Source: Ralstonia sp. ASV6
Lineage (GTDB): Bacteria; Pseudomonadota; Gammaproteobacteria; Burkholderiales; Burkholderiaceae
Assembly (NCBI RefSeq): GCF_016429285.1
Contig: NZ_JAELUI010000040.1
Coordinates: 1 to 44,616 of the forward strand
Direction of reading: 5' to 3'
Length of the DNA: 44,616 bases
The translations under genes were made by a program, and so were the position numbers. The notes below the pieces were generated by a model. The model saw nothing but the letters and a program-made list of their open reading frames with translations. It searched no databases and was not told the DNA's origin. Shown piece after piece: positions 1-44,616 of the stretch (position 1 is its first letter; each line of letters begins with the position of its first letter).

Positions 1-2
1 TG

Positions 3-3000
3 CTGCGTCTGTCGTGGCGTCAGACCGGAGAGGGCATTGCGCTGGCGTCAGGCGTTGCGCACCACGACTGGGCATTCGCTGGCCGGCCCGAACCGCTGCC
101 GAGCCCGACGGATGTGGTGTTCATGGATGGCCCGGAGGGTCTGGCCCGTCGCCAGCGCCACGTCGCCCGCATCCGCCACGTAGCGGACAAGGCCGATGAT
201 GCCAATGCACCGACCGGCGCCCAGGCCATCGCGCGCGGTATCGCGCCGTTTAACGCCGACGACTATGACCTCGCCTTCCAGGTCTTCATGGGCAGCGGCA
301 ACCTGAACGACGCCATGCGCGTGGCCGAGGCCGCCGTGCGCCAGCGTCCCGACCTGAAGATCTGGACCGAGCGCGCTGCCCAGGTGGCCGAGTGGAACCG
401 TCAGCCGATGGTTGCATTGAACTACTGGCTGTCGTACGCCCAATCCACCGGCGACGATGCGGCCTGGCAGCATGTGCTGCGTCTGGCCCCCGCACTCAAC
501 GAAGATCACGCCTATCTGGCTGGCCTGCGCTACCAGGCCAGCCGCCAGCCCGGCGACATGAAGCTGCTCGACCAGATCATTGCAGCGTATGAGCGGTTGG
601 GCGAGCCCGTGGAAGGGCTGGCGTACCTGAACAGCATTGCGCGCGGTGCGCACCGGCAGGCGGTACTGGAGCGCTATGCCAACCTGGCCGAGCGGGCCGG
701 CAAGGACGATCAGGCCTACGACACGTACGTGCGCCTGCAGAAGGAATTCGGCCCCAATGCGCAATACGCGCTCAAGCTGGCGAACATCCTGTATGTGCGC
801 GGGCAGTTCGAGCAGGCGCTCACTGCCATGCAGGCCGCAGAGAAGGCCGCTTCGCCCACGGACGATCTTTACTGGCGCACCTTCGCCCAGCTTGCCCGGC
901 TGAACCAGCGCGATGATCTGTCACGCGAGGCGTATCGCCAACTGCTGATTGGAGGCAAAGCAGAGCCGGACGATCTCACCACGATGATCGACTTCTACGA
1001 CGCCAGTCCCATCGACGCCGGCCGCTTGTCTGAACTCGCCTTCCGCAAGGACGGCACGATGGTCCACCTGCAGCAGGCCATCTACTACTACACGCGAGCG
1101 CGCGCCTTCCGCCGCATCGAGGGGCTGCTCGCCTCGCTCACGCCGGAGCAGCGCAAGGCCGCCGAGCAATCCGCCGGTGTGCTGGGCGCGCGTGCCGAGT
1201 ACTTCCGCCAGAGCGGCCAATGGGATGCGGCCATGCGTGATTTGCGCCGCGCCGTCTCGTTGCCCGATGCCGGCAGCGATGTGAAGGCCGCCTTCCTGTG
1301 GGGTCTGCTCGACTCCGGCCAGAATGCCGAACTCAAACGCGCCCTGGCCCTGTGGCGCGGCGAGGCCGAGAACGATTCCGCCTATTGGGGCGCGTACGCA
1401 GCGGCCGGCCTGCAATTGTTTGACGCCAACCTCGCGCTGCGCTTCCTGGGCCGCCAGGGCAAGTCGATGCAGACCGATCCGCTTTGGCTGCTGGCGTATG
1501 CCGATGCGCGCGAGATGGCCGGTCAGGCCGATGCCGCCTGGGCCCTGCGCCGCGAGGCGTGGTGGCTGCTATGGCGTGCAGAAGACACGGCCGGTGGCGA
1601 CAAGAACAAGGCGCCCGCAGGCCGGCGTGTCGGTACGCGCGTGACAGTGGGCAACAGTGGGGATAGCGATGCCGTGCCGCTTGAAGAGGATGCCCGCACT
1701 GAACTGCGTGCCCGGCGCGTCTCGCTGGCCCAAACGTTCGGGTCCGGCGATTTATCGCAGCGTTTGCTGATCGAGTTGCTGCGTGATGATCGCCGTGCCA
1801 CGAAGCAGGCACGCGAGGGCGGTCGGTCGGCCATGGACAAGTCCGAGTTGGGCGATATCGACATGCTACCGCCCGAGCCGCCGGAACCTCCGGCTGACAA
1901 GCGCAAGCAGGCCCGCGTGAGCGATCAACTCGTTTCCGCGGTGGCCAAGGAGGCCGCGCTGGGTTGGGCGTTGTCGCAGGAAGCAAACGACCTGGCGCGC
2001 GCGTGGCTGCTGCAGCAATACACCCGCCGCATGACGCGTCCGGCCTATGCCGAGATCTCCATCGCCCTGGCCGAGCGCGACCTGCAGACGCTCAACCGTC
2101 TGCTGGACGACACGCCCGACCGCATCCCGCTCTACAACCGCATCGACGCCAACGTGATGACGGATCGCCTGGGTGAAGCGCAGCGGCTGTCGTTCGAAGG
2201 CCTGACCACCGCACCCGATGACGAGCAGCTTCACGAGCGCGTGCAGGAAACGCTGCTGACCAACGCCCAGGCATTGGAGCCGCGCGAGACCTGGTTCAAA
2301 CAGGCGCCGCTCACGTATTTCGAGACCAGCGCTGCAGCCGGCATGCGCCTGACCGACCACACCAGCATGTTGCTGCGCGCCACCCAGCGGAACCAGCGCT
2401 CGACCGACGACACCCAGCTCACCGGCGTGCCCGCGCAGGACCGCAGCGTCGACTGGATCTCGCAGTACCAGACGCAGAACACGCAGTGGAAGGGCACGGT
2501 GGGCTGGCGCCAGGGGCTGGCATCGTTCTACGCATTCCGGCTGGATGGCCTGCTAGGGCAGGTCGGGCCGTTGGGTACCGAGTTGTCGATCGGTCGCAAC
2601 CAGCCCGCCAACGAAACGCCGCAACTGCGTGTGGGCGGTGTGAAGGATCTGTTCTCCATCGGCAACAACTGGCGCCTGACGCAGAACGAATACGTGCGCG
2701 CTCGCGTGGAAGGCGACCGCTTCTATGGGCAGGATCGCTCCTTCCTGGGCAGCGGCATGGTGTTCGACGGCGAGATCGGCCACCGCTTCCGGGTGGAATA
2801 TCCTGACTACACCATCCGCGTGGTGGGTACGGTGGCGCGCTACAACGCATCGGGCACGGTCAGCCCTCTGATGGCACGCCTGCTGCCGGGCGACGCTACG
2901 CCGGACGTCAACCAGATCATGCCGCGCTCGTTTGCACAGTTCGGCATGCTGTTTGGCTTCGGCACGGACTATCTGGACCGCTACACCCGCGCCTGGCGGC

Positions 3001-3185
3001 CGTTCATGGATGTCGGCATGCTGCACGACAACCGCGAAGGGTGGGGCGTGCAGGCCCAGCTTGGGGTGGCGGGCAGTGTGTTCGGCAACGACCATCTTGC
3101 GCTGTACATCGAACACCAATCGATCACGCGGTCGGGCACATCACCGCTGACGGAAATCGGCTTGCGCTACCGCTGGCTTTACTGA
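3..3185 (+). CDS. pelB: Pel polysaccharide outer-membrane export protein PelB (5' partial)
   Basis: PelB is the outer-membrane porin and periplasmic scaffold through which the Pel polymer leaves the cell. The reading frame is open from base 3, so the true start lies left of the window; about 1060 residues are visible, against about 1190 in Pseudomonas aeruginosa PelB. The N-terminal two thirds are helical and Ala/Leu-rich with TPR-like repeats (for example YDTYVRLQKEFGPNAQYALK). A charged, probably disordered stretch follows (KRKQARVSDQL and the Gly/Asp-rich segment before it). The last 300 or so residues alternate polar and aromatic residues as beta-barrel strands do, ending in GLRYRWLY with a terminal aromatic residue typical of outer-membrane barrels. 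It is followed by pelC-G in the standard order, which makes the assignment firm. The internal ATG at 114 is not the start. Confidence 0.93.
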   Translation: MRLSWRQTGEGIALASGVAHHDWAFAGRPEPLPSPTDVVFMDGPEGLARRQRHVARIRHVADKADDANAPTGAQAIARGIAPFNADDYDLAFQVFMGSGNLNDAMRVAEAAVRQRPDLKIWTERAAQVAEWNRQPMVALNYWLSYAQSTGDDAAWQHVLRLAPALNEDHAYLAGLRYQASRQPGDMKLLDQIIAAYERLGEPVEGLAYLNSIARGAHRQAVLERYANLAERAGKDDQAYDTYVRLQKEFGPNAQYALKLANILYVRGQFEQALTAMQAAEKAASPTDDLYWRTFAQLARLNQRDDLSREAYRQLLIGGKAEPDDLTTMIDFYDASPIDAGRLSELAFRKDGTMVHLQQAIYYYTRARAFRRIEGLLASLTPEQRKAAEQSAGVLGARAEYFRQSGQWDAAMRDLRRAVSLPDAGSDVKAAFLWGLLDSGQNAELKRALALWRGEAENDSAYWGAYAAAGLQLFDANLALRFLGRQGKSMQTDPLWLLAYADAREMAGQADAAWALRREAWWLLWRAEDTAGGDKNKAPAGRRVGTRVTVGNSGDSDAVPLEEDARTELRARRVSLAQTFGSGDLSQRLLIELLRDDRRATKQAREGGRSAMDKSELGDIDMLPPEPPEPPADKRKQARVSDQLVSAVAKEAALGWALSQEANDLARAWLLQQYTRRMTRPAYAEISIALAERDLQTLNRLLDDTPDRIPLYNRIDANVMTDRLGEAQRLSFEGLTTAPDDEQLHERVQETLLTNAQALEPRETWFKQAPLTYFETSAAAGMRLTDHTSMLLRATQRNQRSTDDTQLTGVPAQDRSVDWISQYQTQNTQWKGTVGWRQGLASFYAFRLDGLLGQVGPLGTELSIGRNQPANETPQLRVGGVKDLFSIGNNWRLTQNEYVRARVEGDRFYGQDRSFLGSGMVFDGEIGHRFRVEYPDYTIRVVGTVARYNASGTVSPLMARLLPGDATPDVNQIMPRSFAQFGMLFGFGTDYLDRYTRAWRPFMDVGMLHDNREGWGVQAQLGVAGSVFGNDHLALYIEHQSITRSGTSPLTEIGLRYRWLY

Positions 3186-3267
3186 CACGCAAGCAACGAA
3201 TACGACGAACAAGTAGAAACGGGGAAACACCAGCATGAAGAACAACGGAAGCATCCAGGAGAAAGCG

Positions 3268-3828
3268 ATGACACCCTTGCTCGACAAGATGAAAGCCGGC
3301 CGCCGCCGCTGGCTGGCCACCGCCGCGGGCGTCGGCATGGCGCTTGCGCTGTCCGCGTGTGCCGTGGTCGACAGCGGCCGTGCACCGGCCACCAGCGCGT
3401 CTGACGCATGGGTCGTGCTGCCCATCGTCAACTACACCGAAACCCCGCAGGCCGGGCTGCGTGCCGAGGCCATCGCCACCAGCATCCTGAAGGCGCGCGG
3501 TTTTACCAATCTCAAGCAGTATCCGGCCAACCTGAACAGCGAATCGCTGTTCGAACCGGCCGAGCGCGAGGCCGTGGCCCGCGCGCTGGATTGGGCGCGC
3601 GGCGAAAAGGCGCGCTATGCCTTGACCGGCGCCGTGGATGAGTGGCGCTACAAGGTGGGCGTGGATGGCGAACCCGCCGTCGGCATCACGCTGCAAGTGA
3701 TCGACGTGCAGAGCGGCAACGTGATCTGGAGCGCCGCCGGCAGCCGCACCGGCTGGAGCCGCGACGCCGTCTCGGCGGTGGCGCAGAAGCTGCTGCGCGA
3801 GTTGCTCTCGCCGCTGGGCCGAGGCTGA
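3268..3828 (+). CDS. pelC: Pel export lipoprotein PelC
   Basis: PelC is a small outer-membrane lipoprotein that forms a periplasmic ring guiding the Pel polymer to PelB. The translation has a basic n-region (KAGRRRW), a hydrophobic stretch and a clear lipobox, LSAC, so the mature protein begins at that Cys. The rest resembles the ABC-transporter-auxiliary fold of PelC, with a central AxALDWARGEKARYALTG-like segment. I chose ATG 3268 because AGGAG lies 6 nt upstream. An in-frame ATG at 3235 (11 codons longer, starting MKNNGS) is the alternative; it has a weaker GGGGA further upstream. The stop codon overlaps the pelD start (ATG at 3828), implying translational coupling. Only the start is uncertain. 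Confidence 0.9.
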   Translation: MTPLLDKMKAGRRRWLATAAGVGMALALSACAVVDSGRAPATSASDAWVVLPIVNYTETPQAGLRAEAIATSILKARGFTNLKQYPANLNSESLFEPAEREAVARALDWARGEKARYALTGAVDEWRYKVGVDGEPAVGITLQVIDVQSGNVIWSAAGSRTGWSRDAVSAVAQKLLRELLSPLGRG

Positions 3829-5282
3829 TGAAAACCGAAGCGGCACAGCGCACGCAGCAGGGCGCGCAGACCGCCGCCGCGGAGGCGCGTGGGCGTGATC
3901 GCCGGCGCAATGCGCAGGGCATCGGCGCATCGTCGTGGTACGGGCGCCTGATCGCGCCGGCCGTGTCGAGCCCCAGTGCGGTGCTGGAAACGCTGGGCGC
4001 CACGGTTGTCGCTATCGGCATCGTCTGGCTGTTTGTGCCGGACAATCCGCTGCTGCTCGGCTACGGCTTTCCGTGGATCTGGCTGGTGCCGCTCATCCTG
4101 GCGCTGCGCTACGGTACGCTGCTGGGCGCGGCTGCCGCACTGGTGGTGCTGGGTGCATGGTGGCTGTTCTACGGGCAGGCCGCTGCGGCCGGCGCCTTCC
4201 CCCGCATGTACTTTCTGGGCGGGCTGATGCTGGTGCTGGTCGGCGGGCAGTTTGGCGACATCTGGGGCGCGCGTCTGTCGCGGGCGCGCACCGTCAACGG
4301 TTACCTGAACGACCGCCTGGCGGCGCTGACCAAGAACCACTTCCTGCTGCGGCTTTCACACGAGCGGCTGGAAAATGATCTGCTGGCCAAGCCGACCACG
4401 CTGCGCGACACCCTCACACAACTGCGCAACCTGGCACTGGCTGCGCGCGAGCACAGCGACGGTACCAACCAGCCCGACGTGGCACAACTGCCGGGTGCCG
4501 TGCAGTTCCTGCAGTGGACGGCGCAGGCTTGCCAACTGGAAGTGGCCGCCATGGTGCGTGTGACGGGCAACCAGGTCGACACCGAACCAGTGGCCCGTGT
4601 AGGCACACCGTTCGACATCGTTGCCGACGACCCGCTGATCCGCCATTGCATCGACACCCATACACTCGGTCACCCGCAGGCGCCCGAGTTGCGCCATGAA
4701 GATAGCTCGCGCTATGTCGCCTGTGCGCCGGTGTTGTCGGGTGCCGACGAGTTGATCGGCATCGTGGTCGTGCAGCAGATGCCGTTCCTGTCGCTGTCGT
4801 ACGAGAACCTGCAGTTCCTGCTGGTGCTGCTCGGTTATTACGCCGATGGCGTACGGCACCTCACCGTCAGCTCCGAGATTCTCGACCTCGTACCCGATGC
4901 GCCGTACGACTTTGCGCTTGACCTCGGCCGTCTGGCGCGCCTGCATCGCGATACCGGCATCGACTCGTCGGTGGTGGCGCTCATCTTTGACCAGGACGAG
5001 GCCAGCGACGCGCTGTTCGAACAGGTGGCGCGCAGCCGCCGTGCGCTGGACGTGGTCTGGCAGGCACGCGGCAAGGCACGTCGTGCCATCGTCACGCTGA
5101 TGCCGCTGTCGGGCGCGGGTGCCGTGTCGGCCTACCTTGTGCGCATTGAAGACAGCCTGCGCGCGCAGTTCGGTGTCGATTTCGAGCAGTCGCACATTGG
5201 CGTCCAGACGCTGCACGTGACGGGCGAGCACCCTGGTGAGGCGCTGGTGCGTTTCATTGCACGCTGCCACCTCGACGGCTGA
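3828..5282 (+). CDS. pelD: Pel biosynthesis c-di-GMP receptor PelD
   Basis: PelD is the inner-membrane c-di-GMP receptor that switches on Pel synthesis. The 484-residue protein starts with a basic, soluble N-terminus (about 45 residues). About four membrane segments follow (roughly residues 45-150, such as VAIGIVWLFV and LVLVGGQFG), then a short coiled region, a GAF domain, and a degenerate GGDEF domain without an active GGDEF signature. An RxxD inhibitory-site motif (R405-A-L-D408) stands where the P. aeruginosa protein binds c-di-GMP (R367/D370), so the ligand site appears kept. The start at 3828 overlaps the pelC stop by one base. The frame stays open far upstream (from 3642), but that part is antisense-like shadow of pelC and not homologous to PelD. 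Regulation by c-di-GMP is known for the family and inferred here. Confidence 0.93.
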   Translation: MKTEAAQRTQQGAQTAAAEARGRDRRRNAQGIGASSWYGRLIAPAVSSPSAVLETLGATVVAIGIVWLFVPDNPLLLGYGFPWIWLVPLILALRYGTLLGAAAALVVLGAWWLFYGQAAAAGAFPRMYFLGGLMLVLVGGQFGDIWGARLSRARTVNGYLNDRLAALTKNHFLLRLSHERLENDLLAKPTTLRDTLTQLRNLALAAREHSDGTNQPDVAQLPGAVQFLQWTAQACQLEVAAMVRVTGNQVDTEPVARVGTPFDIVADDPLIRHCIDTHTLGHPQAPELRHEDSSRYVACAPVLSGADELIGIVVVQQMPFLSLSYENLQFLLVLLGYYADGVRHLTVSSEILDLVPDAPYDFALDLGRLARLHRDTGIDSSVVALIFDQDEASDALFEQVARSRRALDVVWQARGKARRAIVTLMPLSGAGAVSAYLVRIEDSLRAQFGVDFEQSHIGVQTLHVTGEHPGEALVRFIARCHLDG

Positions 5283-5299
5283 AGCGAGGGCACGCGACC

Positions 5300-6286
5300 A
5301 TGTTCAAGCTCACGCTCGGCGGTATCTCGGCTCAGATTGCAGCGGTGGTGATGGTGCTGCACGCCGGCAACAGCCTGGCGCTGCTGCTGTCGTGCCTGCT
5401 GCTGCAAGGGACCGCCGCCGCGCTGATCGGGCTGGCTGCCTGGCGCCTGCTGCCGCGCCGCTATCGCGTGCCGTTCGTCTGGACGTATGGCTACCTCGTC
5501 GCCCTGTGCTTCTTCGTGCCGGTGGCGGGGTGTCTGCTGGTGCTGGGCAGTCTGCTGCTCGGCAAGTTGTTCCCCAAGCCGGAGGGCGACAAGGACATCG
5601 CCGACGTGGGCTTGCCGGTGTTTGTCGCGCATTTGATTTCGCGCGTGACGCACGGCGGCGGGGCGCGGCTGCGCGCCCAGCTCAGCAACGAGCGCGCGCC
5701 GGTACAGAGCCGCATGACCGCGCTGGTGGCCATGCAGTCGATGCCGACCCGCACAGCCAGCCCCGTGCTGCGCGACCTGTTGGCCGATCCGGTGGATGAC
5801 ATCCGCCTGCTGGCTTACGGCATGCTCGACAACGCCGAGAAGGTGTTGATGCAGAAGATCCTGGCCGAGTTGCCACGCCTGGAAGAGGCCACCACGCCTG
5901 AAGCACGCTACGACATCAACAAGCGCCTGGCCGACCTGTACTGGGAGCTGATCTACCAGAACCTCGTGCAAGGCGATGTGTACCGCTACACCGCTGAACA
6001 GGTGGAGCGCTACGCCAGCGCCGCGCTGGACATCCAGCCTGACAACGCGGCGCTGTGGTACATGCGCGGCCGGCTGGCCCTGTCGCGCCGCGAGCCCGAT
6101 GTCGCCGAAGCGCACCTGCGCGAAGCCGAGCGGTTCGGCTTTCCGCGTGACCGCCTGCTGCCGCCGCTGGCCGAAGCCTGCTACCTGCGCCGCGACTACG
6201 CCGGCGCGCGCACCGCGCTGGCGCAATTCTCCAACCGCTCGCCGCTGCCATTGCTGCGTCCGCTGCTGCGCTACTGGACATCATGA
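5300..6286 (+). CDS. pelE: Pel biosynthesis membrane protein PelE
   Basis: PelE is an inner-membrane protein of the Pel synthase complex, thought to bridge PelD and the glycosyltransferase PelF. The 328 residues match the length of P. aeruginosa PelE (329). Three hydrophobic segments occupy about the first 95 residues (SLALLLSCLLLQG and LVALCFFVPVAGCLLVLGSL are clear). A cytoplasmic helical region with TPR-like units follows (ALDIQPDNAALWYMRGRLAL; REPDVAEAHLREAERFG). It starts 17 nt after pelD and overlaps the pelF start by 4 nt (ATGA). Assignment rests on position, length and architecture more than on any catalytic motif. Confidence 0.88.
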   Translation: MFKLTLGGISAQIAAVVMVLHAGNSLALLLSCLLLQGTAAALIGLAAWRLLPRRYRVPFVWTYGYLVALCFFVPVAGCLLVLGSLLLGKLFPKPEGDKDIADVGLPVFVAHLISRVTHGGGARLRAQLSNERAPVQSRMTALVAMQSMPTRTASPVLRDLLADPVDDIRLLAYGMLDNAEKVLMQKILAELPRLEEATTPEARYDINKRLADLYWELIYQNLVQGDVYRYTAEQVERYASAALDIQPDNAALWYMRGRLALSRREPDVAEAHLREAERFGFPRDRLLPPLAEACYLRRDYAGARTALAQFSNRSPLPLLRPLLRYWTS

Positions 6287-7896
6287 GCGATCGAGATTCA
6301 TTTCCACGCGCCCAGTCCGCTGACGTCGCGCTGCTGCTCGAAGGGACGTTTCCCTACGTGAGCGGCGGGGTGTCGAGCTGGGTCAACCAGATGATCCGGG
6401 CGTTTCCGGACATCCGCTTTGCCGTCGTCTTCATCGGCAGCCGCCGCGAGGACTACGGCAAGCCCGTCTACGCCATTCCCGACAACGTGGTGCACCTGGA
6501 ATGCCACTACCTGTACGACTTTCCCGCGCCGCCCCTGGTACAGGCCAGCGGCGGTGATCCAGCCGCTTTCGAGCGCTCGCGCAAGTTGCACGAAGCACTG
6601 CGCAACCCCGCGCACAAGGAAGAAACGGCCGACCTGATTCGCGCGTCGATTGCCGACCTGCGTGACGACGGCCCCCTGGCCGAGGAGCAGTTCCTCTACA
6701 GCCACCGCGCCTGGGACATGATGACGGACTACTACCGGCGCTACTGCACGGACCCGTCGTTCACGGACTACTTCTGGACCGTGCGCATCATGCACAAGCC
6801 GTTGTGGCAACTGGTGCGCATTGCCGAAAACCTGATCCCGGTGAACGTGTTCCACACCATCTCGACCGGCTATGCGGGCTTTCTGGGTGCGCTGTTGCGC
6901 TACCGGCGCGGGCGTCCGCTGCTGGTGTCCGAGCACGGTATCTACACCAAGGAACGCAAGATCGACTTGTTCCAAAGTCAGTGGATTCGCGACAACCGCA
7001 GCATTTTCGAGAAGGACATCGCACAGATCAGCTACTTCCGCGACCTGTGGGTGCGCTTTTTCGAAACCATGGGCCGTGTCTGCTATGACGCCGCCGAAGA
7101 GATCACCGCGCTGTACGAGGGCAACCGGCTGCGGCAGGTGATCGACGGTGCGCCGGCAGAGAAGACGCGCAGCATCCCCAACGGCATCAACCTGCCGCGC
7201 CTGGCCGCACTGCGCGACAAGCGCCCGGCCAGCGTGCCGCGCGTGATGTGCCTGATTGGCCGGGTGGTGCCGATCAAGGACGTGAAGACCTTCATCCGCG
7301 CCATGCTCACCGTCACGCGCGAGATGCCCGACGCCGAAGGCTGGATTGCTGGGCCGGAAGATGAAGACCCGGAATACGCGCAGGAATGCCACAGCCTGGC
7401 CGAGAGCCTGGGCCTGGGGGACCGCATCAAGTTTCTTGGCTTCCAGAAGATCGACGACATCCTGCCCAAGGTGGGCGTGCTGGTGCTGAGTTCCATCAGT
7501 GAGGCGCTGCCGTTGGTGGTGCTGGAAGGGTTTGCCGCGGGTGTGCCGTCGGTCACCACCGACGTGGGTTCGTGCCGCCAGTTGCTGTTCGGCCTGGAAG
7601 GCGAAGATGCCGCGCTGGGTGCCGCCGGCGCCGTGGTGCGCATTGCCGACCCGGCCGCGCTGGCTACCGAAGTGTTGACGCTGCTACGCGATGAATCGCG
7701 CTGGCATGAAGCGCAGGCCGCCGGCATCGCCCGCGTGGAGCGCTACTACACGCAGGAGATGATGGTCGGTGCCTACCGTGAGCTGTACGATCGCCTGCGC
7801 GCGCTGCCCGACCTGACCACAGAGGCAGGGGCCAGGACCGCAGCCGCGGCCTGCCCGCATCATGCTCACCCGAATCCCAAGCAGGGAGCACGCTGA
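6283..7896 (+). CDS. pelF: Pel glycosyltransferase PelF (GT4)
   Basis: PelF is the cytosolic GT-B fold glycosyltransferase of family GT4 that polymerises Pel from a UDP-sugar. The N-terminal signature EGTFPYVSGGVSSWVNQMI is characteristic of PelF. The C-terminal nucleotide-sugar domain begins near MCLIGRVVPIKDVKTFIRA and contains the retaining-enzyme E-x7-E motif (EALPLVVLE) followed by GFAAGVPSV. At 537 residues it is about 30 longer than the P. aeruginosa protein. Part of the difference is a His/Pro-rich tail (ACPHHAHPNPKQGAR) that looks unstructured. The stop codon overlaps the pelG ATG at 7896. Confidence 0.95.
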   Translation: MSDRDSFPRAQSADVALLLEGTFPYVSGGVSSWVNQMIRAFPDIRFAVVFIGSRREDYGKPVYAIPDNVVHLECHYLYDFPAPPLVQASGGDPAAFERSRKLHEALRNPAHKEETADLIRASIADLRDDGPLAEEQFLYSHRAWDMMTDYYRRYCTDPSFTDYFWTVRIMHKPLWQLVRIAENLIPVNVFHTISTGYAGFLGALLRYRRGRPLLVSEHGIYTKERKIDLFQSQWIRDNRSIFEKDIAQISYFRDLWVRFFETMGRVCYDAAEEITALYEGNRLRQVIDGAPAEKTRSIPNGINLPRLAALRDKRPASVPRVMCLIGRVVPIKDVKTFIRAMLTVTREMPDAEGWIAGPEDEDPEYAQECHSLAESLGLGDRIKFLGFQKIDDILPKVGVLVLSSISEALPLVVLEGFAAGVPSVTTDVGSCRQLLFGLEGEDAALGAAGAVVRIADPAALATEVLTLLRDESRWHEAQAAGIARVERYYTQEMMVGAYRELYDRLRALPDLTTEAGARTAAAACPHHAHPNPKQGAR

Positions 7897-9266
7897 TGGC
7901 CGGCATCGGGTTCGAGCTACGCAAGATGCTCAAGCGCGACAGCCTCCTCGGGCTGCTGCGCGCCTACACCTATGCCGGCATCATCAGCTCCGGGCCGTGG
8001 ATTCTCTCCATCGTCGGGATTCTGCTGATCGGTATCCTGAGCTTGCCGTTTGTGATTCCCGGCTCGCTCATCACGCAGTTCCAGGTGTCGGTCACCTACC
8101 TGATTGCGGTGAGCCTGATCTTGACCGGGCCGCTGCAGCTCGCCTTTACGCGCTTCACGTCAGACCGCCTGTTCGAGAAGCGCGACGACCTTGTTCTGCC
8201 CAACTACCACGCCGTGTCGCTGGTGATGACGCTGGTGGCGGGCGGCTTGGGGCTCATCGTCGTGCTATTCGCGTTTCCGCAGCAGTCGGCCATTTATCGG
8301 GTGCTGATGCTGGCGGGCTTTGTGGTCATGGCCAACATCTGGATCGCGGTGATCTTCCTGTCGGGCATGAAGCAGTACAAAGCGATCGTGTGGATCTTCC
8401 TGATCGGCTACACGCTCACGGTGCTGCTGGCGCTGCTGTTCAACCGCGTTGGGCTGGAGGGGTTGCTGCTGGGCTTCGTGCTGGGGCAGTTGTGCCTGCT
8501 GATCGGCATGGCGGGGCTGATCTACCGCAACTTCAGCGGACGCCGCTTCCTGTCGTTCGAGGTGTTCGACAAGCGGTTTGCGTATCCGTCGTTGATGCTG
8601 ATCGGGCTGCTGTACAACCTCGGCATCTGGCTCGACAAGTTCATGTTCTGGTATGCACCGGGCACCGGGCAGCAGGTGATCGGGCCGTTGCATGCGTCGG
8701 TCATCTACGACATTCCGGTGTTCCTGGCGTACCTGGGGATCATCCCCGGCATGGCTGTGTTCCTGGTGCGGATCGAGACGGACTTTGTAGAGTATTACGA
8801 CGCGTTCTACGACGCCGTGCGGGGCGGGGCGTCACTGGAGCACATCGAAGACATGCGCAACACGATGGTGCAGACCATTCGCGCGGGTCTGTACGAGATC
8901 GTGAAGATTCAGGCGATGGCGGCGCTGGTGCTGTTTGCCGTGGGGGCTTCCGTGCTGCGGGTGCTGCAGATTTCCGAGTTGTATCTGCCACTGCTGTATG
9001 TCGACACCATTGCTGCGAGCTTGCAGGTGGTGTTTCTGGGTGTGCTGAATATTTTCTTCTACCTGGACCGGCGGCGTGTGGTGCTGGGGCTGACGGCTGC
9101 GTTTGTGGTGCTCAACGGTGTGCTGACGTGGATCACGTTACAACTGGGGCCGGCCTGGTACGGGTATGGGTTTGCGGTGTCGCTACTGCTGGTGGTGATG
9201 GCGAGTCTGGTGATTCTGGATCGGAAACTGGATCGGTTGGAGTACGAGACGTTTATGTTGCAGTAG
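7896..9266 (+). CDS. pelG: Pel polysaccharide inner-membrane transporter PelG
   Basis: PelG is a polytopic inner-membrane protein of the MOP/Wzx-like superfamily and the probable route of Pel across the inner membrane, in complex with PelD and PelE. The 456 residues equal the length of P. aeruginosa PelG. The N-terminus MAGIGFELRKML is typical of PelG, and about 12 hydrophobic segments follow (for example GPWILSIVGILLIGIL and LLLGFVLGQLCLLIGMAGLI). It overlaps pelF by one base and is the last gene of the operon. The next gene is on the other strand and has a different base composition. Confidence 0.94.
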   Translation: MAGIGFELRKMLKRDSLLGLLRAYTYAGIISSGPWILSIVGILLIGILSLPFVIPGSLITQFQVSVTYLIAVSLILTGPLQLAFTRFTSDRLFEKRDDLVLPNYHAVSLVMTLVAGGLGLIVVLFAFPQQSAIYRVLMLAGFVVMANIWIAVIFLSGMKQYKAIVWIFLIGYTLTVLLALLFNRVGLEGLLLGFVLGQLCLLIGMAGLIYRNFSGRRFLSFEVFDKRFAYPSLMLIGLLYNLGIWLDKFMFWYAPGTGQQVIGPLHASVIYDIPVFLAYLGIIPGMAVFLVRIETDFVEYYDAFYDAVRGGASLEHIEDMRNTMVQTIRAGLYEIVKIQAMAALVLFAVGASVLRVLQISELYLPLLYVDTIAASLQVVFLGVLNIFFYLDRRRVVLGLTAAFVVLNGVLTWITLQLGPAWYGYGFAVSLLLVVMASLVILDRKLDRLEYETFMLQ

Positions 9267-9323
9267 TTGCCATCGCGAAGGTTCTGGCCTAGATGAATCC
9301 GTGCGACGGCGTCTCATACGGTG

Positions 9324-9362
9324 CGAGCTTGGGCGCCTTAGTGGGCAGGGGCCCCAAGCTCG
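9324..9362. repeat. Inverted repeat downstream of pelG
   Basis: Perfect 10-bp arms CGAGCTTGGG (9324-9333) and CCCAAGCTCG (9353-9362) flank a 19-nt loop, 58 nt after the pelG stop. No T-run follows on either strand, so it is not a textbook terminator. It could still end or stabilise the pel transcript, or mark a junction with the AT-richer DNA that follows. The rest of 9267-9444 shows nothing recognisable. Confidence 0.5.
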
Positions 9363-9444
9363 GGCAGTCGTCACCACATATAACCAATCACACTTCCGGT
9401 GAAGCACATTACGAGCGTACGTGGGTGGCAACCCGTTTTCACTA

Positions 9445-9939
9445 TCAAGATTGTGGCGAGCAGTCCCGCAGGATCGGACTGCCCACGATCAGCCCGCCAC
9501 CGGTGCAGGTCCACTTCACCTTCGCGCCCTTCGAGAGTTGCGCTGCCAATTGCTCATGTTCTTTGCCCAATTGTGCATGCACGGGCATGAATTCGTTAGC
9601 CGTCGAAAGCTTTACGACGATCTTGTCCATGAAATCTTTGTCGATGCTCTGGACCGAGCCACTAACGAGGAGCGCTTTACCCTTGTATTTCTGATCCGCT
9701 GCTACCTCGTTTGCATTGTAGGCCTTGAACAGTTCGCTAGCGGTTACCGCCAGCGCCGGCTCGGTTGGCTTCACTTCAGCCGTTTCGTTGCCGCTTGAGG
9801 ACGCGTTTGAGGTCGAGCTGGAACTGGGAGAGCCAGCCTCCTTCTTCTCGCCAACAAACATACCAATAACAATCAGCGCAAAGATAATGCCTAGCAGCCA
9901 CTTGAAAATCTTCTTCACGACACTCTCCATTTTTCCCAT
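9445..9939 (-). CDS. Membrane-anchored OB-fold (tRNA_anti-like) protein
   Basis: A 164-residue protein of unknown role. It has one N-terminal membrane anchor (WLLGIIFALIVIGMFVG), a Ser/Thr/Asn-rich linker (SPSSSSTSNASSSGNET), then a small domain with ELFKAYNANEVAADQKYKGK and a later WTCTGGG segment. This pattern is typical of the tRNA_anti-like OB-fold domain found in many exported bacterial proteins. ATG at 9930 (MESVVKK) has a weak GGGA ahead of it and is an equally good start. Codon use is visibly less GC-rich than in the neighbours, and the gene lies alone and opposed to pel, so it looks like accessory DNA. No partner gene suggests a function. The family call is from memory of the pattern. 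Confidence 0.72.
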   Translation of the reverse strand: MGKMESVVKKIFKWLLGIIFALIVIGMFVGEKKEAGSPSSSSTSNASSSGNETAEVKPTEPALAVTASELFKAYNANEVAADQKYKGKALLVSGSVQSIDKDFMDKIVVKLSTANEFMPVHAQLGKEHEQLAAQLSKGAKVKWTCTGGGLIVGSPILRDCSPQS

Positions 9940-10363
9940 TGTGGGGTTGTAGAAACGAATCTTCTTCGCATTTTTGCGCGGGTACGGTTTCAGGCTGCTA
10001 TGTGCAAGGGGCGGTTATAGAATCACTGTGTCTAGCCAATGCACAACCGTCATTCTTTCGTGCTCTCCAAATGCAACGGCTAGTTGTGGCGAATTCTCCG
10101 CCCGCGTGTAGCGATAATATATCGAGATTATGTATCGAAAAATTGCGCGTCGAGCCGGCAGAGTATGAAATATCAACTGACACCCCTCCAAAGAAGGGGG
10201 TGAGCGGGCTATCTACATTGGGGGGACGGTTCAAACCAACATTGGTTTTGACAGATTGTTCATCTATAGCCCCACAACATCCCCCCTAACAACTCCGCAT
10301 TTGCGCAATACCCTCGCGCATCCTTAAGCTGCTGACAACATTTCCCCAAGTCGCAGCTTCTTC
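9940..10363. other. AT-richer intergenic stretch, no gene seen
   Basis: These 424 bases contain AT-rich runs unlike the flanks (near 10110-10140) and no convincing ORF. A short inverted repeat (CACCCC at 10181-10186 with GGGGTG at 10197-10202) is present. A TTGACA at 10248-10253 has no -10 box at proper spacing. The stretch must hold promoters for the OB-fold gene on the left and dadA on the right, but I cannot place them. The dadA start has no clear Shine-Dalgarno sequence. Confidence 0.5.
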
Positions 10364-11632
10364 ATGCAAATCGCAGTAGTCGGCGCCGGCATTATCGGCA
10401 TCAGCACGGCAGTCGCGCTGGCCCAGGAAGGTCATCAGGTCACGTTGATCGAACGCCACCCGGGCCCGGGCGAGGGCACCAGCTACGCCAACGGCGGCCA
10501 GCTTAGCTACAGCTATGTGGCGCCGCTGGCCGGCCCCGGCGTGCTTTCTCACGTACCGGGCTGGCTGCTGCGCAGCGATTCGCCGCTGCGCTTGAAGCCC
10601 ACGCTGGACCCAGCACTGCTGCGCTGGGGGCTGCGTTTCATCGCGGCCTGCAACCGCGAGCGCGCTGACCGCACTACGCGCGAACTGCTTGCGCTGTCGT
10701 TCTACAGTCGCGCCTGCATGGAAACCTTGCGCGAAGCATCGCCCGAGCTGGCTTTCAGCTTTGCCCGACGCGGCAAGCTGGTGGTGCACCGTGATGCCGC
10801 AGCATTCGAGTCCGCGCGCGCCCAGGTCGGCTACCAGGCCACGCTGGGCTGCGAGCAGCACGCGCTGTCCGCCGCCGAGACCATTGCCCACGAACCCGCA
10901 CTCGATGGGGTGCGCGACCAGATCGTCGGTGCGATCTATACGCCAGATGAAGACGTGGCCGACTGCCATCAACTCTGCGTCGGCTTGTTCAACCGGCTGC
11001 GCGAGATGCCCAACGTGACGCTGCGCTTCAATACCGGCGTCAGCGCGTTGTGGACGGAGGGCCGTCGCGTGCGCGGCTTGAAGCTGGCCAATGGCGAGCA
11101 GTTCGCTGCGGATGCGGTGGTGATGGCGGCAGGCGTGACCAGCGCCAAGCTGCTCGGCCCGCTGGGCATCGACCCCGGGCTGTATCCGCTCAAGGGCTAC
11201 AGCATCAGCCTACCGCTGGGCGAAGGCGATGTTGCGCCGCGCATCAGCGTGACGGACGCGGCGCGCAAGATCGTCTATGCCCGCATCGGGCAAACGCTGC
11301 GCGTGGCCGGCATGGCCGATCTGGTCGGTTGGTCGACCACGCTCGATACCCGCCGCGTGCAGACCTTGTACGACGAAACCCGCGCGCTGTTTCCCGGCGC
11401 CATGCGTGCCAATGACGCGGGTGCCGATGCCGCGCCGTGGGCGGGCATGCGCCCGGCAACGCCGACCGGTGTGCCGGTGGTCGGTACTTCGCCGGTGGAG
11501 GGTCTGTGGCTGAATGTTGGCCACGGGGCGCTGGGCTTTACGCTGGCGCTTGGCAGCGCCTGCCTGCTGACTGACATGATTGCGGGGCGCAAGCCAGCAA
11601 TTTCTCCAGTACCGTATGCGCTGGCTGCTTGA
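10364..11632 (+). CDS. dadA: D-amino-acid dehydrogenase (FAD), DadA family
   Basis: An FAD-dependent oxidoreductase of the DAO family that would deaminate D-amino acids to 2-oxo acids and pass electrons to the respiratory chain. The 422-residue protein opens with the dinucleotide motif GAGIIG (residues 7-12). The DadA-like substrate-domain start GTSYANGGQLSYSYVAPLAGPG follows, and the protein ends with the second FAD segment GLWLNVGHGALGFTLALGSA. Family members are usually 410-435 residues. A polar amino-acid binding-protein gene lies 102 bp downstream on the same strand, suggesting joint use of an imported amino acid. The exact substrate is open, because paralogues of this family are common. 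An upstream Shine-Dalgarno sequence is weak. Confidence 0.85.
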   Translation: MQIAVVGAGIIGISTAVALAQEGHQVTLIERHPGPGEGTSYANGGQLSYSYVAPLAGPGVLSHVPGWLLRSDSPLRLKPTLDPALLRWGLRFIAACNRERADRTTRELLALSFYSRACMETLREASPELAFSFARRGKLVVHRDAAAFESARAQVGYQATLGCEQHALSAAETIAHEPALDGVRDQIVGAIYTPDEDVADCHQLCVGLFNRLREMPNVTLRFNTGVSALWTEGRRVRGLKLANGEQFAADAVVMAAGVTSAKLLGPLGIDPGLYPLKGYSISLPLGEGDVAPRISVTDAARKIVYARIGQTLRVAGMADLVGWSTTLDTRRVQTLYDETRALFPGAMRANDAGADAAPWAGMRPATPTGVPVVGTSPVEGLWLNVGHGALGFTLALGSACLLTDMIAGRKPAISPVPYALAA

Positions 11633-11662
11633 TCCAAGGACAAGAGATTCAAAAGACCGAAC

Positions 11663-11683
11663 GTGCAAGCTGATGGCTTGCGC
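11663..11683 (+). other. Intercistronic stem-loop
   Basis: GTGCAAGC and GCTTGCGC pair over 8 bp (one G-U) around the loop TGATG, between dadA and the binding-protein gene. No T-run follows, so read-through is likely. It may protect or separate the downstream message. Confidence 0.35.
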
Positions 11684-11734
11684 CAATTGGTAACCAAAGA
11701 AGTCTGGAGCGAACACACCCAAAGGAGGGGAAGC

Positions 11735-12670
11735 ATGAAAACGCTGCATCCGATCAATTCGACCAAACGCATCCTGTGCGGACTGACGCTGGCTGCGGCC
11801 GGTGCCCTGGCTGTGCTGTCCACTGGTGCGCAGGCGCAGTCGAACGACACGCTGGCGAAGATCAAGCAATCGGGCGTGATTTCCGTCGGCTATCGTGAGT
11901 CGTCGATTCCGTTCTCGTACCAGGCCGATGCCAACACCATCACCGGTTACTCGCAGGAGATTTCCAACCTGATCGTTGCCGGTGTGGAGAAGAAGCTGGG
12001 CGTATCCAAGCTGCAGGTCAAGCTCACGCCGATCACCTCGCAAAACCGCATCTCGCTGCTGCAGAACGGCACGATCGACTTCGAGTGCGGCTCGACCACC
12101 AACAACCTTGATCGCCAGAAGCAGGTCGCGTTTTCGAACAATATCTTCATCTACGGCATGCTGATGCTGGTGAAGAAGGATTCGGGCATCAAGGACTTCC
12201 CCGACCTGAAGGGCAAGACCGTGGTGACCACCGCGGGCACGACGGAAGACCGCATCCTGCAGAAGATGAACGGTGAAGCGAAGGATGCCGACAAGATGAA
12301 CCTGATCCTCGCCAAGGATCACGGCCAGGCATTCCTGACGCTGGAGTCGGGCCGAGCCGTCGCCTTCGTGATGGATGAGCCGCTGTTGTATGGCGAACGC
12401 ACCAAGGCCAAGAACCAGAACGACTGGGTGGTGGTCGGCACGCCGCTGCAGACCGAGACCTACGCGTGCATGATGCGCAAGGACGATCCGGCGTTCAAGA
12501 AGGTGGCCGATGACGTGATTGCCGACCTGATGAAATCGGGCAAGGCCAATGACCTGTACAAGAAGTGGTTCCTGTCGCCGATTCCGCCGAAGGGCCTGAA
12601 CCTGAACTACCCGATGACGGCTGGGATGAAGGATCTGTACGCGCACCCGAACGACAAGGCGATTCAATAA
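11735..12670 (+). CDS. Polar amino-acid ABC transporter, periplasmic binding protein
   Basis: A family 3 extracellular solute-binding protein (311 residues) of the glutamate/aspartate type. An Ala-rich signal peptide (LTLAAAGALAVLSTGAQAQS) precedes the mature N-terminus. The domain then shows IKQSGVISVGYRESSIPFSY, the family signature around FECGSTTNNLDRQKQVAFS, and the C-terminal lobe ending WFLSPIPPKGLNLNYP. That C-terminus is typical of the GltI/AatJ subgroup. I chose ATG 11735 because AAAGGAGGGG lies just upstream. The open frame continues to 11663 but has no ribosome site there. A strong terminator follows at once. Its permeases and ATPase are probably the convergent set that begins at 12738 on the other strand. 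Confidence 0.9.
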   Translation: MKTLHPINSTKRILCGLTLAAAGALAVLSTGAQAQSNDTLAKIKQSGVISVGYRESSIPFSYQADANTITGYSQEISNLIVAGVEKKLGVSKLQVKLTPITSQNRISLLQNGTIDFECGSTTNNLDRQKQVAFSNNIFIYGMLMLVKKDSGIKDFPDLKGKTVVTTAGTTEDRILQKMNGEAKDADKMNLILAKDHGQAFLTLESGRAVAFVMDEPLLYGERTKAKNQNDWVVVGTPLQTETYACMMRKDDPAFKKVADDVIADLMKSGKANDLYKKWFLSPIPPKGLNLNYPMTAGMKDLYAHPNDKAIQ

Positions 12671-12691
12671 ATTCGCTGGCTGTACAAACGG

Positions 12692-12719
12692 AAACGGGGG
12701 ACATCGTCCCCCGTTTTTT
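12692..12719 (+). terminator. Rho-independent terminator
   Basis: Arms AAACGGGGGAC and GTCCCCCGTTT form an 11-bp stem with a 3-nt loop and run into six T. It lies 22 nt after the binding-protein stop and ends the + strand transcript. On the - strand it sits beyond the ATPase stop and may serve it weakly. Confidence 0.9.
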
Positions 12720-12737
12720 ATTGCGCAATGCCTGGGC

Positions 12738-13487
12738 TCACGCGGGTTGGGCCCACGGCGAGCGGATGTCCGCAAGGAAGCGCTGCGCACGTGGATGCTG
12801 TGGGCGTAAGAAGAAGTCTTCCGGCTTGGCGCGCTCCAGCACCTGGCCCTGGTCCATGAAGATCACGCGGTCGGCCACTTCGCGTGCAAAGCCCATTTCA
12901 TGTGTCACGCAGACCATGGTCATGCCGTCGCGGGCGAGGTCCTTCATCACCAGCAGCACTTCGTTCACCATCTCCGGGTCCAGCGCCGAGGTGGGCTCGT
13001 CGAACAGCATCACCGGCGGCTTCATCGCCAGTGCACGGGCAATTGCCACGCGTTGTTGCTGGCCGCCCGAGAGCTCGCCAGGGTAGGCGTTGGCCTTGTG
13101 CGGCAGGCCCACGCGTTCGAGCAGGCGCATCGCAAAGTCGCGCGCTTCCTGCGGCGGCATGCGCTTGAGCTGCACCGGTGCCAGCGTGCAGTTCTGCATG
13201 ACCGTCAGGTGCGGAAACAGGTTGAATTGCTGGAACACGAAGCCGATGCCACTGCGCAGGACATTCACGTTGACGCCGTGTGCATGCACGTCCTGCCCGT
13301 TGACGATGATGCGGCCTTTCTGGATCGCTTCCAGCCGGTTCAGCGTGCGGATCAGTGTTGACTTGCCCGAGCCCGACGGCCCGCACACCACCACGACCTC
13401 GCCCTGGGCGACGGTTTCATTGATGTCGACGAGGGCGTGATACTCGCCGTACCACTTGTCGACCTGTTCGATCGTAATCATGTTCAT
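12738..13487 (-). CDS. Polar amino-acid ABC transporter, ATP-binding protein
   Basis: ATPase of a polar amino-acid importer (GltL/GlnQ family, 249 residues). Walker A is GPSGSGKST, the signature is [15 protein letters not shown] and Walker B is [14 protein letters not shown], all intact. The start ATG at 13487 overlaps the stop of the upstream permease (ATGA); a second ATG six bases inside (MITIEQ) is possible. It is the last gene of a binding protein-permease-permease-ATPase operon on the - strand, the order seen in gltIJKL. Confidence 0.93.
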
Positions 13488-14176
13488 GGTTTGGAAGGGG
13501 CTTGCGCTGCAAGGCGCCGCTCCAGGAAGAACGCCACGCGGGTCAGGCTGAAGCACATCACAAAATAGCTGATCGCCAGCAGGCCGTAGACCTCGGCAGA
13601 CTTGACCATGACGGCCGTGCTGATCTGGCCCGCCACGAACGACACCTCGGGCAGGCTGATGATGTAGCCGAGCGAGGTCTCCTTGATGGTGGAGACGAGT
13701 TGGTTGACGAGCGACGGCAGCATGTTGCGCAGCGCCTGGGGCAGGATCACGCGGCGCATCGCCTGCATATACGACAGGCCCAGCGAGCGGGCGGATTCCA
13801 TTTGCCCGCGCGGCAGGGCCTGGATCCCCGCGCGTACGATCTCCGCCAGATAGGCGCCGTCAAAGATAACCAGCGCGGTCAGCATGGTGCTGAACTGATC
13901 GGTGCGCTGGCCAGTGATGGTGGGCAGCAGGAAGTACGCCCAGAAGATCACCATCAGCAGCGGTGTGCCGCGCACCACGTAGACAAGCGCAGTGGCCGGC
14001 CAGCGCAGCACGGCAAACGGGCTCACGCGGCATAGGCCCAGCACGATACCCACCGGCAGCGCCAGGACCAGCCCGGCCGATGCCAACAGGAACGTCAGCG
14101 CCAGACCGCCCAGCGGGCCGTTCGGATACTGGCCGATCAGGTAGTAAACGCCGTAGGTTTGAATGAGTTCGAGCAT
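13484..14176 (-). CDS. Polar amino-acid ABC transporter, permease (GltK-like)
   Basis: Inner-membrane permease of the His/Glu/Gln/Arg/opine family, 230 residues with about five membrane segments. The cytoplasmic EAA loop appears as [24 protein letters not shown], followed by [17 protein letters not shown]. It overlaps the ATPase gene by 4 nt and is 12 nt downstream of the first permease gene. The two permeases would form a heterodimer. Confidence 0.92.
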
Positions 14177-14188
14177 GGCTACGACGTC

Positions 14189-14884
14189 CTAAAGCGTACG
14201 AACGGGGTAGCGATGCTGATACCAGGCCGAGAACACCGTGATCGCAATCGAAATGGTCAGATAGGCCGCCGTGGCAAACGCAAACGCCTCAAAGCCGCGG
14301 AAGGTGGCGGACTCCACCTGCTGTGCCTGGTACATCAGCTCAGCCACGCCGATCACCATGGCGATGCTGGAGTTCTTCCACAGGCTCAACGTTTGGCTGA
14401 CCAGCGGTGGTACGGTCACGCGCAGCGATTGCGGCAGCACCACGAGCCGCATCGCCTGAAGGAACGAGAGGCCGAGCGCGCGGCTGGCTTCCAGCTGCTC
14501 CTTCGGGATCGAGCGGATCCCGCTGCGGATGTCCTCCGCCATATAGGCGGCCGTGTAGAGCACCAGCGCAATGACGGCGCTCGTGGCCTCGTAGTTCAGG
14601 CTGTAGAGCCAGTCCTTGATGAACTGCGGCAGGATCTGCGGCGCGCCGAAATACCAGAACAGCATGTGCGCAAGCAGTGGCACATTGCGGATGGCTTCAA
14701 CGTAGGTCTGGCCGATGGCGCGCAACGGTGCAGCCGGCGCCAGGCGGAGCAGCGCCACCACGATCGCAAGCGGCAACGCCAGCACGAAGGCCAGCAGCGA
14801 CAGCTTGATCGACAGGAAGAACCCGCTGACAAGCCACTGGTGATACTGCCCCGAGAGCAGCATCGACAAATCAAATTGGGGCAT
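14189..14884 (-). CDS. Polar amino-acid ABC transporter, permease (GltJ-like)
   Basis: Second permease of the same importer, 231 residues. The EAA loop is EASRALGLSFLQAMRLVVLP, then VPPLVSQTLSLWKNSSIAMVIG. Its N-terminus (MPQFDLSMLLSGQYHQWL) and length fit the GltJ subgroup. The gene is separated from the upstream binding-protein gene by a strong stem-loop, which suggests a lower expression level than the binding protein. Confidence 0.92.
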   Translation of the reverse strand: MPQFDLSMLLSGQYHQWLVSGFFLSIKLSLLAFVLALPLAIVVALLRLAPAAPLRAIGQTYVEAIRNVPLLAHMLFWYFGAPQILPQFIKDWLYSLNYEATSAVIALVLYTAAYMAEDIRSGIRSIPKEQLEASRALGLSFLQAMRLVVLPQSLRVTVPPLVSQTLSLWKNSSIAMVIGVAELMYQAQQVESATFRGFEAFAFATAAYLTISIAITVFSAWYQHRYPVRTL

Positions 14885-14894
14885 GGAGTTTCAT

Positions 14895-14920
14895 GCCGCC
14901 CGGAGCGGTGTCCGGGCGGC
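14895..14920 (-). other. Intercistronic stem-loop between binding protein and permease
   Basis: Perfect 10-bp arms GCCGCCCGGA (14895-14904) and TCCGGGCGGC (14911-14920) enclose a 6-nt loop. No T-run follows. Such hairpins after binding-protein genes are known to stabilise the 5' message or reduce downstream transcription; here that is inference. Confidence 0.6.
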
Positions 14921-14931
14921 CCGACGTGTCA

Positions 14932-15777
14932 TTAATCGATCTTGTCGGTGGAAATCTTGAAAGTGCGCTGCGGGAAGGCCATCTTCGTGGTTGGGCCGAA
15001 CCACTTGTCGAACAGCTTCTGCGCGTCGCCGCTTTTTTCCATGCCGAGCAGCACGTCGTCAACCTGCTTCTTGAAGGCCGGCTCGCCCTTGCGGATACCC
15101 AGGGCGATGTGCTCGGTCGACAGGTTCTGCGGGAGGATCGCGTAGTCCTTGGCCACCGGGCCCATCTTGGCCATGTTGCCGATCAGCGTGGTCTCGTCGT
15201 TGACGTAGGCGGCGCCCTTGCCTTGCTGCAGGGCCAGCAGCGCCTGCGGGCTGTTGTCGAACGAAACCACATCGGCGTTCTTGATGGCCTTGGCGATGTT
15301 GGCTTCCATGGTGGAGCCCTTGACCGTCAGGAGCTTCTTGCCGTCCAGCTGGGCAAGCGACGTGATGCCGCTGTCTTTCTTGACCATGGCCTTCTGGCCA
15401 GTGATGAAGGTCGACACCGAGAAGTCGATCTGCGCCTCGCGCTCCTTGTTGTGCGTGAGCGAGGCGGCCAGCAGATCCACGCGGCCTTGCTGCAGTTCGG
15501 GCAGGCGCGCGGCCACGGCCAACTGCTTGAGCACGGGCTTCACGCCGATGCTCTTGGCCACGGCGTTGCACATGTCGACGTCGTAGCCGACGATCTCGCG
15601 GCTCATCGGGTCTTTCAGGTAGCTGAACGGCTCGTCGGTACCAAGCACACCGCAAACGAGTTCGCCCTTCTTCTTGATGTCGGCGAGTTGGTCGGCATGG
15701 ACGGTCGTGGCGACCAGGGTGGCAGCGGCCAGGATGGCCGCACCGGTAACTTGTGTCAGACGCCGGCTTGTTTTCAT
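14932..15777 (-). CDS. Polar amino-acid ABC transporter, periplasmic binding protein (operon copy)
   Basis: First gene of the importer operon: a family 3 solute-binding protein of 281 residues. It has a signal peptide (GAAILAAATLVATTVHADQ), the N-lobe start IKKKGELVCGVLGTDEPFSY, and the segment LPELQQGRVDLLAASLTHNK. ATG 15777 was chosen because AAGGAGG sits 6 nt ahead of it; the frame is open to 15840 without a ribosome site. The protein differs strongly from the other binding protein at 11735 (shorter and with a different C-terminus), so the two should bind different ligands while probably sharing one permease pair. Confidence 0.91.
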   Translation of the reverse strand: MKTSRRLTQVTGAAILAAATLVATTVHADQLADIKKKGELVCGVLGTDEPFSYLKDPMSREIVGYDVDMCNAVAKSIGVKPVLKQLAVAARLPELQQGRVDLLAASLTHNKEREAQIDFSVSTFITGQKAMVKKDSGITSLAQLDGKKLLTVKGSTMEANIAKAIKNADVVSFDNSPQALLALQQGKGAAYVNDETTLIGNMAKMGPVAKDYAILPQNLSTEHIALGIRKGEPAFKKQVDDVLLGMEKSGDAQKLFDKWFGPTTKMAFPQRTFKISTDKID

Positions 15778-16093
15778 CGGATTTCCTCCTTGACGACTTG
15801 GGTGGGTGGCAGTGCGTGAATCAAGATCGACCGCGAGCATACAGGCGTGCGATGGGCTTGGCTGCTCGCTATCCGGCTAACCATATGACGGCAGTGCAAG
15901 CCGCCCAACTATAGACCATGACGACTGGCGCAATCGTAGGCTGGCAAACGGATTGCGGCGGGTTTTCGGGTGGTCTGGAGCGCTGGCTGCGGTGGCTCAA
16001 ACGCAGGCGCTGCGCCACTGTTAAGCCTGAAAACCCGCGATGAGGGCGCGAAGAGCTTGATGCACGGCGTGCCTGTTATGGAAAGAAGACATG

Positions 16094-16118
16094 GGCTGCC
16101 ATTAATGACATGGCAGCC
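16094..16118 (-). terminator. Hairpin, probable terminator of the unknown exported-protein gene
   Basis: Perfect 9-bp arms GGCTGCCAT and ATGGCAGCC with a 7-nt loop lie 43 nt beyond the stop of the - strand gene ending at 16161. On the - strand a pyrimidine-rich but imperfect tail (CATGTCTTCTTTCC) follows. The remainder of 15778-16160 holds no gene I can support; it must contain the promoter of the binding-protein operon. Confidence 0.55.
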
Positions 16119-16160
16119 AACCCGGCTCCATCGGGGGATTCCCGGTGCCGCGCGCTGGTT

Positions 16161-16763
16161 TTACAAAGCGCCGCAGATGGCTTCGTTGATGGGCACGTCG
16201 CCGACCATCTCATGGTCGTTGCCGCGATAGCGGTAGACCAGGCTCAGGCCCAGGCGCGTCAGGATGCGCACGTCACCGTTGTTGCAGATGTTCTTTTGCA
16301 GGATCGGCACGAAGTTCAGACGGAAACCCTGCGAAGCAGCTGAGTGCGCCGCGTAGTTGGTCAGCGTGATGAGGAAGACGAGGTTCTTCTTCTGCGCCAG
16401 CGTGCATTGCACGAGCGCGGTCTCGCGGTCGAGCGGGATGGGGGTGAAACGGTTGATTTCCGTGCAGGCCTGGGTGAGCGCCCGGTCGGTATTGCGGGCC
16501 GGGCCGGTGAGGGCAGGCACGCCGGCTGCAGCGGTGCTGCGGCCGGTGGCGGCGCCGACCAGCATGCGTGCCAGCGGAGTCAACTCCTGCAGGGCAGCCG
16601 CTGCGGCCAAGGACTGCGATTGTGCCCACATGGGGCAGGCCAGCAACGGCAGGGCAATCGCCAGGGTGCGCGCAACGCTCGCCCGACCGCTCGTCTGAGG
16701 GCAGCGCTGGCGGTCTTTCACATCCAGACCGATCCGAATGGCGGCGTGTTGAGTCACAGACAT
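16161..16763 (-). CDS. Unrecognised exported protein
   Basis: I do not recognise this protein. From ATG 16763 it has about 200 residues. A hydrophobic, signal-like stretch (TLAIALPLLACPMWAQS) lies about 35 residues in, after a polar lead that is long for a signal peptide, so the real start may be further inside. The mature part is Ala-rich (SLAAAAALQELTPLARMLVG) and then more conserved-looking, with four Cys residues (ALTQACTEINRFTP, ALVQCTLAQKK, QKNICNNGDVRI, NEAICGAL) that could form disulphides. The Shine-Dalgarno-like AGAGG abuts the ATG too closely. The gene stands alone between pcaR and the importer operon, with a terminator on each side. Confidence 0.65.
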   Translation of the reverse strand: MSVTQHAAIRIGLDVKDRQRCPQTSGRASVARTLAIALPLLACPMWAQSQSLAAAAALQELTPLARMLVGAATGRSTAAAGVPALTGPARNTDRALTQACTEINRFTPIPLDRETALVQCTLAQKKNLVFLITLTNYAAHSAASQGFRLNFVPILQKNICNNGDVRILTRLGLSLVYRYRGNDHEMVGDVPINEAICGAL

Positions 16764-16794
16764 CCTCTTTGCCCACGGAGCCACAATTTTATTG

Positions 16795-16819
16795 AAAAAA
16801 ACGCCGGGATGCGAGGCGC
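16795..16819 (-). terminator. Rho-independent terminator of pcaR
   Basis: On the - strand GCGCC and GGCGT pair (one G-U) around a 9-nt loop and run straight into seven T. The structure starts 35 nt after the pcaR stop. Confidence 0.65.
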
Positions 16820-16853
16820 CTAATGCACCCAATCGCACGCAACTTGTCTGCGA

Positions 16854-17645
16854 TCAGGTCCGCACCCGCACCATTGCCGAGATGCGCTCGGCCGCTTCTT
16901 GCAACGGTTCGAGAAACTGTTTGGTCATCTGCTTGGCTGACGTACGGTTGGCCTGCCCGCTGATGTTCATGGCAGCGATGATATCGCCCGCCCGATTGCG
17001 GATCGGTGCTGACAGCGAGATCAGCCCTTCCTCCAACTCCTGGTCGACCAGCGCCCAGCCCTGTTGACGCACACCGGCAATGACATCCTTCAATGCATCG
17101 ACTTCGGTGACGGTGCGCTGCGTGCGCGCGCGGCGGTCGGATTCGCGCAGCACGATGTCAAGCCGATCTTCCGGCAGGCCGGACAGCAGCACGCGCCCCA
17201 TCGACGTACAGAACGCCGGCAGGCGGCTGCCGACCGCCAGGTTCAGCGCGATGATCTTTTGCGTGGGCACGCGCAGCACGTAGACGATTTCCGTGCCGTC
17301 GAGCACCGAGGCGGAGCAGCTCTCGTGCACCGTCTGCACCAGTTCCTCCATCACCGGCTCGGCGAGGTTCCAGAACGGCATCGAGGTGAGATAGGCGAAA
17401 CCCAGGTCGAGAATCTTGGGCGTGAGCCGGAACAGGCGCCCTTCAAAGCTGACGTAGCCCAGGCTCACCAGCGTGAGCAGGATGCGACGGGCGCCTGCGC
17501 GTGTGAGGCCGGTTGCTTCGGCAACCTCGGACAGCGTCTGCTCGGGCCGCTCTGCACTGAATGCGCGGATGACGGACAACCCGCGTGCAAAGGATTGCAC
17601 GTAGGAATCGCTGGGTTTTTCGGCAGGAAGTTCGGCGGCGGACAT
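16854..17645 (-). CDS. pcaR: IclR-family transcriptional regulator PcaR/PcaU/PobR type
   Basis: A 263-residue IclR-family regulator of the PcaR/PcaU/PobR subgroup, which senses beta-ketoadipate or protocatechuate. The winged helix lies near residues 20-85 (LSEVAEATGLTRAGARRILL as recognition region, then LGYVSFEGRLFRLTPKIL). The effector domain includes SCSASVLDGTEIVYVLRVPT and SRLPAFCTSMGRVLLSGLPE, hallmarks of this subgroup. It is divergent from pcaIJFBDC with a 322-bp gap holding a palindromic operator, so it very likely controls that operon. Which of the two effectors it uses cannot be told from sequence alone. Confidence 0.92.
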   Translation of the reverse strand: MSAAELPAEKPSDSYVQSFARGLSVIRAFSAERPEQTLSEVAEATGLTRAGARRILLTLVSLGYVSFEGRLFRLTPKILDLGFAYLTSMPFWNLAEPVMEELVQTVHESCSASVLDGTEIVYVLRVPTQKIIALNLAVGSRLPAFCTSMGRVLLSGLPEDRLDIVLRESDRRARTQRTVTEVDALKDVIAGVRQQGWALVDQELEEGLISLSAPIRNRAGDIIAAMNISGQANRTSAKQMTKQFLEPLQEAAERISAMVRVRT

Positions 17646-17734
17646 GCAGGGATGCGAAAGCGAAGTACTGGCCTCAAGACTACTGACATTCCAAGGGTTT
17701 CGCTACTCGAACGCTTGATCGCCATGCGTACGCC

Positions 17735-17764
17735 TTGACATGGACTGGAGCGCAGGCGTAGATT
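17735..17764 (+). promoter_or_regulatory. Possible sigma-70 promoter of pcaIJFBDC
   Basis: A perfect -35 box TTGACA (17735-17740) and TAGATT (17759-17764) are 18 bp apart. Transcription would start near 17771, just ahead of the operator. An alternative is a -10 box inside the operator (TATACC, 17790-17795) with a poor -35, as reported for Pseudomonas PcaR promoters. Confidence 0.4.
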
Positions 17765-17775
17765 AGTTCTTGGAT

Positions 17776-17799
17776 CGAACGTGAGTTCGTATACCGAAC
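17776..17799 (+). promoter_or_regulatory. PcaR-type operator (palindrome plus third half-site)
   Basis: The core GTTCGTATACCGAAC (17785-17799) is a near-perfect palindrome, GTTCG-N5-CGAAC. A further CGAAC half-site begins at 17776, 19 bp before the other CGAAC. This resembles the 15-bp PcaR motif of Pseudomonas putida and the three-half-site operators of Acinetobacter PcaU/PobR. The same core recurs at 27880. Binding by the adjacent PcaR is inferred. Confidence 0.72.
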
Positions 17800-17967
17800 A
17801 AAAAGAGGGCTGGGCCGGATAGCAAAGGCCCGCGTCGATTCAGTCGTCAATCAGGAGACTCGCAGGCCGCGCCTTTGCGGCCCGGCCATTTGCGTGACGG
17901 GTGGCCCGCGATGCTTCGAGCGGCGCCAGGCGATCAAAATGCGTGGCGCCCCTGCCGGAGAATGCAT

Positions 17968-18657
17968 GTGATCAACAAGATTTGTCCGTCTGTAGAGGCC
18001 GCGCTGGCCGATATTCCTGACGGTGCCACCATCATGATCGGCGGGTTTGGTACCGCTGGCATGCCTGCTGCGCTGATCGACGGGCTGATCGCCCACGGCG
18101 CACGCGATCTCACCATCATCAACAACAACGCCGGCAACGGCGAGACGGGCCTTGCCGCGCTGCTCAAGGCGCGCCGCGTGCGCAAGATCGTCTGCTCGTT
18201 CCCGCGCCAGGCTGATTCTTACGTGTTCGACGCGCTCTACCGCGCCGGCGAGATCGAGCTGGAACTGGTGCCGCAAGGCAATCTGGCCGAGCGCATCCGC
18301 GCTGCAGGTGCCGGTATCGGCGGCTTCTTCTGCCCGACCGCGTACGGCACGCAACTGGCAGAGGGCAAGGAGACGCGCATCATTGACGGCAGGCCGTACG
18401 TGTTCGAGTTGCCGCTGACTGCCGACTACGCGCTCATCAAGGCGTTGCGGGCGGACCGCTGGGGCAATCTCGTCTACCGCAAGACCGCGCGCAACTTCGG
18501 CCCGGTGATGGCCATGGCGGCCAAATGCACCATTGCGCAAGTCAGCGAGACAGTGGAGCTGGGCGAGTTGGACCCGGAACACATCGTCACGCCGGGCATC
18601 TTCGTCAAGCGTGTCGTCCAACTCGGCAGCGCTGCACAAGCCAAGGAGGCCGCATGA
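17968..18657 (+). CDS. pcaI: 3-oxoadipate CoA-transferase subunit A
   Basis: PcaI is the alpha subunit of succinyl-CoA:3-oxoadipate CoA-transferase, which activates beta-ketoadipate in the next-to-last step of the pathway. The 229 residues match the family (about 230). The glycine motif IMIGGFGTAGMP and the segment NNNAGNGETGLAALL are characteristic. I placed the start at GTG 17968 (reading (M)INKICPSVEA) because GGAG at 17957-17960 is 7 nt upstream and homologues begin there. An in-frame ATG at 17962 sits only 1 nt after that GGAG. The stop overlaps the pcaJ start (ATGA). Confidence 0.92.
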   Translation: MINKICPSVEAALADIPDGATIMIGGFGTAGMPAALIDGLIAHGARDLTIINNNAGNGETGLAALLKARRVRKIVCSFPRQADSYVFDALYRAGEIELELVPQGNLAERIRAAGAGIGGFFCPTAYGTQLAEGKETRIIDGRPYVFELPLTADYALIKALRADRWGNLVYRKTARNFGPVMAMAAKCTIAQVSETVELGELDPEHIVTPGIFVKRVVQLGSAAQAKEAA

Positions 18658-19316
18658 GCGCCGAAGCAACCACCCAATTCAAGCGCTGGACACGCGATCA
18701 GATCGCCACCCGCGTGGCGCGTGATATTCCTGATGGTTCCATCGTCAACCTCGGTATTGGCCTGCCCACGCTGGTGGCCAACCAGTTGCCTTCCGATCGC
18801 GAAATCATCCTGCATACCGAAAACGGCTTGCTCGGCATGGGCCCGGCACCCGCACCCGGCGACGAGGATGAAGACCTTATCAATGCGGGCAAGCAGCCCG
18901 TCACCATCCAGCCTGGCGCGTCGTTCTTCCATCACGCCGATTCGTTTGCCATGATGCGAGGCGGCCATCTTGACTACTGCGTGCTCGGCGGCTTCCAGGT
19001 GTCGGCCACGGGCGATTTGGCCAACTGGCACACCGGTGCGCCGGACGCGATTCCGGCCGTGGGCGGGGCGATGGATCTGGCCATCGGCGCCAAGCGGGTC
19101 TTTGTGATGATGGAACACCAGACCAAGCAGGGCGACAGCAAGATCGTGCAGTCGTGCACGTACCCGCTGACGGGCGTCGGCTGTGTCGATACCATCTACA
19201 CCGACCTTGCCGTGATCGATATCACGCCTGAGGGGCTGGTGGTGCGTGAGATGGCCGACGGCCTCGATTTCGATACGCTGCAGACGCTGACGGCCGCGCC
19301 GCTGCGCCGCGCATAA
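18654..19316 (+). CDS. pcaJ: 3-oxoadipate CoA-transferase subunit B
   Basis: Beta subunit of the 3-oxoadipate CoA-transferase, 220 residues. The catalytic glutamate is in the motif TENGLLGMGP (E56), and VNLGIGLPTLVAN and GGHLDYCVLGGFQV are family signatures. It overlaps pcaI by 4 nt with AAGGAGG just upstream, as expected for stoichiometric subunits. pcaF follows 27 nt later. Confidence 0.95.
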   Translation: MSAEATTQFKRWTRDQIATRVARDIPDGSIVNLGIGLPTLVANQLPSDREIILHTENGLLGMGPAPAPGDEDEDLINAGKQPVTIQPGASFFHHADSFAMMRGGHLDYCVLGGFQVSATGDLANWHTGAPDAIPAVGGAMDLAIGAKRVFVMMEHQTKQGDSKIVQSCTYPLTGVGCVDTIYTDLAVIDITPEGLVVREMADGLDFDTLQTLTAAPLRRA

Positions 19317-19343
19317 CAATGTAGTTGCTGGAGACAAACCATC

Positions 19344-20546
19344 ATGACCGAAGCCTTTATCTGCGACGCCATCCGCACCCCCATCGGCCGCTACGGCGGC
19401 AGCCTGTCCGCCGTGCGTGCGGATGACCTGGGCGCTGTGCCGCTCAAGGCGCTGATGGCGCGCAACCCTCAGGTCGACTGGTCGGCCATCGACGACGTGA
19501 TTTTCGGCTGCGCCAACCAGGCCGGTGAAGACAATCGCAACGTGGCGCGCATGTCGTCGCTGCTGGCCGGGCTGCCTGACAGCGTGCCGGGTTCGACCAT
19601 CAACCGCCTGTGCGGCTCGGGCATGGATGCCACCGGCACAGCCGCACGCGCCATCCGCGCCGGTGAGACCTCGCTGATGATCGCCGGCGGCGTGGAGAGC
19701 ATGAGCCGCGCGCCGTTCGTGATGGGCAAGGCCGCCAGCGCTTTCTCGCGCGATGCTGCCATCTATGACACGACCATCGGCTGGCGCTTCATCAACCCGC
19801 TGATGAAGGCGCAGTACGGCGTCGACTCGATGCCCGAGACCGCCGAGAATGTCGCCACCGATTACAACGTCAACCGCGAAGACCAGGACCGCTTTGCGCT
19901 ACGCAGCCAAGCCAACGCGGCGCGTGCGCAGGAAGACGGCACGCTCGCGCAGGAAATTACCGCGGTGACGATTCCGCAGAAGAAGGGCGACGCCATTGTC
20001 GTGAGCCGCGACGAGCATCCGCGTGCAACCACCATGGAAGCGCTGGCCAAGCTCAAGGGCGTGGTGCGCCCGGACGGCACGGTCACCGCCGGCAATGCTT
20101 CGGGTGTAAACGACGGCGCTTGCGCGCTGCTGCTCGCCAATGAGGAATCGGCCAAGCGCTTTGGCTTGACACCGCGTGCGCGCATCGTCGGCATGGCCAC
20201 CGCGGGTGTGCCGCCGCGCGTGATGGGTATTGGCCCGGCGCCGGCTTCGCAGAAGCTGCTCAAGCAACTGGGTCTGACGATCGACCAGATGGACGTGATC
20301 GAGCTGAACGAGGCGTTTGCCGCGCAAGGCTTGGCGGTTACGCGCCAACTCGGCCTGCGGGATGACGACCCGCGCGTCAACCCGAATGGTGGCGCCATCG
20401 CGCTGGGTCATCCGCTCGGCATGAGCGGTGCGCGTCTGGTAACCACGGCGATGTACCAGTTGCATCGCACCGGCGGCCGCTATGCGCTGTGCACGATGTG
20501 CATTGGCGTGGGCCAGGGCATTGCGCTGGTGATCGAACGCATTTGA
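19344..20546 (+). CDS. pcaF: 3-oxoadipyl-CoA thiolase
   Basis: Thiolase that cleaves 3-oxoadipyl-CoA to succinyl-CoA and acetyl-CoA, the last step of the beta-ketoadipate pathway. It is 400 residues long, as usual. The nucleophile Cys90 lies in NRLCGSGMDA, and H356 (GHPLGMSGAR) and C386 (CIGVGQG) complete the triad. The N-terminus AFICDAIRTPIGRYGGSLS is typical of PcaF. GGAG stands upstream of ATG 19344. Thiolases of different pathways look alike; the position between pcaJ and pcaB fixes the role. Confidence 0.95.
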   Translation: MTEAFICDAIRTPIGRYGGSLSAVRADDLGAVPLKALMARNPQVDWSAIDDVIFGCANQAGEDNRNVARMSSLLAGLPDSVPGSTINRLCGSGMDATGTAARAIRAGETSLMIAGGVESMSRAPFVMGKAASAFSRDAAIYDTTIGWRFINPLMKAQYGVDSMPETAENVATDYNVNREDQDRFALRSQANAARAQEDGTLAQEITAVTIPQKKGDAIVVSRDEHPRATTMEALAKLKGVVRPDGTVTAGNASGVNDGACALLLANEESAKRFGLTPRARIVGMATAGVPPRVMGIGPAPASQKLLKQLGLTIDQMDVIELNEAFAAQGLAVTRQLGLRDDDPRVNPNGGAIALGHPLGMSGARLVTTAMYQLHRTGGRYALCTMCIGVGQGIALVIERI

Positions 20547-20553
20547 TCCGGCC

Positions 20554-21915
20554 ATGACCAGCGGATTGTTCGACCGCGCGTTCTCCACGCCGGCCATGCT
20601 GGCGGTGTGGTCCGACGGGGCTATCGTGCGCGCGATGCTCGAGGTGGAGGCGGCGCTGGCGCGGGCCGAAGGTGCGGTCGGTGTGATTCCGGTGGAAGCC
20701 GTCGCGCCGATTTGCGCGGTATGTGCCAAGGCGAAGCTTGACCTGGAAGCACTGGGCGACGCCGCTGCAAGCGCGGGCAACCTGGCGATCCCGCTGGTCA
20801 AGCAATTGACCGCTGCCGTTGCGCAACATGATGAGAATGCCGCGCGTTACGTGCATTGGGGTGCGACTAGCCAGGACATCATCGACACCGGGTTGATGCT
20901 GCAGTGGAAGCAATCCGTCGAGCTGATCGATGCGGATCTGCAGAAGCTGGCCGATGGATTGGCCGCGCTGGCACAGCGCCATCGCAATACGCCGATGGTG
21001 GCGCGCACATGGTTGCAGCAAGCCTTGCCGACGACGTTTGGGCGCAAGGTCGCCGGTTGGCTGGAAGCGGTACATCGTGCGCAGGATCGCTTTGCGGCGC
21101 TGCGTACGCATGTGCCGGTGCTGCAGTTCGGTGGCGCGGCGGGCACGCTTGCCAGTCTGGGGGAGCACGGCCGTGCTGTGGCACAGGCACTGGCGCATGA
21201 ACTCGATTTGCCGCTGTCCGCGCTGTCGTGGCATGGCGAGCAGGATCGTGTTGCCGACATCGGCGCGACGCTCGCATTGCTGACCGGCACACTCGGCCAC
21301 TTCGCGCGCGATCTCTCGTTGATGATGCAGACCGAGGTGGGCGAAGTCGCAGAGCCGTCAGGCGCAGGGAAGGGGGGCTCTTCCACCATGCCGCATAAGC
21401 GCAATCCGGTTGGGTGCGCGGCGGTATTGGCGGCGGCCACGCGCATGCCCGGATTGGCGAGCACCTTGTTGTCTGCGCTGCCGCAGGAGCACGAACGTGC
21501 GCTCGGCGGCTGGCAGGCGCAGTGGGCGACGCTGCGCGAGATGGCATGCCTGGCTGCAGGCGCGCTCGACCGCATGCGCGAGGTCATCGAAGGTTTGCAT
21601 GTCGACGCGGCACGCATGCGCGCCAACCTGGGGCTGACGCATGGCCTGATTCTCGGTGAAGCCGTGATGCTGGCCCTCGGTGCAGACCTGGGCCGTCTGC
21701 AAGCACACCACGTGGTGGAAGCCGCCAGCCGCAGGGCCGTGCAAGACAATCGAACGCTGCGCGATGTACTGGCCGAAGCCCCCGACGTGCTGCGCATCTG
21801 GGGCAGCGCCACACCCCAACGGCTCGACGCGCTGCTCGATCCCACGCATTACCTTGGCGATGCGGGTGCCGCCGTCGACCGCGTGCTGGCCGAGCACGCT
21901 CGCCGCCACCCCTGA
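20554..21915 (+). CDS. pcaB: 3-carboxy-cis,cis-muconate cycloisomerase
   Basis: PcaB converts 3-carboxy-cis,cis-muconate, the product of protocatechuate 3,4-dioxygenase, to 4-carboxymuconolactone. It belongs to the fumarase/aspartase superfamily. The superfamily signature GSSTMPHKRNP is at residues 275-285 and HWGATSQDIIDTG at about 101-113. At 453 residues it fits the family. It starts 7 nt after pcaF with no obvious Shine-Dalgarno sequence, so translation may be coupled to pcaF. Confidence 0.95.
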   Translation: MTSGLFDRAFSTPAMLAVWSDGAIVRAMLEVEAALARAEGAVGVIPVEAVAPICAVCAKAKLDLEALGDAAASAGNLAIPLVKQLTAAVAQHDENAARYVHWGATSQDIIDTGLMLQWKQSVELIDADLQKLADGLAALAQRHRNTPMVARTWLQQALPTTFGRKVAGWLEAVHRAQDRFAALRTHVPVLQFGGAAGTLASLGEHGRAVAQALAHELDLPLSALSWHGEQDRVADIGATLALLTGTLGHFARDLSLMMQTEVGEVAEPSGAGKGGSSTMPHKRNPVGCAAVLAAATRMPGLASTLLSALPQEHERALGGWQAQWATLREMACLAAGALDRMREVIEGLHVDAARMRANLGLTHGLILGEAVMLALGADLGRLQAHHVVEAASRRAVQDNRTLRDVLAEAPDVLRIWGSATPQRLDALLDPTHYLGDAGAAVDRVLAEHARRHP

Positions 21916-21936
21916 TACGACATCTACGGAGACACC

Positions 21937-22749
21937 ATGCCCTGGCTCGAACACGACAACATCCGCCTGTATCACGAGTTTGACGATCCACACGATACGG
22001 GCAAGCCGGTGCTGGTGCTGTCCAACTCGCTGGGTACCAACCTCGGCATGTGGGAGCCGCAGCTCGATGCGTTGCGCCAGCATTTCCGTGTGCTGCGCTA
22101 TGACCAGCGGGGCCACGGCCAAACAAGTGTGCCGGATGCGCCGTTCGGTGTCGCGCAGCTTGGCGGCGATGTGCTCGCACTGCTGGATCACTACGACATT
22201 GACCTGGCGCTGTTCTGCGGCCTGTCGATGGGCGGGTTGACCGGCCTGTGGCTGGCTGTGCATCACGGCGAGCGCTTCCCGCGCATGGTGGTGAGCAACA
22301 CCGCGGCGCTGATCGGTACGCAGCAGAGCTGGAACACGCGCATCGCCCAAGTGGAGCAAGGCGGCATGGCCAGCGTGACCGAAACGGTGCTGGAGCGCTG
22401 GTTCACGCAGGGCTATCGCGATGCTGCGCCGGATCGTGTCGACATCGTCAAAGCGATGCTGCTGTCCACGCCAGACGCCGGCTACAACGGCAACTGCGGT
22501 GCGATCCGCGACGCAGACCTGCGAGCGCAATTGCCGAACATTCGCGTGCCAATGCTGGTGATTGGCGGCACGCACGATATTTCCACGCCCGCCGCGCAGA
22601 CCAAGCTCATCGCCGATGGCGTGCCCGGCGCGCAGTACGTGGAGCTTTCCACCGGCCACCTCGCCAACTGGGAACAGGCCGACGGTTATACCGAAGCGCT
22701 GGTCAGCTTCCTCACGACAGGTGTGGCACGTGAGGCTGCCCATGGATGA
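21937..22749 (+). CDS. pcaD: 3-oxoadipate enol-lactonase
   Basis: Alpha/beta hydrolase that opens 3-oxoadipate enol-lactone to beta-ketoadipate. The nucleophile elbow is GLSMGG (S97), the conserved RYDQRGHG segment precedes it, and the catalytic His is H241 in STGHLANWEQ. The 270 residues match PcaD. ACGGAGACACC precedes the start. The stop overlaps the pcaC start by 8 nt. In some bacteria pcaD and pcaC are fused; here they are separate. Confidence 0.95.
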   Translation: MPWLEHDNIRLYHEFDDPHDTGKPVLVLSNSLGTNLGMWEPQLDALRQHFRVLRYDQRGHGQTSVPDAPFGVAQLGGDVLALLDHYDIDLALFCGLSMGGLTGLWLAVHHGERFPRMVVSNTAALIGTQQSWNTRIAQVEQGGMASVTETVLERWFTQGYRDAAPDRVDIVKAMLLSTPDAGYNGNCGAIRDADLRAQLPNIRVPMLVIGGTHDISTPAAQTKLIADGVPGAQYVELSTGHLANWEQADGYTEALVSFLTTGVAREAAHG

Positions 22750-23137
22750 TCGCGAACGCCACGCCGCCGGCATGCAGGTGCGGCGCGCCGTGCTGGGCGA
22801 TGCCCATGTCGACCGCGCCAACGCCGGGCAGACCGACCTCACTGCACCGTTCCAGGATCTCATCACGCGCTATGCCTGGGGCGAGATCTGGACGCGCCCC
22901 GGCTTGCCGCGCCACACACGCAGCCTGTTGACGATCGCCATGATGGTTGCGTTGGGCCGCGACGGCGAGCTGCGCCTGCACCTGCGCGCAGCCGCCAACA
23001 ACGGCGTCACACGCGACGAGATTCAGGAGACGCTGCTGCAGACCGCCATCTATTGCGGCGTGCCGGCAGCCAACCATGCCTTCCACCTCGCGCAGACCGT
23101 GTTTGCCGAGATGGATGCGGAGGCCGCGGACAAGTAG
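22742..23137 (+). CDS. pcaC: 4-carboxymuconolactone decarboxylase
   Basis: PcaC decarboxylates 4-carboxymuconolactone to 3-oxoadipate enol-lactone. The 131-residue protein shows the carboxymuconolactone-decarboxylase fold: RYAWGEIWTRPGLPRHTRSL, then LRLHLRAAANNGVTRDEIQE, then IYCGVPAANHAFHLA. The start ATG at 22742 lies inside the end of pcaD. It is the last catabolic gene of the run; the transporter genes begin 85 nt later with their own strong ribosome site. Confidence 0.95.
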   Translation: MDDRERHAAGMQVRRAVLGDAHVDRANAGQTDLTAPFQDLITRYAWGEIWTRPGLPRHTRSLLTIAMMVALGRDGELRLHLRAAANNGVTRDEIQETLLQTAIYCGVPAANHAFHLAQTVFAEMDAEAADK

Positions 23138-23222
23138 GGCATTTCGTCTCGGGGGAGACACCACGCAACACAGACCGGGCAAACTGGCCGCCGAGCCAGA
23201 ACAGACCCCAAGGAGGAGGCCC

Positions 23223-24092
23223 ATGCTCAGTGCATTGGGTGTGTTGTTTGACGGGCTGGCCTACGGCAGCCTGCTGTTCCTGATCAGCATCGGCCTGTCG
23301 GTCACGATGGGGCTGATGAACTTCATCAATCTTGCGCACGGCGCGTTTGCCATGGCGGGCGGCTATGTGTGCGTGGTGTTGATGAACCGCCTTGGCGTGC
23401 CATTCCTGGCGACGCTGCCCATTGCTTTCCTTGTCACCGCAGCCATCGGGTTTGTGCTGGAGCGCACGTTGTACCGGCGGCTCTATCGCGCGAGCCCGCT
23501 GGATCAGGTGCTGTTCTCCATTGCGCTCGTGTTTATGGCGATGGCGGGAGCGACCTACGTCTGGGGGCCGGCGCAGCAGCCGGTTGAGTTGCCGGAGGTG
23601 CTGCGCGGGCAGCTGAGCGTGTTCGGCAGCGGGTTGGAGGTCGGGCGCTACCGGCTCTTCCTGATCGGCGTAGTGATCGCGCTGACCGTGCTGCTGGCCT
23701 GGTTGATCGAGCGCACACGCTTTGGCGCGCAGGTGCGGGCGTCGGTGGACAACCAGCAGGCATCTGCTGGGCTGGGCATCAACGTGAGCCTGGTGTTCTC
23801 CGTCACGTTTGCACTGGGCTCCGGGCTGGCGGGACTGGGCGGCGGATTGGGTATCGACGTGCTCGGGCTCGATCCGTCGTTTCCCATCAAGTACATGGTG
23901 TATTTCCTGCTCGTGGTTGCGGTGGGTGGCGCTGGCTCCATCAAGGGGACGCTGCTGGCGGCGCTGGTATTGGGCGTGTTCGACGTGGCGGGCAAATACT
24001 ACGTGCCGGAAATTGGCGCGTTCGTCATCTACGGCTTGATGGTGGTCTTGCTCGTGCTGTTTCCGAGTGGCCTGCTGGGGAGGCGCGCATGA
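23223..24092 (+). CDS. livH: Branched-chain-type ABC transporter permease LivH
   Basis: Inner-membrane permease of the LivH family, 289 residues with about eight membrane segments. The N-terminus AYGSLLFLISIGLSVTMGLMNFINLAHGAF is characteristic. Start ATG 23223 follows AAGGAGGAGG. It lies 85 nt after pcaC on the same strand, and the next three genes complete the importer. Members of this family often import aromatic acids when placed in catabolic loci; here 4-hydroxybenzoate, protocatechuate or a related acid is inferred, not shown. Confidence 0.93.
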   Translation: MLSALGVLFDGLAYGSLLFLISIGLSVTMGLMNFINLAHGAFAMAGGYVCVVLMNRLGVPFLATLPIAFLVTAAIGFVLERTLYRRLYRASPLDQVLFSIALVFMAMAGATYVWGPAQQPVELPEVLRGQLSVFGSGLEVGRYRLFLIGVVIALTVLLAWLIERTRFGAQVRASVDNQQASAGLGINVSLVFSVTFALGSGLAGLGGGLGIDVLGLDPSFPIKYMVYFLLVVAVGGAGSIKGTLLAALVLGVFDVAGKYYVPEIGAFVIYGLMVVLLVLFPSGLLGRRA

Positions 24093-25123
24093 GCTTGCTG
24101 CAGCAAATGATGCGTGCCTCACAGCCCGCCGAGAGCGCACGGGTGCACGGCTTGCCCGATGCGCGTTGGTCGGCGCTGGAGTTGGCGTTCTGGTGCGTGC
24201 CGATCGCCGTGTTCTTTCTCTTTCCGGACTACCTGGTCTTTGGCAGTCAGGTGCTGATCGTAGGGCTGTTTGCGTTGTCACTTGACCTGGTGCTGGGCTA
24301 CGCGGGTATCGTGTCGCTGGGGCATGCAGGCTTCTTCGGGCTTGGCGCTTATACGGCAGGGCTGCTGGCGGCGCACGGTTGGGGGGAGCCGTTGACGGGG
24401 TTGGCCGCTGCCGCCATCGTCGCTGCGCTCGGGGGCTTCTGCGTGAGCTTTCTGGTCGTGCGTGGGCAGGATCTGACGCGGCTGATGGTCACGCTCGGCA
24501 TCGGCCTGATGCTGTATGAAGCGGCCAACAAGATGGCGTTCCTGAGTGGCGGTGTCGACGGGCTCTCGGGCGTGACCATGAGCAACCTGCTCGGCAGCTT
24601 CGAGTTCGACCTGACGGGCCGCACGGCTTACGTCTACAGCCTGGTCGTGCTGTTTGTCGTGTTTGTGTTGCTGCGCAGGCTGGTGCGCTCACCATTCGGG
24701 TTGTCGCTGCGCGGCATTCAACAGGGGCCGAAACGGATGCCGGCGATTGGCACGAATGTGCGCATGCGCCTGGTGGCCGCGTTTACGGTAAGCGCAGCAA
24801 TTGCCGGTGTTGCCGGCGGGCTGCTCGCGCAGACCACGCAGTTTGTCGGGCTGGATTCGCTGGGTTTCTCGCGCTCGGCAGAGCTGCTGATCATGCTGGT
24901 ACTGGGCGGAGCGGGCCGGTTGTACGGCGCGCTGATCGGCGCGGCGGTGTTCATGGTGGCGCAGGACGTGCTGTCCGGTATCAATCCGGTCTACTGGCAG
25001 TTCTGGATCGGCTTGCTGTTGATGGTGATCGTTCTGTTTGCGCGTGGCGGCCTGTTGGGTGGGCTGGAGGCGGCGGTTTCCGGCATCAAGGCCTGGCGTG
25101 CGCGCAGAGGAGGTGCTGCATGA
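24089..25123 (+). CDS. livM: Branched-chain-type ABC transporter permease LivM
   Basis: Partner permease of the LivM family, 344 residues with about ten hydrophobic segments. The motif LSLDLVLGYAGIVSLGHAGFFGLGAY is diagnostic. Near the C-terminus the segment SAELLIMLVLGGAGRLYGALIGA is also typical. It overlaps livH and livG by 4 nt each (ATGA), indicating a coupled operon. Confidence 0.94.
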   Translation: MSLLQQMMRASQPAESARVHGLPDARWSALELAFWCVPIAVFFLFPDYLVFGSQVLIVGLFALSLDLVLGYAGIVSLGHAGFFGLGAYTAGLLAAHGWGEPLTGLAAAAIVAALGGFCVSFLVVRGQDLTRLMVTLGIGLMLYEAANKMAFLSGGVDGLSGVTMSNLLGSFEFDLTGRTAYVYSLVVLFVVFVLLRRLVRSPFGLSLRGIQQGPKRMPAIGTNVRMRLVAAFTVSAAIAGVAGGLLAQTTQFVGLDSLGFSRSAELLIMLVLGGAGRLYGALIGAAVFMVAQDVLSGINPVYWQFWIGLLLMVIVLFARGGLLGGLEAAVSGIKAWRARRGGAA

Positions 25124-25893
25124 ACGCGCCGACGATGCATCCCACGCCAACGCTCAGTACACGCGGATTGTCCAAACGCTGGGGCGGCTTTCATGCCAAC
25201 TCGGAGATCTCGTTGTCATTCGCGCCCGGCGCACGTCACGCGCTGATCGGCCCCAACGGCGCAGGCAAGACGACCTTCATCAATCTGCTGACCGGCGCGT
25301 TTGCGCCCACCTCTGGTCAGGTGCTGCTAGGCGAGGAAGACATCACGCGCCTGCCGGCGCACCAGCGCGTCAAGCGCGGCATTACGCGCACGTTCCAGAT
25401 CAACACGTTATTCCCGGGGCTGACGGTATTGGAATCCGTGATGCTCGCCATCTTCGAGCGCACAGGTGTTGCGTGGCAATGGCATCGCACGGTCGCCGCG
25501 CATAAGGAGGCGCGCGACGAGGCCATGGCGCTGCTGTGCCGCCTGCAACTTGGCGCCGATGCGCTGGCGCAAACGCATGCGTTGCCGTATGGCAAACAGC
25601 GGCTGGTGGAGATTGCGCTCGCGCTGGCCACGCAGCCGCGCATCCTGTTGCTTGACGAACCTGCCGCCGGCATCCCGGCGGGGGAGAGCGCCGAACTGTT
25701 CGAGGTGATCGCCAGCCTGCCGCGCGATATCACCATCCTCTTCATCGAGCACGACATGAACCTCGTCTTTCGCTTTGCCGAGCGGATCAGTGTGCTGGTG
25801 GCCGGCCGCGTGCTGACCGAAGGCTCGCCACAGGAGATCGCCGCCGACCCGCGCGTGCGGGAGGTCTACCTGGGGGAGGCCGAACATGCCTGA
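25120..25893 (+). CDS. livG: Branched-chain-type ABC transporter ATP-binding protein LivG
   Basis: First ATPase of the importer, 257 residues. Walker A is GPNGAGKTT, the Q-loop region reads RTFQINTLFPGLTVLESVM, and Walker B is ILLLDEPAAGIP. The usual LSGGQ signature is replaced by LPYGKQRLVEIALAL, as is normal for LivG. It overlaps livF by 8 nt. Confidence 0.94.
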   Translation: MNAPTMHPTPTLSTRGLSKRWGGFHANSEISLSFAPGARHALIGPNGAGKTTFINLLTGAFAPTSGQVLLGEEDITRLPAHQRVKRGITRTFQINTLFPGLTVLESVMLAIFERTGVAWQWHRTVAAHKEARDEAMALLCRLQLGADALAQTHALPYGKQRLVEIALALATQPRILLLDEPAAGIPAGESAELFEVIASLPRDITILFIEHDMNLVFRFAERISVLVAGRVLTEGSPQEIAADPRVREVYLGEAEHA

Positions 25894-26587
25894 GTTGCTG
25901 GCGTTTGAGAACGTGACCGCCGGCTATGGCAACGCCATCGTGCTGGACGACGTGTCGTTCACGCTGGACACGGGTGGCAGCCTTGCGCTGCTGGGCCGCA
26001 ATGGCGTTGGCAAGACGACGCTGCTGAGTACGTTGATGGGCTTCACACGCCTGCATCGTGGGCGCATCCGCTGGCAAGGCGCAGACATCGGCAAGGTCGC
26101 ACCGCACCGCCGCGCGCGGGCTGGGCTTGGATGGGTGCCGCAGGAACGGTGGATGTTTCCCTCGCTGACGGTGGAAGAGCACCTGACGGCCGTCGCTCGG
26201 CCAGGCACCTGGGATGTGGCGCGCGTCTACAAGACGTTCCCGCGCCTGCAGGAGCGGCGGCGCAATCTCGGCAACCAGCTCTCCGGCGGTGAGCAGCAGA
26301 TGGTGGCCATCGCCCGTGCTCTGATGACGAACCCTGCGCTGCTGTTGCTTGATGAGCCGATGGAAGGCCTCGCGCCGATCATCGTGCAGGAACTCGGCCG
26401 CGCCATCCGTGCGCTGGTGGAAGAGGGCGGCATGGCGGTGATTGTGGTGGAGCAGCATGCACGTCTGGCGCTGGAGTTGACGCAGCGCGCGATGGTGCTC
26501 GATCGTGGGCGCATCGTTCACGCATCGAGCAGCGCCGATCTGCTTGCCGACAAGCCGCTGCTGCAGCGGCTTGTGGCGGTCGCCTGA
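25886..26587 (+). CDS. livF: Branched-chain-type ABC transporter ATP-binding protein LivF
   Basis: Second ATPase, 233 residues. Walker [10 protein letters not shown], signature [15 protein letters not shown] and Walker [14 protein letters not shown] are intact. It ends the + strand operon. Only 13 nt separate its stop from the stop of the convergent binding-protein gene, and no terminator is visible there, so the transcripts may overlap. Confidence 0.94.
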
Positions 26588-26600
26588 GGCTGGGTAGGGC

Positions 26601-27770
26601 TTACTTGCCCGGGTCCTTCACGTCGGCAAATTTGTCGAACTCGACGTTGTAGAGCTCGTTGCCGACCTTTTCCACCTTGCGGATATAAACCGTCTGCACC
26701 ACATCGCGGGTGGCGGGGTCGATGGTGATCGGTCCGCGCGGGCTGTCGATCTTCATGCCCTTGAAGGCAGCCATGGCCTTCTCGCCATCGATCTTGCCGC
26801 CCAGCTTGTTGATCACGTCGTAGATCGCGCCGATGCCGTCGTACGCGGCCACCGCCATGAAGTTGGGGCGGCCCGCACCGGGGTTGGCCTCGGCAAAGGC
26901 TTTCAGGAAGGTCTTGTTCTGCGGCGAGTCGTGCGCCGCCGAGTAGTGGAACGACGTGATCACACCCAGCGTCGAGTCGCCCATGGCCGGCAGTACGTGG
27001 TCGTCCGTCAGGTCCCCGGTGGCGATGACCTTGATGCCAGCCTGTGCCAGCCCGCGCTCTCGGAAACCTTTCATGAACGCCACGCCTTGCTCGCCAGCCG
27101 GCAGGAAGACGAACACGGCTTGTGGCTTCGTGTCTTTCACGCGCTGGATGAACGGCGCGAACTCGGGGTTGCGCAGCGGCACGCGCACGGCTTCCACGAC
27201 TTGCCCGCCGCCTGCAGTGAAGGTCTGCTTGAAGGCGTTTTCTGCGTCGATGCCGGGCGCGTAGTCGGCCACCACCGTCGCCACCTGCTTGATGCCGTTC
27301 TTCAACGCCCACGAGGCAATCGGCGCGGAGACCTGCGGCAGCGTCATCGACACGCGCGTCACGTAGTCGGATTTGGTGGTGATGGATGACGACGCGGCGT
27401 TGAAGATCACCATCGGCTTCTTGGCCTGCTGCGCGATGGGTGTCACGGCCAGCGCTTCCGGCGTGAGGCCGAAGCCAGCCAGGAAGTCGACCTTGTCGCG
27501 CACCACCAGCTCCTGCGCCAGACGCTTGGCGACATCCGGTGCGGGGCCGGTCGTGTCCTTCATGATGATCTGCACCTGACGCCCGCCGGCCGTTGTGCCA
27601 TGAAGCTTCTGATACGCCTTGATGCCGCCTTCCATCTGCTTGCCGTAATCCGCAAAGGTGCCGGAGAAGGGTGCGATCAGGCCGATCTTGATCGGCTCGT
27701 CCGCGAAGGCGGGCAACGCACGCATCAACGTACCAGCAATGGCAGTCAACAGCAGCACACGACGTTTCAT
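26601..27770 (-). CDS. ABC transporter periplasmic binding protein, LivK/aromatic-acid type
   Basis: A 389-residue periplasmic binding protein of the type I (LivK, Peripla_BP_6) class and the likely ligand-binding part of the adjacent LivHMGF importer. The signal peptide is RRVLLLTAIAGTLMRALPAFA; the mature part begins DEPIKIGLIAPFSGTFADYG. ATG 27770 follows GGAGACC. Close relatives that I recall in this class bind aromatic acids rather than leucine, and the setting between pca and pob genes supports this. Although it is on the opposite strand, a PcaR-type operator lies about 110 nt upstream of its start, so it can be co-controlled with the pca operon. Confidence 0.9.
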   Translation of the reverse strand: MKRRVLLLTAIAGTLMRALPAFADEPIKIGLIAPFSGTFADYGKQMEGGIKAYQKLHGTTAGGRQVQIIMKDTTGPAPDVAKRLAQELVVRDKVDFLAGFGLTPEALAVTPIAQQAKKPMVIFNAASSSITTKSDYVTRVSMTLPQVSAPIASWALKNGIKQVATVVADYAPGIDAENAFKQTFTAGGGQVVEAVRVPLRNPEFAPFIQRVKDTKPQAVFVFLPAGEQGVAFMKGFRERGLAQAGIKVIATGDLTDDHVLPAMGDSTLGVITSFHYSAAHDSPQNKTFLKAFAEANPGAGRPNFMAVAAYDGIGAIYDVINKLGGKIDGEKAMAAFKGMKIDSPRGPITIDPATRDVVQTVYIRKVEKVGNELYNVEFDKFADVKDPGK

Positions 27771-27860
27771 GAAGGTCTCCAAAGGTTGAGCGGCAAGCGT
27801 GGGCCGGAAACTTGGGGCAGTGGCGTCGCCTGCGCGTGGCGACGATCCTAAAGGCTTCGT

Positions 27861-27894
27861 GTTCGCATTGCAACCGAGTGTTCGTATAGTGAAC
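27861..27894 (-). promoter_or_regulatory. Second PcaR-type operator, upstream of the binding-protein gene
   Basis: The core at 27880-27894 reads GTTCGTATAGTGAAC on the + strand (GTTCACTATACGAAC on the -). It matches the pcaI operator at 13 of 15 positions, differing only at two adjacent bases in its second half. A further GTTCG at 27861 is spaced 19 bp from the next GTTCG, the same 19-bp direct spacing as at the pcaI site. The core contains TATAC on the - strand, which could serve as a -10 element; no good -35 was found. Confidence 0.65.
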
Positions 27895-27910
27895 ATGTGT
27901 CGTAAGGTCG

Positions 27911-28888
27911 CTACTTGGTGTGTTTGCGCTTGGCCGGTGCATGACCGGGCTCGCGCCATTCGTCGGCCTCGTCGTTGAACAGCGATGCCACCAGCGCGCG
28001 GAACCACTGGCTGCGCGCATCGTTGTGGAACTTGCGGTGCCAGTGCTGCTTGAGGTCGAAGCTGGGCAGCTCCAGCGGCGGCTCCATCACGCGGATGTTG
28101 GCGTGCGATTGCATGAACGATAGCCCCACCGCATGCGGCACTGTGGCAATCAAGTCCGTGCGCGCGAGGATGAACGGAATGCTCATGAAGTGCGGCGTGA
28201 GCAGAGCTGGTGTACGGCGGATGCGCTTGCGCTCCAGGAAGCGCTCGTACAACTCCTGGCTGCGCCCTTCCGCACGCACCACGGCGTGGCCGTATTCCAG
28301 GAACTGCGCCATCGATAGCTTCGTGTTGCCGCCGCGTGTGACGGGGTGATCTGCCCGCACGATGCAGGTGAAGTAGTGCGTGAACAGCCGCTGCTGGAAG
28401 AAGTTGTTCTTCTTCAGGTCAGGAAAATAGCCGACGGCCAGATCGAGTGCGCCGGTCTCCAACGCACGCTCAATCTGCGCCGGCGGCAGCGATACGGACT
28501 GCACCGACGCCCCCGGCGCCTCCCGCGCCATCGCCTCGATGATGCGGGGCAGGAACACCATCTCGCCCACGTCCGACAAGGCAATCGAAAACAGGTGCGT
28601 GGTGGTGACCGGGTCAAACGCGCTGGTCTCCAGAATGCCCTGCTGCACGCGCGCCAACACATCACGTGCGGCGGGAATGAGGGCGAGCGCACGCGGTGTC
28701 GGTTCCATGCCGCGCGAGGTGCGCACGAACAGCGGGTCATCGAACGCCGTGCGCAGCTTGGCCAGCGCCGTGCTCACGCCTGGCTGGCTCATGCCGAGAT
28801 GCTGCGCAGCCATGCTCACGCTGCGTGCGTCGTGCAATGCCAGCAGGATCGGCAACAGGTTCAGGTCAAAGTCGGGCAGCGTGGACAT
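27911..28888 (-). CDS. LysR-family regulator of the pob/pca locus
   Basis: A 325-residue LysR-type transcriptional regulator. The N-terminal helix-turn-helix is clear (SVSMAAQHLGMSQPGVSTAL, then LRTAFDDPLFVRTSRGMEPT), followed by a periplasmic-binding-like effector domain starting near THLFSIALSDVGEM. I placed the start at ATG 28888 (MSTLPDFDLNLL); the upstream open frame to 29002 covers the promoter region. It is divergent from pobA with a 119-bp gap carrying two T-N11-A dyads, so control of pobA (a PobR-like role) is the best guess. A PcaQ-type role is the alternative. The last 20 residues are Lys/Arg/His-rich. Confidence 0.88.
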   Translation of the reverse strand: MSTLPDFDLNLLPILLALHDARSVSMAAQHLGMSQPGVSTALAKLRTAFDDPLFVRTSRGMEPTPRALALIPAARDVLARVQQGILETSAFDPVTTTHLFSIALSDVGEMVFLPRIIEAMAREAPGASVQSVSLPPAQIERALETGALDLAVGYFPDLKKNNFFQQRLFTHYFTCIVRADHPVTRGGNTKLSMAQFLEYGHAVVRAEGRSQELYERFLERKRIRRTPALLTPHFMSIPFILARTDLIATVPHAVGLSFMQSHANIRVMEPPLELPSFDLKQHWHRKFHNDARSQWFRALVASLFNDEADEWREPGHAPAKRKHTK

Positions 28889-28898
28889 GGCAATCGCA

Positions 28899-28917
28899 CT
28901 ATCTGAATGAGCGATAG
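28899..28917. promoter_or_regulatory. LysR-type dyad, site 1
   Basis: CTATC-N9-GATAG, including a T-N11-A core (T28902, A28914), begins 10 nt before the LysR start codon. The position suits autorepression. Confidence 0.5.
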
Positions 28918-28928
28918 AGTTTATCGCC

Positions 28929-28949
28929 GATATTGCATTGTGCGATATC
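28929..28949. promoter_or_regulatory. LysR-type dyad, site 2
   Basis: A 21-bp imperfect palindrome, GATAT at 28929 and ATATC ending 28949, with T-N11-A (T28933, A28945). It lies about 60-80 nt before the pobA start, a usual activator position. The inner bases GC...GC echo site 1. Confidence 0.5.
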
Positions 28950-29007
28950 AAGGAGCGCGCCAACAATGCTTGCCAGAACGATTCCAATCCGTCTGGAGAC
29001 AACCACC

Positions 29008-30240
29008 ATGCGCACCCAGGTCGCCATCATCGGCGCGGGCCCCGCCGGCCTGCTGCTCGGGCAGCTTCTGCATCGCAACGGCATTGATGCCGTCATCCTC
29101 GAAACCAGGAGCCGCACGTATGTGGAAGAGCGCATCCGCGCTGGCGTGCTGGAGCAAGGTACGGTCGACATGCTCAATGAAGCCGGTGTGGGTGAACGTA
29201 TGCGCCGTGAGGGGCTGGTGCACCACGGCATTGATCTGCTGTTCGGCGGTAAGCGGCATCGCGTGGACCTGACGACGATGTCGGGCGGGCGCTCCATCAC
29301 CGTGTATGGGCAGCACGAGGTGGTGAAGGATCTGATTGCCGCACGCGTGGAGCAGGGCGCTCCGCTGCTCTTCGAGGTGAGCGACGTATCGGTGCACGAC
29401 ATTGAATCGGCCACGCCCTCGGTGCGCTTTGTGCATGACGGTGTGCCGCAGACGCTGCAGTGCGACTACATCGCTGGTTGCGACGGCTTCCACGGCATCT
29501 GCCGGCCGGCGATCCCGGCGCAGCGGCAGGCCGTGTTCGAGCGCGTCTACCCGTTTGCGTGGCTGGGCATCCTGGCTGAGGCAGCGCCCGCTGCCGAGGA
29601 ACTGATCTACGCGAGCCACGACCGCGGCTTCGCGCTGTTCAGCATGCGTTCACCCAAGATCACGCGGCTCTATCTGCAATGCGAGCCCGACGAAAACCTG
29701 GCCGAATGGTCCGACGCCCGTATCTGGGATGAACTCCACACGCGCCTGGAAACCAACGACGGCTGGCATCTCAAAGAGGGTGCGATCCTGCAGAAGAGCG
29801 TGACGCCGATGCGCAGTTTCGTCTGCGAGACGATGCAGTACGGCCGCCTGTTCCTGGCGGGCGATGCAGCGCATATCGTGCCGCCCACCGGCGCCAAGGG
29901 CATGAACCTGGCCGTGGCCGATGTGCGCGTGCTGGCCCAGGCGCTGACTGCGCGTTATCGGCAGAACGATACGACGCAACTGGCCGGCTACTCGGAGCGT
30001 TGCCTGCAACGCATCTGGCGTGCGGAGCATTTCTCATGGTGGATGACGTCGATGCTGCATCGCTTCGACGACTACACGCCGTTCATGCAGCGGCTGCAAC
30101 GCGCAGAGCTGGAGTACGTGACGTCCTCGCCGGCAGCGGCGCGCGTGCTGGCCGAGAACTACGTCGGCCTGCCGTTTGTCGATGCGCCGGCGAGGGAGTT
30201 GAGCGCTGTGGGGAACGTCAGTCGTTCCAGGACGGCGTAG
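29008..30240 (+). CDS. pobA: 4-hydroxybenzoate 3-monooxygenase
   Basis: PobA hydroxylates 4-hydroxybenzoate to protocatechuate using FAD, NADPH and O2, feeding the pca genes. The FAD motif is IIGAGPAGLLLG near the N-terminus, the DG motif is GCDGFHG, and the GD motif is GDAAHIVPPTGAKGMNLA; all are typical of this enzyme. From ATG 29008 it has 410 residues against about 394 in Pseudomonas, the excess being at the C-terminus (APARELSAVGNVSRSRTA). The frame is open from 28933 but homology begins at MRTQVAIIG. The 3' end overlaps the convergent GH114-like gene by 23 nt. Confidence 0.96.
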   Translation: MRTQVAIIGAGPAGLLLGQLLHRNGIDAVILETRSRTYVEERIRAGVLEQGTVDMLNEAGVGERMRREGLVHHGIDLLFGGKRHRVDLTTMSGGRSITVYGQHEVVKDLIAARVEQGAPLLFEVSDVSVHDIESATPSVRFVHDGVPQTLQCDYIAGCDGFHGICRPAIPAQRQAVFERVYPFAWLGILAEAAPAAEELIYASHDRGFALFSMRSPKITRLYLQCEPDENLAEWSDARIWDELHTRLETNDGWHLKEGAILQKSVTPMRSFVCETMQYGRLFLAGDAAHIVPPTGAKGMNLAVADVRVLAQALTARYRQNDTTQLAGYSERCLQRIWRAEHFSWWMTSMLHRFDDYTPFMQRLQRAELEYVTSSPAAARVLAENYVGLPFVDAPARELSAVGNVSRSRTA

Positions 30241-31327
30241 TCGTCGGCTTGGACAGCGCAATGCGCGACACCAGCGGGCGGAAGCCCAGGCTGCGAGAGG
30301 TGGTGTAGACCTTCTGTGCGTTGGCGGTCTTCAATGCGTAGTCGATCGTGAAGACCGGCAGGCCGCCCGCACAGTGCTTTTGCAACTGTTCAATGGTCCA
30401 CTTGGTGTCTGCGGCAGGTGGAGCTTGATCACCGCCGGCCGGGTCGCTCCAGGCGACACCTGCGTCGCCGCCAAACCACGTGTCCTCCTGCGAAATGGCA
30501 TCGAGGTTGGGCAGCAGTTGTGCTGCACCCACGGCATCGATGAGCTCCGGCGCGTTTTGCTGGATCACCGCAAATTGCGGGTTGATCGTGCGGCCCGCCG
30601 CCCGGATCTTCGCAATGAAATCGACCATGGCCTTGGCCGGATTCACGCCGGCTTTCTTTGCAGCGGCAACCACTGTCGCGTTGGTGTAGCCCTCCACCCA
30701 ATCCAGGTAAACGCCGTCAAAGCCTTCGCGTGCGAGTTGTGCCACCGCCCCGTTGGGGCCAAGCCACAGGTCTTGCCAACGCTGGTCCCAATAGGCCACC
30801 GGATAGTCGCCGGCCCAACCGTCCGGGTCTGTGGTCAGGATGAAGTTGGGGGTGCCGGGGCCCGTGGGGGTGGGCGGTTTCCAGTCGGTGGTCCAGTAGG
30901 TGCGGAAGTCTTCCGCCTGGCCGATGTCGATATACGCGATGACCTTGCGTGGCGAGCCGTCGGCCTTGGTATGCAGTCGCGTGACCATGCCGGCCGTGTT
31001 GAACGTCTCTTGGCCCTTGACCGTGTTGCCGGCTTCGACCACGACCATGTCGTACGGCTGCGCATCGAGCGCATTGATCTGTGCGTCGGTTTGGAGGTTC
31101 TGCAACTGATACATCCACGTTTGTACGCCAGCGAGCGGCGACGCGCTGCTCGCGCCGCACAGGGCGGTAGCTGTGGCTGGAGCGGGAGCCTTGGCGTCGA
31201 GGGATGTGGTGGTTGGCGCGGCCATGGCGGATTGAATGGACAGAGAGCTGCCGCCGTCGCCGCCTCCGCAGGCGGAGAGCATGACGGCAGAGCAAACGAG
31301 TGTGAGAGAGGTGTTGGACAGGCGCAT
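30218..31327 (-). CDS. GH114-like endo-alpha-1,4-polygalactosaminidase family lipoprotein
   Basis: A 369-residue exported lipoprotein: signal peptide with lipobox LSAC (Cys20), a Gly/Ser/Ala-rich linker, then a TIM-barrel domain of the GH114 (TM1410-like) type. Family signs are TWMYQLQNLQ at the start, VVEAGN, VIAYIDIGQAEDFR, the strand-end motif GVYLDWVEGY with a likely catalytic Asp, and QNAPELI and ISQEDTWFGG. GH114 enzymes cut alpha-1,4-galactosamine polymers, and Pel contains partly deacetylated GalNAc, so an extracellular role on Pel or a similar polymer is a reasonable inference. ATG 31327 was chosen because the lipobox signal starts there; the longer frame to 31543 runs through the upstream region. 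Confidence 0.82.
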   Translation of the reverse strand: MRLSNTSLTLVCSAVMLSACGGGDGGSSLSIQSAMAAPTTTSLDAKAPAPATATALCGASSASPLAGVQTWMYQLQNLQTDAQINALDAQPYDMVVVEAGNTVKGQETFNTAGMVTRLHTKADGSPRKVIAYIDIGQAEDFRTYWTTDWKPPTPTGPGTPNFILTTDPDGWAGDYPVAYWDQRWQDLWLGPNGAVAQLAREGFDGVYLDWVEGYTNATVVAAAKKAGVNPAKAMVDFIAKIRAAGRTINPQFAVIQQNAPELIDAVGAAQLLPNLDAISQEDTWFGGDAGVAWSDPAGGDQAPPAADTKWTIEQLQKHCAGGLPVFTIDYALKTANAQKVYTTSRSLGFRPLVSRIALSKPTTTPSWND

Positions 31328-31485
31328 GGTTGGTCTCGAGAGAGGGGACCTAGTGGAATGCTGCGATCCTGCGTGCACGCGCTGCGGCACGCGAGAAACG
31401 TTTGCGAAGCGCACGGCGAGCACGCTAGCACAGGCCCCCGTACGAAAGCGGGGAGGCCCCCTGAAAGTTCTTAAGACCTGGTTTC

Positions 31486-31507
31486 GATCTGCTTGCCCGA
31501 GCAGATC
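31486..31507. repeat. Inverted repeat in the 31328-31628 gap
   Basis: Perfect arms GATCTGCT (31486-31493) and AGCAGATC (31500-31507), loop 6 nt, between the divergent GH114-like gene and the small gene at 31629. It could be an operator. TATAGT at 31585-31590 may be a -10 box for the small gene. Nothing else is recognised in this gap. Confidence 0.4.
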
Positions 31508-31628
31508 ACGCAAGCGCACAAGCCCCCTGCGGAGGTAGATCAAAGGTTGGCGGCGCTTTCATCGCCACGCAAAGTGCAGCGGTGTATAGTCGGACAGCAC
31601 TCGACCTTCAAGAAAGGGGGCATTTGCG

Positions 31629-31922
31629 ATGGACACTTTGCCGGCGGGCCAATACAAAGGCTTCGACATCTATCCGTTGGCTTTCCAGCACGAGCGTACG
31701 GCACGCTGGCCCGAGGCCAGAGAGGACCGCAGCTACAACGCCGCCGTGATGATCTGCAGAGCAGGGGAGTCGCCCGAGCCAGGGCAGACCCAGGTATTTC
31801 GCCTGTCGGGGGAGCAGCAGTTCAGCAACGTGGGGGATGCGCGCGTGGCAGCCTTGCGCTTTGCAGAAAGCATCATCGACGGCGAAGTGCCGGACCTGTC
31901 GCTGGCAGTTGACAAGGTCTAA
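31629..31922 (+). CDS. Small conserved-looking protein of unknown function
   Basis: A 97-residue soluble protein that I cannot name. It has no signal peptide or membrane segment. It is acidic, with aromatic residues near the N-terminus (YKGFDIYPLAFQ), a central NAAVMICRAG strand and a C-terminal helix (DARVAALRFAESIIDG). This organisation resembles small DUF proteins common in Burkholderiales. A good ribosome site (AAGGGGG, 8 nt before ATG) supports expression. It precedes infA by 358 nt and might or might not share its transcript. Confidence 0.75.
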   Translation: MDTLPAGQYKGFDIYPLAFQHERTARWPEAREDRSYNAAVMICRAGESPEPGQTQVFRLSGEQQFSNVGDARVAALRFAESIIDGEVPDLSLAVDKV

Positions 31923-31942
31923 AGCGGCACGGCTCCTGTCCG

Positions 31943-31951
31943 TGATAGAAT
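31943..31951 (+). promoter_or_regulatory. Extended -10 promoter ahead of the infA leader
   Basis: TGATAGAAT fits an extended -10 (TGn plus TAGAAT, one mismatch to TATAAT). No good -35 is present at 17 bp, which extended -10 promoters tolerate. Transcription would start near 31958. Confidence 0.4.
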
Positions 31952-31957
31952 ACCGGG

Positions 31958-32280
31958 CGAATCCGGCTTGCCGCCGGGCCTGAGGCCCGTGCAGCCGAGT
32001 CCAGCACCGGGGTTCCCCCCGCGTCGAGCCGGGCGGCGCGCTATCTGCGACCGCCACCCATTCCTCGCTTGCACTAAACGTACGAAATGAGGCGCGCGCC
32101 GTTGGCGGGCGCAACCTGCGTTGGGTGCAACTCGGTACCCCCCAAGCCCGCTGTGCGGGCCGATGATCGCGGCGATGCCGTTGCATGCCCAATGAGATTG
32201 GGCGTGCGGCGTGGTTCGGGTGGGTCATCACACTATTGCAACCATTGACGCAGCCGTGTGCTGCATACAAAGGAACGAGT
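31958..32280 (+). ncRNA. Long structured leader or separate small RNA upstream of infA
   Basis: This stretch has no convincing ORF but many strong hairpins in the + strand RNA. CGGGCC/GGCCCG with a 3-nt loop lies at 31975-31989, GCCCGC/GCGGGC with a 3-nt loop at 32146-32160, and an 11-bp stem GCATGCCCAAT/ATTGGGCGTGC with loop GAG at 32183-32207. It does not carry the conserved marks of tmRNA, RNase P RNA or 4.5S RNA. It may be a 5' leader of infA or an independent RNA. An in-frame ATG at 32185 would extend infA by 32 codons but lies inside the strongest hairpin and is not a plausible start. Confidence 0.4.
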
Positions 32281-32499
32281 TTGGCTAAGGAAGAACTGAT
32301 TGAATTTGAAGGGGTGGTCTCCGAAGCACTGCCCGACAATCGTTTTCGCGTGCAACTGGAAAACGGCGTGGAAATCTGGGCATATGCCTCGGGCAAGATG
32401 CAGAAGCACCGCATCCGTATCCTGGCGGGTGACCGCGTGAAGCTGGAAATGTCGCCGTACGACCTCACCAAGGGTCGTATCAACTATCGACACAAGTAA
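32281..32499 (+). CDS. infA: Translation initiation factor IF-1
   Basis: IF-1 binds the ribosomal A site during initiation. The 72-residue product, read from TTG 32281 as (M)[20 protein letters not shown], has exactly the family length and ends in the usual [13 protein letters not shown]. The OB-fold core [19 protein letters not shown] is intact. AAAGGA lies 6 nt before TTG; no ATG is available at the right place, so the start is non-canonical. The gene is not beside secY, rpmJ or rpsM, so this is probably a second infA copy, as found in several beta-proteobacteria, rather than the ribosomal-operon copy. Confidence 0.93.
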
Positions 32500-32542
32500 T
32501 ACGGCAACAAAGCACTAAAGCGCCCAGCAAGACACATAAGAG

Positions 32543-32573
32543 ACCGCGAGTACGCATGGCCCGCGGTTTTTTT
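32543..32573 (+). terminator. Rho-independent terminator of infA
   Basis: ACCGCG (32543-32548) pairs with CGCGGT (32562-32567), followed by seven T (first T shared with the stem). It lies 44 nt after the infA stop. Confidence 0.75.
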
Positions 32574-32970
32574 CTTTCGCCTGTCCATTAGCGATCGTTA
32601 ATATTCATGGACGTGTCACCTGGATGGGGTAGTATCTCCCCCGATCGCTGACGGGGGGTAGCACAGTCAGCGATCAACTGAAGTGCAGGGCTTTTCATCT
32701 TGTCAAGCCACGCCTCGCCTTCGCAATGTTGGGTGAGCGCGTGCCAGCTGTACCAGTCCTCAAATAAGCGCACGGCCCGCCGATAACCTCGGCTGAGGCT
32801 TCCAATCGCGCATTCAATTCGCCGGCCGGGGCGTCATCTGACGCTCGCACCCGTTCGGTGCTCAGTGTGTCAATCGAGTCACACCACATCGGGATACCGT
32901 ACAGGTAGGACGGCGCTTGTCCATCGAAATCTGGGCGTAACGTTTTGCGTCCGAGGGAATAGAAATCACA
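32574..32970. other. Intergenic region, no firm gene
   Basis: About 400 bases between the infA terminator and the GH-A-like gene. A - strand frame at 32588-32773 (61 residues, start MRLFEDWYSWHALTQ) looks faintly protein-like but has no ribosome site or known homologue that I recall; it could be a decayed fragment. GAGGGAA at 32953-32959 may be the ribosome site of the next gene. Confidence 0.4.
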
Positions 32971-33966
32971 ATGTTGGAAACCACAAAAGCAGCACAGGGC
33001 ATGGCACGCGCGAGCCGGCGCGTCATGATGGGCCTGATGGCAGCAGCAGCGCTGACGGGTCTGGGTATGCAAACTGCCTCGGCGCAAGCTACGCGTCCGA
33101 AGGCTCCCATCTACGGCGTCACCCTGGACGACGTCAGCAACATCAACGCGATCGTGGCATCGCTCACGCACCTGCCGTACAAGCCGACCGTGCGCGTGGT
33201 GTTCGATCCGGGCACGACGGCCGCTGAGTACTACCCGGCTCTCGTCAAACTCCATGCTGTTGCCTACGTGATGGGCGAGATCATGGACTCGTACTACTTC
33301 CCGAGCGATCTGCAAACCTACACAGCCCGTACCAACGAGCTGGTGGGCACGCTGAAGAACGTGGTGGACGTGTGGGAGATTGCCAACGAGATCAATGGCG
33401 AATGGCTGCGCCCGGATTCGAGCGGCCCGAACTCGGTTGCAGCACCGGAAGAGCAAGCCATTGGCAACATGGTGGCTGCCGCTCACGATATCGTTAAAGC
33501 TGCGGGTGGCCTGACCGCTGTGACGATGTACTACAACGACGACGGCAAGGGCACCAACTGCTACGAGCTGCCGATGGACTCGTGGCGCACTTGGGCGCAG
33601 ACCTACCTGCCCGCACGCGTGCGTCAAGGTGCTGACTACGCGCTGTTCAGCTACTACCCGTACCAGGATTGCCCAGGCCTGAACCCGACGTGGACGAACG
33701 ACTTCAAGCTGTTGGAGTCCATCTTCCCGGTGGCGAAGGTCGGCTTTGGCGAGATCGGTACGTCGAGCACGTCGGCGCCGAAATCGGTGCAGCAGAACCT
33801 GATCAAGTCGTACTACCCCATGGGTACCGCCACGATGGCTGCCGACCCGCGTTTCATCGGCGGCTACTTCTGGTGGAACTACGTCGAGCAGATGCTGCCG
33901 TACAGCAGCAGCTCGTACTGGAGCTTGCTAAACAACACCATCAAGCCGCTGGCAGCACCGCAATAA
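32971..33966 (+). CDS. Exported clan GH-A-like glycoside hydrolase (orphan)
   Basis: A 331-residue exported protein. A signal peptide covers about the first 46 residues (RRVMMGLMAAAALTGLGMQ, cleavage near ASAQA); a shorter start at ATG 33001 would give a more usual length. The mature part looks like a small TIM-barrel hydrolase: VWEIANEINGEW carries the Asn-Glu pair of clan GH-A acid/base residues, VGFGEIGTS later in the chain fits the nucleophile Glu at the end of a strand, and FSYYPYQDC and GYFWWNYVEQM add aromatic residues lining a sugar groove. I cannot assign a GH family or substrate. It stands alone with its own terminator and could process cell-surface polysaccharide. Confidence 0.75.
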   Translation: MLETTKAAQGMARASRRVMMGLMAAAALTGLGMQTASAQATRPKAPIYGVTLDDVSNINAIVASLTHLPYKPTVRVVFDPGTTAAEYYPALVKLHAVAYVMGEIMDSYYFPSDLQTYTARTNELVGTLKNVVDVWEIANEINGEWLRPDSSGPNSVAAPEEQAIGNMVAAAHDIVKAAGGLTAVTMYYNDDGKGTNCYELPMDSWRTWAQTYLPARVRQGADYALFSYYPYQDCPGLNPTWTNDFKLLESIFPVAKVGFGEIGTSSTSAPKSVQQNLIKSYYPMGTATMAADPRFIGGYFWWNYVEQMLPYSSSSYWSLLNNTIKPLAAPQ

Positions 33967-34036
33967 CGAGGGGCTTGTAAGCCTCCGGACCCGAGGGACG
34001 GGACACCGCGCCGGACGGGGAAGTGAATCCGGCAAC

Positions 34037-34073
34037 AAAAAACCCGCGTCAGCTCAAGCTGCGCGGGTTTTTT
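34037..34073. terminator. Bidirectional rho-independent terminator
   Basis: AAAAAACCCGCG (34037-34048) pairs with CGCGGGTTTTTT (34062-34073), and CAGCT/AGCTG extends the stem inside. T-runs follow on both strands, so it ends both the GH-A-like gene and the convergent galU. Confidence 0.92.
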
Positions 34074-34091
34074 CTATGGTGGTGTGCGGGG

Positions 34092-34970
34092 TCAGGCTTG
34101 GCCGCGCGAGGCGAGGTAAGCGCGGAATTCGTCAGCGACTTCCTTGTGCTTGAGTGCCAGTTCCACGGTGGCCTTCAGATAGCCCAGCTTGCTGCCGCAG
34201 TCATAACGCACGCCCTTGTAGCGATAGGCCAGCACCTGCTCGGCCGACAGCAGCGACTGGATGGCGTCCGTCAATTGCAGTTCGCCGCCTGCGCCGGGCT
34301 TGAGGTTGCGAATGTGGTCAAAGATGCGAGGCGTGAGGATGTAACGGCCGACTACACCCAGGTTGGACGGCGCATTCTCCGGTGCCGGCTTCTCGATGAT
34401 GCCCGACATCTTGATCACGCTGCCGTCTTCTTCCCACGGGCGGCCGTCAACCACCCCGTACGAACGGCTCTGCTCGCGGTCGATTTCTTCCACGCCGATC
34501 ACCGAGCAGTTGTAGTGGTCGTACAGGTCGACCATCTGCTTCATGACAGGCGGGGTGCCGTCCAGCAAGTCGTCCGCCAGGATGACGGCGAAGGGCGCAT
34601 CGCCGACCAGCTTTTCTGCGCATGCCACTGCATGGCCCAGGCCCAGTGCTTCGGGCTGACGCACGTAGAAGCAGTCCACATGCGACGGCTTGATCGAGCG
34701 CACGACTTCCAGCAGCGCAGTCTTCTGCTTGGCTTCGAGTTCAGCTTCCAGTTCGTAGGCCTTGTCGAAGTGGTCTTCGATGGCGCGCTTGCTGCGGCCC
34801 GTTACGAAGATCATCTCGGTGATGCCGGCAGCCATGGCTTCTTCCACGGCGTACTGGATCAGGGGCTTGTCCACCACCGGCAGCATTTCCTTCGGGCTGG
34901 CCTTGGTGGCCGGCAGGAAGCGGGTTCCCAGACCCGCGACCGGGAAGACGGCTTTGGTAACGCGTTGCAT
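34092..34970 (-). CDS. galU: UTP-glucose-1-phosphate uridylyltransferase
   Basis: GalU makes UDP-glucose from UTP and glucose-1-phosphate for surface polysaccharides and trehalose. The 292-residue protein opens with the nucleotidyltransferase motif [20 protein letters not shown] and keeps ILADDLLDG for metal binding. AAGGAAACCACG precedes ATG 34970. It lies 38 nt after valS on the same strand. UDP-glucose can feed the UDP-GlcNAc/GalNAc-requiring Pel pathway only indirectly. Confidence 0.96.
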
Positions 34971-35008
34971 CGTGGTTTCCTTCGTATCGATTGGGTTTGC
35001 TGGTGCGC

Positions 35009-37885
35009 TCAGGCGGTCTGCACTGGCAGGCGGGCGATCTGGGCTTCCAGCTTGGCGAGCGTGGCCTTGAAATCCGCCAGGCGCTTCTGTTCTTGTTCCA
35101 CCACGGCAGCCGGCGCGCGGGCAACGAAGGATTCGTTGCCGAGCTTGCCTTCAGCCTTGGCGATTTCGCCGCGCAGACGGTCGACTTCCTTGCCCAGGCG
35201 TGCCTGCTCGGCAGCCACGTCAATCTCGACCTTCAGCAGCAGCTTGTTCTCGCCGACGATCGCAACCGGGGCGCCGGCTCCGTCCTGCTCCATGGCGGCG
35301 GCATCCGTGTAGACCTTCACTTCTGACAGCTTGCCCAGCGCTTGCACATACGGAGCGGCGGTTTGCAGGAATTCAGCCTCACCGTTGGCAAACAGCGGCA
35401 CGCGCTGCGCCGGGGATAGGTTCATCTCGCCACGCAGGTTGCGGCACGCATCCACCAGGGCCTTCAGTTGCTGCACCCATTGCTCGGCCTGCTCGTCGAT
35501 CTTGGTGAGTGCAGCGCGCGGGTATGCCTGCAGCGCGAGGCTCTCAGTGCCGTCGCCCTTGGCGCGGCCGGCCATCGGGGCAACCTTCTGCCAGAGTTCT
35601 TCGGTAATGAACGGGATGATCGGGTGGGCCAGGCGCAGCACGGTTTCCAGCACGCGCAGCAGTGTGCGGCGCGTGGCGCGCTGCTGGGCCGGCGTGCCGG
35701 TCTGGATCTGCACCTTGGCGAGTTCGAGGTACCAGTCGCAGTACTCGTCCCAGACGAACTTGTAGATGGCGCTGGCGATGTTGTCGAAGCGGTAGTCGGC
35801 AAAGCCTTTCTCCACTTCGATTTCCACGCGCTGCAAGAGCGAGACGATCCAGCGGTCGGCCTGCGAGAAATGCAAGTAGCCTTCGGGGCCGCAATCACCA
35901 ACGCATTCCTGCATGCCGCAGTCCTGGCCTTCGGTGTTCATCAGCACGAAGCGCGTGGCGTTCCAGAGCTTGTTGCAGAAGTTGCGGTAGCCCTCGCAGC
36001 GGCTGGAGTCGAAGTTGATGCTGCGGCCCAGTGTGGCGAGCGACGCGAACGTAAAACGCAGCGCGTCAGCACCAAAAGCCGGAATGCCTTCGGGGAATTC
36101 CTTGCGCGTGCGGTTCTCCACCTTCGGTGCGTCCTTCGGGCGGCGCAGGCCAGTGGTGCGCTTGGCCAGCAGCGGCTCCAGCGCAATGCCGTCGATCAGG
36201 TCCACCGGGTCGAGCGTGTTGCCTTCGGACTTGCTCATCTTCTTGCCTTCCGAATCGCGCACCAGGCCGTGCACGTAGACGGTGTGGAAGGGCACCTCGC
36301 CGGTGAAGTGCAGGGTCATCATGACCATGCGCGCCACCCAGAAGAAGATGATGTCGTAGCCCGTCACCAGCACGGTGGAGGGCAGGAAGTGCTTCAGCTC
36401 CGGCGTATCAGCCGGCCAGCCCAGCGAAGAGAACGGCACCAGCGCCGACGAGAACCACGTGTCGAGCACGTCGTCGTCACGCGTGAGCGCGCCGGTATAA
36501 CCCTTGGCGGCAGCTTGCGCTTTGGCTTCTTCTTCGGTGCGGCCCACGTAGACGTTGCCGGCTTCGTCATACCACGCCGGAATCTGGTGGCCCCACCACA
36601 GTTGGCGCGAGATGCACCAGTCCTGGATGTTGTTCAGCCACTGGTTGTACGTGTTGACCCACTGCTCGGGCACCAGCTTGATCTTGCCGCTCTGCACCGC
36701 GTCCAGCGCCACTTCGGCGATGGAGCGGCCCGGGAAGCGCGTGCCTTCCGGTGCCGGTTTGCTCATGGCGACAAACCACTGGTCGGTCAGCATCGGCTCG
36801 ATCACGACGCCCGTGCGATCACCGCGCGGCACCATCAGCGTGTGCTTCTTCACCTCGGCCAGCAGCCCTTGCGCTTCGAGGTCCGCGACCATCTTCTTGC
36901 GCGCATCGAAGCGGTCCATGCCGGCGTAGGCGGCCGGCGCATCGGCGACGATCTTCGCGTCGAGCGTCAGGATCGACAACTGCGGCAGCTTGTGGCGCTG
37001 GCCCACCGCGTAGTCGTTGAAATCATGCCCCGGGGTCACCTTGACTACGCCGGTACCAAATTCGCGGTCGACGTACTCGTCGGCAATCACCGGGATCTGG
37101 CGATCGGTCAGCGGCAGGTGAACGAACTTGCCGATCAGGTGGGCGTAACGCTCATCTTCGGGGTGCACCATCACGGCGGTGTCGCCGAGCATCGTCTCCG
37201 GGCGCGTCGTAGCGACGGTCAGATGAGTCAGGCCGCGAACGGCGTCCGGTTCGGCCAGCGGATAGCGGATGTGCCACAGCGAGCCTTCTTCCTCTTCGCT
37301 CACCACTTCCAGGTCGGACACGGCGGTGCCGAGCACCGGGTCCCAGTTGACCAGGCGCTTGCCGCGGTAGATCAGGCCCTGCTCATACAGGCGCACGAAT
37401 ACGTCGCTCACAGCACGCGACATCTTCGGGTCCATCGTGAAGTATTCACGTTCCCAGTCGATCGAGGCGCCCATGCGGCGCACCTGGCGCGTGATGGTCG
37501 AGCCCGATTGCTCCTTCCATTCCCAGACTTTCTCGGTGAACTTCTCGCGGCCGAGATCGTGGCGGGAAACGCCCTGCGCATCCAGTTGACGCTCGACGAC
37601 GATCTGCGTGGCGATACCGGCGTGATCCGTGCCAGGCACCCACAGCGTGTTGGCGCCCATCATGCGCGCATGGCGCGTCAGACCGTCCATGATGGTCTGG
37701 TTGAACGCATGGCCCATGTGCAGCGTGCCCGTCACGTTCGGCGGCGGGAGCTGGATACAGAAGTCCGGCTTGCCGGCTTCAAGCGTCGCACGGGATACGC
37801 CCATTGCTTCCCACGCTGCGCTCCATTTCTGCTCGATGGTGGCGGGTTCGAAACTCTTGGCGAGGGACTGGTTTTGATCGGTCAT
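35009..37885 (-). CDS. valS: Valyl-tRNA synthetase
   Basis: Class I aminoacyl-tRNA synthetase that charges tRNA-Val, 958 residues. The HIGH-type motif is [13 protein letters not shown] (HMGH at 56-59) and the KMSKS motif is [14 protein letters not shown]. The editing domain (for example [19 protein letters not shown]) is intact. The C-terminal 70 residues form the expected coiled coil ([20 protein letters not shown]). Start ATG 37885 matches homologues ([14 protein letters not shown]); the frame open to 38299 crosses into uvrD and is not coding. Confidence 0.97.
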
Positions 37886-37954
37886 GCTGACAGGGGGCGC
37901 AAATCCGCGCAAAAAGACGATTGGCCCGGGAAAAATGCTGGGCGAAAGCTTGGA

Positions 37955-37960
37955 ATTATA
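37955..37960 (-). promoter_or_regulatory. -10 box, probable valS promoter
   Basis: TATAAT on the - strand, 70 nt ahead of valS. No convincing -35 at 16-18 bp (CCGTAG at 17 bp). Confidence 0.4.
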
Positions 37961-38005
37961 CGACTTGTGCGTGTCAGCTACGGACGAGGCGGCAAAGCGG
38001 GCCGG

Positions 38006-38011
38006 TATAAT
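38006..38011 (+). promoter_or_regulatory. -10 box, probable uvrD promoter
   Basis: Perfect TATAAT 28 nt ahead of the uvrD start; the -35 region is poor. It is about 45 bp from the divergent valS -10 box. Confidence 0.4.
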
Positions 38012-38039
38012 TTGCGGATTCTGCCGAGGCTCCTCCCGC

Positions 38040-40406
38040 ATGTCCGACCTGCTCGCCAATCTGAACCCCGAACAACGCGCTGCCATCACGCTTCCCGATG
38101 AATCAGCGCTGATCCTGGCAGGGGCGGGCAGCGGCAAGACGCGCGTGCTGACCACCCGCATCGCCTGGCTGATCCAGAGTGCGCGGGTGTCGCCGGTGGG
38201 TGTGCTGGCCGTCACGTTTACAAACAAGGCGGCCAAGGAGATGACAGCGCGCTTGCAGGCCATGCTGCCGATCAACACCCGCGCCATGTGGATTGGCACC
38301 TTCCACGGTCTGTGTAACCGCCTGCTGCGTGCGCACTACCGCGATGCCGGCCTGCCGCAGACGTTCCAGATTCTGGATACGCAGGACCAACTCTCTGCCG
38401 TCAAGCGGCTGCTCAAGTCGCTCAATATCGACGACGAGAAGTTTCCGCCCAAGAACGTCCAATACTTCATCAACGGGGCCAAGGAGCAGGGCCAGCGCGC
38501 AGGTGATCTGGAAATTGCCAACGAGTACGATCGCCGCATGGCCGACCTCTATGCCGCCTACGACGCGCAATGCCAGCGCGAAGGCGTGGTCGACTTTGCT
38601 GAGCTACTGCTGCGCTGCTACGAACTGCTGCGCTACAACGATGCCATCCGCGCGCACTATCAGCGGCGCTTCAAGCACATCCTCGTCGACGAATTCCAGG
38701 ATACGAACAAGCTGCAATACGCCTGGCTGAAGATCCTGGCCGGCTTGGGCGAGCCGGGTGTCACGCCCAATGCCATCTTTGCCGTGGGTGACGATGACCA
38801 GAGCATCTACGCGTTTCGTGGTGCGAACGTCGGCAATATGGTCGACTTCGAACGTGAATTCCGTGTCGAGCACCGTATCAAGCTGGAGCAGAACTACCGC
38901 TCGCACGGCAACATCCTCGACACGGCCAACCACCTGATCGCGCACAACTCGCGTCGCCTGGGCAAGAACCTGCGTACCGACGCCGGCCACGGTGAACCCG
39001 TGCGCGTGTACCAGGCCGCCACGGATGGTCAGGAAGCGGGCTGGATCGTCGATGAGATCCGTGACCGCATCGCCAGCGGCATGTCGCGTTCGGAAATCGC
39101 CATTCTCTATCGTAGCAACGCGCAGTCGCGGGTGATTGAACACGCGCTGTTTTCGGCGGGCATCGCCTACAAGGTGTACGGCGGCCTGCGCTTCTTCGAG
39201 CGTGCGGAAATCAAGCACGCGCTGGCGTACATCCAACTGCTGGAGAACTCGGATAACGATGCCGCGTTTGGCCGCGTGGTGAATTTCCCGGCACGCGGCG
39301 TGGGGGCGCGCTCCCTGGAGTTGCTGCAGGATGCAGCCAAGCTGTATGGCATTTCGCTGGCGGCCTCGGTGCCCTATCTGACGGGTGCCGCAGGGACCAA
39401 GCTGTCCGCCTTTGTGCGTCTGATTGAGCAGATGCGTGCCGACACGCGCCAGATGACGCTGCCGGAGATCGTTCAGCACGTCATTCATGCCAGCGGCCTG
39501 ATCACGCACTACCAAGGCGAGAAGGAAGGCCAGGACCGTATCGAGAACTTGCAGGAATTGGTGACCGCCGCGCAGGCGTTCGTGGCCGAAGAGGGCTACG
39601 GCGTGGATGCCATCGCCACCGCATTGCCGGTGCGCCATGACGCGCTGATCCGCATTGAAGGCGGCGAGACCGATACTGTTTCCGAACTTGTCACCGACGA
39701 AACGCCGGCGGAAATGAGCCCGCTGGTCGCCTTCCTCACGCACGCCTCGCTAGAGGCGGGGGACAACCAGGCCCAGGCCGGCCAGGATGCCGTGCAGATG
39801 ATGACCGTGCACGCAGCCAAGGGGCTGGAGTTCCACGTGGTCTTCATCACCGGGCTGGAAGAGGGTTTGTTCCCACACGAGAACAGCCAGATGGAGAAGG
39901 ACGGCCTCGAAGAGGAGCGCCGTCTGATGTACGTGGCGATCACGCGGGCGCGCGAGCGGCTGTATCTCTCATTTGCGCAAAGCCGCGTGCTGCATGGCCA
40001 GATTCGTTACCACATCCGCTCAAGGTTCTTTGACGAGCTGCCGGAAGACACGCTGAAGTGGCTGACGCCACAGCACTCGGGGTATCAATCGACGCGCCGC
40101 GCGCAAGGCGAAAGCGGTGCCTGGGGCAAAGATTGGTTTAAGCGCCCCGAGCGCGGTGACGAAGACGCCTACACTGGTACGCGCCCGACCGGCGGCATGG
40201 ACACCGGCAAGAACTACGCCGATGCCAAGCGTGCGGAGGCCACGGGCTTTCGCGTTGGCCAATCGGTATTCCACAACAAGTTCGGGGAAGGCGTTATCAC
40301 GACGCTGGAAGGTGAGGGCGCCGAGGCGCGCGCCCACATCAAATTCAACCGTCACGGGGTGAAGATCCTGGCCCTGGGCATTGCCAAGCTGGACCCGATC
40401 AACTGA
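38040..40406 (+). CDS. uvrD: DNA helicase II, UvrD/PcrA type
   Basis: Superfamily 1A 3'-5' helicase used in nucleotide-excision and mismatch repair, 788 residues. Motif I is AGAGSGKT (residues 28-34 GAGSGKT), motif II DEFQD, then [18 protein letters not shown], and motif [12 protein letters not shown]. The C-terminal segment ([19 protein letters not shown]) is the domain typical of UvrD/PcrA, which separates it from Rep. ATG 38040 starts the homology ([16 protein letters not shown]). It is divergent from valS. Confidence 0.94.
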
Positions 40407-40430
40407 GCGTCGATCGGGTAGGCGTGAAGG

Positions 40431-41228
40431 TCAGGCCGTCGTGTCGGTGGTCTGACCCGCAGCTTGCGTCACGTTGAAGCAGCCGCGGTAGGTGGCGTAG
40501 AAGGAACAGTACAGCACGGCCATCACCAGAATCCGGTACGGCGTAGCGATGATCGGGGCGATGTTGTTGGCGCCGCTTGAGGCAAACGCCGCATCGATGA
40601 ACAGCGGAATCGCAATCAGCAGGATTCCAACCAGTGCGCCGTACAGGATGAATGCCGCGCGATTGCGCCACACGGCCATCCAACTGAAGAACAGCGCCTT
40701 GCCGACCGGAATGCCGTGCCAGGCCACCAGCAGCGGTGCAAACCAGAACAGTACCGCCACCGGGATATACAGCACCGCGCCCATCACCATCGTCAGGTAG
40801 AGCTCGCGGATGGCTTCGGTGGTGGGCGGTTTGTCGCTGAATACCGCCATGAGCGTGTCGGTATCCACCATCGTCATCAGGATGCCGCTGACCACCAGCA
40901 CCAGCACACCGTAGATGCCGCCGAGCTTCAGCAGACCGCGCATCGCATCCTTGCCATATGCCCGGAAGCCCGCAATGAGCGATGCTGGCCCAACGCGCTT
41001 GCCCGCCACCGTATCGCGGCAGGCCGACATGAAGCCCACGAAGATGGCCGGATTGACCAGCAGGATGGCGAACACGCCAATGGGTGCCGCCACCAGCATC
41101 AACAGGTTGACGGCAAACAGATAGATGAACAGCAGCAGCAAAAACCCGATCGGGTTCTTGCGGAACAGCCACGCACCCTGGCGCAGCCAGACGTAGCCTT
41201 GCTTGCCGGAGACTTCGATCAGTTGCAT
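40431..41228 (-). CDS. BPSS1780-family integral membrane protein
   Basis: A 265-residue membrane protein of the BPSS1780 family found in Burkholderiales and relatives; its function is unknown. About six hydrophobic segments are visible ([59 protein letters not shown]). The N-terminal [18 protein letters not shown] and the [16 protein letters not shown] loop are typical. Its start overlaps the thrB stop by 10 nt, so it is probably co-translated with thrB. Confidence 0.88.
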
Positions 41229-42223
41229 TGTTCGGGAATGTCCAGAGTCAGCCCAGCCGCATGCACTCGCTCGCGCAGCACGCGCTCGAAGTGGGTCGGG
41301 TCATGCGGCTTGAGCAGTTCGGCATCACGTGGCAGGTAGAAATCCCACAGGCGTGATACCCAGAAACGATAGGCGGCGGCGCGCAGCATGTCTTGCCAGT
41401 GCCGCGTTTCAGCATCGGTGAAAGGGCGCACTGCGTGATAGGCATGCAGCATGGCACGCGCGCGCTCGGTATCCAGCACACCGGTGGCGAGATCGATGCA
41501 CCAGTCGTTGACGGTCACCGCCACGTCGAACAGCCACTTGTCGACGCCGGCGAAATAGAAATCGAAGAAGCCGCCGAGGCGCTCCGGCTGACCATCAGTC
41601 GCAGGCTCGAACAGCACGTTGTCGCGGAACAGGTCGCAATGGCACGGACCTTCGGGCAGCGCGGCGTAATCGGCACTGGCGAAGAAGTGTTGCTGGTGAG
41701 TGAGTTCGCTCTCCAGCAGTGCGCGCGTATCGCCGTGCACGAACGGCACGACATCAGGCACCACTTCATTCCACCACGGCAGACTGCGCAGATTGGGCTG
41801 ATGCCGGGTGTAGTCGCGCCCGGCCAGGTGCATGCGCGCGAGCATGTCGCCCACGATGGCGCACTCGGACACCGTCGGCGCCAGGTTGGAGCGGCCCGCC
41901 AGGCGCGTCACGATGGTGGCCGGTTTGCCGTTGAGCATACGCAGGATCTCGCCGTCGCGCCCCGGAATCGGCGCCGGCACGCTGATGTCGTGCTGCGCCA
42001 GATGCTGCATCAGATACAGGTAGAACGGCAGTTGCTCAAACGTCAGGCGCTCGAACAGCGTCACCACGAATTCGTGCGTTTGCCCGTCTTTCTCCGTGGT
42101 CAGAAAGAAGTTGGAGTTTTCGATCCCGGAGGGGATGCCGCGAAATGCGCGCACGGCGCCCACATCGTATTGATCCAGCCAGAGAGCGATCTCGGCGTCG
42201 GAGACCGGGGTGAAAACAGCCAT
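41219..42223 (-). CDS. thrB: Homoserine kinase (ThrB, APH-fold type)
   Basis: Phosphorylates homoserine in threonine biosynthesis. This is the aminoglycoside-phosphotransferase-fold ThrB seen in Pseudomonas and beta-proteobacteria, not the GHMP-kinase type of E. coli. The 334 residues start [20 protein letters not shown]; the catalytic loop is [14 protein letters not shown] and the metal motif [16 protein letters not shown]. It lies downstream of the DUF2782 gene on the same strand, an arrangement common in Burkholderiales. Confidence 0.94.
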
Positions 42224-42254
42224 GCTTCAGAAATGGGAAACGGGTGAAAGGAGG

Positions 42255-42283
42255 CGGCGCGGTGAACGGATATCGCCGCGCCG
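42255..42283 (-). other. Intercistronic stem-loop
   Basis: CGGCGCGG (42255-42262) pairs with CCGCGCCG (42276-42283), loop 13 nt, between the DUF2782 gene and thrB. There is no T-run; attenuation or message processing is possible. Confidence 0.35.
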
Positions 42284-42306
42284 GTGCGCCTCGTGGGCGC
42301 AGGAAT

Positions 42307-42729
42307 TCAGAACTTCAGGACGTTGACCGAGGGCACGCGGTCAATATCGCCGCGCTCGCGAATGCGCGGCGAGCTGTCTTCAGGCTTGCTCAGGTTGTAG
42401 GACGTGCCCATGCCGGATTTGACATGGATGTCCGGCGCTTGGCCTTTCTGGAAACGGTATTCCTCGACCTGCGTACCGTCGTTGTCGCGGTACTCGAAGC
42501 TCGGCTTGGCGGCTTCGTTGTGGATCGCACCCTTGGTCGGCTTGGACAGCGGCTGGTTGTTGATGGCCTTGACGTCAGGCAAGTCCAGGCCGGCGCTGTC
42601 CTGCGTCACTTCAGCGTGCACAGGCAGGGCTAGGCAGAGGGCGGCACCCGCGGCCAGCCCCGCGTGGCGCATCAGGCGTGCGGAGGCAGAAAAACGACGG
42701 GCGGCAGGCGGGTGAAGCGGCGAATCCAT
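42307..42729 (-). CDS. DUF2782-family exported protein
   Basis: A 140-residue exported protein of the DUF2782 family, function unknown, widely found next to polA/thrB in beta- and gamma-proteobacteria. A signal peptide (HAGLAAGAALCLALPVHAEV) is followed by the conserved region FEYRDNDGTQVEEYRFQKGQ and YNLSKPEDSSPRIRERGD. ATG 42729 begins the signal peptide; the frame runs on to 42828 without support. Upstream bases 42730-42824 show nothing definite. Confidence 0.88.
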   Translation of the reverse strand: MDSPLHPPAARRFSASARLMRHAGLAAGAALCLALPVHAEVTQDSAGLDLPDVKAINNQPLSKPTKGAIHNEAAKPSFEYRDNDGTQVEEYRFQKGQAPDIHVKSGMGTSYNLSKPEDSSPRIRERGDIDRVPSVNVLKF

Positions 42730-42824
42730 GATGGACTCCAGCGAGTGATCCGGGACCCTACATTCTAGCAGTCCGGCCATCCCACCATCGTCCATCTGGA
42801 TGGCGCTGAATGTCACACCCAAGG

Positions 42825-43736
42825 TCACAGATAGAACATCTCTTCCTTGGGCGGAATCGGCGAGGTGCCTTCGCGCTTTTCGTAGAACTCGTAGACGGCG
42901 TCGAGCGCATCTTTCGGTTCGTCGACGATGCGCATGATGTCGAGGTCGTGTTCGGCAATCAGGCCCATGGGCAGCAGCGTGAAGCGGAACCAGTCCAGCA
43001 GTCCCTTCCAGAAGTGGCTGCCGAACATGACCACCGGCACGCTGCGCGATTTACCGGTCTGCACGAGCGTGAGCACTTCTGCCAGTTCATCGAGCGTACC
43101 GAAACCGCCCGGCATGACGATGAACGCGTCGGAGTTCTTCACGAAGGTGACCTTGCGTGTGAAGAAATGGCGGAACCGCATCGAAATGTCCTGATACGGA
43201 TTGCCTTGCTGTTCATGCGGCAATTCGATGTTCAAGCCGACGCTGGCCGACTTGCCGGCGTGCGCGCCCTTGTTGGCTGCTTCCATGATGCCGGGGCCGC
43301 CGCCGGAGATGACTGCGAAGCCCGCATCCGAGAACAGCCGGGCGATTTCGATCGTGCGTTCGTAGTACGGCGAATCCTCGCGCAGGCGCGCGCTGCCGTA
43401 GATCGAGACGGCCGGACGGATCTCCGAGAGGTACTCGGTCGCCTCGATGAACTCTGCCATAATCGTGAACATCTGCCAGGAGGCGCGCGCTTTCTTTGCG
43501 GTAGCGCGTTCTTCATCGGCAAGTGCCCGCAGGCTGGGGATCATCTTGCGGTCGGTGCGGCCTTGTGCAGCGTCGGATTTGGTGGAGGCAATCTCCACAG
43601 TACGGTCCGCACCCACCGTCACGTTGACGTCCATGTCAGCCGTGGATGCACCAGCAGCCTGCTTCGCCACGCCGCCTTCAGCGGAAGCGCCATTGTTGGA
43701 AACGCTCTCGGGCGTTCCATTCACTTTAGAGTCCAT
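42825..43736 (-). CDS. LOG-family protein (TIGR00730-like, nucleotide 5'-monophosphate phosphoribohydrolase)
   Basis: A Rossmann-fold protein of the LOG family, members of which release free cytokinin-type bases or split nucleoside monophosphates; the cellular role here is unknown. Motifs SGGGPGIMEA (residues 144-153) and PGGFGTLDE (209-217) are intact. It has 303 residues from ATG 43736, with a low-complexity N-terminal 64 residues. No ribosome site precedes that ATG, and ATG 43544 (MIPSLRALADEE) would start at the conserved part. Its first base pairs lie against the polA start on the other strand. Confidence 0.88.
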   Translation of the reverse strand: MDSKVNGTPESVSNNGASAEGGVAKQAAGASTADMDVNVTVGADRTVEIASTKSDAAQGRTDRKMIPSLRALADEERATAKKARASWQMFTIMAEFIEATEYLSEIRPAVSIYGSARLREDSPYYERTIEIARLFSDAGFAVISGGGPGIMEAANKGAHAGKSASVGLNIELPHEQQGNPYQDISMRFRHFFTRKVTFVKNSDAFIVMPGGFGTLDELAEVLTLVQTGKSRSVPVVMFGSHFWKGLLDWFRFTLLPMGLIAEHDLDIMRIVDEPKDALDAVYEFYEKREGTSPIPPKEEMFYL

Positions 43737-43740
43737 GGGA

Positions 43741-44616
43741 ATGTCGGAAAGTCAAGAAACGCTGTTGCTCGTCGATGGCTCGAGTTATCTGTACCGTGCT
43801 TATCACGCACTGCCCGACTTGCGTAACGGAGAAGGGTTTCCTACGGGGGCCATCTACGGCATCGTGAATATGCTGCGCAAATTGCGCAGCGACTACCCGG
43901 CCAAGTATAGCGCTTGCGTTTTCGACGCCAAAGGCAAGACGTTCCGCGACGATCTGTATCCCGCCTATAAAGAGCATCGCGCGCCCATGCCGGATGATCT
44001 GCGCGCGCAGATCGAACCCATTCACGAAGCCGTGCGCGCGCTGGGCTGGCCCATCCTGGTGGTTGAGGGTGTGGAGGCCGATGATGTGATCGGCACCCTG
44101 GCTGAACGGGCGACACGGGAAGGCGTAAGAACCATCGTCTCCACCGGCGACAAGGACCTTGCGCAACTGGTGAGCGACCACGTCACGCTGGTCAACACGA
44201 TGACCAACGAGACGCTTGACCCGGCCGGTGTGCAAGCCAAGTTTGGCGTGCCACCCGAGCGCATCGTCGACTATCTCTCGCTGATTGGCGACACGGTCGA
44301 TAACGTGCCCGGCGTGCCCAAGGTGGGCCCGAAAACGGCGGTGAAGTGGCTGACCGAATTCGGCACGCTCGACAATGTCATGGCCCGCGCGGCTGAGATC
44401 AAAGGCGTGGTGGGCGAGAACCTGCGCAACACGCTGGAGTGGCTGCCCAAGGGCCGAGAGCTGCTGACGGTAAAGCTCGATTGCGATCTGTCCAAGGAAG
44501 TGCCGACGTTCGATGCGCTGATTGACGGCGGTGAAGACAAGAGCGAGCTGGTCGATTTCTTCTCGCGCTACGGCTTCAAGACCTGGCTGCGCGAGGCGTC
44601 TGGTGAGGCGCTGCCC
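43741..44616 (+). CDS. polA: DNA polymerase I (3' partial)
   Basis: The 5'-nuclease end of DNA polymerase I, cut by the window end after 292 codons. The nuclease domain shows LLLVDGSSYLYRAYHA, FDAKGKTFRDDLYPAYKEHR, the acidic cluster VEADDVIGTLAE, STGDKDLAQLV and the helix-hairpin-helix GVPKVGPKTA. ATG 43741 is the likely start (MSESQETLLLVDG); ATG 43735 is in frame. No strong ribosome site is visible for either. Start codons of polA and the divergent LOG gene are nearly touching. Confidence 0.95.
   Translation, partial: MSESQETLLLVDGSSYLYRAYHALPDLRNGEGFPTGAIYGIVNMLRKLRSDYPAKYSACVFDAKGKTFRDDLYPAYKEHRAPMPDDLRAQIEPIHEAVRALGWPILVVEGVEADDVIGTLAERATREGVRTIVSTGDKDLAQLVSDHVTLVNTMTNETLDPAGVQAKFGVPPERIVDYLSLIGDTVDNVPGVPKVGPKTAVKWLTEFGTLDNVMARAAEIKGVVGENLRNTLEWLPKGRELLTVKLDCDLSKEVPTFDALIDGGEDKSELVDFFSRYGFKTWLREASGEALP

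Follow-up and report, generated by a model that had tools for sequence, protein, structure and literature searches.

A candidate PcaR operator set before beta-ketoadipate pathway and aromatic-acid-type transporter genes in Ralstonia sp. ASV6

Organization of the pca locus and its candidate operators

In Ralstonia sp. ASV6, two 15-bp sequences, GTTCGTATACCGAAC at 17785–17799 and GTTCGTATAGTGAAC at 27880–27894, lie in two of three 34-bp double boxes which, with a probability of about 0.86, constitute the PcaR operator set of this organism and place catabolism and uptake under one signal. That the same double site precedes catabolic genes for aromatic acids from plants and the gene of a protein that probably captures an aromatic acid extracellularly suggests joint switching of digestion and uptake. 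The operators and their uniqueness in the genome, their conservation, the promoter layout and the family assignments were computed here, while binding by PcaR is what we infer. The relevant features of the window (i.e., the whole 44,616-nucleotide stretch of DNA analyzed) are as follows.

16854–17645, minus strand: pcaR, IclR-family regulator (TIGR02431, 343.2 bits; cut-off 284.75)
17698–17731, minus strand: O1, double box in the pcaR promoter region (GTACGCATGGCGATC-N4-GTTCGAGTAGCGAAA; 3/20 mismatches)
17735–17764, plus strand: predicted pcaI promoter TTGACA-18-TAGATT (10/12), ending one base before O2
17766–17799, plus strand: O2, double box before pcaI (boxes 17766–17780 and 17785–17799; 1/20 mismatches)
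17968–18657, plus strand: pcaI (TIGR02429)
18654–19316, plus strand: pcaJ (TIGR02428)
19344–20546, plus strand: pcaF (TIGR02430)
20554–21915, plus strand: pcaB (TIGR02426)
21937–22749, plus strand: pcaD (TIGR02427)
22742–23137, plus strand: pcaC (TIGR02425, 198 bits)
23223–24092, plus strand: Liv-type ABC permease 1, 85 bp past the end of pcaC
24089–25123, plus strand: Liv-type ABC permease 2
25120–25893, plus strand: Liv-type ABC ATPase 1
25886–26587, plus strand: Liv-type ABC ATPase 2
26601–27770, minus strand: intact gene for a periplasmic binding protein (389 aa), tail to tail with the ATPase gene
27845–27873, minus strand: predicted binding-protein promoter TTGCAA-17-TAGGAT (8/12), its -35 inside the O3 box 27861–27875
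27861–27894, plus strand: O3, double box before the binding-protein gene (boxes 27861–27875 and 27880–27894; 3/20 mismatches)
27911–29002, minus strand: LysR-type regulator, divergent from pobA and adjoining O3
28933–30240, plus strand: pobA, 4-hydroxybenzoate 3-monooxygenase (TIGR02360, 586 bits)

The genes pcaR (minus strand) and pcaI (plus strand) diverge from a common gap (17646–17967), with PcaR encoded beside the beta-ketoadipate pathway genes. The binding-protein gene (26601–27770, minus) and the permease/ATPase genes (23223–26587, plus) are arranged tail to tail; the original prediction had assigned them correctly to opposite strands, but the transcripts that it called divergent are convergent. 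Between 22600 and 26700, neither promoter-like sites (none) nor terminator-like sites (one, at 23222–23243) were as frequent as in shuffled sequences, and the permease and ATPase genes are probably transcribed as part of the pca operon, together with pcaIJFBDC. At the other end of the locus, homology of the pobA open reading frame was found from residue 26 on (near 29008).

Structure and copy number of the double box

The sequence bore out both 15-mers as originally described, with identity at 13 of 15 bases. Each of them, however, is paired with a second box in a 34-bp unit, GTTCG-N5-CGAAC-N4-GTTCG-N5-CGAAC, with box centers 19 bp apart in O1, O2 and O3, so that the proposed 15-bp operators were real sites but only halves, whose partners at 17766–17780 and 27861–27875 had been missed. 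A third double box, O1 (17698–17731) in the pcaR promoter region, had been missed as well. The box arms were almost constant, with variation in the box centers and in the O2 spacer.

Taken alone, the 15-mer gave seven matches in the window at up to three mismatches, compared to a shuffle mean of 3.3, and 8 out of 100 shuffles also reached seven. In the genome, 26 matches at up to two mismatches were found vs. 31 in the reversed control, the exact copies being these two only, and since that count was not above the control, the single 15-mer was discarded as too weak for genome-wide evidence. One one-mismatch match, at C461:25300, had no partner box at up to three mismatches; it lies ahead of a gene that, by eye, looks CBS-domain-like and belongs to a stress-protein cluster.

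By contrast, at up to three mismatches the double box occurred at exactly three places in the window (six strand matches, as the motif is palindromic), where 0.013 strand matches were expected from a first-order Markov model. Within the same limit, the whole genome (5.9 Mb, 718 contigs) contained O1–O3 and no further double box, and the reversed control gave none. Many unrelated copies across the genome, which the original prediction had named as evidence against itself, are thus not a property of the double box. A genome-wide profile scan likewise retrieved O1–O3 at 28.4–30.6 bits and the next match at 13.3 bits, with O1–O3 themselves among the training rows of the profile. Since the double-box pattern was picked after the sites had been seen, the independent evidence is that from relatives.

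Family of the regulator and class of the motif

The window regulator passed the tests for the PcaR/PcaU/PobR group of the IclR family, both by its TIGR02431 score above the curated cut-off (343 vs. 285 bits), in agreement with the predicted IclR type, and by its position as divergent neighbor of pca genes. Among 14 TIGR02431 matches in the genome, it was the sole one above the cut-off; a second regulator reached 266 bits and fell below it.

The IclR group-1 pseudopalindrome GTYCRYW3RYGRAC was matched at 15/15 positions by the box at 27880–27894, at 14/15 by that at 17785–17799 and at 11–13/15 by the other four boxes. Together with its flanks, the O3 box at 27880–27894 agreed with 17/17 positions (15 inner ones counted, two flanks by eye) of TGTYCRYW3RYGRACA, printed as an IclR subgroup motif in PMC8222616. 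Both IclR motifs and tandem sites with 18–22 nt between centers had already been described (Suvorova and Gelfand 2021, PMC8222616), and the 19 nt found in O1, O2 and O3 lie within that range. The Ralstonia boxes fit the TGT-11-ACA subgroup of IclR group 1, in which aromatic genes are over-represented (PMC8222616).

Conservation in relatives

O1 and O2 were found between pcaR and pcaI, at the same place, in 15/15 genus relatives. Ten genus relatives have the binding-protein gene, and O3 was present at up to three mismatches in eight of them; the five lacking the gene had no O3. Given that O3 carries three mismatches, is degenerate in Ralstonia soli (five mismatches) and has one more change in relative G024, some species may do without it.

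Among 200 family genomes, the double box was present in 125/128 with PcaR vs. 15/72 without it, and double-box places numbered 308 vs. 37 in the control for PcaR genomes and 21 vs. 16 in the control for the remaining ones; these, like all our genome and locus counts, are raw numbers, regardless of shared ancestry or genome size. A double box (up to four mismatches, up to 320 nt upstream) preceded pcaI in 74/74 loci, 46 of which (window included) had not been selected by the operator, and this association extended to loci in which pcaI and pcaR are far apart.

For the binding-protein gene, 80 named loci were compared. The box was detected within 420 nt in 55 of them at up to six mismatches and in 50 at up to four, whereas the reversed motif gave none at up to five and 1/80 at six mismatches, and shuffles gave 1/800 at up to four and 20/800 at up to six. 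Presence of the box went with linkage to pca genes: 48 of 51 linked genes had the box (three did not) vs. 7 of 29 unlinked ones. It was kept in Ralstonia and across the Oxalobacteraceae where the gene sits with pca genes, and was absent from 15/15 Cupriavidus loci among the 80, in which the gene stands away from pca genes and which provide a natural control. A PcaR homolog was encoded in 43 of the 55 box-bearing loci, with none in the stretch examined for the other 12; the homologs in 36 non-Ralstonia box-bearing loci were only 41–44% identical to the window PcaR.

Other candidate binders of O1–O3

Another IclR-family protein, e.g., the paralog at C81:5457–6194, could bind O1–O3 alone or together with PcaR, and the genome offers 13 further TIGR02431 matches (best, 266 bits). 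We consider this improbable: the family cut-off is passed by PcaR only, O1 lies within the pcaR promoter region itself, and the O1–O2 pair stands between pcaR and pcaI in every genus relative.

We rejected, as having very little probability, binding of O1–O3 by the LysR-type regulator (27911–29002), whose gene adjoins O3. By eye, a single box does fit the loose rule T-N11-A, and in B. xenovorans LB400 a similar sequence (GTTCGCTAAACGAAT) has been ascribed to a LysR-type protein there named PcaR (PMC3572157). Nevertheless, the box instead fits the IclR group-1 consensus and the tandem spacing, and repeats in the lysR-pobA gap differ, by eye, from O1–O3. The co-occurrence test also failed for LysR, a homolog of which (1e-40) was found in only 10/55 box-bearing binding-protein loci vs. 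43/55 for PcaR; even at 1e-15, it was found in 0/21 loci with pcaI but no pcaR homolog in the stretch (L127–L141, L143–L148).

An origin of O3 by chance, with other control of the binding-protein gene, is highly improbable, for although the 15-mer alone at two mismatches is no rarer than its control, the double box is unique to O1–O3 in the genome, O3 is conserved in genus relatives, the box recurs in 55/80 named loci, and the 15 Cupriavidus loci lack it. As originally predicted, a PcaR operator common to catabolism and uptake is the best reading of the IclR-type regulator, the PcaR co-occurrence, the constant O1/O2 pair and the pca-linked conservation of the box.

Promoter layout and predicted mode of control

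The layout found at pcaI, i.e., a double box just after the -10 element, was observed in 70/74 upstream regions, and in 42/46 among the loci not selected by the operator. When the hexamer pair was replaced by 29 shuffled pairs, 0 to 25 of 74 upstreams showed it, and changing the -35 hexamer alone left 1/74. Just downstream of the pcaI -10 element, O2 is in a repressor position and, as it lies on the predicted transcription start, PcaR would block transcription there.

Before the binding-protein gene, the predicted promoter (8/12) was below the 9/12 cut-off of the general promoter scan and hence was unlisted there. TTG at the same place of the box, followed after 17 or 18 bp by a hexamer resembling a -10, was present in 48/56 binding-protein loci, while in an unguided promoter search the best-scoring pair placed the -35 as proposed in only 21/56. 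The promoter that the general scan did report near O3, which lies inside O3 on the plus strand and points away from the binding-protein gene, was set aside in favor of the minus-strand pair. Since O3 lies over the likely -35 element, PcaR control of either sign would be possible at this gene.

In the mechanism that we propose, PcaR would bind every operator as two dimers, on one DNA face and 19 bp apart. At O2, it would keep pcaIJFBDC silent, along with both permease and both ATPase genes, which most likely share that transcript. Its ligand would release it and allow transcription; this ligand may be beta-ketoadipate, named as such for Pseudomonas PcaR (PMC12455658). At O1, PcaR would control its own gene. 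At O3, which overlaps the likely -35 element, the binding-protein gene would answer, from its separate convergent transcript, to the same signal as the pca operon, and the convergent part of the transporter would thereby respond with the rest.

Regarding the sign of control at O3, we slightly favor repression over activation. Opposite signs by position, with PcaR repressing the catabolic operon (box after the -10) and activating the binding-protein gene (box over and upstream of a weak -35), are a tentative alternative that we hold to be rather less than an even chance. Both layouts are found repeatedly in Ralstonia and Oxalobacteraceae, so that the capture protein would then be raised by activation and the enzymes freed by derepression. 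In engineered promoters with Pseudomonas PcaR, the sign depended on position, though not uniformly (PMC12455658). The two natural promoters share an operator, placed after the -10 in one case and over the -35 in the other, and the pair offers a direct test of activator/repressor duality in the IclR family.

Comparison with known systems

The P. putida PcaR belongs to the same regulator family, and its 15-bp box is built in the same way (GTTCGATAATCGCAC; WWWRKTCGATWATCGSAYRRW). A 1999 paper by Guo and Houghton, listed in PMC8222616, reportedly places its binding on the -35 and -10 promoter elements. In contrast to P. putida, the pcaI operator of Ralstonia is a tandem pair starting one base after the -10, and the Ralstonia set includes the gene of a Liv-type ABC binding protein. 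The targets of PcaR in P. putida include pcaI along with further pca genes (PMC8222616, PMC12455658). As in the Ralstonia set, Liv-type transporter genes are found among the IclR regulons in PMC8222616, the main text of which does not mention Ralstonia; the set may already be listed in its supplements. That O1–O3 are a new example of an already known type of control is well supported.

Within the genus, repression of the pca operon by PcaR has been inferred for Ralstonia sp. CL21 from fitness values on protocatechuate (+4.7 for pcaR; operon mean, -3.9), and a pcaR deletion strain was made (PMC12543098). The CL21 locus, which is L177 in our set and the same locus as that described here, has all three operators; in the part of PMC12543098 available to us, there was no PcaR operator and no word on the adjacent transporter. 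In Betaproteobacteria, paralogous aromatic ABC transporter genes beside IclR-type regulators have been described as likely IclR-controlled (PMC6449761), although that case concerns benzoate-type ABC transporters of Polaromonas, whose IclR factors were unstudied there, and ours Ralstonia. The present analysis assigns to an aromatic-acid-type ABC transporter of Ralstonia and Oxalobacteraceae a set of operators and a role in regulation that can be tested.

The transporter and its probable substrate

The nearest solved structures to the binding protein were 4ey3, 4eyg and 4eyk (E 6e-131), along with 4evs and 4f06, with the 4ey3 match spanning residues 23–389. All five are entries that we take to be Rhodopseudomonas binding proteins for hydroxybenzoate/protocatechuate, and the Ralstonia protein is related in sequence to aromatic-acid binding proteins of solved structure. 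The probable substrate of the transporter is 4-hydroxybenzoate or protocatechuate; several binding proteins of R. palustris bind 4-hydroxybenzoate (PMC3223731).

Double boxes in the pca locus

Two 15-mers, at 17785-17799 and 27880-27894, had been put forward as a PcaR-type operator shared by pcaI and the binding-protein gene of a Liv-type ABC transporter. Both lie at these positions and are identical at 13 of 15 bases. Genome-wide, single 15-mers gave 26 matches at two or fewer mismatches vs 31 in the reversed control, and as evidence they are not convincing. Each of them is one half of a double box (O2 and O3, respectively), and the window also holds a third double box, O1. The box centres are 19 bp apart in O1, O2 and O3.

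Candidate double boxes and genes of the locus
17698-17731, minus strand: O1, pcaR promoter region, GTACGCATGGCGATC-AAGC-GTTCGAGTAGCGAAA
17766-17799, plus strand: O2, pcaI, GTTCTTGGATCGAAC-GTGA-GTTCGTATACCGAAC
27861-27894, plus-strand reading: O3, binding-protein gene, GTTCGCATTGCAACC-GAGT-GTTCGTATAGTGAAC
16854-17645, minus strand: pcaR, IclR-type (TIGR02431, 343 bits; cut-off 285)
After pcaR, plus strand: pcaIJFBD
22742-23137, plus strand: pcaC, after pcaIJFBD
23223-26587, plus strand: genes for two Liv-type permeases and two ATPases, overlapping at their ends
26601-27770, minus strand: binding-protein gene, with 13 bases between its end and the ATPase gene
Beyond O3: LysR gene
Beyond O3, divergent from the LysR gene: pobA (TIGR02360, 586 bits)

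At three or fewer mismatches to the 20 fixed bases of the pattern GTTCGN5CGAACN4GTTCGN5CGAAC, O1-O3 were the only places in the window, for which a Markov model of the window expects 0.013 strand hits. The same three places were recovered from the whole genome (5,897,561 bases, 718 contigs), with none in the reversed control. Neither a fourth double box nor the many unrelated copies that would speak against the original prediction were found in these 5,897,561 bases at this threshold, in a scan that would miss more degenerate operators elsewhere. With a profile trained on 15 operator sequences, the three scored 30.6, 28.7 and 28.4 bits; since they were among its training rows, the informative part is the gap down to the next genome match, at 13.3 bits.

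The kind of operator is already known, and we file this set as a further example of it. IclR group-1 motifs have been described, as have tandem sites spaced by 18-22 nt, PcaR motifs from other bacteria and IclR regulons that include transporter genes (PMC8222616, in excerpt). Among the motifs in that excerpt, the present box is closest to the TGT-11-ACA subgroup, in which aromatic metabolism and transport genes are over-represented, and fits its 15 inner positions at 15/15 (27880-27894) and 14/15 (17785-17799). A similar sequence in B. xenovorans LB400 has been ascribed to a LysR-type protein (PMC3572157, in excerpt). Among the papers listed, at the level of titles and beginnings of abstracts, no account of this operator set, or of a PcaR site before this transporter, was found; the supplements of PMC8222616 may list the set.

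Gene organization

pcaR is the only place in the genome above the TIGR02431 cut-off, with 13 others matching more weakly. A second PcaR/PobR-like regulator was noted at C81:5457-6194 of the same genome (266 bits, below cut-off). In a scan of 22600-26700, promoter-like sites were absent (0.5 expected) and a single terminator-like site was detected, at 23222-23243 (3.3 expected), so that, judged from sequence, a single transcript from pcaI to the second ATPase gene is likely. The binding-protein and permease/ATPase transcripts, originally described as divergent, are instead convergent. The closest structures to the binding protein are 4ey3/4eyg/4eyk, 4evs and 4f06, which we take to hold hydroxybenzoate-type ligands.

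Between the LysR gene and pobA (28900-29010), GCGATA/TATCGC is repeated several times, as judged by eye; this motif differs from the double box and is a candidate for the LysR site. Upstream of the pca locus, at 114-9266, lie Pel-type exopolysaccharide genes (PelB, PelD and PelG domains and a glycosyltransferase).

Promoter layout and sign of control

The box was present upstream of pcaI at four or fewer mismatches in 74/74 loci, and the best -35/-10 pair ended 1 to 9 bases 5' of the operator in 70 of the 74, a layout shared by 42 of the 46 loci not fetched by pattern and reproduced by 29 shuffled hexamer pairs in 0 to 25 of 74. With respect to these predicted promoters, the operator position at pcaI is that of a repressor, which fits the fitness data on protocatechuate for the relative Ralstonia sp. 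CL21 (pcaR insertions, +4.7; operon mean, -3.9; PMC12543098, in excerpt).

Before the binding-protein gene, the nearer box contains the TTG of a possible -35 in 49/56 loci, 48 of which have a -10-like hexamer (at least 4/6) 17 or 18 bp on. An unguided search ranked this pair best in 21/56 loci, including the window, where it scores 8/12, and the eight Ralstonia-type loci L175-L182. Bound at O3, PcaR might either occlude the -35 or assist RNA polymerase. In engineered promoters with Pseudomonas PcaR, the sign followed box position in some constructs, not all (PMC12455658, in excerpt).

Conservation in Ralstonia

A draw of 200 family genomes, our own included, comprised 15 genus relatives. O1 and O2 were kept in all 15 and the binding-protein gene in 10, eight of which had O3 at three or fewer mismatches; G024 showed one change more. 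In Ralstonia soli (G087; loci L079/L176), O3 is degenerate (5/20 mismatches) while the binding-protein gene is intact, and the gene may have escaped PcaR control in this species. Across relatives, the arms of O2 and O3 are almost invariant and the inner positions variable, as would be expected of a protein-binding site, and the O3 spacer varies little.

None of the five relatives without the binding-protein gene had O3 at the same place. On the plus strand of the five fetched gene-less loci, at five or fewer mismatches, no boxes were found besides O1, O2 and one L087 match, which has five mismatches and overlaps O2. Two of the five (L083, L084) retain, by eye, a binding-protein leader remnant with half of O3 between pcaC and the LysR gene, which suggests that the transporter cluster was deleted and favours loss over a late gain in these two.

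In three Ralstonia genomes that lack the transporter, one extra double box each, of related sequence, was observed elsewhere (G067:C1:1014966, G113:C23:210813, G121:C27:74193); another, at G105:C29:4639, is of other sequence.

Binding-protein loci beyond the genus

A contig scan with the binding protein as query was restricted to the best 80 of 136 relatives. A double box lay within 420 nt upstream at six or fewer mismatches in 55 of these best 80, and at four or fewer in 50. The reversed control of the same loci reached six mismatches in 1/80 and fewer in none, and shuffles gave four or fewer in 1/800 and six or fewer in 20/800. Within the best 80 of 136, the box preceded 48 of the 51 binding-protein genes whose fetched stretch contained pca genes and 7 of the 29 whose stretch did not, some stretches being short and part of the 29 possibly adjoining pca genes outside them. 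Fifteen Cupriavidus loci among the best 80 had neither pca genes in the stretch nor a box.

Six loci (L185, L186, L190, L193, L200, L203) carry the orthologous transporter with a pobA homologue (69-75%), not pca genes, in the stretch. All but L190, which is titled Burkholderiaceae bacterium 16, are from Cupriavidus. None of the six has a PcaR box, which suggests another regulator for the transporter.

Many Oxalobacteraceae loci have the permease and ATPase genes downstream of pcaIJF on the same strand, and the binding-protein gene has its own box. In L207 and L249, from this family, pcaI is separated by a PcaR-family gene from a gene for a Gram-negative porin (Porin_4). This porin gene and the binding-protein gene are divergent, so the same double box might govern the outer-membrane pore as well.

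Family-wide association with PcaR and pcaI

PcaR was called at 1e-90 in 128 of the 200 family genomes. Double boxes occurred in 125 of these 128 vs 15 of the 72 others, as raw counts that ignore kinship, in groups differing in genome size. The PcaR genomes held 308 double-box places vs 37 in the control, and the other genomes 21 vs 16. Thirty family loci, of more than 30 matches, were fetched by pattern: pcaI was present in 28, pcaF with pcaR in one, and none of the genes sought in one. Among them are genomes, such as G093, whose pcaI and pcaR are widely separated on a single contig.
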